A DNA stretch of 64,000 nucleotides from NCBI RefSeq assembly GCF_000146065.2, contig NC_020449.1:930001-994000 (forward strand), read 5' to 3'. Every line of letters starts with the position of its first letter. Within the stretch, counting starts at the first letter, position 1. This stretch comes from Candidatus Cloacimonas acidaminovorans str. Evry (GTDB taxonomy: Bacteria > Cloacimonadota > Cloacimonadia > Cloacimonadales > Cloacimonadaceae). The position numbers and the translations under genes were made by a program. The notes beneath the pieces were generated by a model. That model had not been told where the DNA came from. It worked only from the letters and a program-made list of their open reading frames with translations, and ran no database searches. Shown here one piece after another: positions 1-64,000 of this stretch.

Positions 1-681
1 TAATCCGATATCGGCAAAGGCAACGGAAAATAAATCCTCCGGATCAATTCCCGCTTGTAAAATTTGATGGTATTCATTATAACGCATTACATTCATAACA
101 TCTATGCCGTCTTTCAGGAAGAGATTGATAGTGATATCCAAATCCACAATATCCATATTCAGTTTGTTCTGCTGTAAAAAAATCAAGGATAGCAAGCGGT
201 CATCCGTTTTCCACAGTCCAATCTTTTTTCCTTCAAAATCGGGTATGGAATTTATGCCGCGGGATTTTTTCCCCACCAGCATTAAAGAAGTGCGCTGAGT
301 AATTTGTGCCAGGTTTATTAAATTACCGTTTTCGGCATCCCTTTTTACCGCTGTTAATAACGACATCTGCACAATATCACTATAGCCCAGCTGCAAATTT
401 TCGTAGGGAGGATATTGTATTCCGCCAGGTTGGATAATTACATTTAAGCCCTTATTTTGATAAAAACCTTTCTTCTGTGCCATATAAACACCAGCAAATT
501 CGGCTTGAGCTGTCCAGACGGGACGGTAACGAATTGTAAACAGGGAGGACTTTTGGGCTGTATTTGCGGCTTCCGCTTCGGGAATTTCAGGTTGCACATT
601 TGTTTCTTGCTTACAACTTGTGAAAAAGAAAATGGCTATCATCAAAGCTATTAACAGATAGATTATTTGCCTGTTATTCAT
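1..681 (-). CDS. ABC transporter substrate-binding lipoprotein, SsuA/THI5 (NMT1)-like, truncated by window edge
   Basis: An open frame on the minus strand starts at 681 behind a strong ribosome site (GGAGGAAAGG) and runs off the left edge without a stop, giving at least 227 residues. The N-terminus is a short basic stretch, a hydrophobic segment and a lipobox FTSC with Cys23, so it should be an exported lipoprotein. After a short linker comes WTAQAEFAGVYMAQKKGFY followed by GLNVIIQPGG, the opening motif of NMT1/SsuA-type solute-binding proteins (thiamine pyrimidine precursor, aliphatic sulfonates, nitrate). The ligand cannot be told from this part. The rest of the gene, and any permease or ATPase partners, lie outside the window. 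Confidence 0.8.
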   Translation of the reverse strand, partial: MNNRQIIYLLIALMIAIFFFTSCKQETNVQPEIPEAEAANTAQKSSLFTIRYRPVWTAQAEFAGVYMAQKKGFYQNKGLNVIIQPGGIQYPPYENLQLGYSDIVQMSLLTAVKRDAENGNLINLAQITQRTSLMLVGKKSRGINSIPDFEGKKIGLWKTDDRLLSLIFLQQNKLNMDIVDLDITINLFLKDGIDVMNVMRYNEYHQILQAGIDPEDLFSVAFADIGL

Positions 682-1253
682 AAACTTACCTTTCCTCCGA
701 TGATTAGCAGAAAGACAATAAATCTCATTTTATGTAACCTCTTACTGTTCAGCTTATGACCCGAACTTTAATCCATCTCATACCTGATTTACTTATATCG
801 CTAATTACTATTTTTTGTCAATAAGAAACAAGCAGAAAAATTGATCTGATTTGTTGATTTATTTCCACTTCTCTCTTCCAACCTGATTTTTAGGCGTTCT
901 TACTCCTTCAGTTAATAACCAAGTAACAACCAAGTAACAACTCCGTAACGGAACTACGGAAGTGTTACGGAAGTGTTACGGAGTCGTTACTTAATCAACT
1001 ATGTACCAAGCAAATAACTATCAACATTCAACAGGCAAAAGAGTAAAGCAAAAATGAATGATAGAAGGAAGATAAATGGATGAATTGGATTCACCGAACT
1101 TTCAGCCACTGAAATTACAGAAAGAAAATAACAACACGCAGATTTCGCAGATAACGCAGTTTTTTATTTTATAATTATCCTGATATTGTAGTCCAGCTGA
1201 TCCAGTCACTCCAGTTATCTGCGTTCTATTTTATTTCTTTCCTTCTTCCTTCT
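682..1253. other. intergenic region with a long imperfect hairpin and dispersed repeats
   Basis: No convincing gene lies here. It holds a 16-bp inverted repeat (934-949 against 975-990, one mismatch) made of CGTAAC-type words, described separately, and at about 1136-1165 one copy of the short CGCAGAT/ACGCAG repeat that recurs across this window's intergenic spaces. Confidence 0.6.
934..990. repeat. inverted repeat rich in GTTACGG words
   Basis: GTAACAACTCCGTAAC at 934-949 is the reverse complement, with one mismatch, of GTTACGGAGTCGTTAC at 975-990. The 25-nt loop carries further GTTACGGAAGT copies. No T-run follows on either strand, so it does not look like a simple terminator. It could be a protein-binding cluster or a small mobile repeat. 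Confidence 0.6.
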
Positions 1254-2846
1254 TCATTTTTTTGCTGCGGCTTTAACGAATTCTCTAAATAGCGGATGCG
1301 GATTGATTGGTCTGCTTTTGAACTCCGGATGGAATTGAACTGCCACAAAGAAATCCAATTCAGTGTATTCTACAATTTCTACCAAAAGTCCATCCGGAGA
1401 TAAACCACTTATTTTAAGTCCTGCTTTTTGTATTACTTCACGATAGTCATTATTGAATTCATAGCGGTGTCTGTGTCTTTCACTGATAGTTTCTGTTTGA
1501 TAAATCTCAAATGCTTTACTGCCTTTTACTAAATTACATTGATAGGCACCCAAACGCATTGTCCCGCCAACTTTTTCCCGATGTAATTGATCTTCCCTCA
1601 AATGGATCACAGGATTGGGAGTAAATTCATCAAATTCAATGCTACTAGCACTCGCTAAATTAGCTAAATTTCTGGCACATTCAATTACGGCTATATGCAT
1701 TCCGAAACAGATACCCAAATAAGGAATATTATTTTCCCGGGCATATTTGGTAATAGCTATTTTGCCTTCAATACCTCTTACGCCAAAACCACCTGGAACA
1801 AGAATTCCTTGAACTCCTTTCAGTTCCTTAGCGATATCTTCTTCCTTAAAATTGCGTTCGCTATCTATCCAGATAATTTCTACCTTTTTTAGTAAAGCGG
1901 AACCGGCGTGTAAAAGTGCTTCTCTAATGCTTTTATAGGCATCCTGGTGTTGAATATATTTTCCGCAAACAGCAATTGTAACGGTCTCTTTGGCATTTTT
2001 GGTGTTTTCTAAAAACTGCAGCCAGTCCTGCATAATGATTGGTCGCTGTTCTAACTTAAAATGCTGACAGATAATTTCAGGTAAACCTGCTTTTTGAAAA
2101 TTGAGTGGAATTTCATAAACACAATCCACATCAATGGCATTGATTACATTTTCTCTTGGCACATTGGTAAAGAGGGCAATTTTGTTATAGATTTCTTCAG
2201 CAAAAGGTTTTTCACTGCGGCAAAGCAAAATATCCGGTTGAATTCCTATTTCCCGTAATTTATAAGCACTATGTTGTGAGGGCTTAGTTTTCAATTCTCC
2301 CGCCGATTTGATGTATGGAACATAAGTTAAAAGAATATACAGCGTGTTGTAATAACCCAGGTCTAAACGCAATTGACGCACTGCTTCCAAAAAAGGCAAA
2401 CTTTCAATATCACCAACCGTCCCTCCAATTTCTGTAATCACGATGTCATAATCATTTGCTAAACGCTGAATTCTACCCTTTATTTCGTTTGTGATATGCG
2501 GAATAACTTGCACTGTCTTGCCTAAATATACACCTTTGCGTTCATTTTCTATCACACTTTCATATATCTGACCTGCAGAATTGCTGGAATATTTGGTTAA
2601 CGCTTCATCCACAAAACGCTCATAATGCCCCAAATCCAAATCCGTTTCTGCTCCATCATCCGTTACAAAAACCTCGCCATGCTGAAAAGGACTCATTGTT
2701 CCTGGGTCAACATTTAAGTAAGGATCAAACTTTTGGAGCACAACTTTATAGCCCATTGATTTTAACAAAAGACCAATGGAAGCGGTGGCAATGCCCTTCC
2801 CTAAAGAAGAAAGCACGCCACCCATTACAAATATATATTTTGCCAT
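1254..2846 (-). CDS. pyrG: CTP synthase
   Basis: Converts UTP to CTP using ATP and glutamine, the last step of pyrimidine nucleotide synthesis, in the cytoplasm. The 530-residue protein has the usual family length. The N-terminal amidoligase domain opens with MAKYIFVMGGVLSSLGKGIA and carries the nucleotide-binding loop at about residues 13-23. The C-terminal class I glutamine amidotransferase domain has its nucleophile in LGICFGMH (Cys380) and the His506/Glu508 pair in FHPEF. The family more often has LGICLGMQ, so FGMH is a mild variant. The stop lies close to dispersed repeats. The aminotransferase gene sits 12 bp upstream on the same strand, so the two are probably co-transcribed. Confidence 0.98.
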   Translation of the reverse strand: MAKYIFVMGGVLSSLGKGIATASIGLLLKSMGYKVVLQKFDPYLNVDPGTMSPFQHGEVFVTDDGAETDLDLGHYERFVDEALTKYSSNSAGQIYESVIENERKGVYLGKTVQVIPHITNEIKGRIQRLANDYDIVITEIGGTVGDIESLPFLEAVRQLRLDLGYYNTLYILLTYVPYIKSAGELKTKPSQHSAYKLREIGIQPDILLCRSEKPFAEEIYNKIALFTNVPRENVINAIDVDCVYEIPLNFQKAGLPEIICQHFKLEQRPIIMQDWLQFLENTKNAKETVTIAVCGKYIQHQDAYKSIREALLHAGSALLKKVEIIWIDSERNFKEEDIAKELKGVQGILVPGGFGVRGIEGKIAITKYARENNIPYLGICFGMHIAVIECARNLANLASASSIEFDEFTPNPVIHLREDQLHREKVGGTMRLGAYQCNLVKGSKAFEIYQTETISERHRHRYEFNNDYREVIQKAGLKISGLSPDGLLVEIVEYTELDFFVAVQFHPEFKSRPINPHPLFREFVKAAAKK

Positions 2847-2858
2847 TTAGCTTATCTC

Positions 2859-4103
2859 TTATAACATCTTTTTCACTTCGGCAAGGGATTCTCTAATTGC
2901 TTCCACCGTGTATGCCAAATCCTCATCCGTATGCCGATAACAAATATAGCCATGATGATAGGGCTGCATAAAAACATTGTGCCTAATTAACTGGGTATAA
3001 TATTCTGTCCGCAACTTTTTATAAAGCCCCGCCTCATCCTTTTTAAAGGTTATATAAGGCATCCAGGGAGCTCCGGTAAAATTAACAGGCACTCCTGATT
3101 CCTCCACTACTTTTTCTACTTCCGCTCCAAACTTTCTTCCTTTTGCGGCAACTACATCCAAAATACGGTCTCTTTCCAAAATTTCTATGGTTTTTATAGC
3201 TGCTACGATGCCATCGCTATTGGGGAAAAAGGTTGAGGACAGAAATACCTTATCTGCCAAGACCTGCATATATTCCTCTTTTCCTACTAAAGCTGCAATA
3301 GCATAACCATTTGCCATTGCTTTTCCGAAAGTGGATAAATCAGGTGTTACCCCAAATAATTTTTGCGCTCCTCCTAAACTGCAACGGAAACCACTGCGGA
3401 TTTCATCAAAAATTAACAAACAGTGATATTGATTTGCCAATTCACGCACTGCTTCCAGATAACCCGGTTTCGGCATTTGGACTTCCGCTCCATTAGGATG
3501 GCCAATAGGAGTAATAATTATTCCTGCCATATCATCTTTATTGGCTTCCAGAATTGCTTTTAGGGAATCCAAATCGTTGTAATGAAATTCATAAATATCT
3601 TCATACAACTTAGGAGGAATTCCACCTTTCACTTCTACGCACCAATCGTGCCAGCCATGATAACCGTAACGCGCTATTTTAGTTTTGCCTGTATAACCGC
3701 GCGCCACACGAATAGCAATAGTTGTAGCATCACTGCCTGTTTTTACTAAAGCAGCCATTTCACAACAGGGTATCAGTTCTCTCAGCTTTTTCACCAAAGT
3801 GTTTTGCATTTCCTGCGTTAGGGAAAAACAAAAACCCTTGTTCTTAATCTGATTGATAACAGCATCATCAATTTCATCTTCACGGTAACCAATAATAATA
3901 GGTCCGTAAGCACAAAGAAAGTCAATGTATTCGTTACCGTCCACATCAACAACTCTGCCGCCCTTTCCGTGATCAAAGAAAATGGGATATTCACCCGGAA
4001 CAAAATTGTAGGGCCTTCTTATCCCGGCAACGCCTCCGGGAACAAGTTGCTTTGCCTCTTCAAAAAGAGACATACTTCTGGCTAATTTCAATTTTTCTGC
4101 CAT
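2859..4103 (-). CDS. class III PLP aminotransferase, glutamate-1-semialdehyde aminomutase (HemL)-like
   Basis: A 414-residue fold-type I PLP enzyme. The phosphate-binding segment is KTGSDATTIAIRVARG (about 121-136), the cofactor Asp233 is in FDEIRSGFR, and the Schiff-base lysine is Lys261 in STFGKAMANG. The overall pattern, including YHGWHDW, resembles glutamate-1-semialdehyde 2,1-aminomutase, which makes 5-aminolevulinate for haem. No other tetrapyrrole genes are nearby, and GSAM-like aminotransferases also act on other substrates, so the substrate stays open. It lies 12 bp upstream of pyrG on the same strand. The 5' flank (4105-4155) carries GTTCAAAGTTCAAGG-type repeats. Confidence 0.85.
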   Translation of the reverse strand: MAEKLKLARSMSLFEEAKQLVPGGVAGIRRPYNFVPGEYPIFFDHGKGGRVVDVDGNEYIDFLCAYGPIIIGYREDEIDDAVINQIKNKGFCFSLTQEMQNTLVKKLRELIPCCEMAALVKTGSDATTIAIRVARGYTGKTKIARYGYHGWHDWCVEVKGGIPPKLYEDIYEFHYNDLDSLKAILEANKDDMAGIIITPIGHPNGAEVQMPKPGYLEAVRELANQYHCLLIFDEIRSGFRCSLGGAQKLFGVTPDLSTFGKAMANGYAIAALVGKEEYMQVLADKVFLSSTFFPNSDGIVAAIKTIEILERDRILDVVAAKGRKFGAEVEKVVEESGVPVNFTGAPWMPYITFKKDEAGLYKKLRTEYYTQLIRHNVFMQPYHHGYICYRHTDEDLAYTVEAIRESLAEVKKML

Positions 4104-4668
4104 TTTATATACTCCTTAGTTAAGTTCAAAGTTCAAGGTTCAAAGTTCAAAGTTAACCACGCAGATTTCGCAGATTTAAAAAGATAATAGGTCTGGGATG
4201 AACAGGATTAAAGGGATTTAAGGGATTTATAATTTAGAATGGGCTTTAACAAAATAACAAGACACATTCTACTTTTCCTTTTATTCCACACCAGTTCTAT
4301 CTTATTTATATATTTTTCATTGAACCTCTATTTCTCATTGTAAATTTCATTGAACCTCTATTTCTCATTGTAAATTTCATTGAACCTCTATTTCTCATTG
4401 TAAAAAATCTGCGTAATCAGCGTAATCAGCGTGCTATCATTCTACATTCTACATTCTACATTCTACATTCTACATTTTACATTTTTAATTCTCAATTATT
4501 CTCTTTTCCTCTTTTCTCTTTGTAAAAATCTGCGTAATCTGCGTAATCAGCGTGCTATCATTTTTAATTCTACATTCTACATTTTACATTTTTAATTCTC
4601 AATTATTCTCTTTTTCTCTTATCTCTTTAAAAAATCTGCGTAATCTGCGTAATCTGCGTGCTATCATT
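4104..4668. repeat. non-coding repeat-filled spacer (30-nt tandem repeat and dispersed motifs)
   Basis: A stack of short repeats without a credible gene. GTTCAAAGTTCAA copies lie at about 4120-4155. A stretch around 4180-4263 reappears inverted at about 14282-14366. A 30-nt unit containing TTCATTGAACCTCTATTTC is repeated three times at 4316-4404. There are runs of CATTCTACATT, and three copies of CTGCGTAATCxGCGTAATCxGCGT at about 4407-4435, 4530-4555 and 4636-4660. Short open frames here translate repeats and were not called. Confidence 0.75.
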
Positions 4669-5865
4669 CTACATTTCCCAGAGGGTCGCTATTCCCATTC
4701 CTCCTCCAATACACAACGCTGCCAACCCTTTCCTTACCTGTCTTCTTTTCATTTCGTGCAACAAAGTTACAATAATTCTTGTTCCACTTGCTCCAATGGG
4801 ATGACCCAAAGCAATAGCTCCACCATTCACATTCACAATCTCCGGATTCAATTTTCCGATTCCTTCCAGTTCCAAACCTTTCAGCACAGCTAAGGACTGC
4901 GCTGCAAATGCCTCATTCAATTCTGCCAATTCAATATCCTGCAAAGTCCAGCCCGCTTTTTGCAACACTTTTTTAATTGCCGGCACAGGACCGTAACCCA
5001 TTATAGCTGGATCTACCCCTGCCGAAGCGCTATTCACAAAAGTTGCCATCGGCTTCAAACCAAGTTCTTTCGCTTTTTCTGCACTCATTAAAATCAAAAA
5101 AGCTGAGCTGTCATTTATGCCACTTGCATTAGCTGCAGTCACCGTTCCGTCATTTTTAAAGGCAGGACGCAACTTGGCAATGGATTCCACTGTTACTCCC
5201 GCTCGGGGCATTTCATCTTTATCTACAATTATCGGCTCTCCCTTTCTTTGGGGAATGCTGAAAGGCACAATTTCGTCCTTAAATCTGCCCGCTTTTTGTG
5301 CCTCTTCAGTTCTATTCTGACTTTGGGCTGCAAAAGCATCCTGTTCTTCTCTGCTGATATGGTATTTTTCTGCTAAATTCTCTGCCGTAATACCCATATG
5401 ATAGTTATTGAAAATATCGCTAAGCCCATCCCGAATCATTAAATCCACCATTTCCTTATTACCCATTCGGGCTCCCCAACGCGCATCCGTTAAAGCATAA
5501 GGTATCTGACTCATATTTTCCGTTCCACCAGCTACAATAATATCTGCCTCTCCTGAACCAATCATCAGAGTGGCTAAAGAAACCGCTTTCATTCCTGAAC
5601 CGCAAACCTTATTTACAGTATAAGCAGGAACATTTTCCGGAATGCCACTGTGAATAGCTATCTGCCTGGCTACATTCTGCCCTAAACCCGCTCCACAAAC
5701 ATTGCCGATTATCACTTCATCAATTAGTTCCAGCTTTAATCTCGTCTCCTTCAACATTGACTGTAAAACAGTTACTCCTAAATGAATCGCGGAAATATCT
5801 TTGAAAACACCTCCGAAATTACCGATAGGACTACGCTTGGCACATACCACTACGACCTGTCTCAT
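4669..5865 (-). CDS. acetyl-CoA C-acetyltransferase (thiolase)
   Basis: A 398-residue thiolase, a normal length for biosynthetic or degradative acetoacetyl-CoA thiolases. The nucleophilic Cys88 is in [10 protein letters not shown], and the second active-site pair is His355 ([10 protein letters not shown]) and Cys385 (LCIGGGMG); their 30-residue spacing is typical. It condenses or cleaves acetyl-CoA and acetoacetyl-CoA in the cytoplasm. No partner genes (3-hydroxyacyl-CoA dehydrogenase, CoA transferase) sit beside it, so direction and pathway cannot be fixed. A ribosome site (GGAGAAACAAA) precedes the ATG at 5865. Confidence 0.95.
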
Positions 5866-6358
5866 TTTGTTTCTCCTGTGTTGTTAATTTTCTTATTACT
5901 ACATTGCAAAAAAAGTGCCCCTTTTCGTCAACAAAAATGATTTAGCACGCAGATTTCGCAGATTACGCAGATTTTATGATTTTCCAACATATAAAATCCT
6001 GCAGATCCACTCGATCCAGTTATCTGCGTTCTATTAACCGTCATTCTTTATTCTTCGGTTTTTTCTCTTTCCTCTTTCTTTGTGAAAATAAAAAAAATTT
6101 TAGGGGAGGTTGTGGAAAATTATCAACAGCTATATGAGGGTTAACATCTTTAGATTGAATATATTAGCAATTATGCCTAATCTATATCTCATAAATATAA
6201 AAAAAAATACCCCTGAGAGGGATTGACATAAATACCGAGATAAAAAATAAGGGAATGGTAAATCAATGAATATGTTTATTTGTTTCATAATTGTTTGATT
6301 TATTATTTTAAATCTTTATAAGCTGTTAAATGATTTATAATCCTTTTAAGGAGATGTT
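5866..6358. other. AT-rich intergenic region between divergent genes
   Basis: Holds one dispersed CGCAGATTTCGCAGATTACG repeat at about 5944-5970 and otherwise AT-rich sequence. At 6223-6228 is TTGACA, followed 17 nt later by AATAAG (6246-6251), a possible promoter for the genes to the right. No gene is seen. Confidence 0.5.
6223..6251 (+). promoter_or_regulatory. candidate sigma70-type promoter
   Basis: TTGACA at 6223-6228, a 17-bp spacer, then AATAAG at 6246-6251 (four of six to consensus). It points at the small ORF at 6359 and the secreted protein at 6560. The -10 match is moderate and unproven. Confidence 0.4.
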
Positions 6359-6508
6359 ATGCTAATTAGGTATGAGTTAAAGATTGAAACCGGATATTAT
6401 ACCGCTAAAATAGATGATTTAAACACCTATTCTTTACGCACAGAATTAACGGGAAACGATTATTTACATTTTAAGTGCAAAGGAAATGTATGTAGAAATG
6501 AATGCTAA
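6359..6508 (+). CDS. small hypothetical protein, 49 aa
   Basis: ATG at 6359 follows an almost ideal ribosome site (TTTTAAGGAGATGTT). The 49-codon frame starts MLIRYELKIETGYYTAKIDD and ends with a cysteine-containing tail (CKGNVCRNEC) before TAA. It has no signal peptide or membrane segment. I do not recognise a family. It sits about 50 bp ahead of the large secreted protein gene and could share its promoter. The good ribosome site is the main support; the length alone proves little. Confidence 0.4.
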   Translation: MLIRYELKIETGYYTAKIDDLNTYSLRTELTGNDYLHFKCKGNVCRNEC

Positions 6509-6559
6509 AGGACATAACTTAGACAATAAAAAAAAATATAAAATCAGGAGTAAACAAGG

Positions 6560-8350
6560 ATGAAGAAAATATTACTTCCTTTAATGCTAATTCTTATTAC
6601 ATCTTTCATTTTTGCAAGCACTATGCAAATTGGAAGTGGAACAAATATTCAAAGATATCCACTCGGTTCCTATTATGGATATGAAAGAAGCGCAGCCATA
6701 TATACGGATTCTGAATTAGGTTCTCAGAATATAAGAATAATCGCTCTTTCCTGGTATTCAACAACCGCAGTAACTGTTGATGTTCCAACCAAAATATATG
6801 TGAAGAAAACAACAGAAACTACTTTAACTAAAACTACTTGGGCAACTATGATTAATGGTGCAACCCTTGTTTATAATGCAACTCATAGTTCTACTTTAGC
6901 AAGTGGTTGGAACCAGTTTGACCTTAGCACTTCTTTTGATGTTCCTGATGGCTATGGATTAATAGTTATGGTAGAGCGCAATTATGGAGGCACTGGAAAT
7001 GGAACTTCTGCGGGTGCAGGAATACGCTATACAAATGTAAATAATACCCATGAATACTGGCAGGCTAATATTAATCCTCCTACCGGAAATGGAACTCGTA
7101 ACAAACAAAGACCTAATATTTTAATTCATTATATATTACCGCCACCCAATCCGGCGACTATTGTTAGTCCTGCCAATGGAGCAATTAATGTGGAACTTAC
7201 TCAAACTCTCAATTGGGCAAATGGGGGTGGAGCACCTTCAGGTTATAAACTCTCTTTTGGAACAGTAACTCCTTATACAACAATCTTAAATCAGGTAAAT
7301 TTGGGAACAGCTACAACTTATGACCCGGATTTGGTTTATAACACTCAATACTGGTGGCAAGTAATTCCCTATAATGAAGGTGGGGATGCAACTAATTGTC
7401 CTGTTTGGTATTTTACTACAAAACCCGACCCGGTAATCAGCTCTTTTCCTTATGCAGAGGGCTTTGAAGTTGGAAATACAAATAACACAGCTATTTATGG
7501 TTGGACTCAGGAAAGTGTGAGCGGTTCAAATGTATGGACCGCCAATAATTCCTTAACTGATTATAATCGTTCTCCCCGAACCGGTTCCTGGAATGCTTTC
7601 TTGCGTTGGGGCAATAGCCGATGGATGTTCAAACCAATTCAATTGCAAGCTGGAATTGCCTATAGAGCTATAGTTTATGCCAGACAGGATGGAGCAACTG
7701 CTTCTGATGCAAGTATCAAAATATGTTATGGTGCTTCAGCTTCTGCAGCTGGGATGACTAACGAAATTTTACCTTCAACAGGTATAGTAAATGGTGATTA
7801 TCAGCGTTTGGAAGGTACATTTACTCCCTCTTCCACAGGATTATATTATCTTGGAATTTTAGGAACTATAAATAATATTCCTTGGTATATCTCCATTGAT
7901 GATATAGCCATTGAAGAGGTTCCCCAAATTCCTGTTTGTTCGGTGAATCCTGAATTTTGGGATTTTGGAGAACTAATTATGGGTTTAACCTCCTCTAAGC
8001 AATTTACTATTACTAATACCGGTGGAGCTACTTTATATATAAATAATGTGTATACTACGAATAATTCCTATTCTATTGTCCAACAACCAGGCGATTGTGA
8101 ACTTTCTTTCAATGAATCTACTACTTTCACTGTTCTCTTTAATCCCTTGGAAGGGGGAATTCAAGCAGGAACTGTGGTTATATGTTATAATGGAGGAGAA
8201 AAAACAATTACTTTAACTGGAAGCTGTATAGATACTACTATCAATTCTTTTCCTTACACTCAGAGCTTTGAAAATGGAGGTGGAAACTGGATAGTTTCTG
8301 CAGGTGTGGGAGCAACCTATTATTGGGAATTAGTTCAAAATGATGCTGGA
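6560..8350 (+). pseudogene. 5' part of a large secreted multidomain surface protein, disrupted by an IS element
   Basis: Starts at 6560 behind CAGGAGTAAACAAGG with a clear signal peptide (basic start, then LLPLMLILITSFIFAS). The first 597 codons are native; after 8350 the frame enters IS sequence and stops at 8431. The part shows a beta-rich N-terminal domain, a fibronectin-like segment beginning near PPPNPATIVSPANGAINVEL, a choice-of-anchor-type beta-sandwich after SSFPYAEGFE, and an ASH/choice-of-anchor D-like stretch (FWDFGELIMG...FTITNTGG). The same order recurs in the 3' part, so the intact protein was built from repeated modules. Alone this fragment would be exported but lacks the C-terminal sorting tail. 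Confidence 0.85.
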
Positions 8351-10259
8351 GCTGTCTCACAACTAAAAAATTCTTTCCATAGGAAGGGGATAAAGATATT
8401 TTTGCCGGGTTTTGAATCGGAGATTTCATGAAAAACGGAGACTAAAGAGTAGTATTTCCCAAAAATTTATGGAGGAGATATATAGTTTCCTCCCAACTCG
8501 ATTCATAATCCGCTTTTTAGCAAGTTTCTAGCCTAATTTCCTCCTTTATGTTCCTGTCATTGTAGCCATTGAGGCATTATAGAATTTCTGGATGTTATGT
8601 CCAAGCAAGACCAGCAGCAACTGGTTTTTACATTTACTTAAGGATCTGACTGTAAAGCGACTAAATTTACTATTCCACTTAATAGAGGCAAACACCGCTT
8701 CCGGTTCAATACATCGTTTTTTCATCAGTTTCTTTCCTTCTTTCGATTGAAGGTTATGAACCGTTTCTTGCCTCAGAGGACTCAAATAAGGATCATAGAC
8801 CAAGTTTTTACCGCTCTTATTCTTATAGGGAATGCATTTCTGCACAAAGGGACAATCTTGGCAATCTTCACATCTATAACTCTTTACGGTTCTCTCCGGT
8901 CCATTAGCCCTAACCACTTCCTCATTATCTAAAGTCAATGTCTTACCATTAGGACAAACCCATTGATCCTTTGTTTCCTCATAGACGAAACCGGGTAATA
9001 AACTATCCCAGTAATCCCGTTTGTAATCCGGGGGCTTTAAGTAACTGACAATCTTCTTCTTATGGGTATAATCCAAATTTACTGAAATGCCATAAGCGGC
9101 ATCTCCTATTACCTGTTTGGGATAAGTACCCAAACTGGTATAATGAATATCCATTAGTGTAGTGTATTCTACTGCCTCCCGGGGTACATTATAGAGATGC
9201 ACGGCAGTGACAAATTGGTTAGAAGTACTGATTGAGGATACATATCCCGGAGCTAATAAACTGTCTTTCATCCGGATAAAAGTGGCATCATTATCCGTTT
9301 TGGAGGCACTGTTTCTATCTTTACCAATAATCTCAATTTGTTGATCGTATTTCTCTAGTTTGGGCACATCCAGTTTTTGTATCTTATTAAGCTCTGACAG
9401 TAAATGGTTGATATTTTTTATAGCAGGAGCGTTAGAAGGAAGGTGTGTTTTCAAAGTATCAACAGCTTTCTGCAGTTCTGATTGTGCCTTTTCCACTGCT
9501 TGAGCAATCTCTTCCGGCTCAGCCTCTTCTACATTGAGTTCATTTAAAAATTCTAACTGAGTACCAACTTCTCTTAAATCTTGATCTCCATATTGAAGCT
9601 GTTCCTCTTCATTCAATTTTTTGATCCGGCAAAACAAATTATCCACTCTTGTCTTAACCTGCTCCTGATATCTGAGAGCCGACTTTTTCCAGATATAGGA
9701 ATTCTTACCAGCATTAGCTCTCAAGGTCGTGCCATCGATAAAACAAGAATCCAATTCCAGATAACCTTTTTCCTCTGCCATTAAAACGACCTTACAAAAA
9801 ACCTCTGCCAATACATCCTTACATCTTGTCCAGGCAAAAGTATTGATCGTTCTGAAGTCCGGTTGCTGATCCCCTGTTAACCAAATAAAATTGATATTCT
9901 CCCTTACTGCTTTGGCAATCTTACGACAAGTGTAGATACCATTCATATAAGCATAAACAATGATCTTTAACATCATCTTGGGATTATATGCCGGACTGCC
10001 TTCGGGACTGTATTGAGCATGAAGCTTGGTTAAATCCATATTCTCAATCAGGTCATTAACAAAACGCACTAAATGATGCTCCGGAATTCTGGCATTGATG
10101 TCCAAACCGAAGATGTCTGTTTGCTCTTGATTATATTCTCTGTAACTCATTTCTGAACTCCTGATGTTTATGAGACCATATTCCAAGAGCATTCAATATT
10201 GTCAAGTAAAATCTTATATCTTTTTATTGATTTTTATCTTATTTTAGTTTCGGGACAGC
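8351..10259 (-). mobile_element. IS1182-family insertion sequence, about 1.9 kb
   Basis: The ends are imperfect inverted repeats: GCTGTCTCACAACTAAAA from 8351 and, read inward from 10259, GCTGTCCCGAAACTAAAA. It carries one transposase on the minus strand. The host gene resumes in frame only if the dinucleotide GC present at both ends is counted once, which suggests a 2-bp duplication; exact ends are uncertain by a few bases. The GCTGTC(T/C)C ends and 1.9-kb size suit IS1182. Confidence 0.85.
8546..10150 (-). CDS. IS1182-family transposase
   Basis: A DDE transposase of about 534 residues when started at the ATG at 10150, which has AGGAG twelve bases upstream; an upstream start at 10192 lacks such support. 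The N-terminal DUF772-type region (SPEGSPAYNPKMMLKIIVYA) precedes a catalytic core with Asp139 (CFIDGTTLRANA), Asp350 (VIGDAAYG) and Glu484 (EPEAVFASIK). Between the first two acidic residues is a charged, probably coiled-coil insert. A cysteine cluster (CEDCQDCPFVQKC) precedes the last catalytic residue, as in this family. The frame looks intact, so the element may still be active. Confidence 0.93.
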   Translation of the reverse strand: MSYREYNQEQTDIFGLDINARIPEHHLVRFVNDLIENMDLTKLHAQYSPEGSPAYNPKMMLKIIVYAYMNGIYTCRKIAKAVRENINFIWLTGDQQPDFRTINTFAWTRCKDVLAEVFCKVVLMAEEKGYLELDSCFIDGTTLRANAGKNSYIWKKSALRYQEQVKTRVDNLFCRIKKLNEEEQLQYGDQDLREVGTQLEFLNELNVEEAEPEEIAQAVEKAQSELQKAVDTLKTHLPSNAPAIKNINHLLSELNKIQKLDVPKLEKYDQQIEIIGKDRNSASKTDNDATFIRMKDSLLAPGYVSSISTSNQFVTAVHLYNVPREAVEYTTLMDIHYTSLGTYPKQVIGDAAYGISVNLDYTHKKKIVSYLKPPDYKRDYWDSLLPGFVYEETKDQWVCPNGKTLTLDNEEVVRANGPERTVKSYRCEDCQDCPFVQKCIPYKNKSGKNLVYDPYLSPLRQETVHNLQSKEGKKLMKKRCIEPEAVFASIKWNSKFSRFTVRSLSKCKNQLLLVLLGHNIQKFYNASMATMTGT

Positions 10260-13149
10260 CCCTGTTTCTGCTTATGACGGTTCTTCCTTTGCGCGTTTAA
10301 ATGTATATTTAGCTCATTATGATTATAATCCTTATTGTCTTATTTCTCCTCCTATGAACTTAAGCACAGGTAACAAAAGATTGAGTTATTGGGTTTGGAT
10401 TGGAGCTAACGGTTATCCGGCTCCTTTGGATGTGCAAATTTCAACCGATAATCAAGCAACCTGGACTACTTTGTTCAGTCACGATTTGTCAGTTACTAAC
10501 ACTTGGTTTAATAATATCATTTCTTTGGCAAGCTATTCTACCTCCCATATTTTTATTAGGTTTAAGGCAACCAGCAATTATGGAAATGGATATTGTAATT
10601 TGGGATTAGATAAGATAACAATTGAAGATGTCCCTCCAACTCCTATTATGAGTTACAGCCCCGGGGAAATTATTTTTCCTTATACCAATGTAAAAAGCGT
10701 TACCGATTATATAAATGTTACAATAACTAATATAGGTGGAGGAATATTAAGCTTAAGTGAATCCAGTTTTACTCTACAAGGAAATAATCCCAATGATTTT
10801 GAGATAAACAATTTTAATCTTCCTTCAAATCTGGGAACAGGACAAAGCGTAAATATTCCCGTTCGTTTTAAGCCAGTTGCGGAAGGTAATAGAACAGCTA
10901 TTTTAAGAATTAATGATGGACTTCGTTCCGGCTATGATATCTCTTTAACTGGTTATGCAGCAGGTCAATATGTCCTTTGTGAAAATTTTGAAGGAACTTT
11001 TCCTGCAGAGGATTGGACTTCACCTTCTACATCATGGATAAAAACTTCTGACTTTTCTCATACCGGAACTGCTTCTGCTTTAGCTGGTTACACTGCCGGA
11101 ACATATTGGTTGGTAACACCTAAATTAAGACCAATTGCAGGAGCAAATACTTTAACTTTTTGGTATCGGGACTATTCTTCAGATACAATTTGGGATTATA
11201 CCAATGAATATACTTATGTACTGGTTTCCAAAAGCACGGATTTTTCAGCTGCCACAACTCTCTGGACAGGAAATTATCAAACCTTTACAACTTCCTGGCA
11301 ACAGGCATCTATATCCTTAAGTGCCTATAACGAAAAGGACATTTACATTGCTTTCAAACACATTGCAACAGGTGGCAACTACCGGATGATAGATGATATT
11401 ACAGGGGTGCATTTATCTTCTTCTACAGTTCCCAATCCAGCAGTAATAGTAAGTCCTGCCAATGAAGCTGCTGATGTTTCTCTTACCCAAACATTGAATT
11501 GGGCAAGTGGAGGTGGTTCACCCAGAGGTTATTATCTATCCTTTGGAAGTGTTATTCCCCCTCATATCTATTTAAATAATGCGGATATGGGAAATGTTAC
11601 CAGCTATACACCCAATCTTGATATAAACAAAAGATACTGGTGGAAGGTCGTTCCGTATAATGAAACAGGTAATGCTGAAAATTGTCCAATCTGGACTTTT
11701 ACCACAATGGGTGATCCTACTATTATATCTTTTCCGTATGTTCAGGATTTTGAAGGGGAAATCTTTCCTCCTCTTGGTTGGTCTACTATAGTTCATAGTG
11801 GAAATGACATTACTAAGGATTCAACAAAAAATCATTCCAATCCCGGTCAGTATTCGGTTCGGTTCAGTTCCTACAATTTTTCGGACGACTATAATCAATA
11901 TTTATTCACTGCACCTGTCTTTGTTAGAGCTCCATATACTAAACTTACCTTTTGGCATATAAAAGAAAATGCCAGTGATGAAACATTGGAATGGGGAATA
12001 TCTACTAGTACCAACCCTGCAGATTTCACTTGGAATCCAGTTACTTTAAGCAGTACTGATTGGCAAATAACGGAAGTAAATTTAAGAAGTTATATAGGAA
12101 GAAAAATTTATATCGGATTCCATTACTATAGTAATTATAAATTTTATGTTTACCTTGATGATATCAAAATAAGAGCTACTATACCTGCTAATGTCCCTAC
12201 GCCTATAGAGGATATTGTGATCAATCCTACAATAGATTTAGACCTTGATGAAAGTGTGGATGAAACAAATCCAATCGTGCAATCTTTACCCAACATTACT
12301 GCACTTAATAATCCCGTGGTGCTTGGCTTAATTGGAACAGAAACAGCCAATATGACATTTGAAGTGGGTCCCGGAACCTGGTATGGAATTTGTTATTATG
12401 GAGGAGAATGGCATCATTCAATTCCCTATCCTTGCACTGTTGCAGAAGGAGCTACAGGAACTATAACTTTTGAAAATGTAGATTTTGGAGCAAAGGGCGA
12501 AGTAATTGTAGTTATGAATGAAGGTCAAAATCCCACTTTGCCTGTAGAATTATCCGCTTTTACGGTAAACCTTAATCCTCAAAGCGGAATTAATATTATG
12601 TGGGTTACCCAATCGGAAACAGGTGTGAATGGATATTATATCTACAGAGCTAATGTTGATACACTTTCCCTGGCAAGCTTGATTAGCCCTCTAATTAGAG
12701 CTTCTAATACTTCTCAACAGCAGGTATATCTTTATACGGACAAAGAAATTTATGAATCGGGAATTTATTATTACTGGTTGGAAACACAAGATATAGATGG
12801 CGTTTCCAATTTTTACGGCTCACTCAGTATTGATTATAAAGGAAATAATAACGGCACTCCGGAAATACCTTTAGTGACGGGAATCCGCTCTATTTATCCC
12901 AACCCTTTCAATCCTTCCACTACAATTAATTACGAACTCAGCAAAACCGCTGAAGTAAAAATTGAAATATACAATATCCGCGGACAATTAGTCCGTTCTT
13001 ATGCATTAGGTAAAAAAGAAAGAGGTAGGTATAAACTTCTTTGGGAAGGTGATGATAATAATAGACGCTCCTGTGGAACAGGAATGTATTTCATCAGAAT
13101 GCAAGCTGATAAGGAAAACTTTATAAAGAAAGTAACTCTCCTGAAATGA
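10260..13149 (+). pseudogene. 3' part of the disrupted secreted surface protein, with C-terminal sorting domain
   Basis: Native coding resumes at about 10260 with PVSAYDGSSFARLNVYLAHY and continues to the TGA at 13149, about 962 residues; an internal ATG at 10354 is not a natural start. Domains in order: the end of a choice-of-anchor J-like sandwich, an ASH-like segment, another sandwich (CENFEGTFPAEDW), a fibronectin-like segment (NPAVIVSPANEAADVSL) nearly repeating one in the 5' part, another sandwich (FPYVQDFEGEIF), a cell-surface segment with PVELSAFTV, and a tail with YPNPFNPSTTINYELS ending in GMYFIRMQADKENFIKKVTLL. Such tails direct secretion or anchoring (FlgD-like/type IX). Without the IS the protein would be about 1,560 residues. 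Confidence 0.87.
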
Positions 13150-13369
13150 AGAATGGCGAGATAGATTTTTTACAAAGAGATAAAGAGATTTAACCGCGAA
13201 TTGAGAATGAAATGTGAATAGTGAACGGTGAAAGAATTAAGTGAGGAGTCGTGGCGGTGAATAAATAATAGAACGCTGATAACTGGATTGATGGGATCAG
13301 CAGGATCTTATATAGAGGTAATTCAAAAAATAAAAAATCTGTGTAATCAGTGAAATCTGTGAGAGAAAA

Positions 13370-13397
13370 ACAACCCGGGCAATAACACCCGGGCTGA
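13370..13397 (-). terminator. rho-independent terminator of the groES-trxA operon
   Basis: Two CCCGGG hexamers (13374-13379 and 13388-13393) can pair around an 8-nt loop, flanked by further pairing. On the minus strand a run of T follows. It lies just beyond the trxA stop codon. Confidence 0.75.
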
Positions 13398-13414
13398 TTG
13401 TTTTCAGGTATAGC

Positions 13415-13738
13415 TTAAACGATAAACTTATTCAGTTTATCCATAATTTTGTCTTTTTGCACCAGTCCTATCAATTGGTCGCTAACAACACCGTTCACAA
13501 AAATCAGTAAAGTAGGAATAGACATCACGGAATATTTAGCGGCAATATCCTGTGCCTCATCTACATTTATTTTTACTACTTTTATTTTGCCTTCGGTTTC
13601 GTTGGCAATTTTATCTATTGTAGGGCTAAGTGCTTTACAGGGACCGCACCAGGGAGCCCAAAAATCAACCAAAACGGGTTGAGTGGACTTTAGAACTTCG
13701 GTCTCAAAGTTGGCAGAATTAACTTCCAGGATAGCCAT
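13415..13738 (-). CDS. trxA: thioredoxin
   Basis: A 107-residue thioredoxin with the redox site WAPWCGPC (Cys31, Cys34) and the cis-proline segment SIPTLL. It reduces protein disulfides in the cytoplasm with thioredoxin reductase, which is not in the window. It begins 4 bp after the groES stop, so the pair is clearly co-transcribed and ends at the terminator at 13370-13397. The pairing with groES suggests a redox and folding stress unit, which is inference. Confidence 0.97.
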   Translation of the reverse strand: MAILEVNSANFETEVLKSTQPVLVDFWAPWCGPCKALSPTIDKIANETEGKIKVVKINVDEAQDIAAKYSVMSIPTLLIFVNGVVSDQLIGLVQKDKIMDKLNKFIV

Positions 13739-13742
13739 TTTA

Positions 13743-14015
13743 TCACTCTACGATAGCAAGGAGATCGCTTTTGGCAAGGATAAGCAGCTTTTCTCCCTCA
13801 AATTCAATTTCGGTTCCGGCATATTTGCCAAAGAGGACTTTATCGCCCACTTTTATTATTTTCTGCAAGTCCTCATCGTTGCCGACTGCGATTACTTCAG
13901 CAATTTGAGGTTTTTCTTTGGCAGTATCGGGAATAATTATTCCGCCAACGGTCTTTTCATTTTCTGTGGTGCTAAGTTTCACCGCTAAATGATCTTCTAC
14001 GGGTCTAATTTTCAT
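13743..14015 (-). CDS. groES: co-chaperonin GroES
   Basis: A 90-residue GroES/Cpn10: it opens MKIRPVEDHLAVKL, has the mobile-loop region around KTVGGIIIPDTA and ends LLAIVE. The lid of the GroEL folding chamber. The ATG at 14015 was chosen because GGAGG lies 5 bases upstream; an upstream ATG at 14045 would add ten non-conserved residues. GroEL is normally the next gene but here trxA follows, so groEL must be elsewhere in the genome. Confidence 0.96.
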   Translation of the reverse strand: MKIRPVEDHLAVKLSTTENEKTVGGIIIPDTAKEKPQIAEVIAVGNDEDLQKIIKVGDKVLFGKYAGTEIEFEGEKLLILAKSDLLAIVE

Positions 14016-14470
14016 TGTAACCTCCATAATGTATTTATTTTTCAATTATAATATAAGCGAAAGGGCTTACTTAGCAAACACAAAAATGGACTGCTAATTT
14101 CTGTCAAGGGAAAAATGAGAGCACGCAGATTTTGGTTTACAAAGAGAAAAAGAGGAAAAGAGAATAATTGAGAATGAAAAATGATAACACGCAGATTACG
14201 CAGATTTTTTACAATGAGAAAAAGAGGTTCAATGAAAAATGCATAATTAAGAGAGGACTAGTATGGAATAATAATAAGGTGTCTTGTTATTTTATCAAGA
14301 CCCATTCTATATTATAAATCTCTCAAATCCCTTTAATCCTGTTCATCCCAGACCTATTATCTTTTTTATCTGCGTAATCAGCGAAATCTGCGTGAAAGAA
14401 AAATAATCAGATGTGCGCAGGGCTTGACAGAGTTGGCAGTATCAAAAATAGTGAACACAAGAAGGAAAAT
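14016..14470. other. intergenic repeat region between divergent genes
   Basis: Non-coding. Carries CGCAGATTACGCAGATTTTT-type repeats at about 14124, 14191 and 14370. An 85-bp segment at about 14282-14366 is an inverted copy of 4180-4263. No gene seen. Confidence 0.6.
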
Positions 14471-15646
14471 ATGGTTATGCTTACGAAAAAAGTATTGTTT
14501 ATTGATGAGCCCTTTACCATAGAAGAAGGAATCAGGGCTGAGCGTTCGCGTTTTTTGTGGAATGTTATTTCCAAAAGTTTTGATGCTGACCTTCTTCTGC
14601 TGAAAAGTCCTGTTTATATGGAAAAACCGGTTTCTTTGCATACGGGTTATGATAAATTATATTCCTTAAGCTTGAAAGAGGAGAATAATCTTGAATCTGA
14701 AGCTTATCATCTTCTAGGAAAAGGTCAGAAAGAGCGTTTTATCAATATTCTGGACAGCAAACGCTATGAAGTAATCTTTTTTGCAGGACTTGCCTGTCTG
14801 CCATTAGTTTGCTTAGCAAAAAAGATTTTACCCCAATGTAAATTAATCATAGATATTGAAAAGGTTTGGTTACCGGAAATAAAAGAAAAGTGGAAAGATA
14901 ATAAACAACTGAAAAACGCTAATTATCTTTGGCAATACATTAGGCAAACTGCTTGGAACAAGTATCTTCCGAAGAAAGGTATGTTTTGTTTATACGCTAA
15001 TCCTGGAGAAACTGATGAGCTCTTTAAATGTTATCATTTTAAGCCGGAGAATACACACTTTGTCCCTTTGCCGATAACTACTATACCAGAACTTGATAAA
15101 CCAGGAAGCAACAAGAAATTTATCCTTTTTTGGGGTGCTCCTGAAAGCAAAGATAATCTTACTGCAGTAAAGAATATTATTTCCGAGATTTATCCCCGTA
15201 TATCCAAAAAGATGGTAGAAAAGGAAATAAGCATAGTTCTGTGTGGGGGAGAGGAACTTCAAGGCCTTTGCAGCGGAAGAATAACTTATGCTCCTTACAA
15301 CGAAAAAGAGCAATTATTGCAGGAGGCATTGCTGGTTCTTTTGCCTTTAAATAAACCAGATACGGAAGGAAGGATTTTAACCTGTGCTCAATTTCGTAAA
15401 ACCCTGGTTTGCACTTTATCCGCAATAAAAAACTTCCCTTTACCGGAAGATAGCTATCTTGTATCAGATGACTTTACCGAATTATCGGAAAAAATAATAG
15501 AACTTTTCCGCAGTGCGAAGAAATTGGATGAATATGCAAATAAACTAAGCACTTTCTGCTTTGACAATTTTACGCCGGAAAAAGTGGAAAATGCTTTATT
15601 GATTAAAATACACAGCTGGATAGGAAATAATGTCTCAAACCAATAA
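14471..15646 (+). CDS. glycosyltransferase-like protein (GT4-type fold, tentative)
   Basis: About 391 residues from the ATG at 14471, which follows GAAGGAAAAT; an upstream GTG/ATG extension to 14411 has no ribosome site and lies in repeat sequence. The layout suggests two Rossmann-like halves: an N-terminal half with VLFIDEPFTIEEGIRAERSR and VIFFAGLACLPLVCLAKKI, and a C-terminal half with KFILFWGAPESKDN, ISIVLCGGEEL and ITYAPYNEKEQLL, a pattern of retracing GT-B enzymes. The Glu-rich donor-binding motif is not obvious, so donor and acceptor are unknown. It overlaps the uridine kinase start by 17 bp. Confidence in the general class is moderate. Confidence 0.55.
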   Translation: MVMLTKKVLFIDEPFTIEEGIRAERSRFLWNVISKSFDADLLLLKSPVYMEKPVSLHTGYDKLYSLSLKEENNLESEAYHLLGKGQKERFINILDSKRYEVIFFAGLACLPLVCLAKKILPQCKLIIDIEKVWLPEIKEKWKDNKQLKNANYLWQYIRQTAWNKYLPKKGMFCLYANPGETDELFKCYHFKPENTHFVPLPITTIPELDKPGSNKKFILFWGAPESKDNLTAVKNIISEIYPRISKKMVEKEISIVLCGGEELQGLCSGRITYAPYNEKEQLLQEALLVLLPLNKPDTEGRILTCAQFRKTLVCTLSAIKNFPLPEDSYLVSDDFTELSEKIIELFRSAKKLDEYANKLSTFCFDNFTPEKVENALLIKIHSWIGNNVSNQ

Positions 15647-16265
15647 TGTTCGTTTAATCCTTATCGGAGGCGGAACCTGTTCCGGAAAGAGCACTATTGC
15701 AAAGGCAATCGGAATGCGATTAAATGACTTAAAAACCGTTATAGTGGCCCAGGATAACTATTACAAAGACCTTAGCCATCTAACTCCTGCAATGCGTGCT
15801 AAAGTAAATTTTGACCATCCGGAGGCAATTGACATTCCCTATCTGCTTTCTGACCTGAAACTTATGCTGGAAGGCAAGGCAGTGGATATTCCGGATTATG
15901 ATTTTGCCACTCATTGCCGAAAGGAAGGAAAGACCTGTGTTGCCTTTGCGGATGTAATTATTCTGGAAGGTATCTTCGGGCTGTATTATCCTGAGCTTTT
16001 GGCTCTTTCCGACCTCAAGATTTATGTGGATACCGATTCGGATTTGCGTTTAGCCAGGCGGATGCAAAGAGATATTGTGGAACGGGGAAGAGATGTGGAA
16101 AGCGTTTTGGAACAATATTTAAGCACGGTTAAACCCTCCCATGAAGCATTTATTGAGCCCACTAAGAAAAATGCGGATATTATTATTCCTGGAGACAGAG
16201 AATTTGATAATGTGCTGTATATGTTGAATGGATATTTGCTGTATGAGTTTATAATGGAGAGATAG
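15630..16265 (+). CDS. udk: uridine kinase
   Basis: A 211-residue P-loop kinase of the uridine kinase/phosphoribulokinase family, phosphorylating uridine (and usually cytidine) to the monophosphate in pyrimidine salvage. It has Walker A GGGTCSGKST (about 13-22), the DNYYKDLSHL substrate segment, FDHPEAIDIPYL, the IILEGIFGL strand and the R-rich lid RLARRMQRDIVERGR. Length is normal. The start overlaps the preceding glycosyltransferase-like gene, so it is probably translated from the same message. It ends at the edge of the repeat region. Confidence 0.93.
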   Translation: MSQTNNVRLILIGGGTCSGKSTIAKAIGMRLNDLKTVIVAQDNYYKDLSHLTPAMRAKVNFDHPEAIDIPYLLSDLKLMLEGKAVDIPDYDFATHCRKEGKTCVAFADVIILEGIFGLYYPELLALSDLKIYVDTDSDLRLARRMQRDIVERGRDVESVLEQYLSTVKPSHEAFIEPTKKNADIIIPGDREFDNVLYMLNGYLLYEFIMER

Positions 16266-17629
16266 CGAGATGGAAACGGAGAGCAGGGTAAAGTTGAGTT
16301 TCTTTACGAAGAGAAAAAGAGAAAAAAAGAAGAAGAGAACAAAGAGAAAAAGAGAATAATTGAGAATGTAACATGTAGAGTGTAAAATGTAGAACGAATT
16401 TAAAAGAGATTGAGAAGGGTTGAGAGGGTTTGCAGAGGTTTAATGGTTGAGATAGTTTAAAAAGTTGAGATGGTTTAGAAAGTTGAGAGGGTTTAGATTC
16501 CATAAAAGCCCGTAGGGCGACACAATGATAGCGATGGTGGCGTAAGCCCCTCGTAAAATGAAAGCCCCGACTTTTTTTATATTTTATATTTTTACCTTTC
16601 CCGGTTCCGAAAGCCCGTAGGGCGACACAATGATAGCGATGGGTGCGTAAGCCCCTCGTAAAATTTGCGAAGTACCCCTGGGAGGTTTTGGCTTACAATT
16701 TTCACCTGCCTTCCATGAATACACAACCCACTAACTATTTCTCTTACAACCGAGCTTTTACAGGTTTCGAATTCAAAAATTGTGAGCTAAAACAAAAAGC
16801 CCGCTCCCTTCCAACCGCATTACAACTTACCCATAAATTACACGGTAACGAATAACAACCCCAGAATGCGAAAAAAGAAATAGCAAGTTCCATCATCGCG
16901 AAATCTATATTCCTTCGTTACCGTTAGCATTGAGGGGAGGAGATAGCTCGGTTGTAAGTGTGCAGGGTTCTTGTTTTAACTCACAATTTTGAAATGAGGA
17001 GACCAGTTGAAATGTAGTTGTAAGTGTAGATAAATTGTGGGTTGTTCTATCCGTGAAGGCAAGTGAAAATTGTAAGTCAAAACAAGCAGGAAACCATTTA
17101 TAGTGCGGTTGGAAGTGTAGAAGCAAGAGGGATGCTGATAATTGGGTAAACGAATGAAAATTGTAAGCCAAAACCTCCCAGGGGTACTTCTCAAAATTTA
17201 CGAGGGGCTTACGCCACCATCGCTATCATTGTGTCGCCCTCAGGGGCTTTTTTTACAAGGTAAGGGAAAAAGAAAAAAATTCGGGGCTTTCATTTTACGA
17301 GGGGCTTACGCCACCATCGCTATCATTGTGTCGCCCTACGGGCTTTTATAGAATATAAACCATATCAACCTTCTCAACCCTCTCAACTTTTTAAACTATC
17401 TCAACCATTCAACCTCTTCAAACCGTCTCAACCTTCTCAACCCTCTCAACCCTTCTCAACCTTTTTTAAATTCATTCTACATTCTAACCATACCAACCTT
17501 CTAAACCTCAATAAATATAAATCTACCTGGTTTCCCAGTCAAATTCATTTTACATTCTCAATTATTCTCTTTCTCTCTTTTCTCTTTGTAAAAAATCTGC
17601 GTAATCTGCGTGTTATCATTCTTCATTTT
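16266..17629. repeat. large non-coding dispersed repeat, copy 1
   Basis: No credible gene. After purine-rich low-complexity DNA, a structured element spans about 16505-17346. Both ends carry inverted copies of a block (AAGCCCGTAGGGCGACACAA, then TGATAGCGATGG and GTAAGCCCCTCG) at about 16508-16556, 16613-16664, 17195-17246 and 17293-17343. The interior holds several copies of AAAATTGTRAGYYAAAAC in both orientations. A closely related copy in reverse orientation lies at 20525-21180. Both copies are followed by CTCAACC-type pyrimidine tracts. Short frames here translate repeat sequence. Confidence 0.8.
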
Positions 17630-19633
17630 TTATATGTTTTGTTGCAGTTCCCAAAGTTTATCTCTCAGTTCTGCGGCGTGTTCAAAATCAAGGTTTGCAG
17701 CGGCTTTATTCATTTCTTTAGTGAGCAGTTCAATGATTTTTTCTTTATTATCCAGTTCCAGATATTCCATAAATTCCTTAGCGGAGGGTTTTTCAAATGT
17801 AGCTTGTTTGGCAATTTTATCATAGCCCTCAGCAATAGCAGTGGATTGCATAATCTGGTCAATTGTTTTATAGATGGTCTGAGGAGTGATTCCGTGTTCT
17901 TCATTGTAGGCAAGCTGTTTAGCACGGCGTCTATTGGTTTCGGCAACTGTTTGTTTAATAGCATCGGTAATTTCGTCAGCATAAAAAATCACTTTGCCAT
18001 CAACATTTCTGGCTGCTCTACCAGAAATTTGAATCAGGGAACGGGTAGAACGCAAGAAACCAGTTTTATCGGCATCTAAAATCGCTACCAGTGAAACCTC
18101 CGGCAGGTCTAAACCTTCTCTTAAAAGATTAATGCCTACAATTACATCAAATTCACCTAACCGAAAGTCCCTGATGATTTTAGCTCGTTCAATGCTGTCT
18201 ATATCACTGTGCATATAGCGGGCTTTGATTCCGGCATTATTCAGATAAATGCTAAGGTCTTCACTCATTCTTTTAGTTAGTGTCATAACCAATATCTTTT
18301 GTTTTTTAGCAACCCGTTCTTTGATTTGCGCGATGAGGTCATCTACCTGATGTTTTATAGGGTTAATTTCAATTTCCGGGTCAACCAAACCGGTGGGACG
18401 AATCACCTGTTCTACAATTTCGCCTTTAGTTAAACTTAGTTCGTAATCCGCAGGAGTGGCAGAAACGAAGATTACTTGATGCATAAACTTTTCAAATTCT
18501 TCAAAACGCAAAGGACGGTTATCAAAAGCGGAAGGTAAACGAAAACCGTATTCCACCAGGTTCTTTTTGCGAGTGTAGTCCCCGGCAAACATTCCATGCA
18601 CTTGAGGAATAGTTACATGGGATTCATCAATCACCATTAAAAAATCCTCAGGAAAGTAATCCAGTAAACAGTTTGGCGGTTCTCCGGGTTTAACTCCCGT
18701 TAAGTGACGCGTGTAATTTTCAATGCCACTACAATAACCCAGTTCGTGGAGCATTTCCAGGTCAAAAGTTGTGCGTTGTTTCAGGCGTTCTGCTTCCACA
18801 TATTTTTGATTTTGTAAAAACCAGGCAACCCGTTCATTCATTTCCTGCTCAATACTGATGAGGGCTTTGCGCAATTTTTCCTCATTCATTAAAAAGTGAA
18901 TTGCGGGGTAAACATCGTATTTTTCTACTTCTCCCAAGGGTTGACAGGAAATAGGATGAATTTTTTCCAGCCGATAAATCTCATCCCCAAAGAATTCCAC
19001 GCGCAAACAGTGTTCCAAATAGGCAGGAAAAATATCTACTACATCGCCTCTAACCCTGAAAGCACCTCTTTCAAAGGCAATATCATTTCTGCTGTAATGA
19101 GCCGATATCAGTTGATGAATAAGTTCTTCACGGTCCATTTTCATACCTTTTTTCAGGGAAATTAATGCCTCACGATATTCTTCCGGAACACCAAGTCCAT
19201 AAATGCAGGAAACAGACGAAACGATAATTACATCCCTTCTTTCCATCAAACTCATTGTAGCACGCAAACGCAGTTTTTCTATCTGTTCATTGATACTGCT
19301 ATCTTTTTCAATGTAAATATCCTTACCGGGAATGTATGCCTCGGGCTGATAATAATCGTAATAACTGATAAAATATTCTACCGCATTTTCCGGAAAGAGT
19401 TGTTTCAATTCACCATAAAGTTGAGCCGCGAGGGTTTTATTGTGCGATAAAACAAGGGTAGGACGATTAAAATGAGCAATCACATTAGCTATAGTAAAGG
19501 TTTTCCCACTACCAGTAACGCCTAAAAGAACCTGATGCCTTTTGCCTTCTTCAATACCTTTAATAAGGGCTTCTATGGCTTCGGGCTGGTCACCTGAAGG
19601 AGTATAATCACTTATAAGCTTGAAGCGTTGCAT
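17630..19633 (-). CDS. uvrB: excinuclease ABC subunit B
   Basis: The 667-residue helicase-like damage-verifying subunit of nucleotide excision repair, acting with UvrA and UvrC on DNA. Walker A GVTGSGKT is at 38-45, the damage-clamping beta-hairpin YYDYYQPEAY at 91-100, the helicase motifs include FVSATPADYE and ISGRAARN, and the C-terminal UVR motif (FEHAAELRDKLWELQ), which contacts UvrC, is complete. Length is normal. The start at 19633 has AAAGGAG upstream. It is divergent from the genes at 19759. The whole uvrB-ndk segment is bracketed by two inverted repeat copies. Confidence 0.98.
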   Translation of the reverse strand: MQRFKLISDYTPSGDQPEAIEALIKGIEEGKRHQVLLGVTGSGKTFTIANVIAHFNRPTLVLSHNKTLAAQLYGELKQLFPENAVEYFISYYDYYQPEAYIPGKDIYIEKDSSINEQIEKLRLRATMSLMERRDVIIVSSVSCIYGLGVPEEYREALISLKKGMKMDREELIHQLISAHYSRNDIAFERGAFRVRGDVVDIFPAYLEHCLRVEFFGDEIYRLEKIHPISCQPLGEVEKYDVYPAIHFLMNEEKLRKALISIEQEMNERVAWFLQNQKYVEAERLKQRTTFDLEMLHELGYCSGIENYTRHLTGVKPGEPPNCLLDYFPEDFLMVIDESHVTIPQVHGMFAGDYTRKKNLVEYGFRLPSAFDNRPLRFEEFEKFMHQVIFVSATPADYELSLTKGEIVEQVIRPTGLVDPEIEINPIKHQVDDLIAQIKERVAKKQKILVMTLTKRMSEDLSIYLNNAGIKARYMHSDIDSIERAKIIRDFRLGEFDVIVGINLLREGLDLPEVSLVAILDADKTGFLRSTRSLIQISGRAARNVDGKVIFYADEITDAIKQTVAETNRRRAKQLAYNEEHGITPQTIYKTIDQIMQSTAIAEGYDKIAKQATFEKPSAKEFMEYLELDNKEKIIELLTKEMNKAAANLDFEHAAELRDKLWELQQNI

Positions 19634-19758
19634 TTTTTGGGCTCCTTTACGGGCAATAAATTCTTCTTGACAGAGCAGGGCTTGATTTCTTCATTGTTTT
19701 ACAAAGATTCAGAATCCTGTGTTTTGTCCAGAATTATTTAACTTGGGAGTTAAAAAAA

Positions 19759-20082
19759 ATGCTAAATCATGAGGACTTACAGATTAACTATGAAAACCTG
19801 CTAAAGTTGGGCTATGTAGTTGTGGATATCCGTTATAAGGAATACGATATTTGTCAGGAAACACCTAAACTGGTAATTGCCAGGGTTGATTCTGACCGGG
19901 ATGATTTCTACCAGGATATGCTTAAACTTTACACCGGAATTGAATTTAAGCCCAATGAGATGTATGAAATTTGGACTGATATCCTAAAGCACAAAATCAA
20001 AATGAGTATGGTTCTAAACCGTGATATTGCTATCAAAGTTGCCGCTCTGGATTTTATTGAAACCGTTTATACGGCAAAATGA
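19759..20082 (+). CDS. hypothetical protein, 107 aa, coupled to ndk
   Basis: I do not recognise this family. The frame starts MLNHEDLQINYENLLKLGYV after GGGAG, is acidic and predicted mixed alpha/beta, and has no signal or membrane segment. Its TGA overlaps the ndk ATG (ATGA at 20079-20082), so it is translated together with ndk. A link to nucleotide metabolism is only suggested by this coupling. Confidence 0.75.
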   Translation: MLNHEDLQINYENLLKLGYVVVDIRYKEYDICQETPKLVIARVDSDRDDFYQDMLKLYTGIEFKPNEMYEIWTDILKHKIKMSMVLNRDIAIKVAALDFIETVYTAK

Positions 20083-20507
20083 AGGAAAAATCACTTCTGC
20101 TAATTAAACCCAATGCAGTTCGCAATAAACATATAGGGCATATTATCACCATTCTGGAAGAAAATAATTTTCATTTTTGCGCGCTTAAAATTTTCCGTTT
20201 TAATAGAGAACTGGCGGAGCATTTTTATGCGGAACACAAAGGAAAGAGCTTCTTTGAAAACTTGTTGAACTTTATGATGTCGGATTTCATTGTGGCAATC
20301 ATTGTCCAGAAAGATAACGCTGTTCAGGAGTTGCGAGATTTAATCGGAGATGTAAATCCCGAAAAAAGAAAACCGGGAACTATCCGCTATCTTTATGCCG
20401 AAGGAATTACCGAAAATGCAGTTCATGCTTCTGACTCCATTGATAGTGCAAAAAGAGAAATAGGAATAATATTTAACACCGAGAACACCGAAAACACCGA
20501 AAAATGA
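20079..20507 (+). CDS. ndk: nucleoside diphosphate kinase
   Basis: A 142-residue enzyme balancing (d)NTP pools by phosphate transfer through a histidine. It begins KEKSLLLIKPNAVRN and carries the catalytic His116 in NAVHASDS, followed by AKREIGIIF. The final residues NTENTENTEK are not part of the family fold: they are encoded by copies of a CACCGAGAACACCGAAAA-type repeat that also occurs between genes elsewhere in the window, so the old stop seems to have been replaced by repeat DNA. It overlaps the upstream 107-aa gene by four bases. Confidence 0.95.
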   Translation: MKEKSLLLIKPNAVRNKHIGHIITILEENNFHFCALKIFRFNRELAEHFYAEHKGKSFFENLLNFMMSDFIVAIIVQKDNAVQELRDLIGDVNPEKRKPGTIRYLYAEGITENAVHASDSIDSAKREIGIIFNTENTENTEK

Positions 20508-21323
20508 GGTAGTGAGAGGGTTGGAGAAAGCTTTGACTTACAATTTTCACCGGTGAGAAAGTTTTGACTTACAATTTTCACCGGGGAGAAAGTTTTGACT
20601 TACAATTTTGCCACTGCCCTCACAGAAACTACAAACATCAATTTATCCACACTTACAACCAAATTATTACTAGTCTCTTCATTTCAAAATTGTGAGTTAA
20701 AACAAGAAGCAAGCACACATACAACCGAGCTATCTCCTCCCCTCAATGCTAATGGTAACGAAGGAATATATATTTTGCGATGAAGGAACTTCACATTTCT
20801 TTTTTTCTCTTTTTGGTGTTTTTAATGGTTACCGTGTAATTTGTGGGTAAGTTGAAATGAGGTTGGAAAGGAGCGGGCTTTTTGTTTTAGCTCACAATTT
20901 TTTAATTCGAAAATCAGTACAAGCTCGGTTGCAAGTGTAATAGATAGTGGGTTGTGTATCCATTGAAGGCAGGTTAAAATTGTAAGCCAAAACTTCCCAG
21001 GGGTACTTCGCAAATTTTTCGAGGGGCTTACACCACCATCGCTATCCTTGTGTCGCCCTTTGGGGCTTTTGGAACCGGGAAAAGTAAAAATATAAAATGG
21101 AAAAAAATTCGGGGCTTTCATTTTACGAGGGGCTTACGCCACCATCGCTATCATTGTGTCGCCCTACGGGCTTTTATGGAATCTAAACCCTCTCAACTTT
21201 CTAAACCTTCTCAACCATTAAACCTCTACAAACCCTCTCAACCATCTCAACCCTCTCAATCATCTCAACCATTAAACCTCTACAAACCATCTCAACCCTC
21301 TCAACCTTTTTTAAATTCATTTT
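20508..21323. repeat. large non-coding dispersed repeat, copy 2 (inverted relative to copy 1)
   Basis: About 20525-21180 is, by eye, a reverse-complement relative of 16505-17346. The match includes the segment around AGCTATCTCCTCCCCTCAAT (20736-20755) and the end block GGGGCTTACGCCACCATCGC (about 21130-21149). It starts with three tandem copies of a roughly 31-nt unit containing TTTTGACTTACAATTTT (20529-20612). After 21180 there are CTCAACC-rich tracts. No gene is seen. Confidence 0.8.
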
Positions 21324-22199
21324 TCATTCCAAATGCGGGTTTTCCAGTCGTTCTTTGAAGAGATAAAGGACAGGCGAAAAACGGGAAATATACCTTTTAG
21401 CGATGTCAAGGACTTTTTTAGCGTTTTTATAATCGTTTTTTTTCAGATACAGGCGAATCAGTTCTTCATAAACGGCATTGATATAGGGATTTATTTCCTG
21501 CGCTCTTTGTAAAAGTTCAATAGCACGGTCGTTCATTCCGATATTTACAGCTGCATTGGCATAAGCCATAAGGTGGTCGGGGTTAGTTATTTCTCCTAAT
21601 GATTCATATTCTGCAAAGCAGTGATATGACTTCAGCCAGATACCCTTTTTTCCGTAAACCAATGCGGAAAGGAGCAACAGTTGTCTATGTTTACCAAACT
21701 TATTTTCAGCAGTTAAAATGATTTCATAAGCGCGGTCGTAGTTTTGGATGCGGACATATTGTTCAATCAAAAGAAAATATATAAAAGGATTGTCATCCAT
21801 CACTTTCAAAATTTTATGAATTATATCAATACTTTCCTGGTATGAACCCAAAAAAGCATAAGACAAAGCAATATTATAAAGGATTTCCGGAGGTGGGTCA
21901 GGGATCCGATTATAATAGCTATTAGCAATTCTATATTCCCCTAAGGAAAAATAGCAAGTACCAATCAAAAATAGCAACTGGGGATTATCCGGAAGCAGGG
22001 AAATCGCTTTAAGATAATAGCTGAGGGCTCTTTCAAAGAGTTGGCGTTCCAAATAAATATCCCCAAGGTTAACAAGGAGGGAAAGATTATCAGGTTCTTC
22101 TTTCAATGCTTCCTGAAGGATATAGACGGCTTGCAGCCAGTTTGTTTTTACCAGGGCATTAGCCCTTTGAATAAGATTATTTATTTCATTTAAGTTCAT
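21324..22199 (-). CDS. tetratricopeptide repeat protein
   Basis: A 291-residue all-helical protein made of about seven TPR-like units (for example LSLLVNLGDIYLERQLFERA and PQLLFLIGTCYFSLGEYRIA). There is no signal peptide or catalytic domain, so it is probably a cytoplasmic scaffold or adaptor. It is the last gene of the long minus-strand run that begins with tilS and starts 3 bp after the tricorn-like protease stop. Its specific partner is unknown. Confidence 0.85.
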   Translation of the reverse strand: MNLNEINNLIQRANALVKTNWLQAVYILQEALKEEPDNLSLLVNLGDIYLERQLFERALSYYLKAISLLPDNPQLLFLIGTCYFSLGEYRIANSYYNRIPDPPPEILYNIALSYAFLGSYQESIDIIHKILKVMDDNPFIYFLLIEQYVRIQNYDRAYEIILTAENKFGKHRQLLLLSALVYGKKGIWLKSYHCFAEYESLGEITNPDHLMAYANAAVNIGMNDRAIELLQRAQEINPYINAVYEELIRLYLKKNDYKNAKKVLDIAKRYISRFSPVLYLFKERLENPHLE

Positions 22200-22202
22200 A
22201 AT

Positions 22203-25200
22203 TTACTTTAGCTCTTTCATCAGTTCTTTAACGGCACGAATGAGTTGAGGGTCGCGTTCTGCAATAATATCTTCGGGTAAATTTTCTACTACTATATCGG
22301 GCTGAACACCTGTTCCTTCCATATTTGTGCCATCCAGTTTATACCATCCGGTTCCTGGCATTCGCATAGAAGAACCATCCTGAAGATAGTAATGCCAGGT
22401 GCCGATAACTGCTCCGCTGGAAGGAGTTCCGACAACTTTTCCCAATTTCAATTCCTGATACACAGTAGGGAAAATTTCTCCATCGCTGAAGGAATCCTCA
22501 TTAACCAATACAATGCTTGGTTTATCCCAAATATTATGTGGTTCGTAACATAGAACACGACTGTATCTACGGCTTGTTGTGTAGGCATATTTCTTTTTCT
22601 GGAGCAGGGTAATAAGTTTGTCGTGAATATGTCCGCCATAGTTTCCACGCACATCAATTACCAGTGCATCTTTATCAAAATTATCAACTACAAAATCACG
22701 GTAGAATTTTTGCCAATCATTTTCTCCCATAGCGGGAATATGGATATATCCAAGTTTTCCGTGGGAGAGTTCATCCACCAGTTTTTTGTTCTTAGCTATT
22801 TGATAATCATATTTCAATTCAGACATTTGGGAATAGCTTAAGCCCGTAATTACGGCTTCGGTAATATTTCCTTCCTGTAGGATAGTCAGTTTTATCTTTT
22901 TCCCAATTTTTCCTGCCAGCAATGAATCTAAAGAAGTGTGTGCAGTAATTTTAACTTCATCAATATGAGTTAAGATACAGCCATCTTGAAGATGATAGAA
23001 GCTGCCCAAACGGGAGGTTGGATAAATTCTCTCCAAGCGTATTCCTTCTGCTAAAATATTCTTATAATCAAAATCGGCTCCGAGCCAGGCAACAGGATTG
23101 GTAAAGGGTTTATATTCTTCCCTGGGGTAAAAACCGGTATGGGAAGCGTTTACATCTCCAATCATTTCTTCTATAATGAAAGCCACATCATAGATATCCT
23201 TTGCTTTTTCTACATAAGGACGGTAGAGCTGAAACAATTCTTTCCAAGGAACATTATGCATAGCAGGGTCATAAAAGTTATTGCCAAAGGCGCACCATAC
23301 CTCTTCAAACACCCGCAGATTTAAAAGTACCTTATCATATTTGTAATCGTATTTAATTTTTATATCTTTTCGGGCTGAAGTATCCAGATTGTAGGACTTC
23401 AGTTCTTGATTAATAAGGTAATAAACTGTATTATTAACTTTATTGTAATAACCTGCATTTCTACCGAAATTAAACACTTCTTTCTGATTTTTTCCGTAGA
23501 TATTGGCTTTTTTGAGGATGGAATTCTTTTCCTGCTGTCCATTATTTTCAATATAATAGAAAGTGCTGTCACTTATTATGTCCAATACGAAATTGTAGTT
23601 ATCTTTTGCAGTGATAACAGGATAAAAGCGTTTTTCCAATCCTTCCCAGACGATTTCCAAAGGTTTGGGTTTTTCTTCTTTTTTCTCTTTCCAAGTGCTT
23701 TCAATTTCCTGAATGCCTTTTTTCTCATTTTGCATTTCTTCATTAGTACTATCGGCTTTACTCTTTTCCGGATGCAGGATTTCGTCCCAAGGGTCTGTAT
23801 CTAATTCAAATTCATCTCTGGGAACCAAATCTAAGCGGTAGATATCACTATTGCGGGTTAAGAGGATGGACTTATTATCGGAAGTCCAGAAAAGATTTTG
23901 CCACCAGCCGTTATCAGCCAAAAGGCGTTTACTGGAATCTGCCTGAACATCATACAGATATAATTCTTTCACATAATTATCTTCGCGTAAAGTTCCATAC
24001 ACTGCATATCTACCGTCTTCAGTGAAGGCAAAATTGGTTGTAACAGCCCAAGGTGTATTAACTGGACGGATATTAACAAAACCCGAATCGGCAATAGCAA
24101 TTTTTTGATGTCTGTAATAATCATCATATTTGAAATACCAGCGTCCGTTTTTATCTTTATAAAGCTCTGTAACACATAAACTATCAGCTCCAAACCAATC
24201 CACAGGAGAAAGAGTGATAACCGAATCTGCTGTTGCCGTAAAAAGTTTCACAATTCCATTATCCAGCTTGCTTATTACCATCTGTCTTTTATCTAAAAAT
24301 TGCAGACCGAATATTGAACCGTGGTCAAAACTAATCTGTTTTGCCTCTCCACCTTTAACTGGAGCAAAAAAACTATCATAATTATGGGTAAAACCAACCA
24401 ATAATTCATCCGTAGAGATAGTATAATCGTCAATAGTGGTATTTTCATAACTGCGGACAATATTTTCTTGCCATTCGTCTTCGCAAAGGTCTATGAACAG
24501 TGGACTTACTTTCTCTCCCGTTTTGAGAGTAGGATCGTATTTGTAAATAGTATTAAAATATTCAAAAACCAGCCGGTCATTATTTCTTGACAAACTGATT
24601 CTGCGAGCGCTAAAGGGTTTTAGATTGGTAATTTTTTCGGGTTTGCGAAAAGATAGTTTATTCACCTTGTTAATCTGAAAACATTTACCATCGGAGGCAC
24701 AATAATATAGTGCTCCTGTCTGCGAAAAACTGGGATACAATTCCGAAAGTTCCGTATTGGTAAGCTTGGTATATTTTTTCGTAGGAAGATCAATTAGCCA
24801 AAGTTCTCCGTTGCCACTACCGCGATATGCTTCTCTTCTGGAATAGCCACCTTTTTGAAATACGATTTGTTTGTTGTCAGGACTTAAAGTAGCAAAGGAA
24901 CTGCCAATTTCAGCAAGCAGAACAGGACGCGAACCATTAATAGGAACTTTATAGAAAGATAAACCCCAACGCGGAGAATATTTGGTACACAAAAGATTTT
25001 GGGAATCGCTAAACCATTCTGAAATTCTGAATGACTCATAATTTACGGCTTTTGCCTCTCCTCCCGTAGCTGGCATTATATAAATCAGATTCTGCCCTGA
25101 GCGGTCAGAAGAAAAGGCAAGCATTTTGCCATCAGGACTAAATTGGGGATTCCATTCATAAGAAGTGGTGTTAGTTATTCTACGAGGTATTCCTCCTGCA

Positions 25201-25364
25201 AAAGGAACCAGCCAAAGGTCATTACTATAGACATAACACACTATTTCTCCATCTGGAGATATGGCGGGTTCACTCGTAAAATATGCCTCCTGCGCCACCA
25301 GAGGACAAGCGCAAATCAGTATGCACAATAGCTCCAAGATTTTTTTGCTGTTAACACTAATCAT
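22203..25364 (-). CDS. tricorn-like S41 peptidase with beta-propeller
   Basis: A 1,053-residue protein. A signal peptide-like start (KKILELLCILICACPLVAQ) is followed by PD40/WD40-type propeller blades (AISPDGEIVCYVYSNDLWLVP; FSPDGKMLAFSSDRSGQ), a second propeller region, a lysine/glutamate-rich linker near residue 540, a PDZ-like domain and a C-terminal S41 peptidase core (LVIDVRGNYGGHIHDKL and the nucleophile region NEDSFSDGEIFP). This is the tricorn protease plan, degrading oligopeptides into small fragments. The signal peptide suggests export to the periplasm, unlike the cytoplasmic archaeal enzyme. Its neighbours include HslUV and FtsH. Confidence 0.92.
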   Translation of the reverse strand: MISVNSKKILELLCILICACPLVAQEAYFTSEPAISPDGEIVCYVYSNDLWLVPFAGGIPRRITNTTSYEWNPQFSPDGKMLAFSSDRSGQNLIYIMPATGGEAKAVNYESFRISEWFSDSQNLLCTKYSPRWGLSFYKVPINGSRPVLLAEIGSSFATLSPDNKQIVFQKGGYSRREAYRGSGNGELWLIDLPTKKYTKLTNTELSELYPSFSQTGALYYCASDGKCFQINKVNKLSFRKPEKITNLKPFSARRISLSRNNDRLVFEYFNTIYKYDPTLKTGEKVSPLFIDLCEDEWQENIVRSYENTTIDDYTISTDELLVGFTHNYDSFFAPVKGGEAKQISFDHGSIFGLQFLDKRQMVISKLDNGIVKLFTATADSVITLSPVDWFGADSLCVTELYKDKNGRWYFKYDDYYRHQKIAIADSGFVNIRPVNTPWAVTTNFAFTEDGRYAVYGTLREDNYVKELYLYDVQADSSKRLLADNGWWQNLFWTSDNKSILLTRNSDIYRLDLVPRDEFELDTDPWDEILHPEKSKADSTNEEMQNEKKGIQEIESTWKEKKEEKPKPLEIVWEGLEKRFYPVITAKDNYNFVLDIISDSTFYYIENNGQQEKNSILKKANIYGKNQKEVFNFGRNAGYYNKVNNTVYYLINQELKSYNLDTSARKDIKIKYDYKYDKVLLNLRVFEEVWCAFGNNFYDPAMHNVPWKELFQLYRPYVEKAKDIYDVAFIIEEMIGDVNASHTGFYPREEYKPFTNPVAWLGADFDYKNILAEGIRLERIYPTSRLGSFYHLQDGCILTHIDEVKITAHTSLDSLLAGKIGKKIKLTILQEGNITEAVITGLSYSQMSELKYDYQIAKNKKLVDELSHGKLGYIHIPAMGENDWQKFYRDFVVDNFDKDALVIDVRGNYGGHIHDKLITLLQKKKYAYTTSRRYSRVLCYEPHNIWDKPSIVLVNEDSFSDGEIFPTVYQELKLGKVVGTPSSGAVIGTWHYYLQDGSSMRMPGTGWYKLDGTNMEGTGVQPDIVVENLPEDIIAERDPQLIRAVKELMKELK

Positions 25365-25369
25365 TTTCC

Positions 25370-26662
25370 TTAGTCCTTTTCCTCAAATTCAAGACCTTTT
25401 TCTGGTCTGTTAACTTCATAACTGTGTTTTAAGATGCGAAATACAACAGGTGGTCTGATTACATCCTGTACTTTTATTTTTTTCGGTTTTTGTTTTTCGC
25501 TTTTCAGAATTTGATTTAGTTTCTCGTCCAAAGCTCTTTCATATTTTTCAATGCGGTTTTCCAATTCTGCAATTGTGGTAGCATTTAATTCTTTATCTTC
25601 TTTCAGGTGAATAAGTTCCCTAATTAAAAGCAATAGCAGGTTACGATAAAAGGGGCAAAGTGCTATTTCTATTTCGGTTTTTGTCCGGTCGTAAGAACCG
25701 GCTTGAAAAACAGTAATTGATTCCCCTGCTTGAGTTAAGCCCCCGCAGATCTCACTGCTGTTCAAGTCACCTATTATTTCTCCGTCACAAACAACGGTAG
25801 AATTCTCAATTTTATCCGTAAAATGGATGTTATTCAGGCAAAGAACATAAGAATTGAGAATACTACGGCATTCCAGATTTCCCCAAACGATAATTCCTTT
25901 CCTGTTTGAGGAAATTATATCCCCTGCTATAAACATATTCTTAGCACAGTTAATAGTTGAGAATTGAATATCGCCCTGAACGCTTATATCTGCCTCACAA
26001 TGAATATCGGCATAAGTTATGCTTCCTTCAATAATCAAATTGATAGGGCATTTAACTTTTGTCTCTGGTGGGATTTCATTTCCGTTTAACAATACCCTAT
26101 CCAACAGGCAGATACAGCCATTTTCATCCAAATAAGGAAAGCCGTCTACAAGAGCAGAAAATTGTTTGTTTTGGACATCATAAGCTATATTATCACCTGC
26201 CAGAGCTTTTGCCTGTTCCGTATCTACCGAATTGGCATCAAGCAAGTTTCCGAAAATATCATAGATACTGCCTCCTTGTGCAAAAATATTACTGGAATAT
26301 TCTGCTACAACATCTCCTGAACGAAAAACCTTCAATTTCTCCAAAGTGCTAATATTTATTCCGTTTTCGGGACGGGAAAGCAAATCAGGATTAAAGTTAT
26401 AGCGTAACATACTGGTAACTTCTTTTTTATTGCACATTGCAATAGGAAAGGGAACTTCAAATTCCTTTTCCAGTGAATGTTTGCATATATAATCAATCGC
26501 TTCGTCAAATCCGCTTTTAATACCTGCTTCTTCAATAAGGGCAAGAATTTCGTTTTCATCTATAAGGAAGTCCGTTTTTTTGATTGTTAGCCAAGCAGAT
26601 AGAGGTTCCTCGCGGATTTCCAAAATCAGATTTCCTTCTTTATTGACATAAGTTTTAGCCAT
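25370..26662 (-). CDS. FapA/DUF342-family protein
   Basis: A 430-residue protein with the DUF342 layout: an N-terminal part ending in the propeptide-like segment around ADLTKRL-like helices, then a region of regularly spaced short beta strands (INLIIEGSITYADIHCEADI; GDIQFSTINCAKNMFIAGDI; GIIVWGNLECRSI) that should form a right-handed beta-helix, and a C-terminal coiled coil. FapA proteins were named from flagellar assembly, but no flagellar genes are here and the biochemical role is unclear. It overlaps pgeF by 8 bp in the minus-strand run. Confidence 0.8.
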   Translation of the reverse strand: MAKTYVNKEGNLILEIREEPLSAWLTIKKTDFLIDENEILALIEEAGIKSGFDEAIDYICKHSLEKEFEVPFPIAMCNKKEVTSMLRYNFNPDLLSRPENGINISTLEKLKVFRSGDVVAEYSSNIFAQGGSIYDIFGNLLDANSVDTEQAKALAGDNIAYDVQNKQFSALVDGFPYLDENGCICLLDRVLLNGNEIPPETKVKCPINLIIEGSITYADIHCEADISVQGDIQFSTINCAKNMFIAGDIISSNRKGIIVWGNLECRSILNSYVLCLNNIHFTDKIENSTVVCDGEIIGDLNSSEICGGLTQAGESITVFQAGSYDRTKTEIEIALCPFYRNLLLLLIRELIHLKEDKELNATTIAELENRIEKYERALDEKLNQILKSEKQKPKKIKVQDVIRPPVVFRILKHSYEVNRPEKGLEFEEKD

Positions 26663-27344
26663 AAAGGATACCTACAATATTTATTTGACGGTTTTTGGTT
26701 TTTTCCCGACGATAGGAATGATAATTGGAACTTTCAAAAGTGCAATCAGTAACATTTTCAATATTGATTTCCGGAATTCCTTCTTTAATAAGTTGAGCAT
26801 TGAGAATTTTCCTGAGGTTCAGATGCCTGTTTTGGGTTAAATCCGGTTCCAATCCCATTTTCCGGAGAGCTCTATTAAAGTCATCAAAGAGCTCCTGGCT
26901 TACTTCATAATGTTTATGACAAATACCGGCACCTACTATGGCTATGATATCGGTCAACTGGCAATAAAAATGACTTTTCATCTTTCTTATTGCTTCTCCA
27001 ACGATATTTTTCTGTGTCCCTTCTCTGCCGCAATGAAGACCTGCAACTACATTTCTGCGACTATCCATTAATAAAATTGGATAGCAATCGGCAGTCCGAA
27101 TAAGTAAATATTGATAGGGTATATTGGTAATTAAACCATCTGCTAAAGGAATTTGAGGTTTTTTACCGATGCCTGCTCCACAATCAATTTCCCGACAAAT
27201 GTGCACTTCTTTGGAATGTGTTTGTTCAGCAATAACTAAACGCGAAACGGGAATTTTTATTCCTTCCAACATAAAATCCTTTTGCAAGTGCATCAAAGTA
27301 CGGTAGTCAGGTTCTCTTTTCCCCAAATAATAGAACAATTTCAT
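26655..27344 (-). CDS. pgeF: PgeF/YfiH laccase-domain protein (purine nucleoside phosphorylase family)
   Basis: A 229-residue COG1496 protein. The conserved zinc triad is visible as His43 (EQTHSKEVH), Cys87 (RTADCYPILL) and His104 (AGLHCGREG), followed by VGAGICHKHYEV. Members have been described both as purine nucleoside/adenosine phosphorylases and as peptidoglycan editing factors, so the true job here is open. It overlaps the MFS gene by four bases (ATGA) and the FapA-like gene by 8 bp. Confidence 0.9.
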   Translation of the reverse strand: MKLFYYLGKREPDYRTLMHLQKDFMLEGIKIPVSRLVIAEQTHSKEVHICREIDCGAGIGKKPQIPLADGLITNIPYQYLLIRTADCYPILLMDSRRNVVAGLHCGREGTQKNIVGEAIRKMKSHFYCQLTDIIAIVGAGICHKHYEVSQELFDDFNRALRKMGLEPDLTQNRHLNLRKILNAQLIKEGIPEINIENVTDCTFESSNYHSYRREKTKNRQINIVGILYG

Positions 27345-28651
27345 CTTGCCGAAATCTCCGGTGCCAAAACTCTTTGCCTGTAAACATCCGTATTATCACT
27401 AATAACTAACATTCTTAAGACACCTCGCAAAAATTTCGGAACTATCCTCAAGCCGTTTAATGACCACAATAATAATAACAAACCACACACAATCAAAGTG
27501 AAGCGAGCTCCAATTCTGCTGGATAAAGTTCCCATCAACAAACTTCCTAATGGCGACATACTTGCTGAAGCCATTGTATAAAGTGAAATAACTCTTCCTC
27601 GCATTTCCAGAGAAGAAATACTTTGAATTAAAGTATTCGTAGTAGCCATTGTCATCATTCCCGCTAAACCTAAAAACACCATAAAGAACATACTAAGCGG
27701 AATTGACCCGGAAAGCGAAAACAATATACAGGCAATACTGAAAGTTAAACATAAATAAACTAAACGAGTAGGCATTCCCCGAATATTTTTGCGCGAAGCC
27801 AAAAAGAAGGAACCACATAAAGCTCCTACACCCATTGAAGACATTAGCAAACCCTGCGTTGCCGAAGTGCCGTGTAAAATATCCTTGGCAAAAATAGGCA
27901 TCAAAGTGGAAAAAGACATCCCGAAAACAGTGAAAACAGCAAGGTTACTAAGCAAAAAGCGAATAGGCATATTCTCCCAGGAATACTTCCACCCCGAAAA
28001 TATTTTCTTCAGCGTCGGTTCTTTCTGAGGAGGAACAGGAGGATAGCTTATCTTTATGAAACACAATGAAATAATAACAGGTATATAAGAAATTGCATTA
28101 ATAGCAAAACAAACCCCCTCACTGAACATCATTATTAAAAAACCTCCAATAGCAGGTCCAATCAAACGTGCTCCATTAAACATAGCGGAATTGGTTGCTA
28201 TAGCATTGGGCAATAATGTTCTGGAAGAAACAAGGTCCATTACAAAGTTCTGACGAATAGGAGCATCCACAGCATCAATAATTCCTTGAATAAAAGATAA
28301 AATCAAAATTGGATACCAAACCTGCTTATTGATTACTCTGGTTAAAACCAATAATGCTAAAATACCTGTTTGCAGGCAAAAAGCAATTTGCGTATAAATC
28401 ATTGTCCGATGACGGTTTAAACGGTCTGCCCAAGCACCTATAAAGGGACTTACAAAAACCGAAGGAATCATTGAGAGAAAACTTACTAAGCCAAGTAAAA
28501 AAGCAGAACCGGTTAAGCGATAAACGAACCAGCCCATAGTTGTTCGCTGTATCCAAGTTCCGATTAAAGAAATTCCTTGCCCCATAAAAAAAATGCGGTA
28601 GTTGCGGATAGTTAAAGAGACAAAAATTTCTTTTATTTTATTGATTACCAT
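27341..28651 (-). CDS. major facilitator superfamily transporter
   Basis: A 436-residue, strongly hydrophobic protein with about 12 membrane segments. The N-terminus FFMGQGISLIGTWIQRTTMGW and the loop GAWADRLNRHRTMIYTQ place it in the MFS_3/EntS-like exporter group. The substrate is unknown. Its start is 3 bp from the hslU stop and its end overlaps pgeF by four bases, so it is part of the same run. Confidence 0.92.
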   Translation of the reverse strand: MVINKIKEIFVSLTIRNYRIFFMGQGISLIGTWIQRTTMGWFVYRLTGSAFLLGLVSFLSMIPSVFVSPFIGAWADRLNRHRTMIYTQIAFCLQTGILALLVLTRVINKQVWYPILILSFIQGIIDAVDAPIRQNFVMDLVSSRTLLPNAIATNSAMFNGARLIGPAIGGFLIMMFSEGVCFAINAISYIPVIISLCFIKISYPPVPPQKEPTLKKIFSGWKYSWENMPIRFLLSNLAVFTVFGMSFSTLMPIFAKDILHGTSATQGLLMSSMGVGALCGSFFLASRKNIRGMPTRLVYLCLTFSIACILFSLSGSIPLSMFFMVFLGLAGMMTMATTNTLIQSISSLEMRGRVISLYTMASASMSPLGSLLMGTLSSRIGARFTLIVCGLLLLLWSLNGLRIVPKFLRGVLRMLVISDNTDVYRQRVLAPEISAR

Positions 28652-28653
28652 CG

Positions 28654-30018
28654 CTATAGGATAAATCGGGAAAGGTCCTCACTTTCAATTACGGGACTAA
28701 GGTGCTCGGTTACCATTTTTTTCGTAATTTTAACGCTTTTTAGTGTCTCGGAAGGCATTTCAAACAGAAAATCATCCAATAGTTTATTCATCACTGTATG
28801 CAAACGCCGAGCTCCAATATCTTCCATTTTTTCATTGGCTAAAGCAGCAAAACGGGCAATTTCCCGAATCGCTTCCGGCATAAATTTCAGTTCTACTCCT
28901 TCACTCCGGAAAATTGCCTGATACTGTTTAGTTAAAGAATTTTCCGGTTCGGTTAAAATGCGTTCAAAATCCTCCTGTGTTAAACTATTCAATTCCACCC
29001 GGATAGGAAACCTGCCTTGCAATTCCGGAATGAGGTCTGATGGTTTTGCTGTGTTAAAAGCGCCTGCTGCAATAAACAAGATATGCGAAGTATCAATCAT
29101 ACCATATTTGGTAGGAACTTTACTGCCTTCAACTATAGGAAGCAGGTCTCTTTGGACGCCACTACGCGAAACATCAATACCTACCTGTTTATCAGTATTG
29201 GCTATTTTATCAATTTCGTCAATGAAAATAATACCGTTTTCTTCCACTGCCATCTTAGCTGTTTCAACAAGTTTGTCTTTACTTATCAGACGGTTAATTT
29301 CGTTTTCCACATAGAGTTTCCAGGCACTATGAACAGTGGTTTTGACTTTCCTTGGTGTTCCTTTCCCTTGAAAAATATTGGAAATCATTTCGCTGATGTC
29401 AAAATCCAGTAATTCCAGTCCCGGTCCCGGAAAAATCTCAAAATTGGGAAGGTTATCTGTTTCAGGTTCAACTTCAATTTCCTTTTCATCTAAACTACCG
29501 GAAAGCAGCTTTTTGCGCATTTTTTCCCGACTGCGTAAATAGCGTTCATATTCAGGTGTATCGGTGTTATTGGCATTTTGCTTCATCTTTTTACTGCGCG
29601 GAAGCAATATATCTAAAATCATTTCCGTAGCATTTTTTTCCGCTTCGGGACGCACCTCTTCAATCATTGCTTCGCGCACTTGGCTAACCGCATAATTCAT
29701 CAGTTCACGCACCATTGATTCTACATCGCGTCCTACATAACCTACTTCGGTAAATTTGGATGCTTCCACTTTGATGAAGGGAGCATTTGTTAAACGGGAA
29801 ATTCTTCTGGCAATTTCTGTCTTACCAATACCGGTGGGTCCTATCAGGATGATATTATTAGGCATAATTTCACCCTTGATGTCACCGGAAATTTGCTGAC
29901 GCCGCCACCGATTACGTAAAGCGATTGCTACACAGCGTTTTGCCTGGTCTTGGCCAATAATATATTTATCCAGTTCCTCAACAATCCGTTTAGGAGTTAA
30001 GTATTCATTAATTAACAA
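28654..30018 (-). CDS. hslU: HslU, ATPase subunit of the HslUV protease
   Basis: A 454-residue AAA+ unfoldase that feeds substrates to HslV. Walker A is GPTGIGKT (60-67) and Walker B is GIIFIDEIDKIA; the I-domain lies between them, with a low-complexity acidic stretch. The sensor and C-terminal regions (GARRLHTVMNKLLDD) are complete and the C-terminus ends DLSRFIL, matching the conserved tail that docks into HslV. It follows hslV by one base. Confidence 0.97.
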   Translation of the reverse strand: MLINEYLTPKRIVEELDKYIIGQDQAKRCVAIALRNRWRRQQISGDIKGEIMPNNIILIGPTGIGKTEIARRISRLTNAPFIKVEASKFTEVGYVGRDVESMVRELMNYAVSQVREAMIEEVRPEAEKNATEMILDILLPRSKKMKQNANNTDTPEYERYLRSREKMRKKLLSGSLDEKEIEVEPETDNLPNFEIFPGPGLELLDFDISEMISNIFQGKGTPRKVKTTVHSAWKLYVENEINRLISKDKLVETAKMAVEENGIIFIDEIDKIANTDKQVGIDVSRSGVQRDLLPIVEGSKVPTKYGMIDTSHILFIAAGAFNTAKPSDLIPELQGRFPIRVELNSLTQEDFERILTEPENSLTKQYQAIFRSEGVELKFMPEAIREIARFAALANEKMEDIGARRLHTVMNKLLDDFLFEMPSETLKSVKITKKMVTEHLSPVIESEDLSRFIL

Positions 30019-30019
30019 T

Positions 30020-30550
30020 TTATATTTCCTCTACAATATAGTTATTATTAGTATAAATGCATATTCCTGAAGCAATATTCAGTGCCTCTACGGCAATTTC
30101 GCTTGCTCCGAGTTTGGTTTTATGTGCTAAAGCGCGAGCTGCTGCCAAAGCATAATTTCCGCCACTGCCAATGGCTATAATATTATCATCGGGCTCTAAA
30201 ACATCGCCTGCTCCGTTTATTAGCAGAATGGAATCTTTATCACCCGCAATAAGCATTGCTTCCAGGCGTCTTAAGATTCTATCCTGACGCCAGTCCTTAG
30301 CCAGGTCAATAGCTGCTTTTTTCAAATTACCCTTATTGGTTTTCAGTTTTTCTTCAAATCTTTCCAGTAAACTGAAAGCATCGGCAGTAGCACCGGCAAA
30401 GCCAACAATTACCTTTCCATCATAAATTTTGCGTATTTTCTGGGCTTTACCTTTTACAATAGCATCGCCCATAGTTACTTGTCCATCACCGCAAATTGCT
30501 GTTTTGCCATTGCGGTGAATACCTATTATAGTAGTACCATGCATTATCAT
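30020..30550 (-). CDS. hslV: HslV, peptidase subunit of the HslUV protease
   Basis: A 176-residue proteasome-beta-like peptidase. The N-terminus [14 protein letters not shown] gives the catalytic threonine after processing (TTIIGI), and GDGQVTMGD and [14 protein letters not shown] are the usual family motifs. Either the first or third codon (30550 or 30544) could be the start; both give the same mature enzyme. It adjoins ftsH and hslU, forming a protein quality control cluster. Confidence 0.96.
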
Positions 30551-32785
30551 TTATGCTGTTTCCTCAGATTTATTATCCTTGTTTTCTGCTTGTTCAATGG
30601 TTTCCGTAGTTTCAGCGGTTTCCGTGGTCTCAGTTGGTTGGGAAGTTGTTTTTTCACTGTGTTCAAAGCGTAGTTCCAGGGCTTTTTTATATTTTTCTTC
30701 TACCAATTCTCGTTCTTCTTCACGGCAATTTTCCAAAATTAAATTAAAAATTTCATCAGTGCCCAAGGTTTCCTTTTCCTGCAGTTCTTTAGCCATAATA
30801 TCCATCAATTCCCGGTGCTCGTTCAAAAGAGAAATTGCCTGAGAATAAGCATTACTAACAATATCCCGTATTTCTCTGTCAACCAGTTGAGAGGTCTCAT
30901 CACTGAAAATATCGTGAGAAACGAGTTCTTTACCCAAGAATATTTCTCCCTGCTCCTTGCCGATAGTTATAGGACCAATCTTATCACTCATACCCCAGGA
31001 ACAAACCATTTTTTTAGCTATATCGGTACAGCGTTCCAAATCGTTACCAGCTCCGGTAGTATATTCTTGAAAAACAACTTCTTCGGCTGCTCTTCCTCCT
31101 AAAAGTGTTACCAGCATTTGCAGTAAATAACTTTTGGAATAGTTGGTTTTATCGGTCATCAGATAATGCGTTGCACCACCTGTAAAACCCCTGGGAATAA
31201 TAGAGACCTTATGCACGGGCTCAACCTTATCCAGATACACGGATGTAAGCACATGGCCTATTTCGTGATAAGCAGTAAGCTTTTTATCTTCTTCAGGAAT
31301 AACTCTGCTCTTCTTTTCTTTACCCAAAAGAAGCTTATCTTTCGCTTCTTCAAAGTCCTCCATCTGGATTTGGGTTTTGTTTTTACTGGCTGCAATCAGA
31401 GCCGCTTCATTCACCAAATTAGCTAAATCCGCACCACTAAAACCGGGAGTTCCTCTGGCTATCAATTCCAGATGGACATCGTTTGCCAGAGGGACTTTAG
31501 CTGTATGCACCTTCAAAATTTCCGTTCTGCCTTTAATATCGGGTAAATCAACTACCACTCTTCTGTCAAACCTTCCCGGACGCAATAATGCCGGGTCAAG
31601 AATATCGGGACGGTTTGTAGCTGCAATAATGATTACCGCTTCGTTGGGTTCAAAACCATCCATTTCTACCAAGAGCTGATTTAAGGTTTGTTCGCGTTCA
31701 TCGTGTCCACCACCTAAACCGCTTCCCCGATGTCTGCCAACAGCATCAATTTCATCAATAAAAGTAATACAGGGTGCATTTTTCTTAGCTTGGTCAAAAA
31801 GGTCACGCACTCTGGCTGCTCCAACGCCAACAAACATTTCCACAAAGTCCGAACCGCTGATAGAAAAGAAAGGAACTCCTGCCTCTCCGGAAACAGCTTT
31901 AGCAAGCAGGGTTTTGCCTGTTCCAGGTTGCCCTACAAGTAAAACTCCACGCGGTATTCTTCCACCTAAGCGTTGAAACTTTTTCGGGTCTTTCAAAAAT
32001 TCCACAATTTCCTGCAGTTCCTCTTTTGCTTCATCTACTCCGGCTACATCTTTGAAAGTGATTCCCGTTTTACTGGCTTCGTATAAGCGGGCTTTGCTTT
32101 TTCCGAAACTGAATGCTTTGGCATTTTGAGCATTCATTCCCCGGATGAAAAACACCCAGAAGATAATCAGCAAAAGAAATGGCAATAGATAAGATATAAC
32201 TCCAGCCCAACGAGAGGGTTTCGTAGCGCTAACCTTAATTCCCAAGGCAACAAGTGAATCCACCAGTTGAGGATTTTCATAAGGCACAGTAGTAGAGTAT
32301 TTTTTATTTGCTATATCGGTATAAAAGATGTCCTTCTCCGCAAATTGCACCTGTGTTATCTGGCCATTAGCAACCCGCGTCATAAAATTGCTGTAACTCT
32401 CTTTGGTGATGGCAGTTCCACTGCTGTTGTAGGTATGAAATATAATCACTATCAAGAGAATTAACATTATAATTAAAGGTAGCGAGAAAGGCGATTTCTT
32501 AGCAGGGGCATTTTTCGGGCTTTGCGGATTGCGTAAATTGGGATTGGGATTGGGTTTATCCTTTCTGTTAAGAGTTCTTTTTTTCACGATTATCATTCTG
32601 ATGATACTGATTACCGATATTATCAACAGTGCCAAAATAAACCAGTTCATCAGCGTGGAAAATTGCATAATCGCTTTTCCCGTTTCCGGAATTGTTTGCT
32701 GTGGAGTAATTAAGGTATCTGCGGGAACAGCATTAAGAGCACTGAATGTTATCAGGCATAAGGCAATAAGTATGTATTTTAGCAT
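30551..32785 (-). CDS. ftsH: ATP-dependent zinc metalloprotease FtsH
   Basis: A 744-residue membrane-anchored AAA+ protease. The N-terminus has a signal-like hydrophobic segment, a second membrane segment around residue 40-65, and further hydrophobic segments around 100 and 210 flanking a periplasmic domain. The AAA+ core includes GQPGTGKT and the SRH-like [20 protein letters not shown]. The zinc site is HEIGH (His507, Glu508, His511). The N-terminal region is longer than in E. coli, and the last ~40 residues are a Thr/Glu-rich low-complexity tail ([13 protein letters not shown]). It overlaps hpt by 7 bp. Confidence 0.97.
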
Positions 32786-33327
32786 TTATAAAGCTCTTCT
32801 TTCAAAATTCCGATAAAGGGTAGGTTACGGTATTTTTCTGCAAAGTCAAGTCCATAACCGACCACAAATTCATTTTTAATGGAATAACCGATATAATCAA
32901 AGGTCACATCCGTCTTATGTGCATCCGGCTTATCCAATAGCACACAGGTCTTCAAGCTGGAAGGTTTATGCTGCCAAATATAATCCTTGATATATGCCAA
33001 AGAAAGACCGGTATCCACAATATCTTCAACTACAATCACATCCCTGCCTGTAATGTCAATATCTATATCCTTCCGAATTTTTACCACTCCACTGCTGCTG
33101 GTTTTAGTTCCATAACTGGAAATAGCCAGAAAATCCACTTCCACAGGGATAGTTATACTGCGCACCAAATCAGCTAAAAAGATGAAACCACCTTTTAAAA
33201 TGCCTATCATCACAGGTGTGCTGTTTTTATAGCTGTTAGAAATTTCCAAGCCCAGTTCGCGAATACGGGTTTGAATTTGGTATTCGTCAAAAAGAACAGC
33301 GGAAATATCACAATTCATCTGATTCAT
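32779..33327 (-). CDS. hpt: hypoxanthine phosphoribosyltransferase
   Basis: A 182-residue purine salvage enzyme making IMP/GMP from hypoxanthine or guanine and PRPP. The PRPP-binding motif is VIVVEDIVDTGLSLAYI; PVMIGILKGGFIFLADL and the C-terminal FVVGYGLDFAEKYRNLPFIG are typical. It sits between tilS and ftsH, overlapping both (20 bp and 7 bp); the tilS-hpt-ftsH order is widespread in bacteria. Confidence 0.97.
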   Translation of the reverse strand: MNQMNCDISAVLFDEYQIQTRIRELGLEISNSYKNSTPVMIGILKGGFIFLADLVRSITIPVEVDFLAISSYGTKTSSSGVVKIRKDIDIDITGRDVIVVEDIVDTGLSLAYIKDYIWQHKPSSLKTCVLLDKPDAHKTDVTFDYIGYSIKNEFVVGYGLDFAEKYRNLPFIGILKEELYKC

Positions 33328-34756
33328 TGTTTCCTCTTTTCTTTTTCAGGATTGCTTTTCGGGATTTTACTGAAATATTCGTTGCCGTTATTTGCAAATA
33401 GCGGGTTGTGTTTTCATCATAGCGAACCCGATTATCCAAACGGTATCCCACAATCCAAAATAACTTTTCCCCGTCGTCAAAAACGGGAATTAAATCCCTC
33501 TCATATTTTGGCACTTTTTCGTCAATAAAAAACTCTTTCAGCCGTTTTAACTGTGTCATTCCGAAGGGAACAAACTGGTCACCCGGTTGGCGAAAACGAA
33601 TAATAAAAGGAATATTTATTTTATCCGCATCAAGAATAACCCGGCTTTCCAATTCATCCCCTGTTTGCTCTTTGGGCAACACACGTAAGTATTTAAAATT
33701 AAAACGATAATTTCCATAAACTGCCATAGTGCGGTCGGCATCAATAACCAATGGTTCAGTTTCTTTTACTTCTTTTTCCGTTTCTATTTGCACTATAACT
33801 TCAGCATATTGTTTGATAACGGTTATTTTATGAGGCAAGTTCAGACATTTGCTGCCTTTCCCATTCAATATATTTTCAATTGCCTGAAAGTGAACCGCAA
33901 AAAAATCGTTTTCACTTCCGCAAACATAGTGAAAAGCACTGCGAAACAAATAATACCTTTCAATTGGGCTTAGTTTCAATAAAGGGGTAAGTTCAAAAAC
34001 AACTTTTCCCGGTTGAATGTCTATACATAAGCGTCGGAATTGAGTTTTACTCCTTTGCTTAAAAATTGTCTCTGCCTGTGAAAAAAGTTCCGCTAAAAAA
34101 AAGAGATGCGATTTTAATGCTGGATTGAATTCCTTTTCTAATTGGGGCATAATCTCATTACGCAAAAGATTTCTCCGAAATTTTGTCTCCAGATTACTGG
34201 AATCCGTTCGCCAGGAAATTCCCGCCTGCTTAAGAACCTCTTCCAATTCCTTTCTGCTGAAACATAATAGCGGATGGACAACTTTTCCTGTTATCCCTTT
34301 AATTCCTGCCATTCCACTTATTCCTGCTCCTCGTAAAAAATTTAGCATCACCGTCTCTGCTTGGTCTTCTTTTTGATGTGCCAACAGGATTTTATCAAAA
34401 TTATAACTCTCTAAAATTTTATTAAAAACCTCAAAGCGCAATTTTCTTGCCTGATTTTCCAGATTACCCGTTTCAGGAACTACTATCTTCCGAATAATTA
34501 CCGGGATATTTAAATCTTGACAAAGCTGTTTCACAAAGTCCTCATCTGCATCACTTTCCGCACCCCGAATTTGGTGATTGATATGAATAACTAATAAAGT
34601 TAAATTCAGCGGAACTCTAAGTCGTGAAAAAAGATAGAGCATAGCATTGGAGTCCGCACCTCCAGAACATCCCAGTAAAAGCTTATCTCCATTATGAATA
34701 AGCTCATTCTCTTTGATGTTTTTTTCCAGCCGTTTTAATGCTTCGGCAATCGTCAT
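33308..34756 (-). CDS. tilS: tRNA(Ile)-lysidine synthase
   Basis: A 482-residue PP-loop ATPase that changes C34 of the tRNA-Ile2 anticodon to lysidine, so that AUA is read as isoleucine. The ATP-binding SGGADS is at 31-36, followed by LTLLVIHINHQIRGAESDADE and AHQKEDQAETVMLNFLRGAG. The C-terminal TilS domain (FRQPGDQFVPFGM...KLKEFFIDEKVP) is complete. It heads the ten-gene minus-strand run. Confidence 0.97.
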   Translation of the reverse strand: MTIAEALKRLEKNIKENELIHNGDKLLLGCSGGADSNAMLYLFSRLRVPLNLTLLVIHINHQIRGAESDADEDFVKQLCQDLNIPVIIRKIVVPETGNLENQARKLRFEVFNKILESYNFDKILLAHQKEDQAETVMLNFLRGAGISGMAGIKGITGKVVHPLLCFSRKELEEVLKQAGISWRTDSSNLETKFRRNLLRNEIMPQLEKEFNPALKSHLFFLAELFSQAETIFKQRSKTQFRRLCIDIQPGKVVFELTPLLKLSPIERYYLFRSAFHYVCGSENDFFAVHFQAIENILNGKGSKCLNLPHKITVIKQYAEVIVQIETEKEVKETEPLVIDADRTMAVYGNYRFNFKYLRVLPKEQTGDELESRVILDADKINIPFIIRFRQPGDQFVPFGMTQLKRLKEFFIDEKVPKYERDLIPVFDDGEKLFWIVGYRLDNRVRYDENTTRYLQITATNISVKSRKAILKKKRGNNESDEL

Positions 34757-35207
34757 TACTTATTTTTTTCTCCCCTCATTAATCTGTTTTACTATCTTTT
34801 TTTATCTTGCTTTCAATGTCAACTGCTTTTTTTTAACCCGGATTTTCTCTTTGTAAAAAATATCTCGGTGACCTCGGTGTTTTCAGTGTTCTCGGTGGCT
34901 AAAAAATGAATTGTAAGTATTTTCTCGGTGACCTCGGTGCTCTCGGTGTTCTCGGTGGCTAAAAAATGAAAAAGCAGCCGTCACAATTCCGTGCCCATCA
35001 AACAAAATATTTTACTTGACAGAAACCGATTTTTGATTATGTAATATATATATTGATTATAACGAGGTGCAAGAGGATGAGGAACCCAAAGGTTATCTTC
35101 ATAGATAATCAGATAGTTATCTTAAATAAGAGGAGAAATATCTATTCTTATTGGCATTTTTTATACACTTCAATTTGGTTTCAACTTAAAAAAAAGGAGT
35201 ATTTATT
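34757..35207. other. intergenic region with a tandem CTCGGTG repeat and a promoter
   Basis: Two near-identical copies of a unit of about 60 bp built from CTCGGTGACCTCGGTG and GTTCTCGGTGGCTAAAAAA lie at about 34863-34968. Related words form the ndk C-terminal extension. A promoter candidate at 35016-35045 points right. No gene is seen. Confidence 0.7.
35016..35045 (+). promoter_or_regulatory. candidate sigma70 promoter of the lipoprotein gene
   Basis: TTGACA at 35016-35021 and, after 18 bp, TGTAAT at 35040-35045 (five of six). It leaves a 5' untranslated leader of roughly 155 bases before the ATG at 35208. Confidence 0.6.
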
Positions 35208-37661
35208 ATGAAACCCAAAATTTTCTTCACAATAGGAGCTCTTATGCTTCTGTTTTTCTTTACTGCCTGTGATAAAGATGAGGATAATAAACCCCCTGTC
35301 AATACGGATATCACAGTTGCCTTGAATAATTACTGGCAGTATCAAACAGACCTTACTTCCCTTATGGAAGAGCATGATGGCACAATGAACAATATTCAAA
35401 GTGCTATTCTTAACTTGGGCAGTAAAAAGAAAAATCGTGATGTCTTTACCGATATTGGTGCTTTGGTAGAGGCTTATAATAGCCAATCTAATGCTATAGC
35501 CGGTCAATTTGAAGTTCTGGTGCAAGCGGAAAATGCTATTATCCCTTATGGCGAAAGTAAGGGCTTACTCAGCAGCATTGCCAAAGGTGTTTATAACAAA
35601 GCCAAAGGTGCTGTAGAATCCGGTGGTAAGATGGTTTATTCGGGATGGAATGTTTTAAGCGGAAAGAAAAGTATCCGTCAGGTATTAAATGACCCTAATT
35701 CCGGTATACCTTTAATTTCCAGTTGGGCAGAAACAATTCAGGAACGAAATAGTGCCCGGGATGCTAAAATTAGGGATATGATTGAACACTGGAATCCTGT
35801 AACTTCTCCTGAAGATTGTAATTATACTATTCCTTACGATGATTTGGCTGGTGCCACTCCTCAAGAAAAAGCTAACACCTATTTGAATATGAGTGATGAA
35901 GACCCTGTAAAAATGGGAATGCGGAGAGATGTTTTGCTTTGGAGTGATGATGAACGGGAAGCGACTGCGCAAACAGCTAAAGAACTTGGCGAAACAGGTG
36001 TAAAAGCTGTTGGGGATGCTTATGGAGGTCCTGTTGGAGAATGGACAAATGAAGTAGTCAATCAAATGATGGAAGAAAATCAAACAACCGCTGATTGCGG
36101 AACTACGAATATTGATTTTCCCGTTACGGGTGGAAAAACACTGATTATAGCCAAAGCTAATATGCCTGAGGATAATCCTCGGATTGCGGTTGTTATGAAC
36201 GCACCTCAAAATCTGGAACAACAATTACCCCAAGGAGAATATCATATAATTGCTATTGCAGAGGGCTATATTCGGGGTGTTTATGAATATCTGCAGATTG
36301 TTAGGAATCAGGTTACACCGGTTGTAGCTGAATTGCTGAAACTTGCGGAAAACCCCATTATTATTGAAAATTTAGCAGTTGATGAAGGTTGTATAGAGGT
36401 AAATCAACCGGTTCATTCCCATATAACTTGCGTAAGCACTATTGGGCAGGAGCTTTCCTTTGGATGGACAGTTTCCGGAGGTTCTTATACGGGGTTTAGT
36501 GCTAATGGAACCGAACTGACTTTTACTCCAACTGAAGAAAAAGAATATACTGTAACTGTTGATGTTTCAGATGGCCTCAATAATCATAAAATAAGAAGTA
36601 TCTCCCTTGCTGCCTTAGGCGGAATGTTAGCTATTGATGATTGGGAAATTACGGATGAGGATTTTATGGATAATAAGCTGAATCCCGGTGAACAACTTAC
36701 CGTTAAGCTATTTGTAAGCAATACGGGAACAACTAATCTGACCGGTTTTCATAATGTTCCCTCTGGAACAGGTTTTACTTCTTTATTTAATTCTACAACA
36801 GCCACTATCGCTGCCGGAACAACTATAACCGTTTATGTTCCTATAAGGATCAATAGTGAAATTAGTGTTGATGAAATTAATCTGCAGTATCAATTCACAA
36901 CTCAGAATCAGAATAATAACACCGTCCTGATTAGCGATTCAGTTGAACTTCCGATAGATTTTTATGTGACTATAGATGAAATTAGCGAAGTAGTTACCAA
37001 CCGTATCGTTACTATAACCGGGAAAATAGCTAATCCCAGCTTAAATTCAGCTCTTCTAATACTGGATAATGATAGTGAACATTCCTTTGAATTGAATTTG
37101 GATAACGGAAATTTTACCCAAGCAGTTGTTCTGAATGGATCAACCGAAGAAGTTCAACATACTGTATATGTAGTAGCAGTTTCAGGAGGGCTAACCGCTG
37201 AAGATACAATGAGTTTCACTTCTCTTGTCCCCTTAATGGCTTTGCATTGTACTCTCACTTGGGATACTTCAGGAACGGATGTGGATTTCTGGATTACCGA
37301 CCCCAACGGCGAAAAATGTTATTGGGCTAATCGCTATACAGCAAGCGGTTTAGCTCTTGATGTTGATGATACAAATGGCTATGGTCCTGAAAATATAACT
37401 ACGGAAAGTGTAATTCCTGGTGACTACCTGGTGCAGGTTCATTATTACAGTGACCACGATAATGAAAATGCTATCGGCACCAATTGCGTTGTTGTTATCC
37501 GTCAATCAGGACTTACACCTGTGAATTATTATGGCTATTTATCCGATACCGGAGATTTATGGACAGTAACTACTCTGCATTATGACAGCGTAAAGGGTTG
37601 GAGCATTAAACCGAATAGCAACTATTGTAAAATTAACCCTAATACTATGCCGAAAAAATAG
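35208..37661 (+). CDS. large lipoprotein with Ig-like segments and a DUF2135-like C-terminus
   Basis: An 817-residue protein starting at 35208 after AAAAGGAG. The N-terminus is a lipoprotein signal (LMLLFFFTAC, then DKDEDNKP), so it is anchored in a membrane. Residues about 30-330 form a helical region of unknown type with a predicted amphipathic stretch near IAKGVYNKAKGAVESGGK. Then come beta domains: a PKD/Ig-like domain (LSFGWTVSGGSYTGFSANGT) and two more sandwich segments. The final 130 residues (LTWDTSGTDVDFWITDPNGE and IPGDYLVQVHYYSDHD) match the DUF2135/YfaP pattern. No sorting tail like that of the gene at 13149 is present. Function unknown. Confidence 0.85.
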   Translation: MKPKIFFTIGALMLLFFFTACDKDEDNKPPVNTDITVALNNYWQYQTDLTSLMEEHDGTMNNIQSAILNLGSKKKNRDVFTDIGALVEAYNSQSNAIAGQFEVLVQAENAIIPYGESKGLLSSIAKGVYNKAKGAVESGGKMVYSGWNVLSGKKSIRQVLNDPNSGIPLISSWAETIQERNSARDAKIRDMIEHWNPVTSPEDCNYTIPYDDLAGATPQEKANTYLNMSDEDPVKMGMRRDVLLWSDDEREATAQTAKELGETGVKAVGDAYGGPVGEWTNEVVNQMMEENQTTADCGTTNIDFPVTGGKTLIIAKANMPEDNPRIAVVMNAPQNLEQQLPQGEYHIIAIAEGYIRGVYEYLQIVRNQVTPVVAELLKLAENPIIIENLAVDEGCIEVNQPVHSHITCVSTIGQELSFGWTVSGGSYTGFSANGTELTFTPTEEKEYTVTVDVSDGLNNHKIRSISLAALGGMLAIDDWEITDEDFMDNKLNPGEQLTVKLFVSNTGTTNLTGFHNVPSGTGFTSLFNSTTATIAAGTTITVYVPIRINSEISVDEINLQYQFTTQNQNNNTVLISDSVELPIDFYVTIDEISEVVTNRIVTITGKIANPSLNSALLILDNDSEHSFELNLDNGNFTQAVVLNGSTEEVQHTVYVVAVSGGLTAEDTMSFTSLVPLMALHCTLTWDTSGTDVDFWITDPNGEKCYWANRYTASGLALDVDDTNGYGPENITTESVIPGDYLVQVHYYSDHDNENAIGTNCVVVIRQSGLTPVNYYGYLSDTGDLWTVTTLHYDSVKGWSIKPNSNYCKINPNTMPKK

Positions 37662-38443
37662 TTAGAATGAAAAATTGAGAATGTAAAATGTAAAATTGAG
37701 AAAATAAAAAGCCCACTTTTACACCTTTTGACTTGCTTGCGGAGCTTCCTTACTGGAGTGTTTTCTGCTTATAAACAATGTATTGAGGAGTTCTCAAACT
37801 TAGTTTTGGTGCATATAAACAGACATATTTGTGGCACTTAAGAGGGCAGTAGGGAAGGAGGGGGAGAGGTGTTTGTAAGGAAGGTAAGGTGCTGATGATA
37901 TAAAAGGATAATAAATTCATAAGTTACCGGGCGGGACTGTTAATTTATAACATACACAAGGACAGCAGATTACATAATAAAATAAGATAAATTCGCAAGT
38001 TACTGTAACTATATAGAGAGGGAGTAGATAGTAATAATAATATATACAGATATATATAATAATATATAATAAAGTAAAATAATAATACCAGAACTCATAT
38101 ATGACTATTCCCGAAAAGTGTCAATTTATCTAAGTCAATGCTCTAACTTGTTGATGTATAATAGATAACATAAAGGACTTGAGGGTAAATTTTACTGTGA
38201 ATTTTATGTGAATTTATATAAATTTTGCCTTCAGGTTTTGTCTAATTTACACCCCCAATCCCATTTATTCCTTTTTCAGATATAGGATGATGTAACCTTT
38301 AGTAGGGATTGTAGCTTAAAATAGCTAATATTTACGCTTATATTGGCTTTCCAGAAACCAGCTATTTCGGGACAGCTTTAATAACAAGCGAATAAGCCGT
38401 CTAATTCTTTGTTCAGGACTGTAACCCATAGCCGATAAATAAA
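37662..38443. other. AT-rich intergenic region
   Basis: No gene seen. It contains extreme AT-rich DNA at about 38025-38090 and two similar segments, ATAAATTCATAAGTTAC (about 37911) and ATAAATTCGCAAGTTAC (about 37988), the second with GTTACTGTAAC symmetry. It marks the border between ordinary genes and the accessory replication genes and could hold an origin or attachment site, which is speculation. Confidence 0.45.
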
Positions 38444-38477
38444 AATAGCCCCTGCGCCATAATAACGAGGGGCTATT
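38437..38477 (-). terminator. rho-independent terminator of the PrimPol/DUF3987 operon
   Basis: AATAGCCCCT at 38444-38453 and AGGGGCTATT at 38468-38477 form a perfect 10-bp stem with a 14-nt loop. On the minus strand it is followed by TTTTTATTT. It lies 16 bp beyond the end of the DUF3987-type gene. Confidence 0.85.
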
Positions 38478-38492
38478 GTTGATGGGTTAAAT

Positions 38493-39878
38493 TTAACGAG
38501 GTTTATGGGGAAGATTATACATATCCCAGGCGATAGGATTAAGAGTATAAATTAATTTCTTCTTGTAAGTTCCTAAAGATTTTTCTTCTCTTACAGTTAT
38601 TGCATCCTGCTGGATTAAGGTTTTTATAGCTTTTTTAAAATTATTAGCATTAAGATGGGTTTTTCTCATTAATTCAGAGTGTGTTGCCTTGTAATCAGGG
38701 CAGAGATATAGTTTTTCTATGATTTTTGCTTCGTTCTCTAATTTACCGGATTCAATGATATTAATGAATTTCAAGACATCATTAAAGAAATAATCACATA
38801 ACAATAACGCTTGGGTTACCTGTTCCTGGTTAATTTGTGCAGATTTAAAAAAATCAGCCCATTTGCCCGTTTCCATAGCATTTCTTAGGTCATCTATATT
38901 TTCCATCATAAAAATGATTATAGATATTTTTAAAAAAGCTTGAGTATAAATTCTGACACCATAAGACCAGACATTATTGCCATATTCATTAATAATTTCA
39001 TCTTTAAGGGGGTTCACATAGTCAGTAGCGTATTTGTTAGCGGACTCACTTAATTTGATTTCAAAAGGACCGGGAATATTTCTAAATAAGTTGAATATCT
39101 TTTCGTAATTTTCTATTTCTTCTGCGCAAGCAGTATTATCCTTAAATGTTATATCCGTATTTTCCGATGAAGGAGATATAATACAGTATAAAGCCCTTTG
39201 TAAAAAGCCCGAGTTCTGGTCGGCATTTGTTTTAAAATATTGTTGCATACTGGAATCCGTGCAACAGCTAAGAAACGATAAGGCGCAATCTTTAGGAATA
39301 ATATTATTACTCATAGAATTATAATTGTATTCGTTACGGTCATAAAGATCAGTTAAAGTTTGAATCATTCCTTTATTTCCGGAAGAATGTGCTAATTCTA
39401 AAAGATTTCCGAATTCGTTTAAAAATAAAAGCCGACTAGGATTTTCCTTCAGCATAGACCCGAGTTTAGTTTGAGTTACTCTGCCTATAATAGGGTTTAA
39501 TTTGTTATAATCCGTTTCGCTTTTATTGTCTAAACTTCTTAAATAGGGATTTAGAGTTGATATAGCCATATTCGCTGCTGTACTTTTCTGAGATTGGCTG
39601 GAAGGTCCTATTAAAATGACCCATAAATTAGGATAGATTTTATGGCTATTGTTCACCATATATACATTATTGCCAAGCTGAACGGAGATAACAGGCAACC
39701 AGGATGCCACTAAAGCTTTAGCAGATGCATTACATCCCTTTTGGGCAATCCCTATGTAATCATTCAAAAAATCAGGTAGTAAATCTACATTAAATTTGCT
39801 TTCCTGTTTGTTCCCGCCGATAATCGGTTCGGGTAAAATGTCTTGTTCGGATATAGATTGCATTGTACTATACTGCAT
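38493..39878 (-). CDS. DUF3987-type ATPase/helicase-like replication protein
   Basis: About 461 residues when started at the ATG at 39878, which has AAAGGAGGA upstream; a start at 39908 is less supported. It shows a nucleotide-binding loop variant (LIGPSSQSQKST), a Walker B-like LLFLNEFGNLL and a C-terminal winged-helix-like part (KIIEKLYLCPDYKATHSELM). This resembles DUF3987 proteins, found next to primases in plasmids, phages and integrated elements. It overlaps the primase gene by 11 bp, and the two probably form a primase-helicase pair. Confidence 0.75.
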   Translation of the reverse strand: MQYSTMQSISEQDILPEPIIGGNKQESKFNVDLLPDFLNDYIGIAQKGCNASAKALVASWLPVISVQLGNNVYMVNNSHKIYPNLWVILIGPSSQSQKSTAANMAISTLNPYLRSLDNKSETDYNKLNPIIGRVTQTKLGSMLKENPSRLLFLNEFGNLLELAHSSGNKGMIQTLTDLYDRNEYNYNSMSNNIIPKDCALSFLSCCTDSSMQQYFKTNADQNSGFLQRALYCIISPSSENTDITFKDNTACAEEIENYEKIFNLFRNIPGPFEIKLSESANKYATDYVNPLKDEIINEYGNNVWSYGVRIYTQAFLKISIIIFMMENIDDLRNAMETGKWADFFKSAQINQEQVTQALLLCDYFFNDVLKFINIIESGKLENEAKIIEKLYLCPDYKATHSELMRKTHLNANNFKKAIKTLIQQDAITVREEKSLGTYKKKLIYTLNPIAWDMYNLPHKPR

Positions 39879-40899
39879 ATATTTTTCCTCCTTTATAAGT
39901 ATTTTCATACCGCAGATATTCTCTGGTTAGATAGATGAAAGTTCCGAAATGAACATCATCGGTTATAGGAAAGGAATTCCACTTTTTTATCAGATACTCT
40001 TCTGTATCCTGATAAGCGGAATTATCGGCAAACAGCAGCCAAAGAGATAAACCCCTCTTCCCGAATTCATTCTTCAGCGCTATTCCCATCCTTATCCAAT
40101 CATTATAATTAATAATAGTACCGTTCAGTTTTCTAATTAACTGAGCGGCTTGGTCGTAATTATCCTGAATATTAGGATAATAAGTAAAAGGGAAATAAGA
40201 TTTTGTTATTGTTTTTTGGATAGGTGCCAAAGGTGTAGGATTATTGTTATATCCAAATATAGCATCCATAATAGGGATAAGCTTATTCGGATCATAATCC
40301 GTATCCTCTTTGTTTACAGGCATATTTACCCACTCATAAAAACCTCCATTCGTTACGATGGACGGGGGAGCAAAAATCAGCCCACCCTCAGCCCGGATAT
40401 CAATACCTATATTCTTGTTTGTAGTAGTAAGCGTTTTACGCCCATAACGCTTTTTCCACAATTCCGAGTGCGATAAATTAAGATAAATATGCATTCCCCC
40501 GGAGGGTGTAAGGGCATAACAATAATTGTCAATTTCCAGACCGTATTCTGCGAGTAAAGCATAAATATCTGCATCTCTTTTATCAATATCAATCACCATC
40601 AGCTGAGATGCCTCACCAGTAATGATGGCTATCGCATTATGTTCCTGTTTAATTGACTCTACCGATAAAGAACTATTTTTCCACTGAGGCATATTACTGA
40701 CTACTTTCTTACCCTTTTTCTCTTCCAAAGTAAATGTAACCAGTTTATAACCCAGTTGTTCGTAATAAAGCCAAGCATTATTCAAATCCACGAAAACAAT
40801 TGCTTGGTGTCCTTTCTTCTTGTTTTCGGGCTGTTCTGCATCATAGTTAGGCGAAAAATTAGGTACTTTCACTTTTGTTTTAATAATCCCTTTTAACAT
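39868..40899 (-). CDS. bifunctional DNA primase/polymerase (PrimPol-type AEP)
   Basis: A 343-residue archaeo-eukaryotic primase-like protein starting at 40899 after GAGGATTAAAA. The metal-binding acid pair is in MVIDIDKRDAD and the second motif is SGGMHIYLNLS; a C-terminal PriCT-2-like domain (NYNDWIRMGIALKNEFG) closes it. Such proteins prime replication of plasmids and integrative elements. With the DUF3987-type gene downstream it marks this stretch as mobile-element derived. It is distinct from the CRISPR-linked primase-polymerase at 57650. Confidence 0.85.
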   Translation of the reverse strand: MLKGIIKTKVKVPNFSPNYDAEQPENKKKGHQAIVFVDLNNAWLYYEQLGYKLVTFTLEEKKGKKVVSNMPQWKNSSLSVESIKQEHNAIAIITGEASQLMVIDIDKRDADIYALLAEYGLEIDNYCYALTPSGGMHIYLNLSHSELWKKRYGRKTLTTTNKNIGIDIRAEGGLIFAPPSIVTNGGFYEWVNMPVNKEDTDYDPNKLIPIMDAIFGYNNNPTPLAPIQKTITKSYFPFTYYPNIQDNYDQAAQLIRKLNGTIINYNDWIRMGIALKNEFGKRGLSLWLLFADNSAYQDTEEYLIKKWNSFPITDDVHFGTFIYLTREYLRYENTYKGGKIYAV

Positions 40900-41248
40900 T
40901 TTTAATCCTCAATTAATTATATTTTATTTTTTCTCTTCTTTTTTTCTTCTTGTGAAAATAGCTTTTTTTCATAATAATACTTATCTTATTTAAGGTAGTA
41001 CCTCCTTATTAAATATTTTTTAGAATTTACATTATTAGTTCATAATCCTTATCCTCATTTTTAATGATTAACTCCATCCATATTATTATTGCCATAAATA
41101 CTATTGTTATTAATGTGTCAAGCTGATTCTTAATATTTTATCGCCATTTTATTATCTATGTTTAGATTGGTTCATTATAAGCTATATTGAGAAAATAAGC
41201 GATAATGTTCTATCATCTTCTCTATAAATAAGTTATGATTATCATTCT
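40900..41248. other. AT-rich intergenic region
   Basis: Very AT-rich, no gene seen. It lies between two same-strand genes and presumably carries the promoter of the primase operon. Confidence 0.4.
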
Positions 41249-41767
41249 TTATGTCTCTGAACATCTGCTATCCCAAAAAAAATTTAGTCCCCTGTGAAGA
41301 CAGCGCTTAACAATAGCCACTGCTTCGCTGTAGCCATCCTTTTCCGCTTGTTTCAGCAGGGTGTCTATATCTTTGCGCAGGCGGTCGTATGCCTTGGAAT
41401 CGTCATCATTAAAGCATTTTATTTTACCTGTAGGCAAAGTGGTTTCCTTGCGATACCGAATGAGGGCTTGAATTTCGTCGTCATAAGCGGTTGTAGCATT
41501 GAATGCCTTAAGTTCAATAAGACGGTTCAGGCGTTTATCTACACAGCGCAAGGTCTGTTCATCAGTCATACGAATAGGGGCAAAACGGTAACGGTTGCGG
41601 TTTATGAAATCAGGAGGAATTTGTAAGTTAAGAGCCAATTCCATATCCGCAGCCGGAATCGGGGTATCAGGATGGGCATAAAGCAGGTCTATCACTTTGC
41701 TACCCTTAAAGTTAGGATAGGTCTGCAGCATTGTTTGGATAGGTTCAACGGGCTTATTCATATTCAT
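41249..41767 (-). CDS. hypothetical protein, 172 aa
   Basis: I do not recognise this family. The protein is soluble, helical and charged, with KVIDLLYAHPDTPIPAADME near residue 25 and a basic-acidic coiled-coil-like second half (YDRLRKDIDTLLKQAEKDG). The start has AAGGAG upstream. The setting among replication genes suggests a mobile-element accessory protein; this is inference only. Confidence 0.7.
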   Translation of the reverse strand: MNMNKPVEPIQTMLQTYPNFKGSKVIDLLYAHPDTPIPAADMELALNLQIPPDFINRNRYRFAPIRMTDEQTLRCVDKRLNRLIELKAFNATTAYDDEIQALIRYRKETTLPTGKIKCFNDDDSKAYDRLRKDIDTLLKQAEKDGYSEAVAIVKRCLHRGLNFFWDSRCSET

Positions 41768-42079
41768 CTCCTTATAGTAACTAAATACTTAATACCAATA
41801 ATAGATAAACAATATCTTGTCAAGTAAAATATGAGAAAAGAGTGGAGAAATTATTAGAAAAAAAAGAGGGAAGAATGAAGAGGGGGGAGAGGAGAGTTTC
41901 ACAAAGAGGAAAAGAGAGAAAGAGAGAATTTTACAAAGAGGAAAAGAGAGAAAGAGAGAATTTTACAAAGAGGAAAAGAGAAAAAGAGAAAATAAAATCT
42001 GCGTGAGTACCGCGGGAAACGAAAATATTTAGGAAATAGGGGCTAAATTTCCGGCGTATATATATAGGAGGATAAAATA
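41768..42079. repeat. intergenic region with purine-rich tandem repeat
   Basis: At about 41898-41990 a roughly 32-nt unit containing TTTTACAAAGAGGAAAAGAG occurs about three times. AGGAGG at 42067-42072 is the ribosome site of the next gene. No gene seen. Confidence 0.6.
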
Positions 42080-42517
42080 ATGATTGTAGAATCCAAATTT
42101 GAATTACTCTTCTGCGGTAACTGCGATGGAATGGTATATTATTACAACAAACGCTTAGGCAAAATGATTGCCAGGAAATGGGTGAAACCTAAGACAACGG
42201 CAGCAAACCGGCGTTTGGGAGCAATTACCCGAAATTTGAAGTCCCTGAAGCCATCAGAAGGTTTTATCAAAGACCTGCGAGTTTATATTGCACTCTATGA
42301 TTATTCTCCCGGCGAAAGACATTATATGAGCTGGCAAAATGTATATTTAACGCTGATGTATGCGCTGGCAAAGCAAAATCCAGCAGTTGATTTATTAACA
42401 ATTACCCGAGAACAAATTACATCCGATAACCTGCCCTGCAAAAGTGTGAAAGACGCTATTGAAGCAGGACTTCTGCGTGAGGTTAACGGATATGAGAACT
42501 TGACGCAGGAAATATAA
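42080..42517 (+). CDS. hypothetical protein, 145 aa, first of a paralogous pair
   Basis: Starts at 42080 behind TAGGAGGATAAAATA. No known family recognised. It shares a pattern with the next gene: KMIARKWVKPKTTAANRRLG aligns with CIARRYVVPRLTDQNDLIGS, followed by similarly placed NL, an L..Y.A segment and a C-terminal helical part. No signal or membrane segment. Probably an old tandem duplication. Confidence 0.75.
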   Translation: MIVESKFELLFCGNCDGMVYYYNKRLGKMIARKWVKPKTTAANRRLGAITRNLKSLKPSEGFIKDLRVYIALYDYSPGERHYMSWQNVYLTLMYALAKQNPAVDLLTITREQITSDNLPCKSVKDAIEAGLLREVNGYENLTQEI

Positions 42518-42547
42518 AAACCAAATATTTAAGGAGGGCTTTCTATT

Positions 42548-43000
42548 ATGAAGGTTAAATTCAAGTACGGCATTAGAACCTATAGTGGAACTCTGGATGA
42601 GTTAACCTTTGGTTCCTATTTCAAAGACCGCGTGTGTATTGCACGCAGGTATGTAGTTCCTCGGCTTACAGATCAAAACGATTTGATTGGTAGCAAGATG
42701 AAGAACCTGGCTGTTATTTATGGAGATGTTTCGGAAAGCTACAAAGTAGAACTGAAACAATACGCTGCTATGCATTCCATTTTAACACCCAAAGGAAAAC
42801 TTCCGGCTACTGCCTATGCGTTGTGGGTAAAAATGATGTTCCAATTTGCCAGTGCGGATGCGGAACATATTGACCTATCAACACTTACTTATTCGGATTT
42901 GCAAACCGTAGGCGACGACATTCTGTCTATTTCCTCCGCTGTATCCAACGGGTTTATGGATAATGTTCCCGGGGCGGATAAGCTGACGGCAAATATGTAA
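42548..43000 (+). CDS. hypothetical protein, 150 aa, second of a paralogous pair
   Basis: Starts at 42548 after AAGGAGGGC, 30 bp beyond its paralogue, and ends at a strong terminator. The N-terminal half contains FGSYFKDRVCIARRYVVP; the second half is helical (YALWVKMMFQFASADAEHID). No family recognised. The pair is probably one operon. Confidence 0.75.
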   Translation: MKVKFKYGIRTYSGTLDELTFGSYFKDRVCIARRYVVPRLTDQNDLIGSKMKNLAVIYGDVSESYKVELKQYAAMHSILTPKGKLPATAYALWVKMMFQFASADAEHIDLSTLTYSDLQTVGDDILSISSAVSNGFMDNVPGADKLTANM

Positions 43001-43005
43001 ACAAG

Positions 43006-43033
43006 GGCGGGACTTAGTTCCCGCTTTTTTTTT
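43006..43033 (+). terminator. rho-independent terminator after the paralogous pair
   Basis: GCGGGA (43007-43012) pairs with TCCCGC (43019-43024) around a short loop, followed by nine T residues. Confidence 0.85.
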
Positions 43034-43217
43034 CGCTTATTTTCCACAGATTTATTTTATAAAATATTCTTGGTAGTCATTAGTCATAAGCTCCCGAAAA
43101 ATTATCTAACAGGCAAAGGTTAGAAAAGGTGCTATTGATTCCTTACTTAATTCCCGAAGAACGACAGGGATTTAGTTTTTCCTCTATAAAGAGTGATAAA
43201 TGGAATGTTAATTGCAT

Positions 43218-43475
43218 TTATGAAGATAGTCGCTTCCTGCTTATCCAGTCCTCTGAAAAGCGATGCAGGATAGCACCAAACAGCCGCAGGTAACTCTTTT
43301 CATCCGGGAATATCCTGAAACATTTCTCTCTTCGCTTGAGTTCTTCATTTAAGCACTCCATTAAGTTGGTGCATTTGATTCTACTCCAATGTGCTACTTC
43401 CGCTCTTTCATCTTTTTTTAACTTCGGTTGAGTTATGATCTTCTCCTTGTCTTTTAGTTTTATTAAAACCGTCAA
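43218..43475 (-). pseudogene. remnant of an IS256-family (mutator-type) transposase
   Basis: An 85-codon open frame whose centre (CTNLMECLNEELKRREKCFRIF, written here as two overlapping parts CTNLMECLNEELKRR and RREKCFRIFPDEKS) followed by YLRLFGAILHRFSEDW matches the C-terminal end of IS256-type transposases, where RTTNxxERLNxExKRR and IFPxxxSxxRL are conserved. Full proteins are about 400 residues, so only the last fifth survives. No terminal inverted repeats were identified. It lies between the mobile-element genes and the CRISPR locus. Confidence 0.8.
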
Positions 43476-43612
43476 AACAAAGTGCAGGAATCCGCCTCAA
43501 CCCTTTTCTTCATCTGGCTTAACCTAATTTATACTAACCTTTGAGACACAACTTTCACTTTTTCCTTGACCTAAAGTTAGCACATATTTATCTAGTAATT
43601 GCAGGGGAAGAT

Positions 43613-44557
43613 ATGAAATATTTAGAGATAAAGGCTTTTTATCTTACTGATCAACCTATCGGAATGATAACTGATTTGTCTTCCGCAATTAGAGGTTTGT
43701 GGGGGCGAGGTTTACGCAAAATATACTGTTATCAGAAGCAATTGGAATGTAGTGAATGCCCTTTGGAAAATTGCACTTATTATGTCCTATTCGAGAAACA
43801 GCTTTCCTCTTCCGATCAATACCATCCTTATATTATTCAATCCAGGGTTATTAGTCCCTATCTAATTGAAGCCAAGTTTAAATTTTTCGGTTGGGTCTGT
43901 GATCATCTGGAAAAACTTCTTTATTCCATTATTAATACCAACAATATGCTTCTAAAGAGGGAAGGTAATTCATACAGATTAACCCTGCAGAAAATTGAAG
44001 ATCTGAATTCCAACCAAATTTATAGTGCAGATAGTGAAATGATTACACGTCCTACGCTAAAAATGCTTTATTTCCGACCTGAGGAAGTTCCCTTATTGGA
44101 GATTACCTTCACAACTCCTTTACGCCAAAAACATCAAGGCAAGCTGATGAGTGAATTTATGTGGGAACCCTTTGCCAAGAGTTTAATCAATAGAATTCGC
44201 TTTATCAATGAACACTTTAATAGAAACGAACTGAATATTCCGGAACAGATAAATTTGGACGGAGTGGAAATAAAAGAAGCCAATACCTATTGGAGCGAAA
44301 AAATCAGGGTTTCCTTCCGGCAAGAAAGTAAAATGAGCATTGGTGGTTTGCTTGGTAGTGTTGTTTTAGCCAATGTTTCTCCCGAAATGATAGGTATGTT
44401 GAAATTAGGCAGATACTTACATACCGGTAAACAATGCACTTTTGGCAATGGCGAATTTGCCTTGCGCAACTTATCAGAAAATCAATCTGTTACGGAAAAT
44501 AAATCCACACCAAGCCAAAATAAGGAAATATATTTGTCAGATAAATCTCCACCCTAA
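43613..44557 (+). CDS. cas6: CRISPR RNA endonuclease Cas6
   Basis: About 314 residues from the ATG at 43613, preceded by GGGGAAG; the open frame extends upstream to 43541 but those residues do not look like the family. Cas6 cuts the repeat in the precursor crRNA to leave an 8-nt handle. A RAMP-type fold is suggested by the N-terminal strand and by the C-terminal glycine-rich loop GRYLHTGKQCTFGNGEFAL. A cysteine cluster (CSECPLENC) near residue 50-58 is less usual and could bind metal. It is the first gene of the cas operon. The catalytic histidine cannot be assigned by eye. Confidence 0.85.
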   Translation: MKYLEIKAFYLTDQPIGMITDLSSAIRGLWGRGLRKIYCYQKQLECSECPLENCTYYVLFEKQLSSSDQYHPYIIQSRVISPYLIEAKFKFFGWVCDHLEKLLYSIINTNNMLLKREGNSYRLTLQKIEDLNSNQIYSADSEMITRPTLKMLYFRPEEVPLLEITFTTPLRQKHQGKLMSEFMWEPFAKSLINRIRFINEHFNRNELNIPEQINLDGVEIKEANTYWSEKIRVSFRQESKMSIGGLLGSVVLANVSPEMIGMLKLGRYLHTGKQCTFGNGEFALRNLSENQSVTENKSTPSQNKEIYLSDKSPP

Positions 44558-44618
44558 GCATATATTCAAGTAGGAATACAAGATTCCCAAAATAATATAC
44601 TTCATTAGGAGGTAAAAA

Positions 44619-44717
44619 ATGAAAACTAAAACAATCAAAATCGTCGTTATCGTTGCAACCGCTATTGCAACTATGGGAAAAACATTTCTTCAAACAACCA
44701 AAAAAGCTGAAGAATAA
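44619..44717 (+). CDS. 32-aa predicted membrane peptide between cas6 and cas10
   Basis: An ATG at 44619 follows a perfect ribosome site (TTAGGAGGTAAAAA). The peptide begins MKTKTIKIVVIVATAIATMG and ends KTTKKAEE: a basic start, about 14 hydrophobic residues, then a charged tail. That is the profile of a single-pass membrane microprotein or an uncleaved signal-like peptide. Its stop codon TAA forms part of the cas10 ribosome site (TAAGGAG), so the two are tightly spaced. It is too short for routine gene calling. Translation of this frame could also simply couple cas6 to cas10. No family is recognised. Confidence 0.55.
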   Translation: MKTKTIKIVVIVATAIATMGKTFLQTTKKAEE

Positions 44718-44726
44718 GGAGTGATT

Positions 44727-47234
44727 ATGAGTTTATCTATTCATCATATCGTCCTCGCTGCTCTGATGCATGATGTAGGAAAAGTGATGCAAAGAGCTGG
44801 CTGTTCTGATGTTCCCAAATATAAAGAGAAATGTCGGAAGGATTCTAATAATTACCTTACTTATAAACATGCGATGTGGACTGCGGATTTTCTGGATAGT
44901 CATCCGCTTACTTTACCGGAAGGAAATTGGGAATCAATTGTAGAATTAGCCAGCTCTCATCACTGCAAGGACAGTTGGGAAATGCATAATTATGACCATT
45001 ATTTGGATATGATTATGCAGGCAGATCAAATTTCTTCCAGTTGGGATAGAGAAGAGCCAGAAGAATCATCTACCGACAAGCAACGCTATCTGAAAGTGCC
45101 ACTCTATTCTGTTTTCAGTAAGGTAAGCACCGGGGAAAATAAAACTGCAACTAACTCTACTCAATGGACATATCCCTTACAGAAGTTGACTCCGGATAAT
45201 GCTTTTCCTAAGGAAAGTAATGATTTAATTGACCAAAGAGCTGCTTACAAAGCTCTCTTTGATAGCTTTGAAAAGGATTATTCAACTCTATGTGAATATT
45301 ATAATGATTTGGCAAAGAAAAATATAGCCACTTTTGAAACGGAGCATTTTCCTCAATTTATTGATGCCGTAGATAGCTTGCTGAAAACCTATTTCTGGTG
45401 TGTTCCGGCAAATACTATGGAATCTACACCCATTGGTTCGTTATATCATCATCTGCATAATAGTGCTGCCATTTCCGCTGCTTTATATGCTCAAGATGAA
45501 TGTAAAGAACATAGTGAACCTCCCTTTATAATTATTGCCGCTGACTTGAATGGTATTCAGAATTACCTTTACGACCTCAATCCGGAAAATTCTTCCAAAG
45601 CCAGTAAGCTCTTGCGTTCGCGTTCTTTTCAGATTCAGATGATTATGGAAATGTTGGCGGATAAAGTTATCAATGAACTTGATTTAAGCCACTTAAGCAT
45701 TATTTCCAGCCAGGGTGGAAGGTGGTTTATTCTTGCCAATAACTCTAAAGAAAATGAGCAAAAATTGGAAGAAGTGAAGAGGACTGTAAACGCAGAAATG
45801 TTTACCAGGTTTCTGGGTTTGGTTAGTATTAATCTTAGCTGGGAAACAAAGCTGGGCTTGGCTGACCTGGGGAAAGAACATTTTATTAACACAATGAATC
45901 GGGTATATGAGTTCTTGGAAAAAGAAAAAATGAACAGGTTTTCTGCTTATCTGCAAAAGGATAATCAGTGGCAAACCGAAAACTTCGTTATCAATCACGA
46001 TAATCTTTATTCCGACCAGATATGCGATTTTTGTAAACGGCGAAATTGCGATGATAAATCAAACGAAAAATATAGAGAAATTGAAAGCCCGGAAGAAGAA
46101 AACCCCCGCGTTTGCCATCATTGCTTACAGGAAATTAACTTAGGGAGAAATCTGGCTGAGAATAAAAACAAATTATTTAAGATTTGGCAGGGTGAAGAGG
46201 ATAAAAATACTTATATCCACTTTGCCGGAATGAACTTTTCTCAGGTAAAAGCAGATGAACCGGAGGCGCTTAAAGGAAAAGAGCATTATTTTTGCCTCAG
46301 TGAAGAAAACAAAAACCTCCAAATTCCCAAACGCTATCTTGCTACCCAAGTTCCCATAAAAAATGGCAAGGTTTCTACTTTTGATGAAATTGCTAAACAC
46401 AATGAAGGTTTGCAAGACAATGCTGTAATGAAAGGAGATGTAGATAATCTGGGTTATATTATAAGCCGCGGTTGGCAAAAAGATGATTCTGGAAATCCAA
46501 TTTGCTCCATCACCGAATATTCAACCCTGTCCTTTATGCTGGATTATTTCTTCAGTGCCTATCTACCGGCTCTGATAAAAAAGCAATATCAGGATTCCAT
46601 TTATACCATTTATTCGGGTGGAGATGATTTCTGCTTAATTGGAGCTTATGAAAAAGTAATAGCTTTCGCTTCAGAACTAAATGAAAAGTTCAATGAGTTC
46701 TGCGCTAAAAATCCGGATATTCATTTCTCTGCGGCAATTACTTTGGCTCATTCCAAAGAGCCAATAAAGTTCTCAATTAATTCTACAGAATTAAGATTGA
46801 AAGACGCAAAGCAGGAACCGCATAAGAATTCTTTGCACCTCTATGAAACCATTGTCCAGTGGGATAAATTAACCGATTTATTGGACTTTGCTGATAAATT
46901 AAATAATTGGTTAGATCAAGAAGAGCTAACTCTTCAATTCCTATATCGCTTGCTAACCTACCATCAAATGTATCTGGAAACCCTGAATAAAGAAAATGTA
47001 AACTATCGCAACTTTTTGTATGAGTCCCTTCTCAACTACGATATCAAAAGGAATATAGAAAAAATGAAGGACAATAAACTTACAAATCCTGAAATTGTAA
47101 ATAAACTTAGAAGTTTAACCGGTTTGGAAGAGGGAAACACAATGAAGTATTTAAGAATCCCTCTCTGCCATACAATTTACAAAAACCGCAACAAAACAAG
47201 AACGATAAAAACAAAGGAGAATAAAAATGTATAA
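44727..47234 (+). CDS. cas10: Cas10/Csm1, HD nuclease and cyclic oligoadenylate synthase of type III-A
   Basis: The 835-residue large subunit. Start at the ATG at 44727 with TAAGGAG five bases upstream; a GTG at 44721 would add two residues. An HD-type DNase motif is LMHDVGKV (His15, Asp16). A zinc-finger region follows at about residues 431-470 (CDFCKRRNC and CHHC). The second Palm domain carries the cyclase motif SGGDDF with Gly631-Gly632-Asp633-Asp634. Both activities thus look intact: target RNA binding should trigger single-strand DNA cleavage and conversion of ATP to cyclic oligoadenylates. It overlaps csm2 by 8 bp. Confidence 0.97.
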   Translation: MSLSIHHIVLAALMHDVGKVMQRAGCSDVPKYKEKCRKDSNNYLTYKHAMWTADFLDSHPLTLPEGNWESIVELASSHHCKDSWEMHNYDHYLDMIMQADQISSSWDREEPEESSTDKQRYLKVPLYSVFSKVSTGENKTATNSTQWTYPLQKLTPDNAFPKESNDLIDQRAAYKALFDSFEKDYSTLCEYYNDLAKKNIATFETEHFPQFIDAVDSLLKTYFWCVPANTMESTPIGSLYHHLHNSAAISAALYAQDECKEHSEPPFIIIAADLNGIQNYLYDLNPENSSKASKLLRSRSFQIQMIMEMLADKVINELDLSHLSIISSQGGRWFILANNSKENEQKLEEVKRTVNAEMFTRFLGLVSINLSWETKLGLADLGKEHFINTMNRVYEFLEKEKMNRFSAYLQKDNQWQTENFVINHDNLYSDQICDFCKRRNCDDKSNEKYREIESPEEENPRVCHHCLQEINLGRNLAENKNKLFKIWQGEEDKNTYIHFAGMNFSQVKADEPEALKGKEHYFCLSEENKNLQIPKRYLATQVPIKNGKVSTFDEIAKHNEGLQDNAVMKGDVDNLGYIISRGWQKDDSGNPICSITEYSTLSFMLDYFFSAYLPALIKKQYQDSIYTIYSGGDDFCLIGAYEKVIAFASELNEKFNEFCAKNPDIHFSAAITLAHSKEPIKFSINSTELRLKDAKQEPHKNSLHLYETIVQWDKLTDLLDFADKLNNWLDQEELTLQFLYRLLTYHQMYLETLNKENVNYRNFLYESLLNYDIKRNIEKMKDNKLTNPEIVNKLRSLTGLEEGNTMKYLRIPLCHTIYKNRNKTRTIKTKENKNV

Positions 47235-47658
47235 TTACCAACAAAATCGTAATACCCCACCCGATAGTGTAAAGAAACAATATGGACCCTTTTTTAAAGA
47301 GGACGGTTCTTTAATTCTGGACTGGGTTGGCGAAAAAGCAAATATCACTTCAAAAGATTTTAGTGATAAAAAGATGTCATCTACAGGATTGAGAAACTTT
47401 TATAATGAATTCCTGCGGATTAAGCAACTTCCAACAGAGCATAAGCAAGAGAAATTAATTTTGATAAAACTTCTTGTTGCTAAAGCCAATTATAAAGAAA
47501 TAAATTCAAAAGATAGAAGAAGCAAGATACCACATGAATTCACAATTTTTATTACTAAATTAGTTAAAGAAATAGGCGAAGATATCAAAAAATTTGAAAA
47601 TGCCTGCTTAATTATGGAAGCCATAGTTGGTTTCTTTCCAAATGATAAAGGAGAATAA
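47227..47658 (+). CDS. csm2: Csm2, small subunit of the type III-A complex
   Basis: A 143-residue helical protein with the Csm2 signature: KKQYGPFFKEDGSLILDW, followed by SSTGLRNFYNEFLRIK and KLLVAKANYKE. It forms the inner filament that contacts the target strand. AAGGAG precedes the ATG inside the cas10 end. csm3 starts 2 bp after its stop. Confidence 0.93.
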   Translation: MYNYQQNRNTPPDSVKKQYGPFFKEDGSLILDWVGEKANITSKDFSDKKMSSTGLRNFYNEFLRIKQLPTEHKQEKLILIKLLVAKANYKEINSKDRRSKIPHEFTIFITKLVKEIGEDIKKFENACLIMEAIVGFFPNDKGE

Positions 47659-47660
47659 AA

Positions 47661-48359
47661 ATGTTCACAACTAACATAATTACTGGAAAAATATTGCTTA
47701 GAAGCGGTTTACACATTGGTGGCAATAAGGATACTATGCAAATTGGTGGTATTGATAATCCCGTAATAAAGAATCCCTTAACCAATATGCCCTATATTCC
47801 GGGTTCTTCATTAAAAGGGAAGATGAGATTTTTACTGGAACATTATAATAACTTTGTTCAAGGCGATGGTAAGATACCAGGATTAAAAGTTAACGAGAGA
47901 GAAAATAAAATAGCCATAATTTTTGGGCATCTTGAGCATACTGAAAATAGTACTGATACCAAACCTACCCGGATTATTTTTTCCGATTGTAATATAATTG
48001 GGGCAAGAGATGAAACTGGTAATTTAATTACAGATCTTGAATATCTGAAAGAAAAAATGCTTTCCTGTTTTGTAGAAACAAAAACCGAAGTAACTATTGA
48101 CAGAATTACAGGAACAGCGAAAAAAGGTGGTCTAAGATCTTTAGAAAGAGTGCCTGCAGGTGTGGTTTTTGATTTGCATATTGTGCTGAAAAATTACGAA
48201 GACAGTGATAAAGATAATCTGGAAATAATCAAAAAGGGCTTAAAGCTTTTGGAAAATGATGCTTTGGGCGGTTCAGGTTCCAGAGGAAGTGGTAGAATAG
48301 AATTTCTTGATCTTCAAGTTGATGGAGCTTCTATAGATTTAAAATCAATTCAGCTGTAG
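47661..48359 (+). CDS. csm3: Csm3, backbone subunit and target RNA nuclease
   Basis: A 232-residue RAMP protein that forms the crRNA-binding backbone and cuts target RNA every six nucleotides. The catalytic aspartate is Asp32 in QIGGIDNPVIK; PYIPGSSLKGKMRFLLE and the C-terminal GGSGSRGSGRIEF loop are classic. RNA cleavage should be active, which also shuts off cyclic oligoadenylate synthesis over time. Confidence 0.97.
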   Translation: MFTTNIITGKILLRSGLHIGGNKDTMQIGGIDNPVIKNPLTNMPYIPGSSLKGKMRFLLEHYNNFVQGDGKIPGLKVNERENKIAIIFGHLEHTENSTDTKPTRIIFSDCNIIGARDETGNLITDLEYLKEKMLSCFVETKTEVTIDRITGTAKKGGLRSLERVPAGVVFDLHIVLKNYEDSDKDNLEIIKKGLKLLENDALGGSGSRGSGRIEFLDLQVDGASIDLKSIQL

Positions 48360-48368
48360 GAGGTCGTA

Positions 48369-49373
48369 ATGACTACCTGGAAAATATCCTGGAAACCCTT
48401 ATCTTCTCTTTCCACGCCTTTGCAGAGCGATACAATCTTTGGTCATCTTTGCTGGGCTGTAAATTACTTATGGGAAGATAAGAATAAACTTACGGACTTC
48501 TTAAATGCTCTTAAGGAAGCACCTTGTCTAATATTATCTTCAGCTTTTCCAGCAGGTTCTTTACCCAAACCGGTTATTCCCGTAAAGGATGAATTATTGG
48601 ATGAAATAAGGCAAACTTTGAAAGGAGAGCTGAATGAAATTACGGATTTGGAAATTTCTCAAGTGCTTAAGGATTTGAAAAAAGATAAGTGGATAAGAAG
48701 AAAAGACCTACAAGAAAAGAATTTTGTCTATGATGTAAAAAATGATTTGAAATCTTTATCACTGGTGAAAGGTAAAGAAATACTGAAAAACAGAGGTAAC
48801 CCCAAATTTAATCCTAAATCCGAAGAGGAAATAATAGAGTTTCACAATATGATAGATAGGATAACCGGCACCACTACCGGAAGCGGAGAACTATTTGCCA
48901 GCTCTACCGTATTTTATAATGACATCAGCTTTGAATCCTGGTTGGATACGGATTATTTTGGCGAATCTGAAATCAAGGAAATATTCCAGTTCATTGAACA
49001 GAATGGATTTGGCAAGGATAAGAACACCGGTAAAGGCAAATTTGAAATTCTGGTAGAAGAATTTCATTGGCAGGATTGTCCTCAGAATAATGCTTATCTT
49101 AATCTTTCCAATATGGTTCCCAGTTCAACAGATAGCACTATTGCATCCTATAATTCTAAAACTAAGTTTGGTAAAGTAGGAGGTGATTTTGCTATTCAGA
49201 AGACACCTTTCAAATATCCGATCTATATTATTGAACCAGGAGCTGTATTTTTTGCCCAAGGCAAGGATAAAAAACCGGTAGGTTCGTTACTAAGCAATAT
49301 CCATCCCACCGAGAATATTGTTCAAAACCTGTATTCTTTTAGTATACCAATTAAGATAAGTGAGGAACAATGA
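48369..49373 (+). CDS. csm4: Csm4, crRNA 5'-handle-binding subunit
   Basis: A 334-residue RAMP protein. The start MTTWKISWKPLSSLSTPLQS leads into DTIFGHLCWAVNYLW, a typical Csm4 opening, and a glycine-rich FGKDKNTGKGKFEILVEEF loop follows near residue 220. It joins Cas10 and holds the crRNA 5' handle. Its last four bases overlap csm5 (ATGA). Confidence 0.92.
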   Translation: MTTWKISWKPLSSLSTPLQSDTIFGHLCWAVNYLWEDKNKLTDFLNALKEAPCLILSSAFPAGSLPKPVIPVKDELLDEIRQTLKGELNEITDLEISQVLKDLKKDKWIRRKDLQEKNFVYDVKNDLKSLSLVKGKEILKNRGNPKFNPKSEEEIIEFHNMIDRITGTTTGSGELFASSTVFYNDISFESWLDTDYFGESEIKEIFQFIEQNGFGKDKNTGKGKFEILVEEFHWQDCPQNNAYLNLSNMVPSSTDSTIASYNSKTKFGKVGGDFAIQKTPFKYPIYIIEPGAVFFAQGKDKKPVGSLLSNIHPTENIVQNLYSFSIPIKISEEQ

Positions 49374-50404
49374 TTAGAGAAGGAAATATCAAATATAATG
49401 TGATTCCCTTAAGCTATGTTCATATTGGGAATGGCTCTACTTATGACCCCTTTAGTTTTGTTATCAAGAATGGTTATGCTTATAATATAAATCAAATCGC
49501 TTATATTGAATATCTCAAAAAAACAGCAAGTGCAGAATTTAATAAAGTGCTTGAATCTGAAGATTATAAATCTATACTGAGGTATTTATATGATTGTTTT
49601 GATCCCGATAACCATCTGTATTTAAGTCGCTATCCTGTAAATCCAGATATTGAATCTATTTTTTTAGAGCATATTAAAAATCCTGATAATCAGAATCAAA
49701 TTTGGGCTTTTACCAAAAATGCATTAGGGGTTCCTTATATTCCAGGAAGTTCTGTAAAGGGAGCTATTCGTTCCGCTATTATTGCTGCTTTACAAAGTAA
49801 AATCCAATTAAAAAATTTGAAAAGCGATTTTGAATTTGAATTGTTAGCAGGTGAGAATGAAAAAAAGGCAACTGTTAGTTCTGACCCTTTCAAATATTTA
49901 AAAATTTGTGATGCTCCCTTATCTGATAATTATCTGGATATTGAACGCATTGAAAGAATCTATATTGACAAGAATAAATCTTCTGCTCCTATATACGCAG
50001 AAACAATTAAACCGTCAGAATTGCCAATAACTAAAACGACTTTAACTTTATCGGATAATTTCTTGCAACATAAAGGTATTCAGTATCTTTTTCCTCCTCA
50101 AATGAAGATTATTGATAAAATACTTGCTATATTCCAAACCATAAATAGGTTTTATTATAATAAAATTGAAGAACTTAATAAAAAAATAACTAATCCCGAA
50201 ATAAAAGATGCATATAAACTAATTATTCTGGAATTAAAAAAACTTCTTTCTAATAATCGATCAGGTAATTTTATCCTTCATATCGGAAAGGGAGCTGGAA
50301 CAAATTTATTACAAATCCAAACTCCCAGTAGTGAATTTCCAAAAACCATAAGTTTAGTGGATAAAAAACCTATTGGCTGGCTTAAATTTGAGTTTTATAA
50401 ATAA
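49370..50404 (+). CDS. csm5: Csm5, terminal backbone subunit
   Basis: A 344-residue RAMP protein with IPLSYVHIGNGSTYDPFSFV and VPYIPGSSVKGAIRSAII, the paired Csm5 motifs. It caps the complex at the crRNA 3' end and helps in crRNA trimming. Codon use is more AT-rich than upstream genes but the gene is clearly part of the operon. Confidence 0.93.
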   Translation: MIREGNIKYNVIPLSYVHIGNGSTYDPFSFVIKNGYAYNINQIAYIEYLKKTASAEFNKVLESEDYKSILRYLYDCFDPDNHLYLSRYPVNPDIESIFLEHIKNPDNQNQIWAFTKNALGVPYIPGSSVKGAIRSAIIAALQSKIQLKNLKSDFEFELLAGENEKKATVSSDPFKYLKICDAPLSDNYLDIERIERIYIDKNKSSAPIYAETIKPSELPITKTTLTLSDNFLQHKGIQYLFPPQMKIIDKILAIFQTINRFYYNKIEELNKKITNPEIKDAYKLIILELKKLLSNNRSGNFILHIGKGAGTNLLQIQTPSSEFPKTISLVDKKPIGWLKFEFYK

Positions 50405-50490
50405 GATAATTAGAATTTGGGCAAAGTAAGATGGTCAATAATCTACCTATGGGTTGGATGAGATTAACTTTTTAATATAGAGGAGAAAAA

Positions 50491-51582
50491 ATGAATTCTA
50501 TTATCCTTTCGCCGGTCGGAACCAGTATTTTTACTAAAGGGAAGTTTCCTCCCGAAATTAATAAATTCTCTAACTGCAAAAAGTTAGAAGAGATTCCTTC
50601 CGACCAGCGAGAGGAAATTTCTTCTTATATTCAAGAGGTAAAAGAATTGTTGCTGTCTTCCTCTATGGAAGATGTAAAAAAAAGGTCTGCCGAGCTGAAT
50701 GGCATTATTCGTTATTATAATGATAATCTGCGTAATGCTGCAAAGGATATTCATTATTTGTTACCGAGTGATACTTATATTGGAAGAAGTGCCTGTGAGA
50801 TAGTAAAAAGTTTTCTGCAAAATTATGTTAAAGATGTAAGGATTATGGAGATTAAGGATTTGCAGACCTACGATTGTGAAGGATTTCAATATGCATTAAG
50901 TGATTTGGTTAGCCAAATAATGACTATTAAAGAAGGGTTACTTTCTGAGCAAAAATTAATCTTTAACCTTACTGGCGGTTTCAAATCCATTCTTTGCTTT
51001 CTGCAATCGCTGGGGATGTTTTACGCTGATGAAACAGTTTATGTATTTGAATTTTCCGATTCTTTGTTGAGGATACCGGCTTTACCTGTAAAGTTAGTTC
51101 CTGATGATTATCTGAAAGAGTATATAACTGTTTTTCGCCGTTTGCACAATGGTTTGTCTGTTACTGAAGAGGAATATAATAAAATTCCGGAGAGTTTAAT
51201 TCTCAAGCTTTATGGTGAACCAACTCTTTCTGCTTATGGAAAGATTGTTTGGGATAATTTCCGCAAAGACCTCTATTCCGAAAAGCTGTTAGATTCCATC
51301 AGCCCGAAAGTAAAATACAGTGAGAGCTTCTGGAAAAGTACCAAGGACTTGGAGAAAGACCGTTTTTATAATCTGAATATGCGTATTGATGAAGTCAGTT
51401 GCTTTATGGAAAAGGAAAATAAACCCAATCCCGCTTCTTTAGACCTGAAAAAATTAGAAATCCCTAAAGGAATTAGCACTCACGAATTTGACGCTTGGGC
51501 AGATAAAGATGCTAAAAGGGTCTTTTGTCATTTTGAGCAAGATACTATGGTTTTAGATATTCTTTTGGAGGGCTTACACTAA
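50491..51582 (+). CDS. CARF-RelE effector, Cami1-like ribosome-dependent mRNA interferase
   Basis: A 363-residue protein starting at 50491 after AGAGGAGAAAAA. The N-terminal ~205 residues form an APE2256-type CARF domain: IILSPVGTSIFT at the start, LIFNLTGGFKSILCFLQSLG (about 156-175) as the ligand loop. After a helical linker, residues about 245-363 look like a RelE/ParE-fold toxin: RFYNLNMRIDEVSCF, SLDLKKLEIPKG, then HEFDAWADKDAKRVFCHFEQ and a final beta strand. CARF-RelE proteins (Cami1) bind cyclic tetra-adenylate and cleave mRNA on ribosomes. The RelE part is inferred from pattern, not alignment. The 3' end overlaps the opposing cad1 by 9 bp. Confidence 0.8.
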   Translation: MNSIILSPVGTSIFTKGKFPPEINKFSNCKKLEEIPSDQREEISSYIQEVKELLLSSSMEDVKKRSAELNGIIRYYNDNLRNAAKDIHYLLPSDTYIGRSACEIVKSFLQNYVKDVRIMEIKDLQTYDCEGFQYALSDLVSQIMTIKEGLLSEQKLIFNLTGGFKSILCFLQSLGMFYADETVYVFEFSDSLLRIPALPVKLVPDDYLKEYITVFRRLHNGLSVTEEEYNKIPESLILKLYGEPTLSAYGKIVWDNFRKDLYSEKLLDSISPKVKYSESFWKSTKDLEKDRFYNLNMRIDEVSCFMEKENKPNPASLDLKKLEIPKGISTHEFDAWADKDAKRVFCHFEQDTMVLDILLEGLH

Positions 51583-53637
51583 TTGCATTATTTTTTGTTC
51601 GGCTTTTTTGATTAGTTCCTGCTTCTGTTCTTTGTTTTGAAAAGAGCTTACAAAACTATTCCGAATCAGAGTTAAAATCTCCCATTTACTTAATCCGCCT
51701 TCTGTCATTTTAGCCGCTTTTAAATATTCTTTGCTGATATCGGTTCTGGAAATTCCCGGATCGTCAGAACAAATACAAACCTTTATCCCTTTTTGTAAAT
51801 ATTGTTTCAAAGGATAAATACACATTTTAGAAGTAGAATTAATACTATAGTCCCGATATCCCTTTATTTGAAAATTGCTGCTGGGACAAAGTTCAATAGC
51901 AGTTCTCTTGTCTTTCAGTTTTTCCATCAGGTTTTCATCATCTTGCAAATATAACCCGTGTCCAATTCTATCGGCATTTAAGTTATACACTGTATTCCAC
52001 ATATTTTTAACAGAAGTAGTTTCTCCGGAGTGAATAGTAATTCTTAGGCAATCCTCCAATAGAGGTAATATTTTTTCTCTTAAAGAAATTGTTTCTCCCA
52101 TTTCCGGCCCTGCCAAATCAAAACCACAGATAAAATCGCTGATTTTCCCATTTTGTCCTTTTAATTCTTTACACAGATTGATGTGTTCATTTAAAATTTT
52201 AGGGCTTTTATGTCTACTACCGATGATAATTAAACGGAAAACGCATTCTGCATCTTTCAATTCGTCATACAATATTTCCACCACTTCAGTTGCTTTTAAA
52301 TTATTGGTATAGTTACAAGGTGAGCATCTTAATTCCTTATAAAGCAGGTTATTCTTTTTTGCATCATCTTTCAATTGCTTACATATCTCTCGTAATGCTT
52401 CTTCTGTTTGTAATAGGGTAGAACCCTGAAAATCGCCAATCTCCTCATATCTGTTTAAGCCGATTGCTATAAAGTTTTCTTCCTGAAGCATATCTCCCCA
52501 GATAACCTGTTCCAGCAAATTTTCATTGTTCTCAAAACAGAGTAAATATAAACTGCTATCTAAGCAGCGTAAGTTATTTTCCTGCATATTTATTGCTTTC
52601 CAGGTTGCTCTCAGCTCATTAAGGTTTTTCTTTTGGATAGAAGCAGTAATTTCTCTTTCCAGTTCTTTTTCCTTTAAGCTGTTACCTAAATATTTAGCAT
52701 TTGCTGTAGCAATCTTAATTAATCCTTTAGTATCTGCAAAACCACCCAAATGACAATGTAAATCAGTTTTGGGTAAATTATACAGCCACCTCAGGTCTTG
52801 TTTGCTGTTATCAATTCCGTTTATATATTTCTTTTTCAGCTCATTTATTTTGTCGGGATTTAACAGATGAAGAATTTGAAAATTGGAAGCGGGTTCAGAA
52901 TAGCGCAGTTTATTATAATAGTTGATTGTAAGATTATCCTGTTGTGCTTGTAGCTTTTCTACCAAATCCAGAAAGGAGGTATCTTCATCATTATAGCTAT
53001 ATATATTATCTGTAATTTCAGCTTTAGGAAGTTTAACTTCATTGTCCTCCATTAATTCTGCCAGTTTACCGGCAGGAATATCTTTATTATAAAGAACCGG
53101 GGTTATTTTGTTTATTTCTTGATAAGCTATATTTTCCGGTGTTGTCTCCAAATCAAAATTCACCATCCCCTCGGCTAAAATATGAATCATTGCTTTGCAC
53201 CCAAATAGATATGCAGCTTGTTGTATGTCACTGCTCATTGTTTTTCTGCCACCGCTAAGGCATAGATAAAGGTCTTGTGTGTTTCCTGTTTTATAAACCT
53301 TATAAACGATGCTATAAATTAAGTTTCTCATCATTCTGGCATCATTTTGGCTTAATATATCGGTCAGTTGGTTTAACTTATGAAATTGCAATTCTATATT
53401 TAAATTTTGAGCTGTTAACCAATTTTCTACCTCTTGTTTGCTGGTTGTAAAACTATCTTCAGTACAAATCATCGTGATAGATGTTACCGGTTTCAATTGA
53501 TTCTCATCTATTTCTGCCTGCAATGCTTCAAAATTTTTATGGTTACAATACAGAGGGTATTGTTGATAATTTAAAAAGCCCACCACTTCTGCAATCAAAT
53601 GACTCGTTTTACCCATTGAGACGATTAATTGGCTCAT
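51574..53637 (-). CDS. cad1: Cad1, CARF-adenosine deaminase effector
   Basis: A 687-residue fusion. Residues 1-170 form a CARF domain of the Csx1 type (LIVSMGKTSHLIAEVV; ligand loop LSGGRKTMSSD at 127-137). A linker follows, then an adenosine deaminase barrel from about 285: zinc ligands His294 and His296 (TDLHCHLGG), HSGE with catalytic Glu539, His560 (RIGHGL), CPSSN, and Asp625 in SDDPGIS. All catalytic residues are present. Cad1 enzymes turn ATP into ITP when cyclic oligoadenylate binds, stopping growth. The start is 8 bp after the calpL stop with no clear ribosome site, so translation is probably coupled. It is last in the calp operon. Confidence 0.92.
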   Translation of the reverse strand: MSQLIVSMGKTSHLIAEVVGFLNYQQYPLYCNHKNFEALQAEIDENQLKPVTSITMICTEDSFTTSKQEVENWLTAQNLNIELQFHKLNQLTDILSQNDARMMRNLIYSIVYKVYKTGNTQDLYLCLSGGRKTMSSDIQQAAYLFGCKAMIHILAEGMVNFDLETTPENIAYQEINKITPVLYNKDIPAGKLAELMEDNEVKLPKAEITDNIYSYNDEDTSFLDLVEKLQAQQDNLTINYYNKLRYSEPASNFQILHLLNPDKINELKKKYINGIDNSKQDLRWLYNLPKTDLHCHLGGFADTKGLIKIATANAKYLGNSLKEKELEREITASIQKKNLNELRATWKAINMQENNLRCLDSSLYLLCFENNENLLEQVIWGDMLQEENFIAIGLNRYEEIGDFQGSTLLQTEEALREICKQLKDDAKKNNLLYKELRCSPCNYTNNLKATEVVEILYDELKDAECVFRLIIIGSRHKSPKILNEHINLCKELKGQNGKISDFICGFDLAGPEMGETISLREKILPLLEDCLRITIHSGETTSVKNMWNTVYNLNADRIGHGLYLQDDENLMEKLKDKRTAIELCPSSNFQIKGYRDYSINSTSKMCIYPLKQYLQKGIKVCICSDDPGISRTDISKEYLKAAKMTEGGLSKWEILTLIRNSFVSSFQNKEQKQELIKKAEQKIMQLV

Positions 53638-53645
53638 ATTTTAGC

Positions 53646-55166
53646 TCATAAATTTAACATTTTATCCAGGGAGAACACACACCGATATTTTGGCTCTTCA
53701 GCATTAAACTGATAGTGATAAACATCAACTGGCAAAAAATGTCCTACAGCAATTCCCAAAGCCATACAAAGTGCGGTAGGAGCTGTCTGAAACAAATGAA
53801 TTCTTTCCCAATGATATTCTTGTCTGGCTGTATTTAAAGCAGAATTTATTTCTTGCAAATATGGCAGCCAGTTTTGGCTTGTTTCCATTACCCCTTGGTT
53901 TTCTCTGGCTTGTATAATTAAGAAATTATTTATCTGTAATTGTTTTTGACAATATGCTTTTGCCTCTCCAATCGGATTATGGCTTCCCAGATAAATAATG
54001 AAACCCAGTTCGTTTTTATGTGGCTCATTAATTAATAGTTCGCTTTGGATATATTGGTAGTCCTCTTTTTTAACAGAAACATTTTTCAGTTGCCTGGCAT
54101 TTTCTTTTCCGTAGAGGATAAAAACCTCGTGGTAAGTAGTATTGGAAAATTCCATTTGTAAAATACTTACTGCTCTTTTAAATCCGAAAAGAGCACCAAT
54201 TCCCAATTGCAAAGTGCTTATTTGTCCGGCATAAAACCATAAGACCTTCTTCGGCATCACCTTATCTTCCAGAAGTTTGAATTTATCTTTCACCTGTTCT
54301 TGCAGCAATTTTTGCCAGGCATTGGCTTCAAAAGGAAGAATGCCATTACCGAAAATAGCCAGGTCACTATTTGTGATACCGTAAAAATCTTCCAATAGTT
54401 CATAGCTAAACCAGCTGAATTTTTCCTGCACTTTTTGTTCCATTGCTTTTTGCCAACGCTTTAGTTCATTCTCTTCACCTTGATATTGAATAACAGGCAG
54501 GGGAATGGTTTCAGTATTTAACCAGGCATCAAGCTGTTCAATTTTTTTTATTCTATGCACCAGGTTTTGGCAGCAGCGCTTTTTGTATTCAATTTCTTCT
54601 GCTGTAATAATTTCTCCGGAGGGCAAAACAATACCGCTATAGGCAATTTTAGAGATTATTTTTTCATCTTTTACTAGCAAAGTTGCCAAAACTGCCAGTT
54701 GCCAGGAATTTCCCTGTATATTTTTATTAAAACCGATAAGGCAGTTTTGCTTTCCTAATTGTGCCAAATAGCTGAAGTTTTCAATTTTATCGCCTAAAAT
54801 GGCTAATGCTATCGGTTCCTCGGATTTCAGTTTATATACAAATACTTTTGCTAAAAAAGCATTTTTCCGGCTATCTACCGCCGGGAAAAGACCTATTTTA
54901 GGTTGTTGCTGGCTAAGGGATTTTAGTTCGTTTTCCGAAATTCCCCAAAGCTTACTTAACTGGGTTAAATATTTTCTCTTAGCGGAAAGCCAAAGCAGAG
55001 CATTCAGCTTTATATACGGGTTGTTTGCTTTTTCCAGTAAATTATAAACCCACTCTTCATCATCTTCTGAAACTCTATCTTGCTGAATGTATTGCAAAAT
55101 TATAAGTTCTGCTTCTGCTGAACCGCTTTTTAAATATTTATCGGCTGTTTCGTTAAATTTTGGCAT
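53646..55166 (-). CDS. calpL: CalpL-like Lon protease-SAVED effector
   Basis: A 506-residue protein. After a helical N-terminal ~90 residues, residues about 95-215 match a Lon/S16 peptidase core: nucleophile Ser154 in QGNSWQLAVLATLL, the segment SGIVLPSGEIITAEEIEYKK and a lysine, Lys195, 41 residues on; published CalpL has, as I recall, Ser152 and Lys193 with the same spacing. Residues about 300-506 match a SAVED sensor: VLWFYAGQISTLQLGIGA, LGFIIYLGSHNPIGEAKAYC and the C-terminal HLFQTAPTALCMALGIAVGH followed by VDVYHYQF. CalpL is activated by cyclic tetra-adenylate and cleaves its partner CalpT. No membrane segment is seen. Confidence 0.85.
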   Translation of the reverse strand: MPKFNETADKYLKSGSAEAELIILQYIQQDRVSEDDEEWVYNLLEKANNPYIKLNALLWLSAKRKYLTQLSKLWGISENELKSLSQQQPKIGLFPAVDSRKNAFLAKVFVYKLKSEEPIALAILGDKIENFSYLAQLGKQNCLIGFNKNIQGNSWQLAVLATLLVKDEKIISKIAYSGIVLPSGEIITAEEIEYKKRCCQNLVHRIKKIEQLDAWLNTETIPLPVIQYQGEENELKRWQKAMEQKVQEKFSWFSYELLEDFYGITNSDLAIFGNGILPFEANAWQKLLQEQVKDKFKLLEDKVMPKKVLWFYAGQISTLQLGIGALFGFKRAVSILQMEFSNTTYHEVFILYGKENARQLKNVSVKKEDYQYIQSELLINEPHKNELGFIIYLGSHNPIGEAKAYCQKQLQINNFLIIQARENQGVMETSQNWLPYLQEINSALNTARQEYHWERIHLFQTAPTALCMALGIAVGHFLPVDVYHYQFNAEEPKYRCVFSLDKMLNL

Positions 55167-55440
55167 TTTTTATATTTCCTATTCCTCGGAACTTTTTTTT
55201 ATCCTGCTATTTTACTCTCTCTTCGCCAGGTTAAAACCCGGCTACTTCTAAATGAGTTATGGTTATTTTATTCACCGGATTAAAATCCGTTGTTATTATC
55301 TATCGTTCCTACGGAACTTTTTTTGTTCTGTCTTCATTTCTTATATTCAAAATCCTGTAAATCCTTTTTATCCTGTTCATCCCATACTTATTCTCATTTG
55401 TTAATCTGCGTCATCCGCGAAATCTGCGTGAACCCTTCCT
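55167..55440. other. intra-operon spacer with dispersed repeats
   Basis: 274 bp between calpT and calpL, wide for an operon. It holds a copy of the TCCTGTTCATCCCA and TCTGCGTCATCCGCGAAATC repeats (about 55370-55430) and an inverted pair of CGGAACTTTTTTT words (55187, 55312). It may contain a promoter or processing site of its own. Confidence 0.5.
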
Positions 55441-56340
55441 TCAAAGCACCTTAAGCTTTATATCCAAAAGGTCTTGTGCCTGTTTTGGGAAAAAGGGCAC
55501 AAAATTTGCCAGGACAATTTGTTTAGGCAATTTTCCTTTAAACACTATTATATTTCCACAACGAATTTCCGCTTTTTTATCAATCAGATTTTCATCCGGA
55601 AGTAATAGTAAATTATGGCATTCATCTTTTTGCAATGTATAATTCTCAGCAAAATAAGCATAGTCATTGAGCTTCTTCATATCAGGAGAAATAATACCCA
55701 GAGCAAATTGTGCTATATGTTTATCGGCAGCCGCAAGTTGCAAAGTATCTTCAGGTTTTCTTTTATATTGCAGTTCAATCTGAGGAATCCAAATTAGGGG
55801 ATTGCTTTGTCTGCATCTTAATTCCAAGGTAATATTATGTTCCATAATCCGGAATTTGTTTTCGGGACTTTCCAGGTCTGTATTTATATTTTTATTAATT
55901 GGATGCTCTTTTTTCAGTTCTAATTTCAACTTCTCCAAATTCTTTCTTTCAATAAAATCCATTTCTATTGCCTCTTCAATTTCTTGTTCTGTAATATAAA
56001 AGTAGTTATCTGTTTCCAGAATGTATTTTCCGCTGTCGGTTGCAAACAAAATGTCAAATTCACTGGCAAAAACAGTATAGGGGCTTAATTTATAAGCTAA
56101 ATACCGATCCTTTCCCATTTCGTCTATTATTAAACAGCAAATTAAATAATCGTTATTTTCAAGCATTATAATACTACCGGGTAATTGATCGGGATACTGT
56201 TTGGGCTCTGGAAAACTGAATTCTGCATCTTCAGGCAGAAATAATTCCCTATCTTCCAGTTCTATTGGGGGCGTTTTTGTCTCTTTTTTAATACCCTCCA
56301 AATATGCCTGGTATAAAAGTTCTTTATCTTTTTCGTTCAT
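55441..56340 (-). CDS. calpT: CalpT-like partner (MazF-like domain) of the Lon-SAVED protease
   Basis: A 299-residue protein starting at 56340 behind AAGGAG. Residues about 45-105 (YPDQLPGSIIMLENNDYLIC, then CLIIDEMGKDRYLAYKLSPY) have the strand pattern and opening PGS-I of MazF/PemK-like small barrels. The central part is charged and probably flexible (EKLKLELKKEHPINKNINTD), a plausible cleavage site; the C-terminal ~120 residues form another beta-rich domain. In the known CalpL-CalpT-CalpS complex, CalpT tethers the sigma factor and is cut by the protease. The assignment rests mostly on context, with weak sequence support. It begins 16 bp after calpS. Confidence 0.65.
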   Translation of the reverse strand: MNEKDKELLYQAYLEGIKKETKTPPIELEDRELFLPEDAEFSFPEPKQYPDQLPGSIIMLENNDYLICCLIIDEMGKDRYLAYKLSPYTVFASEFDILFATDSGKYILETDNYFYITEQEIEEAIEMDFIERKNLEKLKLELKKEHPINKNINTDLESPENKFRIMEHNITLELRCRQSNPLIWIPQIELQYKRKPEDTLQLAAADKHIAQFALGIISPDMKKLNDYAYFAENYTLQKDECHNLLLLPDENLIDKKAEIRCGNIIVFKGKLPKQIVLANFVPFFPKQAQDLLDIKLKVL

Positions 56341-56356
56341 TATAAACTCCTTATCT

Positions 56357-57169
56357 TTATTCGCCCTTTTCTTTTTTATATGTAGGGTAAGGTGGACAGC
56401 TCTGACATATTTTTTTCAGGAAGTTATAAATAAAAAGGCGACCTACATTGTCATCAAAATTATTGTTTTCCAATGTCTGTTTAAACTTTTTTCTGATTCT
56501 TTCGTGCAGTTTATAGATATTATCCCTACTTTCATCCCTTAAACGCTTTGTTCCTCCTTTACTTGGTTCTTCCAATTCATGGCATAAAACATTTATTTCT
56601 CTTTTGTCCCATTCTTCATTTATTATAATTACCAGTAGTTTAGCTTTATATCGGTTAACAATATCATATTGAATATAGGGTAAATCTATAAATTGTTTAT
56701 TGTTGTAGTTCCCATAGTATTCTTCTCTTAAAATATGATTAATCTTGTCTTCCATTAGTTCATTAATGAATTCTTCCACACAATGCTTTGTAATATTTTC
56801 CGCAGTTTTGTAAAGATATTTGCCAAAGTCCTCTTCCTTACCCAATTCTTTTTCTTTCTTTTTCAGCTTGTCTACTTGAGGCAACATCTTCTCAATTATT
56901 TTCCCCATTAAACAATAATACATTTCTCCCTCATCCAAACTTGCCTTGAGACATAAATCTTTCAGCAATTTAAACTGAACAGGCCTTTTACCCAAAAACA
57001 TCCGGATTAGTGTAAAAATTTGATATTGTAGCTTTTTGTCGCTGCTTAGCAAATTCGGCTGTTTCAGTACTGTCCATAAGGCATTTTCCAGAGAAATTAT
57101 GTCTTTATCATTTTCTCCATCATTTCGCCATTTTTGGTAACCTTGATTGAAGGTATTTTTCTTTTCCAT
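56357..57169 (-). CDS. calpS: CalpS-like sigma factor (ECF-type)
   Basis: 270 residues from the ATG at 57169, which has GAAGGAAATCAGT upstream; a TTG-started extension to 57226 is less likely because it would overlap the promoter. Residues about 65-145 are helical and could match sigma region 2. Residues 185-232 (EEWDKREINVLCHELEEPSK, then KRLRDESRDNIYKLHERIRK) look like sigma region 4, the -35-binding helix-turn-helix. The first gene of a four-gene minus-strand operon. In the described system the sigma factor is freed when CalpL cuts CalpT. The C-terminal ~35 residues with CQSCPP are extra. Confidence 0.65.
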   Translation of the reverse strand: MEKKNTFNQGYQKWRNDGENDKDIISLENALWTVLKQPNLLSSDKKLQYQIFTLIRMFLGKRPVQFKLLKDLCLKASLDEGEMYYCLMGKIIEKMLPQVDKLKKKEKELGKEEDFGKYLYKTAENITKHCVEEFINELMEDKINHILREEYYGNYNNKQFIDLPYIQYDIVNRYKAKLLVIIINEEWDKREINVLCHELEEPSKGGTKRLRDESRDNIYKLHERIRKKFKQTLENNNFDDNVGRLFIYNFLKKICQSCPPYPTYKKEKGE

Positions 57170-57197
57170 ACTGATTTCCTTCTTTTGCGTTTTTTTC

Positions 57198-57226
57198 CTT
57201 ATGAAATAGCTTTGTTTTTTTGTCAA
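57198..57226 (-). promoter_or_regulatory. candidate promoter of the calpS-calpT-calpL-cad1 operon
   Basis: On the minus strand a perfect TTGACA (57221-57226) is followed, after exactly 17 bp, by CATAAG (57198-57203, four of six). It lies 28 bp ahead of the chosen calpS start and directly beside the 22-nt tandem repeats. Confidence 0.55.
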
Positions 57227-57239
57227 TCAAAACAGTTTG

Positions 57240-57405
57240 CTTTACTTTGAACTTTGAACTCCCGCACTTTGAACTTTGAACTTTGAACTCCCGCACTTTG
57301 AACTTTGAACTCCCGCACTTTGAACTTTGAACTCCCGCACTTTGAACTTTGAACTCCCGCACTTTGAACTTTGAACTCCCGCACTTTGAACTTTGAACTC
57401 CTACA
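57240..57405. repeat. 22-nt tandem repeat upstream of the calp operon
   Basis: About seven tandem copies of a unit built from CTTTGAACTTTGAACTCCCG, one extended by an extra 9-nt ACTTTGAAC step. The reverse complement contains GTTCAAAGTTCAAAG, a word also present at about 4120-4155. It lies just upstream of the operon promoter and between two divergent transcription units. The open frame across it is only a translation of the repeat. Confidence 0.85.
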
Positions 57406-57649
57406 CTTTTTCCTTACTTATCTGTGGTGGAGATGCCGTGGTGCCTCTTCGGCTTTTTGCACCTAATGGCCATTGCATCACCACGATATCTAATAGGGTA
57501 AGATCTAATTCTATTAGTTCTTTTGCTCTCTGCTTTCGGCTTTCTAAAAAATTTGTCCAATTTTTTTCACTTCTCCCCATATCTAAAAAGTAGAACTGTG
57601 TAATTATTAGTTAAAAATTCCAGAATAAAAACAAACAAAGGAGTAAAAG
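57406..57649. other. intergenic region upstream of the adaptation module
   Basis: Divergent promoter region. It contains partial inverted words around GATGCCGTGGTG (57431-57442) and CATCACCACGATATC (57476-57490). AAAGGAG (57638-57644) is the ribosome site of the next gene. No gene seen. Confidence 0.4.
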
Positions 57650-59542
57650 ATGATTTTAGATAACATCACTAACTTGGGAAGTAAAGAAATCAAGTTTTCG
57701 GAAAATGAATTTCATTCTTTCCGGGTGCGTTTTAATAATCTTTTTATTAAAGAAGATATTGAAACGGCTCATAACCTCGCTTTAAATATGCTGCCTGTTG
57801 AAAATCTGCAAAGTTCCGAACTGGTAGAATTGGCTCGCTGTTTTCAACTTTTGGGAGATAAAGATAACACTCTTGCTTGTTTGGAAAAAGCTATTCAAAT
57901 TGATTCTCATAACAAGAACGCCAAAATGTTGAAACTGGAATTGCTGGATTCGCTGGAGCAAAAAGAACAATATTTAGATTTTTTACAGCAATGTTTGGAA
58001 AGTGACCCTCAAGAAAAGCAGTATTATTTACTTTTACATAGCTATTATACTGAAAATGGACAAAATGAGCTTGCTGAAAATATATTCTCTCTTGCTTTAA
58101 GTTATGGAATAGATTTGGAGCCACCTAATCCGGATATAGAAATTTCTGTTGCTGATTCCCTTGTTGAACCGGAATGTATAGATGATCCTATTCTAATAAA
58201 CAGCTATCTTACTCTCTTTGCGGGGAGGGAAAATTGCCATTCCAGGCAATGGGTTTCCGATAAAGGTAAGACAGGTTATACTCCTGTTATGGAACCTCTA
58301 AATCCTGTATTGATCCGTAATCATTTACAAGGTATTCAGACCTTGGGTGTGTATCAATTAACATTGAATAATCAAGTGAAATGGATTGTCTTTGATATTG
58401 ATATAATTAATGATTATCTTGATGATCTGCATGATCCTCATTTTCGCGAATGGATAGATAACGGTTTTCTGCAAGTGCTAAGTAATTTTGATAATATTTT
58501 ACAAACCTTTCATCTAAAAGCCGTCTATGAATATAGTGGTTATAAGGGTTATCATATTTGGTTATTTTTACAGGAAGTTACCAGCGCGGCTATTGCCAGA
58601 AGTTTTGCCTTGAAACTTGCCTCCCAAATTGATCTCAGTTCTTTTCCTTTGAAAATTGAGGTCTTTCCGAAACAAACAAGAACTTCTGCCAATAATTTTG
58701 GTAGCTTGATCAAGCTTCCGGGAGGAATACATCGTTTTTCCGGTTTGAAAAGTAATTTTTTTAATCTGAAAGATGGTGTTTTGGAGCCGCTACCTCTTAC
58801 TATGCTTTTAAAACAACCTCCTTTAATTTCTCCCGCTGATTTTATGTCTGCATTATGTTCCTTACAACCGGATTTTTCCTTTGGCAAAACGGATTATGCT
58901 TTAAATGAAGAGCAAACAAACAAGATAGAAGTTCCCTTATTAGGTTCTAATACTCCCCCGGAACTTGATCCCCAATGGCTTTGGCTGAAACAACACTGTT
59001 CTGCTCTTGCTTTTATTTGCCAGGAGATTGAAACACACCATCTTTTAAATAAGGAACAGAAAAAAGTGCTGATCCATTGTGTTGGTCACTTGGAAAGAGG
59101 ACCCGATATCGTAAACTACTATCTCAGGAAATGCAGTAATTGCGAACCTTCAGATCTTTTAAAATCTCCCCTGAAAAGTAATGTAATAAGCTGCAACAAA
59201 ATACGCAATTACTTAAACTGCAACGGTCTTGATTATGATTGCTTTTGTGATTTCACAGCTAAAATGTCCAGTTACGATCATCCTCTTGTGCATTTGGAGG
59301 ATTTTTCACCTGCAAATTATTCTCCTTCCGGAAATAATGAATTAATGCTCAAAGAGACAATTTATAAATATCTGGATATTAAGCGTAGAAATAATGAACT
59401 AAGTGGAACTCTCCAACAACTGGAAAAACAAATCTTAGAGCTTTTTGAACATATTGGAGTGGAAGAATTTATAACTCCTTATGGAATCTTGAAAAAAATC
59501 ACTTCCGAAAATAGCGTAAAATTAATCCTAAAGCTAAATTAG
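57650..59542 (+). CDS. CRISPR-associated primase-polymerase (CAPP) with N-terminal TPR
   Basis: A 630-residue protein starting at 57650 after AAAGGAG. Residues about 1-160 form TPR-like helices (ELARCFQLLGDKDNTLACLE). The AEP/PrimPol core follows: the metal-binding pair Asp249 and Asp251 in WIVFDIDIIND, the motif SGYKGYHIWLF with His302, and a third motif region near KLPGGIHRF. The C-terminal third holds spaced cysteines (HCSALAFICQ, LRKCSNC, ISCNKI, LDYDCFCDF) that may bind a metal or iron-sulfur cluster. CAPP proteins are known next to cas1-cas2 in some type III systems and are thought to make or extend DNA during spacer acquisition. Different from the mobile-element primase at 39868. Confidence 0.82.
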   Translation: MILDNITNLGSKEIKFSENEFHSFRVRFNNLFIKEDIETAHNLALNMLPVENLQSSELVELARCFQLLGDKDNTLACLEKAIQIDSHNKNAKMLKLELLDSLEQKEQYLDFLQQCLESDPQEKQYYLLLHSYYTENGQNELAENIFSLALSYGIDLEPPNPDIEISVADSLVEPECIDDPILINSYLTLFAGRENCHSRQWVSDKGKTGYTPVMEPLNPVLIRNHLQGIQTLGVYQLTLNNQVKWIVFDIDIINDYLDDLHDPHFREWIDNGFLQVLSNFDNILQTFHLKAVYEYSGYKGYHIWLFLQEVTSAAIARSFALKLASQIDLSSFPLKIEVFPKQTRTSANNFGSLIKLPGGIHRFSGLKSNFFNLKDGVLEPLPLTMLLKQPPLISPADFMSALCSLQPDFSFGKTDYALNEEQTNKIEVPLLGSNTPPELDPQWLWLKQHCSALAFICQEIETHHLLNKEQKKVLIHCVGHLERGPDIVNYYLRKCSNCEPSDLLKSPLKSNVISCNKIRNYLNCNGLDYDCFCDFTAKMSSYDHPLVHLEDFSPANYSPSGNNELMLKETIYKYLDIKRRNNELSGTLQQLEKQILELFEHIGVEEFITPYGILKKITSENSVKLILKLN

Positions 59543-59551
59543 AAGGATATT

Positions 59552-60913
59552 ATGAACCAGAAATCGGAAATTGTAAACAATGCTTGGAACCTTATGAAAC
59601 AAGGCAATTATAAAGATGCCCTGCCCATACTGGAAACTTCTCTAAATGAAGACCTATCCCAAAACTATTTTTTGGCATCTCTTTTACTGGATTGCTATAA
59701 TAAGCTTGGTTTATACCAAAAAGCAATAGCTTTGGGAGAAGAACTTTGCTCCAAAGAAAACTGTTGGGCTTCCATCAAACAAAGCTATGCCTGGAGTTTA
59801 TATTTTGCCTATTTTAAAAATTCCGCTACCCTTTCTCCCGAAGAAGCAATTCCTATTCTTGATAAAATGGCACTCATAACCGATTGTAATAAAAAAGTAA
59901 ATCCCCTTTCTTTATCTATCTTTTCCTATCTTTCCCAAAATAAACAAATTACCCCGGAACTAACTATTCAATTGCTGGATATGCTAAAGTTTGATTTACT
60001 GGATGATAAACCTGTTCAATTGAAAAAAAACGGTAAAACGCTTGCTTCCCCCAAAGAACGATTTATTTGTTATTATACCAAGGCACTTTATATGGAAAAA
60101 AATTACTCCCGCTGCATAGCTTGCTGTAAACGTGCTTTAGAATTAAGTTCAAATTCAAAAAGGCAAACTACTTTTAATGACGCTCAAAATAAAGCAACTA
60201 CCAATGCTGATAGTAACCAAGCAGCTTTGTTTATCTCTTCCGATAATCTGATCTGGATAAAAAGGCGTCTGGCTCTATCTCTTTATTACTTAGGTGAATA
60301 TGAACAAGCAGAAGAAATTATGAAGCAAATAATCAAGAAAAAGAAGGATTGGTTTTTATTTCACGAATTAAGCCAAATTGTTTATAAAAAAAATGAACCA
60401 GAAAAAGCTCTTAGTTATGCCGCAATGGCTTCTTCTGCTATTGGAGATGCAGAAATGAAAATCCATCTCTGGGATTTTCTGTATCAGCTATTAGTGGAAA
60501 CCAAAAATTATCCTCAAGCTGTTAAAATTCTTTCTCTTGCTGCCGCTATTCGCTTTCAAAAAGGATGGAATATTTCTCCTTCCCAAAAACAGGAATTAGC
60601 AAAATATAACCTAATTCCCGAAAAACTACCTCCCTTTAAAGATATATTAAATGAACTAAAACCTTGGTTTGCCGAAATCTCTTATGCTGAAAATGAGCGT
60701 TTAACTGGTTATATTGCTAATTTGTTGCCCCATAAAAAAGCCGGTTTTATCAATTCCGGTAATAAAAGCTTCTATTTTAAAGTTTCAGCTTGCTTATTTA
60801 ACCCGGAATATATTGTCCCAGATACAAAAGTATCCTTTATTGCGGAAAGCAGTTATGATCCCAAAAAACAGAAGGATTCCGTTATTGCTGTTAATATCAA
60901 AAGGATTGAATAA
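59552..60913 (+). CDS. TPR protein with a cold-shock/OB-like C-terminus, in the adaptation module
   Basis: A 453-residue protein, not a known Cas family to me. The start follows AGAAGGATATT. Residues about 5-350 are TPR-like helices (YLGEYEQAEEIMKQIIKKKK); residues about 388-453 look like a cold-shock-type OB fold (LTGYIANLLPHKKAGFINSG, then YFKVSACLF, VPDTKVSFIAE and a closing strand), a nucleic-acid binding module. Its TAA shares a base with the cas1 ATG (TAATG), and it follows the CAPP gene by 9 bp, so the four genes should be one operon. A role in handing nucleic acid to Cas1-Cas2 or to CAPP is inference. Confidence 0.75.
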   Translation: MNQKSEIVNNAWNLMKQGNYKDALPILETSLNEDLSQNYFLASLLLDCYNKLGLYQKAIALGEELCSKENCWASIKQSYAWSLYFAYFKNSATLSPEEAIPILDKMALITDCNKKVNPLSLSIFSYLSQNKQITPELTIQLLDMLKFDLLDDKPVQLKKNGKTLASPKERFICYYTKALYMEKNYSRCIACCKRALELSSNSKRQTTFNDAQNKATTNADSNQAALFISSDNLIWIKRRLALSLYYLGEYEQAEEIMKQIIKKKKDWFLFHELSQIVYKKNEPEKALSYAAMASSAIGDAEMKIHLWDFLYQLLVETKNYPQAVKILSLAAAIRFQKGWNISPSQKQELAKYNLIPEKLPPFKDILNELKPWFAEISYAENERLTGYIANLLPHKKAGFINSGNKSFYFKVSACLFNPEYIVPDTKVSFIAESSYDPKKQKDSVIAVNIKRIE

Positions 60914-61947
60914 TGCCGGTTGTTTATATTGCCGATCAGGGCTCTCACATTTGTAAAAAAGGTGATCGTCTTTATGTTTATAGAGGAAATCAGTTACTAC
61001 GCTGGTTTCATACAAAGGATATTATCCAGCTGATTCTGGTTGGTAATATTGGTTTAACTTCACAGGTTGTTACCTATCTCCTTAAAAACCGCATTGATAC
61101 TGTCTTCCTTTCCTATTACGGAAAATTTAAAGGTCGTTTGGTGGGTGAATTTGGTAAAAATGTTATGCTACGGGTTAATCAATTCCAATACCTTAATGAA
61201 CCGGAAAATCGCGTTTATCTTGCTAATCTTATTATCCGGGGGAAGATTGAAAATTCCTTGCTTCATTTAGCAAAAAGAAAAAAGCGAAATAAAGCTGAAT
61301 CCCTTACCTTTGCCTATATAAAAAATAAGGCATTGTTGGCTCAGCTCAAAACTCAAATTCTACCTAAAGATATTTTACTTGGCTATGAAGGAATTGCTGC
61401 TAAAAATTATTTTGCTGCCTTTCCTGATCTTATTGCCAATCCGGATTTCCCCTTTTCCGGAAGAAATAAAAGACCGCCCAAAGATGAAGTAAATGCTATG
61501 CTTAGTTTATCATACACTTTTCTGATGAATCAAGTTATGTGCGCTGCTTATATCTGTGGCTTAGATCCCTATTACGGAGCTTTACATGATTTGGATTATG
61601 GAAGACAATCTCTCGTTCTGGATATTATGGAAGAATTCAGACCTCTGATAGATAATATGGTTATATCACTGATAAACCGTAAAGAAATTCGCCTGGAACA
61701 CTTTCTTTATAATACTTTGCCCGATGATGAAAATTCCGATTTGGATAATTCTACTCTCCCCGTTTCTCTCACCAAGAATGGTATGAAAATTATCATCACC
61801 GCTTTCAGTAAACTGATAAATAGCAAGTTTAACTATAATCAACTATCTGAACAGTGGATTCTAAAAGATATTATTACCCTTCAAATTCGAAAACTGGCTG
61901 CCCATTTTGATAATAAAAAGGAGTATTCACCCTTCCTATGGCTATAA
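60913..61947 (+). CDS. cas1: Cas1 integrase
   Basis: A 344-residue Cas1 that, with Cas2, inserts new spacers at the leader end. The metal-binding residues are Glu159 (YEGIAAKNYF), His225 (GALHDLDYGR) and the acidic pair Asp237/Glu240 (LVLDIMEEFRP). Length is normal and it is not fused to a reverse transcriptase. The start overlaps the preceding TPR-OB gene by one base. A gap of 149 bp separates it from cas2. Confidence 0.97.
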   Translation: MPVVYIADQGSHICKKGDRLYVYRGNQLLRWFHTKDIIQLILVGNIGLTSQVVTYLLKNRIDTVFLSYYGKFKGRLVGEFGKNVMLRVNQFQYLNEPENRVYLANLIIRGKIENSLLHLAKRKKRNKAESLTFAYIKNKALLAQLKTQILPKDILLGYEGIAAKNYFAAFPDLIANPDFPFSGRNKRPPKDEVNAMLSLSYTFLMNQVMCAAYICGLDPYYGALHDLDYGRQSLVLDIMEEFRPLIDNMVISLINRKEIRLEHFLYNTLPDDENSDLDNSTLPVSLTKNGMKIIITAFSKLINSKFNYNQLSEQWILKDIITLQIRKLAAHFDNKKEYSPFLWL

Positions 61948-62096
61948 CTTATACCGCTGGAGGAATTTTAAGTTTGAAGGTAGCAATGCTGAGATATACT
62001 TTAACCATCTCTATAACTTATCTGACAGGGAGGATTCTTAATAACAATAAATGGTTCTCTGCCCTCTGCCCTCAGCTTATAATAAGGAGTTCTATT

Positions 62097-62387
62097 ATGT
62101 CCCTAAACAAACATCTCTATGTCGTCGCTTTTGATATCGTTTCCGATAAAATTCGCTACCGCTGTGTTAAAATTCTCCTTTCCTACGGACAAAGAGTCCA
62201 AAAAAGCGTTTTTGAATGTATCCTAAACGATAAACAATTCCTGGATATGAAATCCAAACTTGATAACACTATAAACCCCGAAATAGATAGCATTCGCTAT
62301 TACCTCCTCTGTGCAAATTGCGAAAAAAACATATCTGTCTCCGGAATCGGATTATATTCTTACTTTGAAGATCTAATCATCGTTTAA
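62097..62387 (+). CDS. cas2: Cas2
   Basis: A 96-residue Cas2 starting at the ATG at 62097 with AAGGAG upstream. It opens SLNKHLYVVAFDIVSDKIRY, with the aspartate of AFDIVSD typical of the family, then RRxKILLSYGxRVQKSVFEC-type residues (CVKILLSYGQRVQKSVFEC). The open frame runs on upstream to 61938 but that part overlaps cas1 and has no family match. It forms the central dimer of the Cas1-Cas2 integrase. Confidence 0.96.
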   Translation: MSLNKHLYVVAFDIVSDKIRYRCVKILLSYGQRVQKSVFECILNDKQFLDMKSKLDNTINPEIDSIRYYLLCANCEKNISVSGIGLYSYFEDLIIV

Positions 62388-62476
62388 AAACTCTTATCTC
62401 AATGAGTTATTTGCTTTCCCTGCGTATGAATAGATTCCTAATATCATATCTTCAAAATCAAAAAGATATTTTATGC

Positions 62477-62505
62477 TTGACTTATTTTATGATTGATTAT
62501 ATAAG
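62477..62505 (+). promoter_or_regulatory. candidate promoter of the precursor crRNA
   Basis: TTGACT at 62477-62482, exactly 17 bp, then TATAAG at 62500-62505: five of six at each element. Transcription would start near 62512 and run through the leader into the array. Confidence 0.6.
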
Positions 62506-62570
62506 GAAAATTGTATGTATAGCTAACTCGCTATATAAACCTTGGCAAGACAAAAAAAGGAGCTGATATT

Positions 62571-62819
62571 ATGATTATTTATGTATGCCCCAAAAATAAT
62601 TATAAAAGAACAGCGATTGCCTGCTCTCTATGCAATTTCGCTAAACTGCTCTATTATAACATAGTTACAAGCTCTATCCACAAAATCATTGTCCCAAACA
62701 CAATTACTTGCTATATATACAATTATACAAAATATGCATCTATACCCCATACCCCCAATCATAAATCTATTAGCCATTGCCATTTTGATAACGATGAATA
62801 CTTTATGCTTAATGCCTAA
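62571..62819 (+). CDS. possible leader-encoded small protein, 82 aa
   Basis: ATG at 62571 is preceded by AAAAAAGGAGCTGATATT, a good ribosome site. The predicted peptide is rich in Tyr, Cys, Ile and His, begins MIIYVCPKNNYKRTAIACSL and matches nothing I know. It lies wholly within the leader and stops 11 bp before the first repeat. Composition looks random-like, so it may be non-coding leader DNA that happens to be open. Confidence 0.25.
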   Translation: MIIYVCPKNNYKRTAIACSLCNFAKLLYYNIVTSSIHKIIVPNTITCYIYNYTKYASIPHTPNHKSISHCHFDNDEYFMLNA

Positions 62820-62830
62820 ATGTATGTGCT

Positions 62831-64000
62831 ATTGAAATAAACTTGACCCGTTTGAGGGGATTGTGACATAAAGGTTCATCTTCATCAGCAGTGTCAGAAT
62901 CAGAATTGAAATAAACTTGACCCGTTTGAGGGGATTGTGACTTAAGCTACATCAGGAGGAAGCATTCCCTGATGTAGGTTATGATTGAAATAAACTTGAC
63001 CCGTTTGAGGGGATTGTGACATTCCGGGCTTTTTCCGAGTCAGGAACAATATTATCTGCATTGAAATAAACTTGACCCGTTTGAGGGGATTGTGACTAAA
63101 GTCCCAGTCTGAAGATAATATTGTGTTTATAGCCATTGAAATAAACTTGACCCGTTTGAGGGGATTGTGACGTAAATACTAATCCTATCAGTTTCATTTT
63201 TCCTCCTATTGAAATAAACTTGACCCGTTTGAGGGGATTGTGACAGGAATAGTCATTTTTCCACGAAGCACTACTGCGATATTGAAATAAACTTGACCCG
63301 TTTGAGGGGATTGTGACAAAAAAGCACTCCAAACAGCTTGGAGAGGTTTTGTTTTGAGAATTGAAATAAACTTGACCCGTTTGAGGGGATTGTGACTTTA
63401 GATTGTGCATTGAATCGAAGGCACCATCCTTATATTGAAATAAACTTGACCCGTTTGAGGGGATTGTGACTATCCCCAATTATCTTTGTTTTCACCAAAG
63501 ATTCTGGAAATTAATTGAAATAAACTTGACCCGTTTGAGGGGATTGTGACGTGAACGCTTTTTTGGTCAAGCAAGGTGTTTTTAAATTGAAATAAACTTG
63601 ACCCGTTTGAGGGGATTGTGACTTTAAAGCTTTAAACACTTTGAATTTGTTAGCTAAATCCATTATTGAAATAAACTTGACCCGTTTGAGGGGATTGTGA
63701 CTTTTTGTTGTAGAAATATTCGAAAGCTTCATAGTCTTCCATTGAAATAAACTTGACCCGTTTGAGGGGATTGTGACGACCACGAATTGCCCCGATATTT
63801 CGTTTTAGCAATACGATCATTGAAATAAACTTGACCCGTTTGAGGGGATTGTGACTCAAAATATGGACAAGAACGATAATCGTGATAACAGATATATTGA
63901 AATAAACTTGACCCGTTTGAGGGGATTGTGACTATATTTCGGAGATTGACTTCTTATCTACCTCGTATTTTAATTGAAATAAACTTGACCCGTTTGAGGG
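62831..64000 (+). CRISPR. type III-A CRISPR array: 15 full 37-nt repeats plus one cut by the window end
   Basis: The repeat is identical in all copies seen; it opens ATTGAAATAAACTTGACCCG and closes GTTTGAGGGGATTGTGAC (the two parts overlap at the CG/GT boundary, 37 nt in all). Repeats start at 62831, 62905, 62984, 63060, 63135, 63208, 63281, 63360, 63434, 63514, 63586, 63665, 63741, 63819, 63896 and 63973 (partial). Fifteen spacers are 35-43 nt, the length spread usual for type III. The final eight bases ATTGTGAC resemble the AUUGCGAC/AUUGAAAC handles of known type III crRNAs, so the plus strand is the transcribed strand and the leader is on the left. The array continues past the window. Confidence 0.98.

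Follow-up and report, generated by a model that had tools for sequence, protein, structure and literature searches.

Positions 50491-57169 of the window, a 64,000-nucleotide stretch of the genome of Candidatus Cloacimonas acidaminovorans str. Evry, form part of a type III-A locus that also comprises cas6, cas10, csm2-5, a primase-polymerase (PrimPol) gene, cas1, cas2, and a CRISPR array. All genes that had been named in a preliminary description of this DNA are open and sit at the positions given there, and the following features were assigned:

43613-44557, plus strand: cas6 (PADLOC Cas6, E=2.6e-47; Pfam CRISPR_Cas6, 4.8e-12, on the longer frame 43541-44557)
44721-47234, plus strand: cas10/csm1 (NCBIfam TIGR02578, E=2.2e-184), with HD at residue 17 and GGDD at residue 633
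47227-47658, plus strand: csm2 (PADLOC Csm2, 1.6e-10)
47661-48359, plus strand: csm3 (PADLOC Csm3, 5.1e-63)
48369-49373, plus strand: csm4 (PADLOC Csm4, 5.9e-73)
49370-50404, plus strand: csm5, a diverged allele (PADLOC Csm5, 6.2e-32; 28-30% identity to three relatives)
50491-51582, plus strand: CARF-RelE mRNA interferase of the Cami1 type (PADLOC PDLC01934 CARF_RelE, E=2.3e-122 over residues 1-362)
51574-53637, minus strand: Cad1-type CARF-adenosine deaminase, 687 aa (PADLOC PDLC01908 CARF_ADA, 4.9e-229 over residues 1-687)
53646-55166, minus strand: CalpL, SAVED-Lon protease, CcaCalpL (PADLOC CRISPR-Lon, 1.4e-155)
55441-56340, minus strand: CalpT, anti-sigma partner and substrate of CalpL (PADLOC CRISPR-T PDLC01048, 2.3e-75 over residues 10-297)
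56357-57169, minus strand: CalpS, putative diverged ECF-like sigma factor (operon position, literature, modest structural Z)
57216-57226, minus strand: TTGACAAAAAA, candidate -35 box upstream of calpS (conserved without change in 4 of 4 aligned species)
57650-59542, plus strand: CRISPR-associated primase-polymerase (NCBIfam PrimPol_Msp, 7.6e-79)
59552-60913, plus strand: TPR-OB protein of the adaptation operon (PADLOC PDLC01170, 4.9e-60)
60913-61947, plus strand: cas1 (Pfam Cas_Cas1, 4.9e-79)
61938-62387, plus strand: cas2 (PADLOC Cas2d, 1.3e-23)
62831-64000, no strand assigned: CRISPR array (repeat of about 37 nt, at least 16 copies, the last one cut by the window end)

Cas10/Csm1 together with Csm2-Csm5 places the locus in type III-A. 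Csm3 carries the aspartate of the GID motif, presumably its RNase residue. A single copy of Cas10 (PF22335) was found in the 2,246,820-b genome, which speaks against a second type III locus and agrees with the earlier proposal of one type III-A complex. The Cas10 cyclase motif is intact, as had been proposed; its loss was ruled out by the GGDD at residue 633. The arrangement as two facing operons was also borne out: the csm operon ends with the CARF-RelE gene, and at their stop ends this gene and cad1, which closes the opposing, convergent calpS-calpT-calpL-cad1 operon, share 9 nt. An Rfam scan of the window returned nothing at gathering level. For a micro-ORF between cas6 and cas10 codon substitutions do not support coding, and no NCBIfam match was found.

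Four of the five family assignments made in the preliminary description, Cami1, Cad1, CalpL, and CalpT, stand on full-length PADLOC matches, which rule out a wrong family for any of them; for Cami1 structural matches add to this. The Cami1 structures 8phj and 8phb were the four best Foldseek matches of the CARF-RelE model (best E=2.7e-14 over 387 columns), and VIA aligned 322 positions with Cami1 across residues 3-363 (Z 18.6, rmsd 14.7). This points to a full-length structural match covering the CARF domain and the C-terminal part, although identity to 8phb and 8phj is 17-19% and the model has low confidence in its C-terminal part. S12 and K165 align with S12 and K169 of Sis0811. K320, R343, and H347, candidates for the RelE catalytic residues, are invariant in 7 of 7 sequences; the profile alignment to 8phb stops at residue 258. 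Like Cami1, the protein combines, over its full length, an APE2256-type CARF domain with a RelE-type C-terminal domain.

The window Cad1 matches the CARF-deaminase structures 9c67 (BabCad1), 9ebt (TaqCad1, by residue numbering), and 8z3k (probably LngCAAD). It shares with them the domain order, the cyclic oligoadenylate-binding motif-II lysine (K132, aligned with TaqCad1 K106), the Cad1-type glycine at the position of Asp19 in adenosine deaminase (ADA), here G298, and the aligned metal and catalytic residues H294, H536, E539, H560, and D625. In contrast to these structures, the 687-aa window protein has Glu398 where TaqCad1 has Met, and Asp626 instead of Asn. The latter position, N549 in TaqCad1, is Asn in 9c67, 9ebt, 9ubl, and the homolog from genome G345, and Asn has been described there for TaqCad1 and close homologs; Asp occupies it in 3 of 3 Cloacimonas proteins. 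Our ADA alignment had 32 rows, of which 7 evidently not in the ADA frame (L054, L057, L059, L064, L069, L073, L076) were ignored and one (L053) duplicated G119. Among the 24 remaining rows only the three Cloacimonas Cad1 proteins and G119 have Asp, and Asn was found in all 17 housekeeping-type ADA rows, in G345, and in the fragment G319. Asp is thus the rarer state among the relatives compared, but other enzymes can deaminate with it, as mouse ADA has Asp296 at the corresponding position. Hence we do not take Asp626 by itself to disprove ATP deamination. Nevertheless, conversion of ATP to ITP by the window Cad1 should be assumed with caution, because Asp626 replaces Asn and the TaqCad1 variant N549D showed no ATP deamination.

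In CalpL, S154 and K195 are invariant in 8 of 8 sequences, and we take them to be the Ser-Lys dyad by analogy to S152/K193 of SsCalpL. Of the six ring-nuclease candidate residues in the SAVED domain of SsCalpL, H392, H474, S391, and S325 align with H396, H484, S395, and S317 of the window protein, and H345 and S451 align with Q337 and T461. The strongest candidate, H392, is kept, and we count the set as retained overall. Residues 2-506 of CalpL are identical to the chain of PDB entries 9eyi, 9eyj, and 9eyk; 9EYJ is given in the consulted part of the source as CcaCalpL with bound cA4 (PMC12751052). One of the three arms found here has thus been described before, and it does not differ from the CcaCalpL-CalpT-CalpS system of Cloacimonas acidaminovorans. 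According to the sections of the literature covered here, cA4-bound filaments, protease activity, and ring-nuclease activity have been published for this protein. The same sections contain no discussion of a neighbouring Cad1 or Cami1. A scan of genome contigs for CalpL gave 10 loci, 7 of which belong to Cloacimonadota; hence it extended the list of names rather than the breadth.

CalpT belongs to the CRISPR-T family, and cleavage by CalpL into fragments of about 23 and 10 kDa would be expected of it; a cut at the putative site AAA 203-205 of the window protein would give about 24.3 and 10.8 kDa. The sigma factor assignment of CalpS, which probably starts at M20 of a 289-aa frame, is the least firm of the family calls. 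PADLOC gave a weak HTH match (9.6e-7), no significant Pfam match was obtained, and none of the 8 CalpS members has a Pfam sigma match. We had looked for absent folds and for a dead cyclase and encountered neither, with a divided outcome for the CalpS fold. Foldseek searches with the AlphaFold model (pLDDT 77) returned no sigma factor in 45 rows (best E 1.2), and 43 of 50 VIA rows were RNA polymerase or sigma factor structures, at Z 3.5-5.6, which is under the safe level of this tool for helical models. The assignment leans on the VIA result, on operon position, the calpS-type gene adjoining calpT and calpL in 8 genomes, and on the literature. Even when one mismatch is allowed, TTGACAAAAAA occurs in the window no more often than expected by chance, so that the support for the candidate -35 box comes from cross-species identity. 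A promoter scan of the locus gave 68 sites compared to 73.3 in shuffled sequences.

The earlier remark that no stand-alone ring nuclease gene had been noticed was upheld insofar as none was recognised in the locus. Apart from antisense ORFs of named genes, three short ORFs of at least 70 aa lie around the locus (43218-43475, 57120-57362, and 62571-62819), and none matched a PADLOC family. Genome searches for APE2256-type CARF and SAVED domains returned Cami1 and CalpL alone, and a Csx3 search of the genome, run without a positive control, was empty. The accompanying suggestion that the sensors clear the signal themselves was upheld in part. Degradation of the own signal has been published for the sensors of CalpL, in the portions of the sources consulted, and of Cami1 (PMC12409355, PMC12830947), and TaqCad1 clears cyclic oligoadenylate itself (PMC12669630). 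In contrast, BabCad1 cleaves neither cA4 nor cA6 (PMC11645235). Since BabCad1 also prefers cA6, neither cA4 as ligand nor self-clearing is assured for the window Cad1.

Our analysis confirmed that the side-by-side effector set is real and had mostly been read correctly, as a rare combination of known effectors. Each effector is of a known type and apparently functional, one of them studied from this organism, and the set of three is the less ordinary part. Among 124 genomes of the phylum, 3 carry the Cami1-Cad1-CalpL trio, always in one gene order; all belong to one genus, of which 8 genomes were examined. Three-effector loci are called rare in the consulted portions of a survey of 1113 type III loci, which report, for example, Csx1+Can1-2+Cam1 in 3 and Csx1+Cami1 in 54 loci (PMC11229360). 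Both observations support the earlier view that the trio is unusual. Like the multi-effector loci of that survey (PMC11229360), the locus places several cA4 effectors under a single Cas10, but the trio itself is absent from the portions considered, and Cad1 is not in the effector set used there. In a literature search covering few subscription papers, and some sources in part, Cami1, Cad1, and CalpL were not described in one locus.

We consider it likely that the locus encodes a single type III-A system in which cyclic oligoadenylate, most probably cA4, controls three effector arms, and in which no stand-alone ring nuclease is recognised. Recognition of target RNA would activate the Cas10 cyclase, as suggested by the GGDD motif, and the resulting messenger would open all three arms. 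By family analogy, Cami1 would cleave mRNA at the ribosome. The CARF-adenosine deaminase may act on an adenine nucleotide, probably ATP, with the reservation raised by its active site. CalpL, as far as described in the portions of the literature covered, would form cA4-bound filaments and cleave CalpT, thereby freeing CalpS. The sensors themselves may act as off-switch, as the consulted accounts of CalpL and the Cami1 family suggest. The three arms would probably respond in a graded fashion and not all at once, since a programme run by a sigma factor depends on ATP and translation, both of which the other two arms would destroy.

Alternatively, the three effectors may be loosely assembled cassettes, redundant co-residents by chance that follow no staged logic. 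This is possible but unlikely. The partners do vary: in G042, a fourth genome, cad1 is missing from as much of the locus as its contig covers, and a CARF-PDDEXK nuclease is paired with CARF-RelE in G016 and G103 and with Cad1 in G345. The small number of genomes with the trio points in the same direction. However, the gene order is identical in three species, whose Cami1, Cad1, and CalpL are 54-84% identical to those of the window. Moreover, each arm seems to be under purifying selection in the one species pair compared (G000 to G002), with dN/dS values of 0.16 for cami1, 0.14 for cad1, 0.14 for calpL, 0.20 for calpT, 0.18 for calpS, and 0.17 for cas10; decay of one arm was ruled out by this range of 0.14-0.20 in the single pair. 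Genes for CalpL and CARF-RelE are also convergent neighbours in the unrelated lineage of G251, where neither calpT nor calpS was detected.

Somewhat improbable, in our opinion, is that Cad1 mainly serves as a cA4 sink tuning Cami1 and CalpL, with deamination being minor or directed at another adenine substrate. TaqCad1 breaks down cA4 and lowers the activity of the neighbouring Csx1, and the window active site is unlike that of TaqCad1 at two positions, one of which was ATP-inactive when tested (N549D). On the other hand, the catalytic and metal residues are kept, cad1 is constrained over the whole gene, BabCad1 has no ring-nuclease activity, and CalpL, according to the literature portions covered, already removes cA4. 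We give little credence to a self-erasing graded circuit, in which one cA4 pool would be read and drained by two or three sensor-ring nucleases, a reversible sigma response would come first, and ATP and mRNA would be destroyed only if cA4 outruns these sinks, the Cad1 branch possibly having a shifted site and a non-ATP substrate. That the arms read different messengers, e.g. cA6 for Cad1 as preferred by BabCad1 and cA4 for the others, is very unlikely, since LngCAAD and TaqCad1 prefer cA4 and signal-mixing loci are very rare in the consulted portions of the 1113-locus survey, although its effector set does not include Cad1 (PMC11229360).

With three arms sharing one messenger as the preferred reading, the locus puts three chemically distinct outputs, each of which can be assayed on its own, under a single Cas10, and the structure of one sensor has been solved. 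Furthermore, the order kept in three species is complemented by G042 as a natural relative without one of the three arms. The set of three could show how such effectors share one signal.

The window lies on a single 2,246,820-base contig, on which the type III-A locus has the following layout.

Operons and array of the locus (window positions)
csm operon, + strand: cas6, cas10, csm2, csm3, csm4, csm5, CARF-RelE
calp-cad1 operon, - strand: cad1, calpL, calpT, calpS in window order, transcribed from calpS to cad1
adaptation genes, + strand: PrimPol, TPR-OB, cas1, cas2
CRISPR array: 62831 to past the window end

The 3'-ends of the CARF-RelE (+) and cad1 (-) reading frames share 9 nt. Hence, the two operons are convergent, as the preliminary description had proposed in wiring one Cas10 to three effector outputs: a Cami1-type CARF-RelE protein, the CARF-adenosine deaminase Cad1, and the SAVED-Lon protease CalpL with CalpT and CalpS. 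The Cas10 matches Csm1 (E=2.2e-184), carries HD at residue 17 and the expected intact GGDD at residue 633, and both motifs are retained in three other Cloacimonadota genomes (G002, G006, and G016). No second Cas10 was found in the genome. All components are of known families, and type III loci with several effectors have been described before.

Several neighboring features were recorded. A CRISPR-associated primase-polymerase and a TPR-OB protein (57650-60913) accompany cas1-cas2 in the window, G002, G006, G042, and G016. The csm5 gene (49370-50404) shares only 28-30% identity with three relatives, which are 37-49% identical to one another in csm5; for the adjoining csm4, identity is 51-75%. 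The window csm5 allele looks replaced or fast-evolving. Between cas6 and cas10, a 32-codon hydrophobic micro-ORF (44619-44717) follows a strong Shine-Dalgarno sequence, and G002 and G006 have short hydrophobic ORFs at the equivalent position. Its coding is unsupported by substitutions relative to G002 (1 synonymous versus 15 nonsynonymous codons).

Among 124 Cloacimonadota genomes, CalpL was found in 9 (in G009 only 87 residues of it, where the contig ends), CARF-RelE in 9 (E<=1e-8), and Cad1 in 3 (E<=1e-40). The full trio occurs in 3 of the 124, the window's genome, G002, and G006, with identical gene order, all in one genus represented by 8 genomes. G042 has the same order minus cad1 between calpL and CARF-RelE on a 15-kb contig spanning csm2-cas2, and no Cad1 elsewhere in the genome at E<=1e-40. 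In G016 and G103, CARF-RelE is paired with a CARF-PDDEXK nuclease instead. A wider search at E<=1e-20, over 386 related genomes selected from the whole domain, gave CalpL in 11 genomes and CARF-RelE in 22. Six genomes had both; for one of these (G219), CARF-DUF2103 fits better. The ten named loci with CalpL relatives comprised 7 from Cloacimonadota, 2 from Persephonella, and a weak one from Spirochaetales. In the unrelated lineage of G251, CalpL and CARF-RelE genes adjoin convergently, and calpT and calpS were not detected; this short contig also bears a type I-C-like cas3. Full-length CARF-ADA proteins occur in at least four genomes among the matches listed, those with the trio and G345 from another phylum, in a search tuned to the window's branch of Cad1. 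In G345, Cad1 shares its type III locus with a CARF-PDDEXK nuclease, and a CARF-RelE-like gene lies on a separate contig.

The trio is thus unusual, as previously suspected: a survey of 1113 type III loci, in its accessible text, also describes three-effector co-occurrence as rare and CalpL as seldom the sole effector (PMC11229360). The effectors counted there exclude Cad1, so that our locus, if included, would have been scored as Cami1 plus CalpL. We found no description of the trio in the literature searched, coverage of which was incomplete.

Conservation of effector genes and cas10: protein identity to G002; to G006; dN/dS against G002 (Nei-Gojobori; approximate values, as dS is 0.6-1.6)
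cami1: 84%; 64%; 0.16
cad1: 76%; 54%; 0.14
calpL: 77%; 55%; 0.14
calpT: 65%; 40%; 0.20
calpS: 59%; 38%; 0.18
cas10: 82%; 62%; 0.17

On these comparisons, none of the Cami1, Cad1, and CalpL arms looks like a relic.

The PADLOC CARF_RelE profile covers residues 1-362 of the first effector (E=2.3e-122). With its AlphaFold model (mean pLDDT 79, lower toward the C-terminus), the top four Foldseek matches were Cami1 chains (best E=2.7e-14, 387 columns). VIA aligned 8phj_X to residues 3-363 (Z 18.6, 322 aligned, rmsd 14.7), the high rmsd indicating rotated domains or a poorly modelled C-terminal part. For the CARF domain by itself, the best structural alignment was to the ring nuclease Sis0811 (Z 19.4, 192 aligned, rmsd 3.3); S12 and K165, invariant in 7 of 7 relatives, match positions mutated in Sis0811 structures (S12, K169).

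Residues 2-506 of the window CalpL are identical to the chain of PDB 9eyi/9eyj/9eyk. 9EYJ is CcaCalpL, from Candidatus Cloacimonas acidaminovorans, with bound cA4, and citing papers describe a filament carrying cA4, activation of the protease, and a ring-nuclease function (accessible parts of PMC12751052). The window's source is therefore very probably Cloacimonas acidaminovorans. S154 and K195 are retained in 8 of 8 aligned proteins. Six candidate ring-nuclease residues have been proposed in SsCalpL (accessible text of PMC11417357), of which four are kept (H392 as H396, H474 as H484, S391 as S395, S325 as S317) and two changed (H345 to Q337, S451 to T461). CalpT carries AAA at 203-205, with a similar AAAD in G002, G006, and G042. 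Cleavage there, the putative site, would yield ~24.3 and 10.8 kDa, near the published sizes of CalpT23 and CalpT10 (same source). CalpS probably starts at 57169. Support for its sigma fold is modest, since profiles gave no sigma-factor call, none of 45 Foldseek rows was a sigma factor, and the 43 of 50 VIA rows that were RNA polymerase/sigma entries reached Z values of just 3.5-5.6.

Directly upstream of calpS, TTGACAAAAAA (57216-57226, -) is invariant in 4 of 4 species within variable DNA and is a candidate promoter of the calp-cad1 operon. The calpS-PrimPol interval contains a tandem array (57244-57409; 7.2 copies of the 22-nt unit ACTTTGAACTTTGAACTCCCGC). The 274-nt calpT-calpL spacer (55167-55440) is apparently non-coding and repeat-like; in G002 and G006 these genes nearly abut.

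Cad1 comprises CARF and adenosine deaminase domains across its full 687 residues, and its best PDB matches are CARF-deaminase structures. H243, H448, E451, H472, and D533 of BabCad1 (9c67) align with H294, H536, E539, H560, and D625. Chain 9ebt is, by residue numbering, TaqCad1; its K106 and G264 correspond to K132 and G298, whereas N549 and M311 are replaced by D626 and E398. The active site of Cad1 (51574-53637) is unusual in combining the Cad1-type Gly298 with Asp626, which is Asn in 9c67, 9ebt, 9ubl, and G345. Asp626 and Glu398 are common to all three Cloacimonas Cad1 proteins, and G345 has Glu at the M311 position. Among other aligned ADA-like proteins, Asn occurs in 17 of 17 housekeeping-type proteins and Asp in G119; mouse ADA has Asp296. 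In the accessible text of PMC12669630, TaqCad1 N549D gave no reaction with ATP, N549D/G264D increased the weak adenosine activity, and M311D was also constructed. Asp626 is a derived-looking change in this alignment.

Three short ORFs around the locus, antisense ORFs aside, matched no PADLOC family. The suggestion that signal removal is done by the sensors themselves holds for CalpL and is likely for Cami1, given published ring-nuclease activity of CalpL and of the Cami1 family (PMC12409355, PMC12830947; in part). For Cad1 it is split: TaqCad1 is published as a ring nuclease (PMC12669630, accessible text), whereas BabCad1 cleaved neither cA4 nor cA6 (PMC11645235).

By family analogy, Cas10 would make cA4, which CalpL binds as a filament with active protease and ring nuclease, as published for CcaCalpL. 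Cami1 would cut mRNA on the ribosome, Cad1 would deaminate ATP or a relative, and CalpS would redirect transcription. The Calp arm has been suggested to be a reversible, self-quenching response (Binder et al., accessible text). A sigma-driven programme needs ATP and translation, both of which the other two arms would remove, so the three outputs probably respond at different thresholds or times.

Follow-up and report, generated by a model that had tools for sequence, protein, structure and literature searches.

For CRISPR-associated primase-polymerases (CAPPs) other than the one described here, primase, polymerase and strand-displacement activity as well as binding to Cas1 have been demonstrated, and for relatives also integration by Cas1-Cas2; the characterized enzymes were described as DNA-dependent polymerases, and conserved cysteines in the C-terminal domain were already mentioned (PMC8211822). 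Among the closest described systems are those of Marinitoga piezophila and Marinitoga sp. 1137, in which a CAPP_A of the TPR type, a type without reverse transcriptase (RT), adjoins an RT-less Cas1 (PMC8211822).

The locus reported here lies in the window (the whole stretch of 64,000 nucleotides that was analysed) and contains the genes for a CAPP, a protein with a TPR solenoid and a cold-shock-like domain (TPR-CSD), Cas1 and Cas2. With the Marinitoga CAPPs it has in common the TPR, the Prim-Pol and the cysteine-bearing C-terminal domain, and with the Marinitoga operons an RT-less Cas1 together with Cas2 in one operon of type III (PMC8211822). It differs from the Marinitoga operon in having no Argonaute and in having the TPR-CSD gene between CAPP and cas1. 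The RT-CAPP operons (Caloramator type; Fusibacter, L080) also have a Prim-Pol beside cas1-cas2, and that of Fusibacter shares in addition the TPR-CSD protein; unlike these, the operon in the window contains neither an RT domain nor an RNase HII gene.

A further likeness is to the TOTE systems, named for TPR, OB, TBP and Effector (PMC12458937). CAPP and TPR-CSD both carry TOTE-family domains: CAPP contains the AEP-TOTE and Mu-Gam-TOTE domains (PF22548, PF22709) and corresponds to a TOTE-type AEP effector, and TPR-CSD (PDLC01170) corresponds to the TPR-OB (cold-shock) component. Unlike in TOTE systems, however, the partners are cas1-cas2, and the TBP-TOTE domain (PF22721) is absent from the whole genome, as it is from all CAPP-bearing genomes tested. 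Because the TBP component is missing, we do not class the module as a TOTE system despite its two TOTE-type parts.

The CAPP operon and its CRISPR array

The four genes are co-directional on the plus strand, with a gap of 9 nt between CAPP and TPR-CSD, an overlap of 1 nt between TPR-CSD and cas1 and a gap of 149 nt between cas1 and cas2. They are flanked on one side by a block of minus-strand cOA-effector genes and on the other by the leader of a type III-A array, which follows directly downstream. The initial annotation had called them one plus-strand operon, which agrees with the common direction, the small gaps and the order conserved in relatives; its gene and domain calls proved correct by matches to NF040561, PDLC01170, PF01867 and PF09827.

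43541..50404, plus strand: type III-A effector genes cas6, cas10, csm2, csm3, csm4 and csm5
57650..59542, plus strand: CAPP (NF040561, PF22548, PF22709, PADLOC PDLC01101, fold match to Marinitoga CAPP)
58394..58402, plus strand: codons of the catalytic D249-I-D251 motif of CAPP, invariant in 26 CAPPs
58997..59248, plus strand: codons 450-533 of CAPP with C450, C515, C531 and C533, a candidate metal site
59351..59536, plus strand: Mu-Gam/Gp157-like TOTE domain of CAPP, residues 568-629 (PF22709, 64.6 bits)
59552..60913, plus strand: TPR-CSD (PADLOC PDLC01170, 4.9e-60; predicted fold)
60698..60904, plus strand: cold-shock domain of TPR-CSD, residues 383-451 (five strands, conserved motif, profile matches)
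60913..61947, plus strand: cas1, RT-less (PF01867, 4.9e-79; TIGR00287)
62097..62387, plus strand: cas2, 96 amino acids (PF09827, 5.1e-22; start codon)
62388..62830, plus strand: putative array leader, between cas2 and the first repeat
62831..64000 in the window, continuing to 68746 (extended coordinates), plus strand: CRISPR array

CAPP is built from N-terminal TPR helices, a Prim-Pol (AEP) domain (residues 183-372), the cysteine-bearing C-terminal domain and the Mu-Gam-like tail (residues 568-629). It matches NF040561, the NCBI equivalog for CRISPR-associated primase-polymerase type A1, with 265.6 bits (curated cut-off 200 bits) and PF22548 with 112.9 bits. Across 26 CAPPs of many phyla every catalytic domain is of the AEP-TOTE kind, 17 of the proteins match the Mu-Gam-like domain, and D249 and D251, intact here, are invariant, in accordance with the catalytic role the initial annotation had given them. 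The predicted structure superimposes on the solved Prim-Pol domain of Marinitoga CAPP (7nqf) with a TMt of 0.89. TPR_8 scores 20.8 bits on the N-terminus, which is below Pfam's own cut-off, but the paired helices 20-151 of the predicted model match TPR structures, in agreement with an N-terminal TPR domain. With a Prim-Pol family domain carrying the DxD motif and with type III cas1 and cas2 as operon neighbours, the polymerase is a CAPP_A of the known TPR type, above the curated cut-off, and an ordinary part of the locus.

The spaced cysteines in the C-terminal part had been noted as possibly forming a metal cluster. CAPP has fifteen cysteines. Three of them (C450, C515, C533) do not vary among the 26 CAPPs and a fourth, C531, is conserved in at least 90%; the other eleven are absent from the conserved lists. 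The C-terminal region appears PriCT-like with conserved cysteines, and the conservation of these four supports a candidate four-cysteine metal site.

Neither CAPP nor Cas1 has an RT domain (no RVT match in either), and the polymerase is therefore not of the CART-CAPP (RT-CAPP) type. That Cas1 is not fused to an RT had been remarked upon as noteworthy; the observation is right and the surprise is not, because CAPP_A of the TPR type ordinarily goes without an RT and in Marinitoga likewise adjoins an RT-less Cas1 (PMC8211822). In Cas1, E159, H225 and D237 are at the places expected for the active site, as judged from the motif rather than from a structure. The likely start of cas2 is the ATG at 62097, which is preceded by an AAGGAG-type ribosome site; a longer cas2 reading frame from 61938 only extends back into cas1. 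A scan for promoters and terminators gave signals at or below the shuffle expectation. Upstream of CAPP, between genes, a 22-bp unit (ACTTTGAACTTTGAACTCCCGC) forms a tandem array (57222-57404).

In the array, which begins outside the stretch covered by the initial annotation (57650-62387), 77 spacers separate 78 repeats of 37 nt. The repeat core has 78 matches in the genome (one contig, 2,246,820 bases), of which 77 belong to the array and the remaining one lies some 1 kb past it. The leader is placed on the cas2 side because a degenerate repeat lies at the far end of the array. In the older part (64000-68746, extended coordinates) a repeat variant (GATTGAGAC end) occurs in blocks, and blocks of spacers are duplicated (spacers 25-27 equal 28-30 and 59-60 equal 61-62); both may be taken as signs of recombination inside the array.

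The TPR-CSD protein and its association with CAPP

The core of the finding, a CAPP with an RT-less Cas1 in a type III locus, is already known, and that captured fragments might be copied or repaired before integration, as the initial annotation had proposed, is on comparison with the literature the published proposal for CAPPs and not a new one. The less known element, and indeed the least known part of the operon, is the TPR-CSD protein. It belongs to the same family as PADLOC-DB PDLC01170 (4.9e-60), labelled 'TPR repeats containing protein fused to cold shock-like domain (OB-fold)', an entry that describes the domains without assigning a function and to which the present analysis adds the pairing with CAPP. 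The terms 'cold shock' and 'OB-fold' do not occur in the main text of the paper on CAPPs (PMC8211822).

The predicted structure (mean pLDDT 88) consists of a TPR solenoid and a C-terminal five-strand barrel, in which G398-F399-I400 and F409 are conserved. A profile of the barrel from 14 relatives matches solved cold-shock domains (UNR, 1.9e-7; a bacterial cold-shock family protein, about 1e-4); the copy in the window alone does not reach Pfam CSD. By profile and predicted fold, therefore, the protein has the five-strand OB barrel with G-F-I and aromatic motifs of a cold-shock domain.

CAPP is over the cut-off in 8 of 125 Cloacimonadota genomes and a strong TPR-CSD is present in 11, all eight CAPP genomes included. 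In seven of the eight (seven Cloacimonadaceae loci) the TPR-CSD gene separates CAPP from cas1 and has the same direction; in G103, the eighth, the CAPP-cas1-cas2 operon lacks TPR-CSD, and a copy is on another contig. The order CAPP, TPR-CSD, cas1, cas2 is thus kept in six other Cloacimonadota genomes, with CAPP identities down to about 38%, and this conservation is beyond chance, the seven loci not being independent because of their shared ancestry. Outside the phylum the family was found in 2 of 15 CAPP genomes (Fusibacter and bacterium CPR1) and was absent from the other 13. In both, the genome's only TPR-CSD copy is directly 3' of cas2; the operon of Fusibacter is an RT-CAPP operon with RNase HII. 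Among 398 Bacillota genomes seven have TPR-CSD, that of Fusibacter alone in a CAPP locus. A tblastn search found no TPR-CSD in plasmids and no CAPP in phages, and in viral contigs there was a single distant match of TPR-CSD (L120).

Most TPR-CSD copies elsewhere are outside CRISPR loci. Two from the same phylum (L052, L051) directly adjoin TBP-TOTE domains, and others adjoin RnlA-type toxins or RNase HII. At three loci (L088, L091, L092) the TPR-CSD genes are beside RnlA-type (RNase LS) toxins, at L088 and L092 also beside RNase HII; these neighbourhoods are possibly a separate defence module.

Neither the maximum-likelihood tree of the partner nor that of CAPP can be reconciled with fewer than three changes of association on well-supported branches; the trees leave gain versus loss undirected, and the Fusibacter branch is long on the partner tree. 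Because at least three changes are required, TPR-CSD was likely recruited repeatedly to CAPP operons, with the reservation that the trees count changes and do not give their direction. The association is recurrent and not obligatory. The link of TPR-CSD to CRISPR adaptation operons in at least three separate bacterial lineages suggests that the protein takes part in the handling of captured DNA ahead of its storage.

Spacer hairpins and the role of TPR-CSD

Ten of the 71 distinct spacers of the array contain perfect inverted repeats with stems of at least 7, compared with 1.5 expected from dinucleotide shuffles (maximum 5 in 200 sets); random fragments of the window give 1.6. At a stem length of at least 8 the count is 6 spacers versus 0.35 expected. 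The mean folding z-score is -0.79 versus -0.04 for genomic fragments (p 2e-5), where the p-values are somewhat weakened by the pattern having been spotted by eye before testing. In the arrays of relatives the z-score is -0.28 versus -0.07 (p 0.05, marginal), only one of 83 spacers has a stem of at least 7 (1.3 expected), and an excess of hairpins in the Fusibacter array is not clear. The spacers of the window's array are thus enriched in hairpins, but relatives show such a bias weakly or not at all, and hairpin spacers are therefore not supported as a general signature of CAPP. Nor need CAPP cause the bias, because adaptation of type III-A in Streptococcus thermophilus prefers hairpin-forming DNA according to a review (PMC9048733). 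That TPR-CSD and CAPP form a TOTE-derived prespacer-making unit, which selects single-stranded hairpins, converts them to integrable duplexes and leaves hairpin-rich spacers as its footprint, we regard as quite improbable. No protospacers, by which native hairpins could be distinguished from synthesised ones, were found in viral contigs with seven exact spacer patterns or in phages with 12 joined spacers, and the only spacer matches beyond the own array in 123 genomes of the phylum were three weak and partial ones.

We propose, with a probability of about 0.5, that the locus is a TPR-type CAPP_A module for adaptation in a type III-A system, to which a TPR-CSD subunit from the TOTE repertoire has been added for the presentation of prespacers. 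CAPP would synthesise or finish the second strand on captured DNA, perhaps filling gaps as well; Cas1-Cas2 would integrate the product beside the leader. The cold-shock domain of TPR-CSD would hold single-stranded or folded nucleic acid and its TPR solenoid would dock CAPP and/or Cas1, the docking partner being a guess; TPR-CSD would thereby present the prespacer ends for synthesis and for handover to Cas1-Cas2. This proposal is favoured by the gene order in the seven loci, the co-occurrence of CAPP and TPR-CSD, the copies in Fusibacter and CPR1, the trees, the cold-shock profile with the predicted fold, and the biochemistry and Cas1 binding of CAPPs in relatives (PMC8211822). Against it are the missing partner in 13 of the 15 CAPP genomes outside the phylum and in the G103 operon, the many copies outside CRISPR loci and the shared ancestry of the seven loci.

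Alternatively, TPR-CSD could be an immune sensor or effector partner of the TOTE type, carried along with the locus and uninvolved in spacer making. In favour are its non-CRISPR copies next to TBP-domain helicases, next to RnlA-type toxins and next to RNase HII, and its absence from many CAPP operons. We consider this unlikely, since the gene belongs to the adaptation operon, where it stands between CAPP and cas1 or directly after cas2, and not among the effectors, and since the TBP partner is missing in all CAPP-bearing genomes tested. Cold-shock domains often bind RNA, and TPR-CSD occurs also with the RT-CAPP of Fusibacter, beside RNase HII; the domain could thus capture RNA that CAPP helps to copy into spacers. 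The lack of an RT in the locus and the DNA dependence described for the characterized CAPPs (PMC8211822) make such an origin of the spacers very unlikely. The polymerase and strand-displacement activities of CAPPs would suit an enzyme that acts only after integration by filling the single-stranded gaps at the duplicated repeat, which TPR-CSD would protect; de novo priming, also seen for CAPPs (PMC8211822), is unneeded for gap filling, and we hold an exclusively post-integration function to be rather doubtful.

If the proposed presentation of prespacers by TPR-CSD is true, a repeatedly recruited single-strand-binding scaffold of CAPP operons would be a missing subunit in the making of double-stranded prespacers by RT-less type III systems, and CRISPR adaptation would be tied to the TOTE defence repertoire. 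The parts of the module are small enough for reconstitution in vitro.

Neighbouring genes

In the type III-A effector cluster Cas6 and Cas10/Csm1 were identified by PADLOC matches and csm5 by its RAMP domain, and csm2-csm4 were assigned by position and conservation with relatives. A CARF-RelE gene is found at 50491. The cOA-effector block (51574-57226, minus strand) encodes a CARF-adenosine deaminase, a SAVED-Lon protease (CalpL-like), a CRISPR-T (CalpT-like) protein and, at the position of the CalpS sigma factor, a protein of 289 amino acids that matches only a weak HTH model. The cOA effector set beside the module, together with CARF-RelE, is unusually crowded. The block is kept in one relative (L042) and, without the deaminase, in another (L047).

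In two RT-CAPP loci the RNase HII gene overlaps the start of a neighbour, that of RT-CAPP in Fusibacter (L080:7774-8715) and that of cas1 in a Lachnospiraceae (L079:4521-5474); the RNase HII of such loci perhaps removes ribonucleotide primers or RNA from hybrids.

Elsewhere in the window, two minus-strand reading frames (38493-40899) appear by eye to encode a second Prim-Pol, of the mobile-element type, and a helicase or DUF3987-like protein. At 6560-13149 a transposase-like reading frame (8546-10192, minus strand) apparently splits the gene of a large secreted protein in two, likewise as judged by eye.
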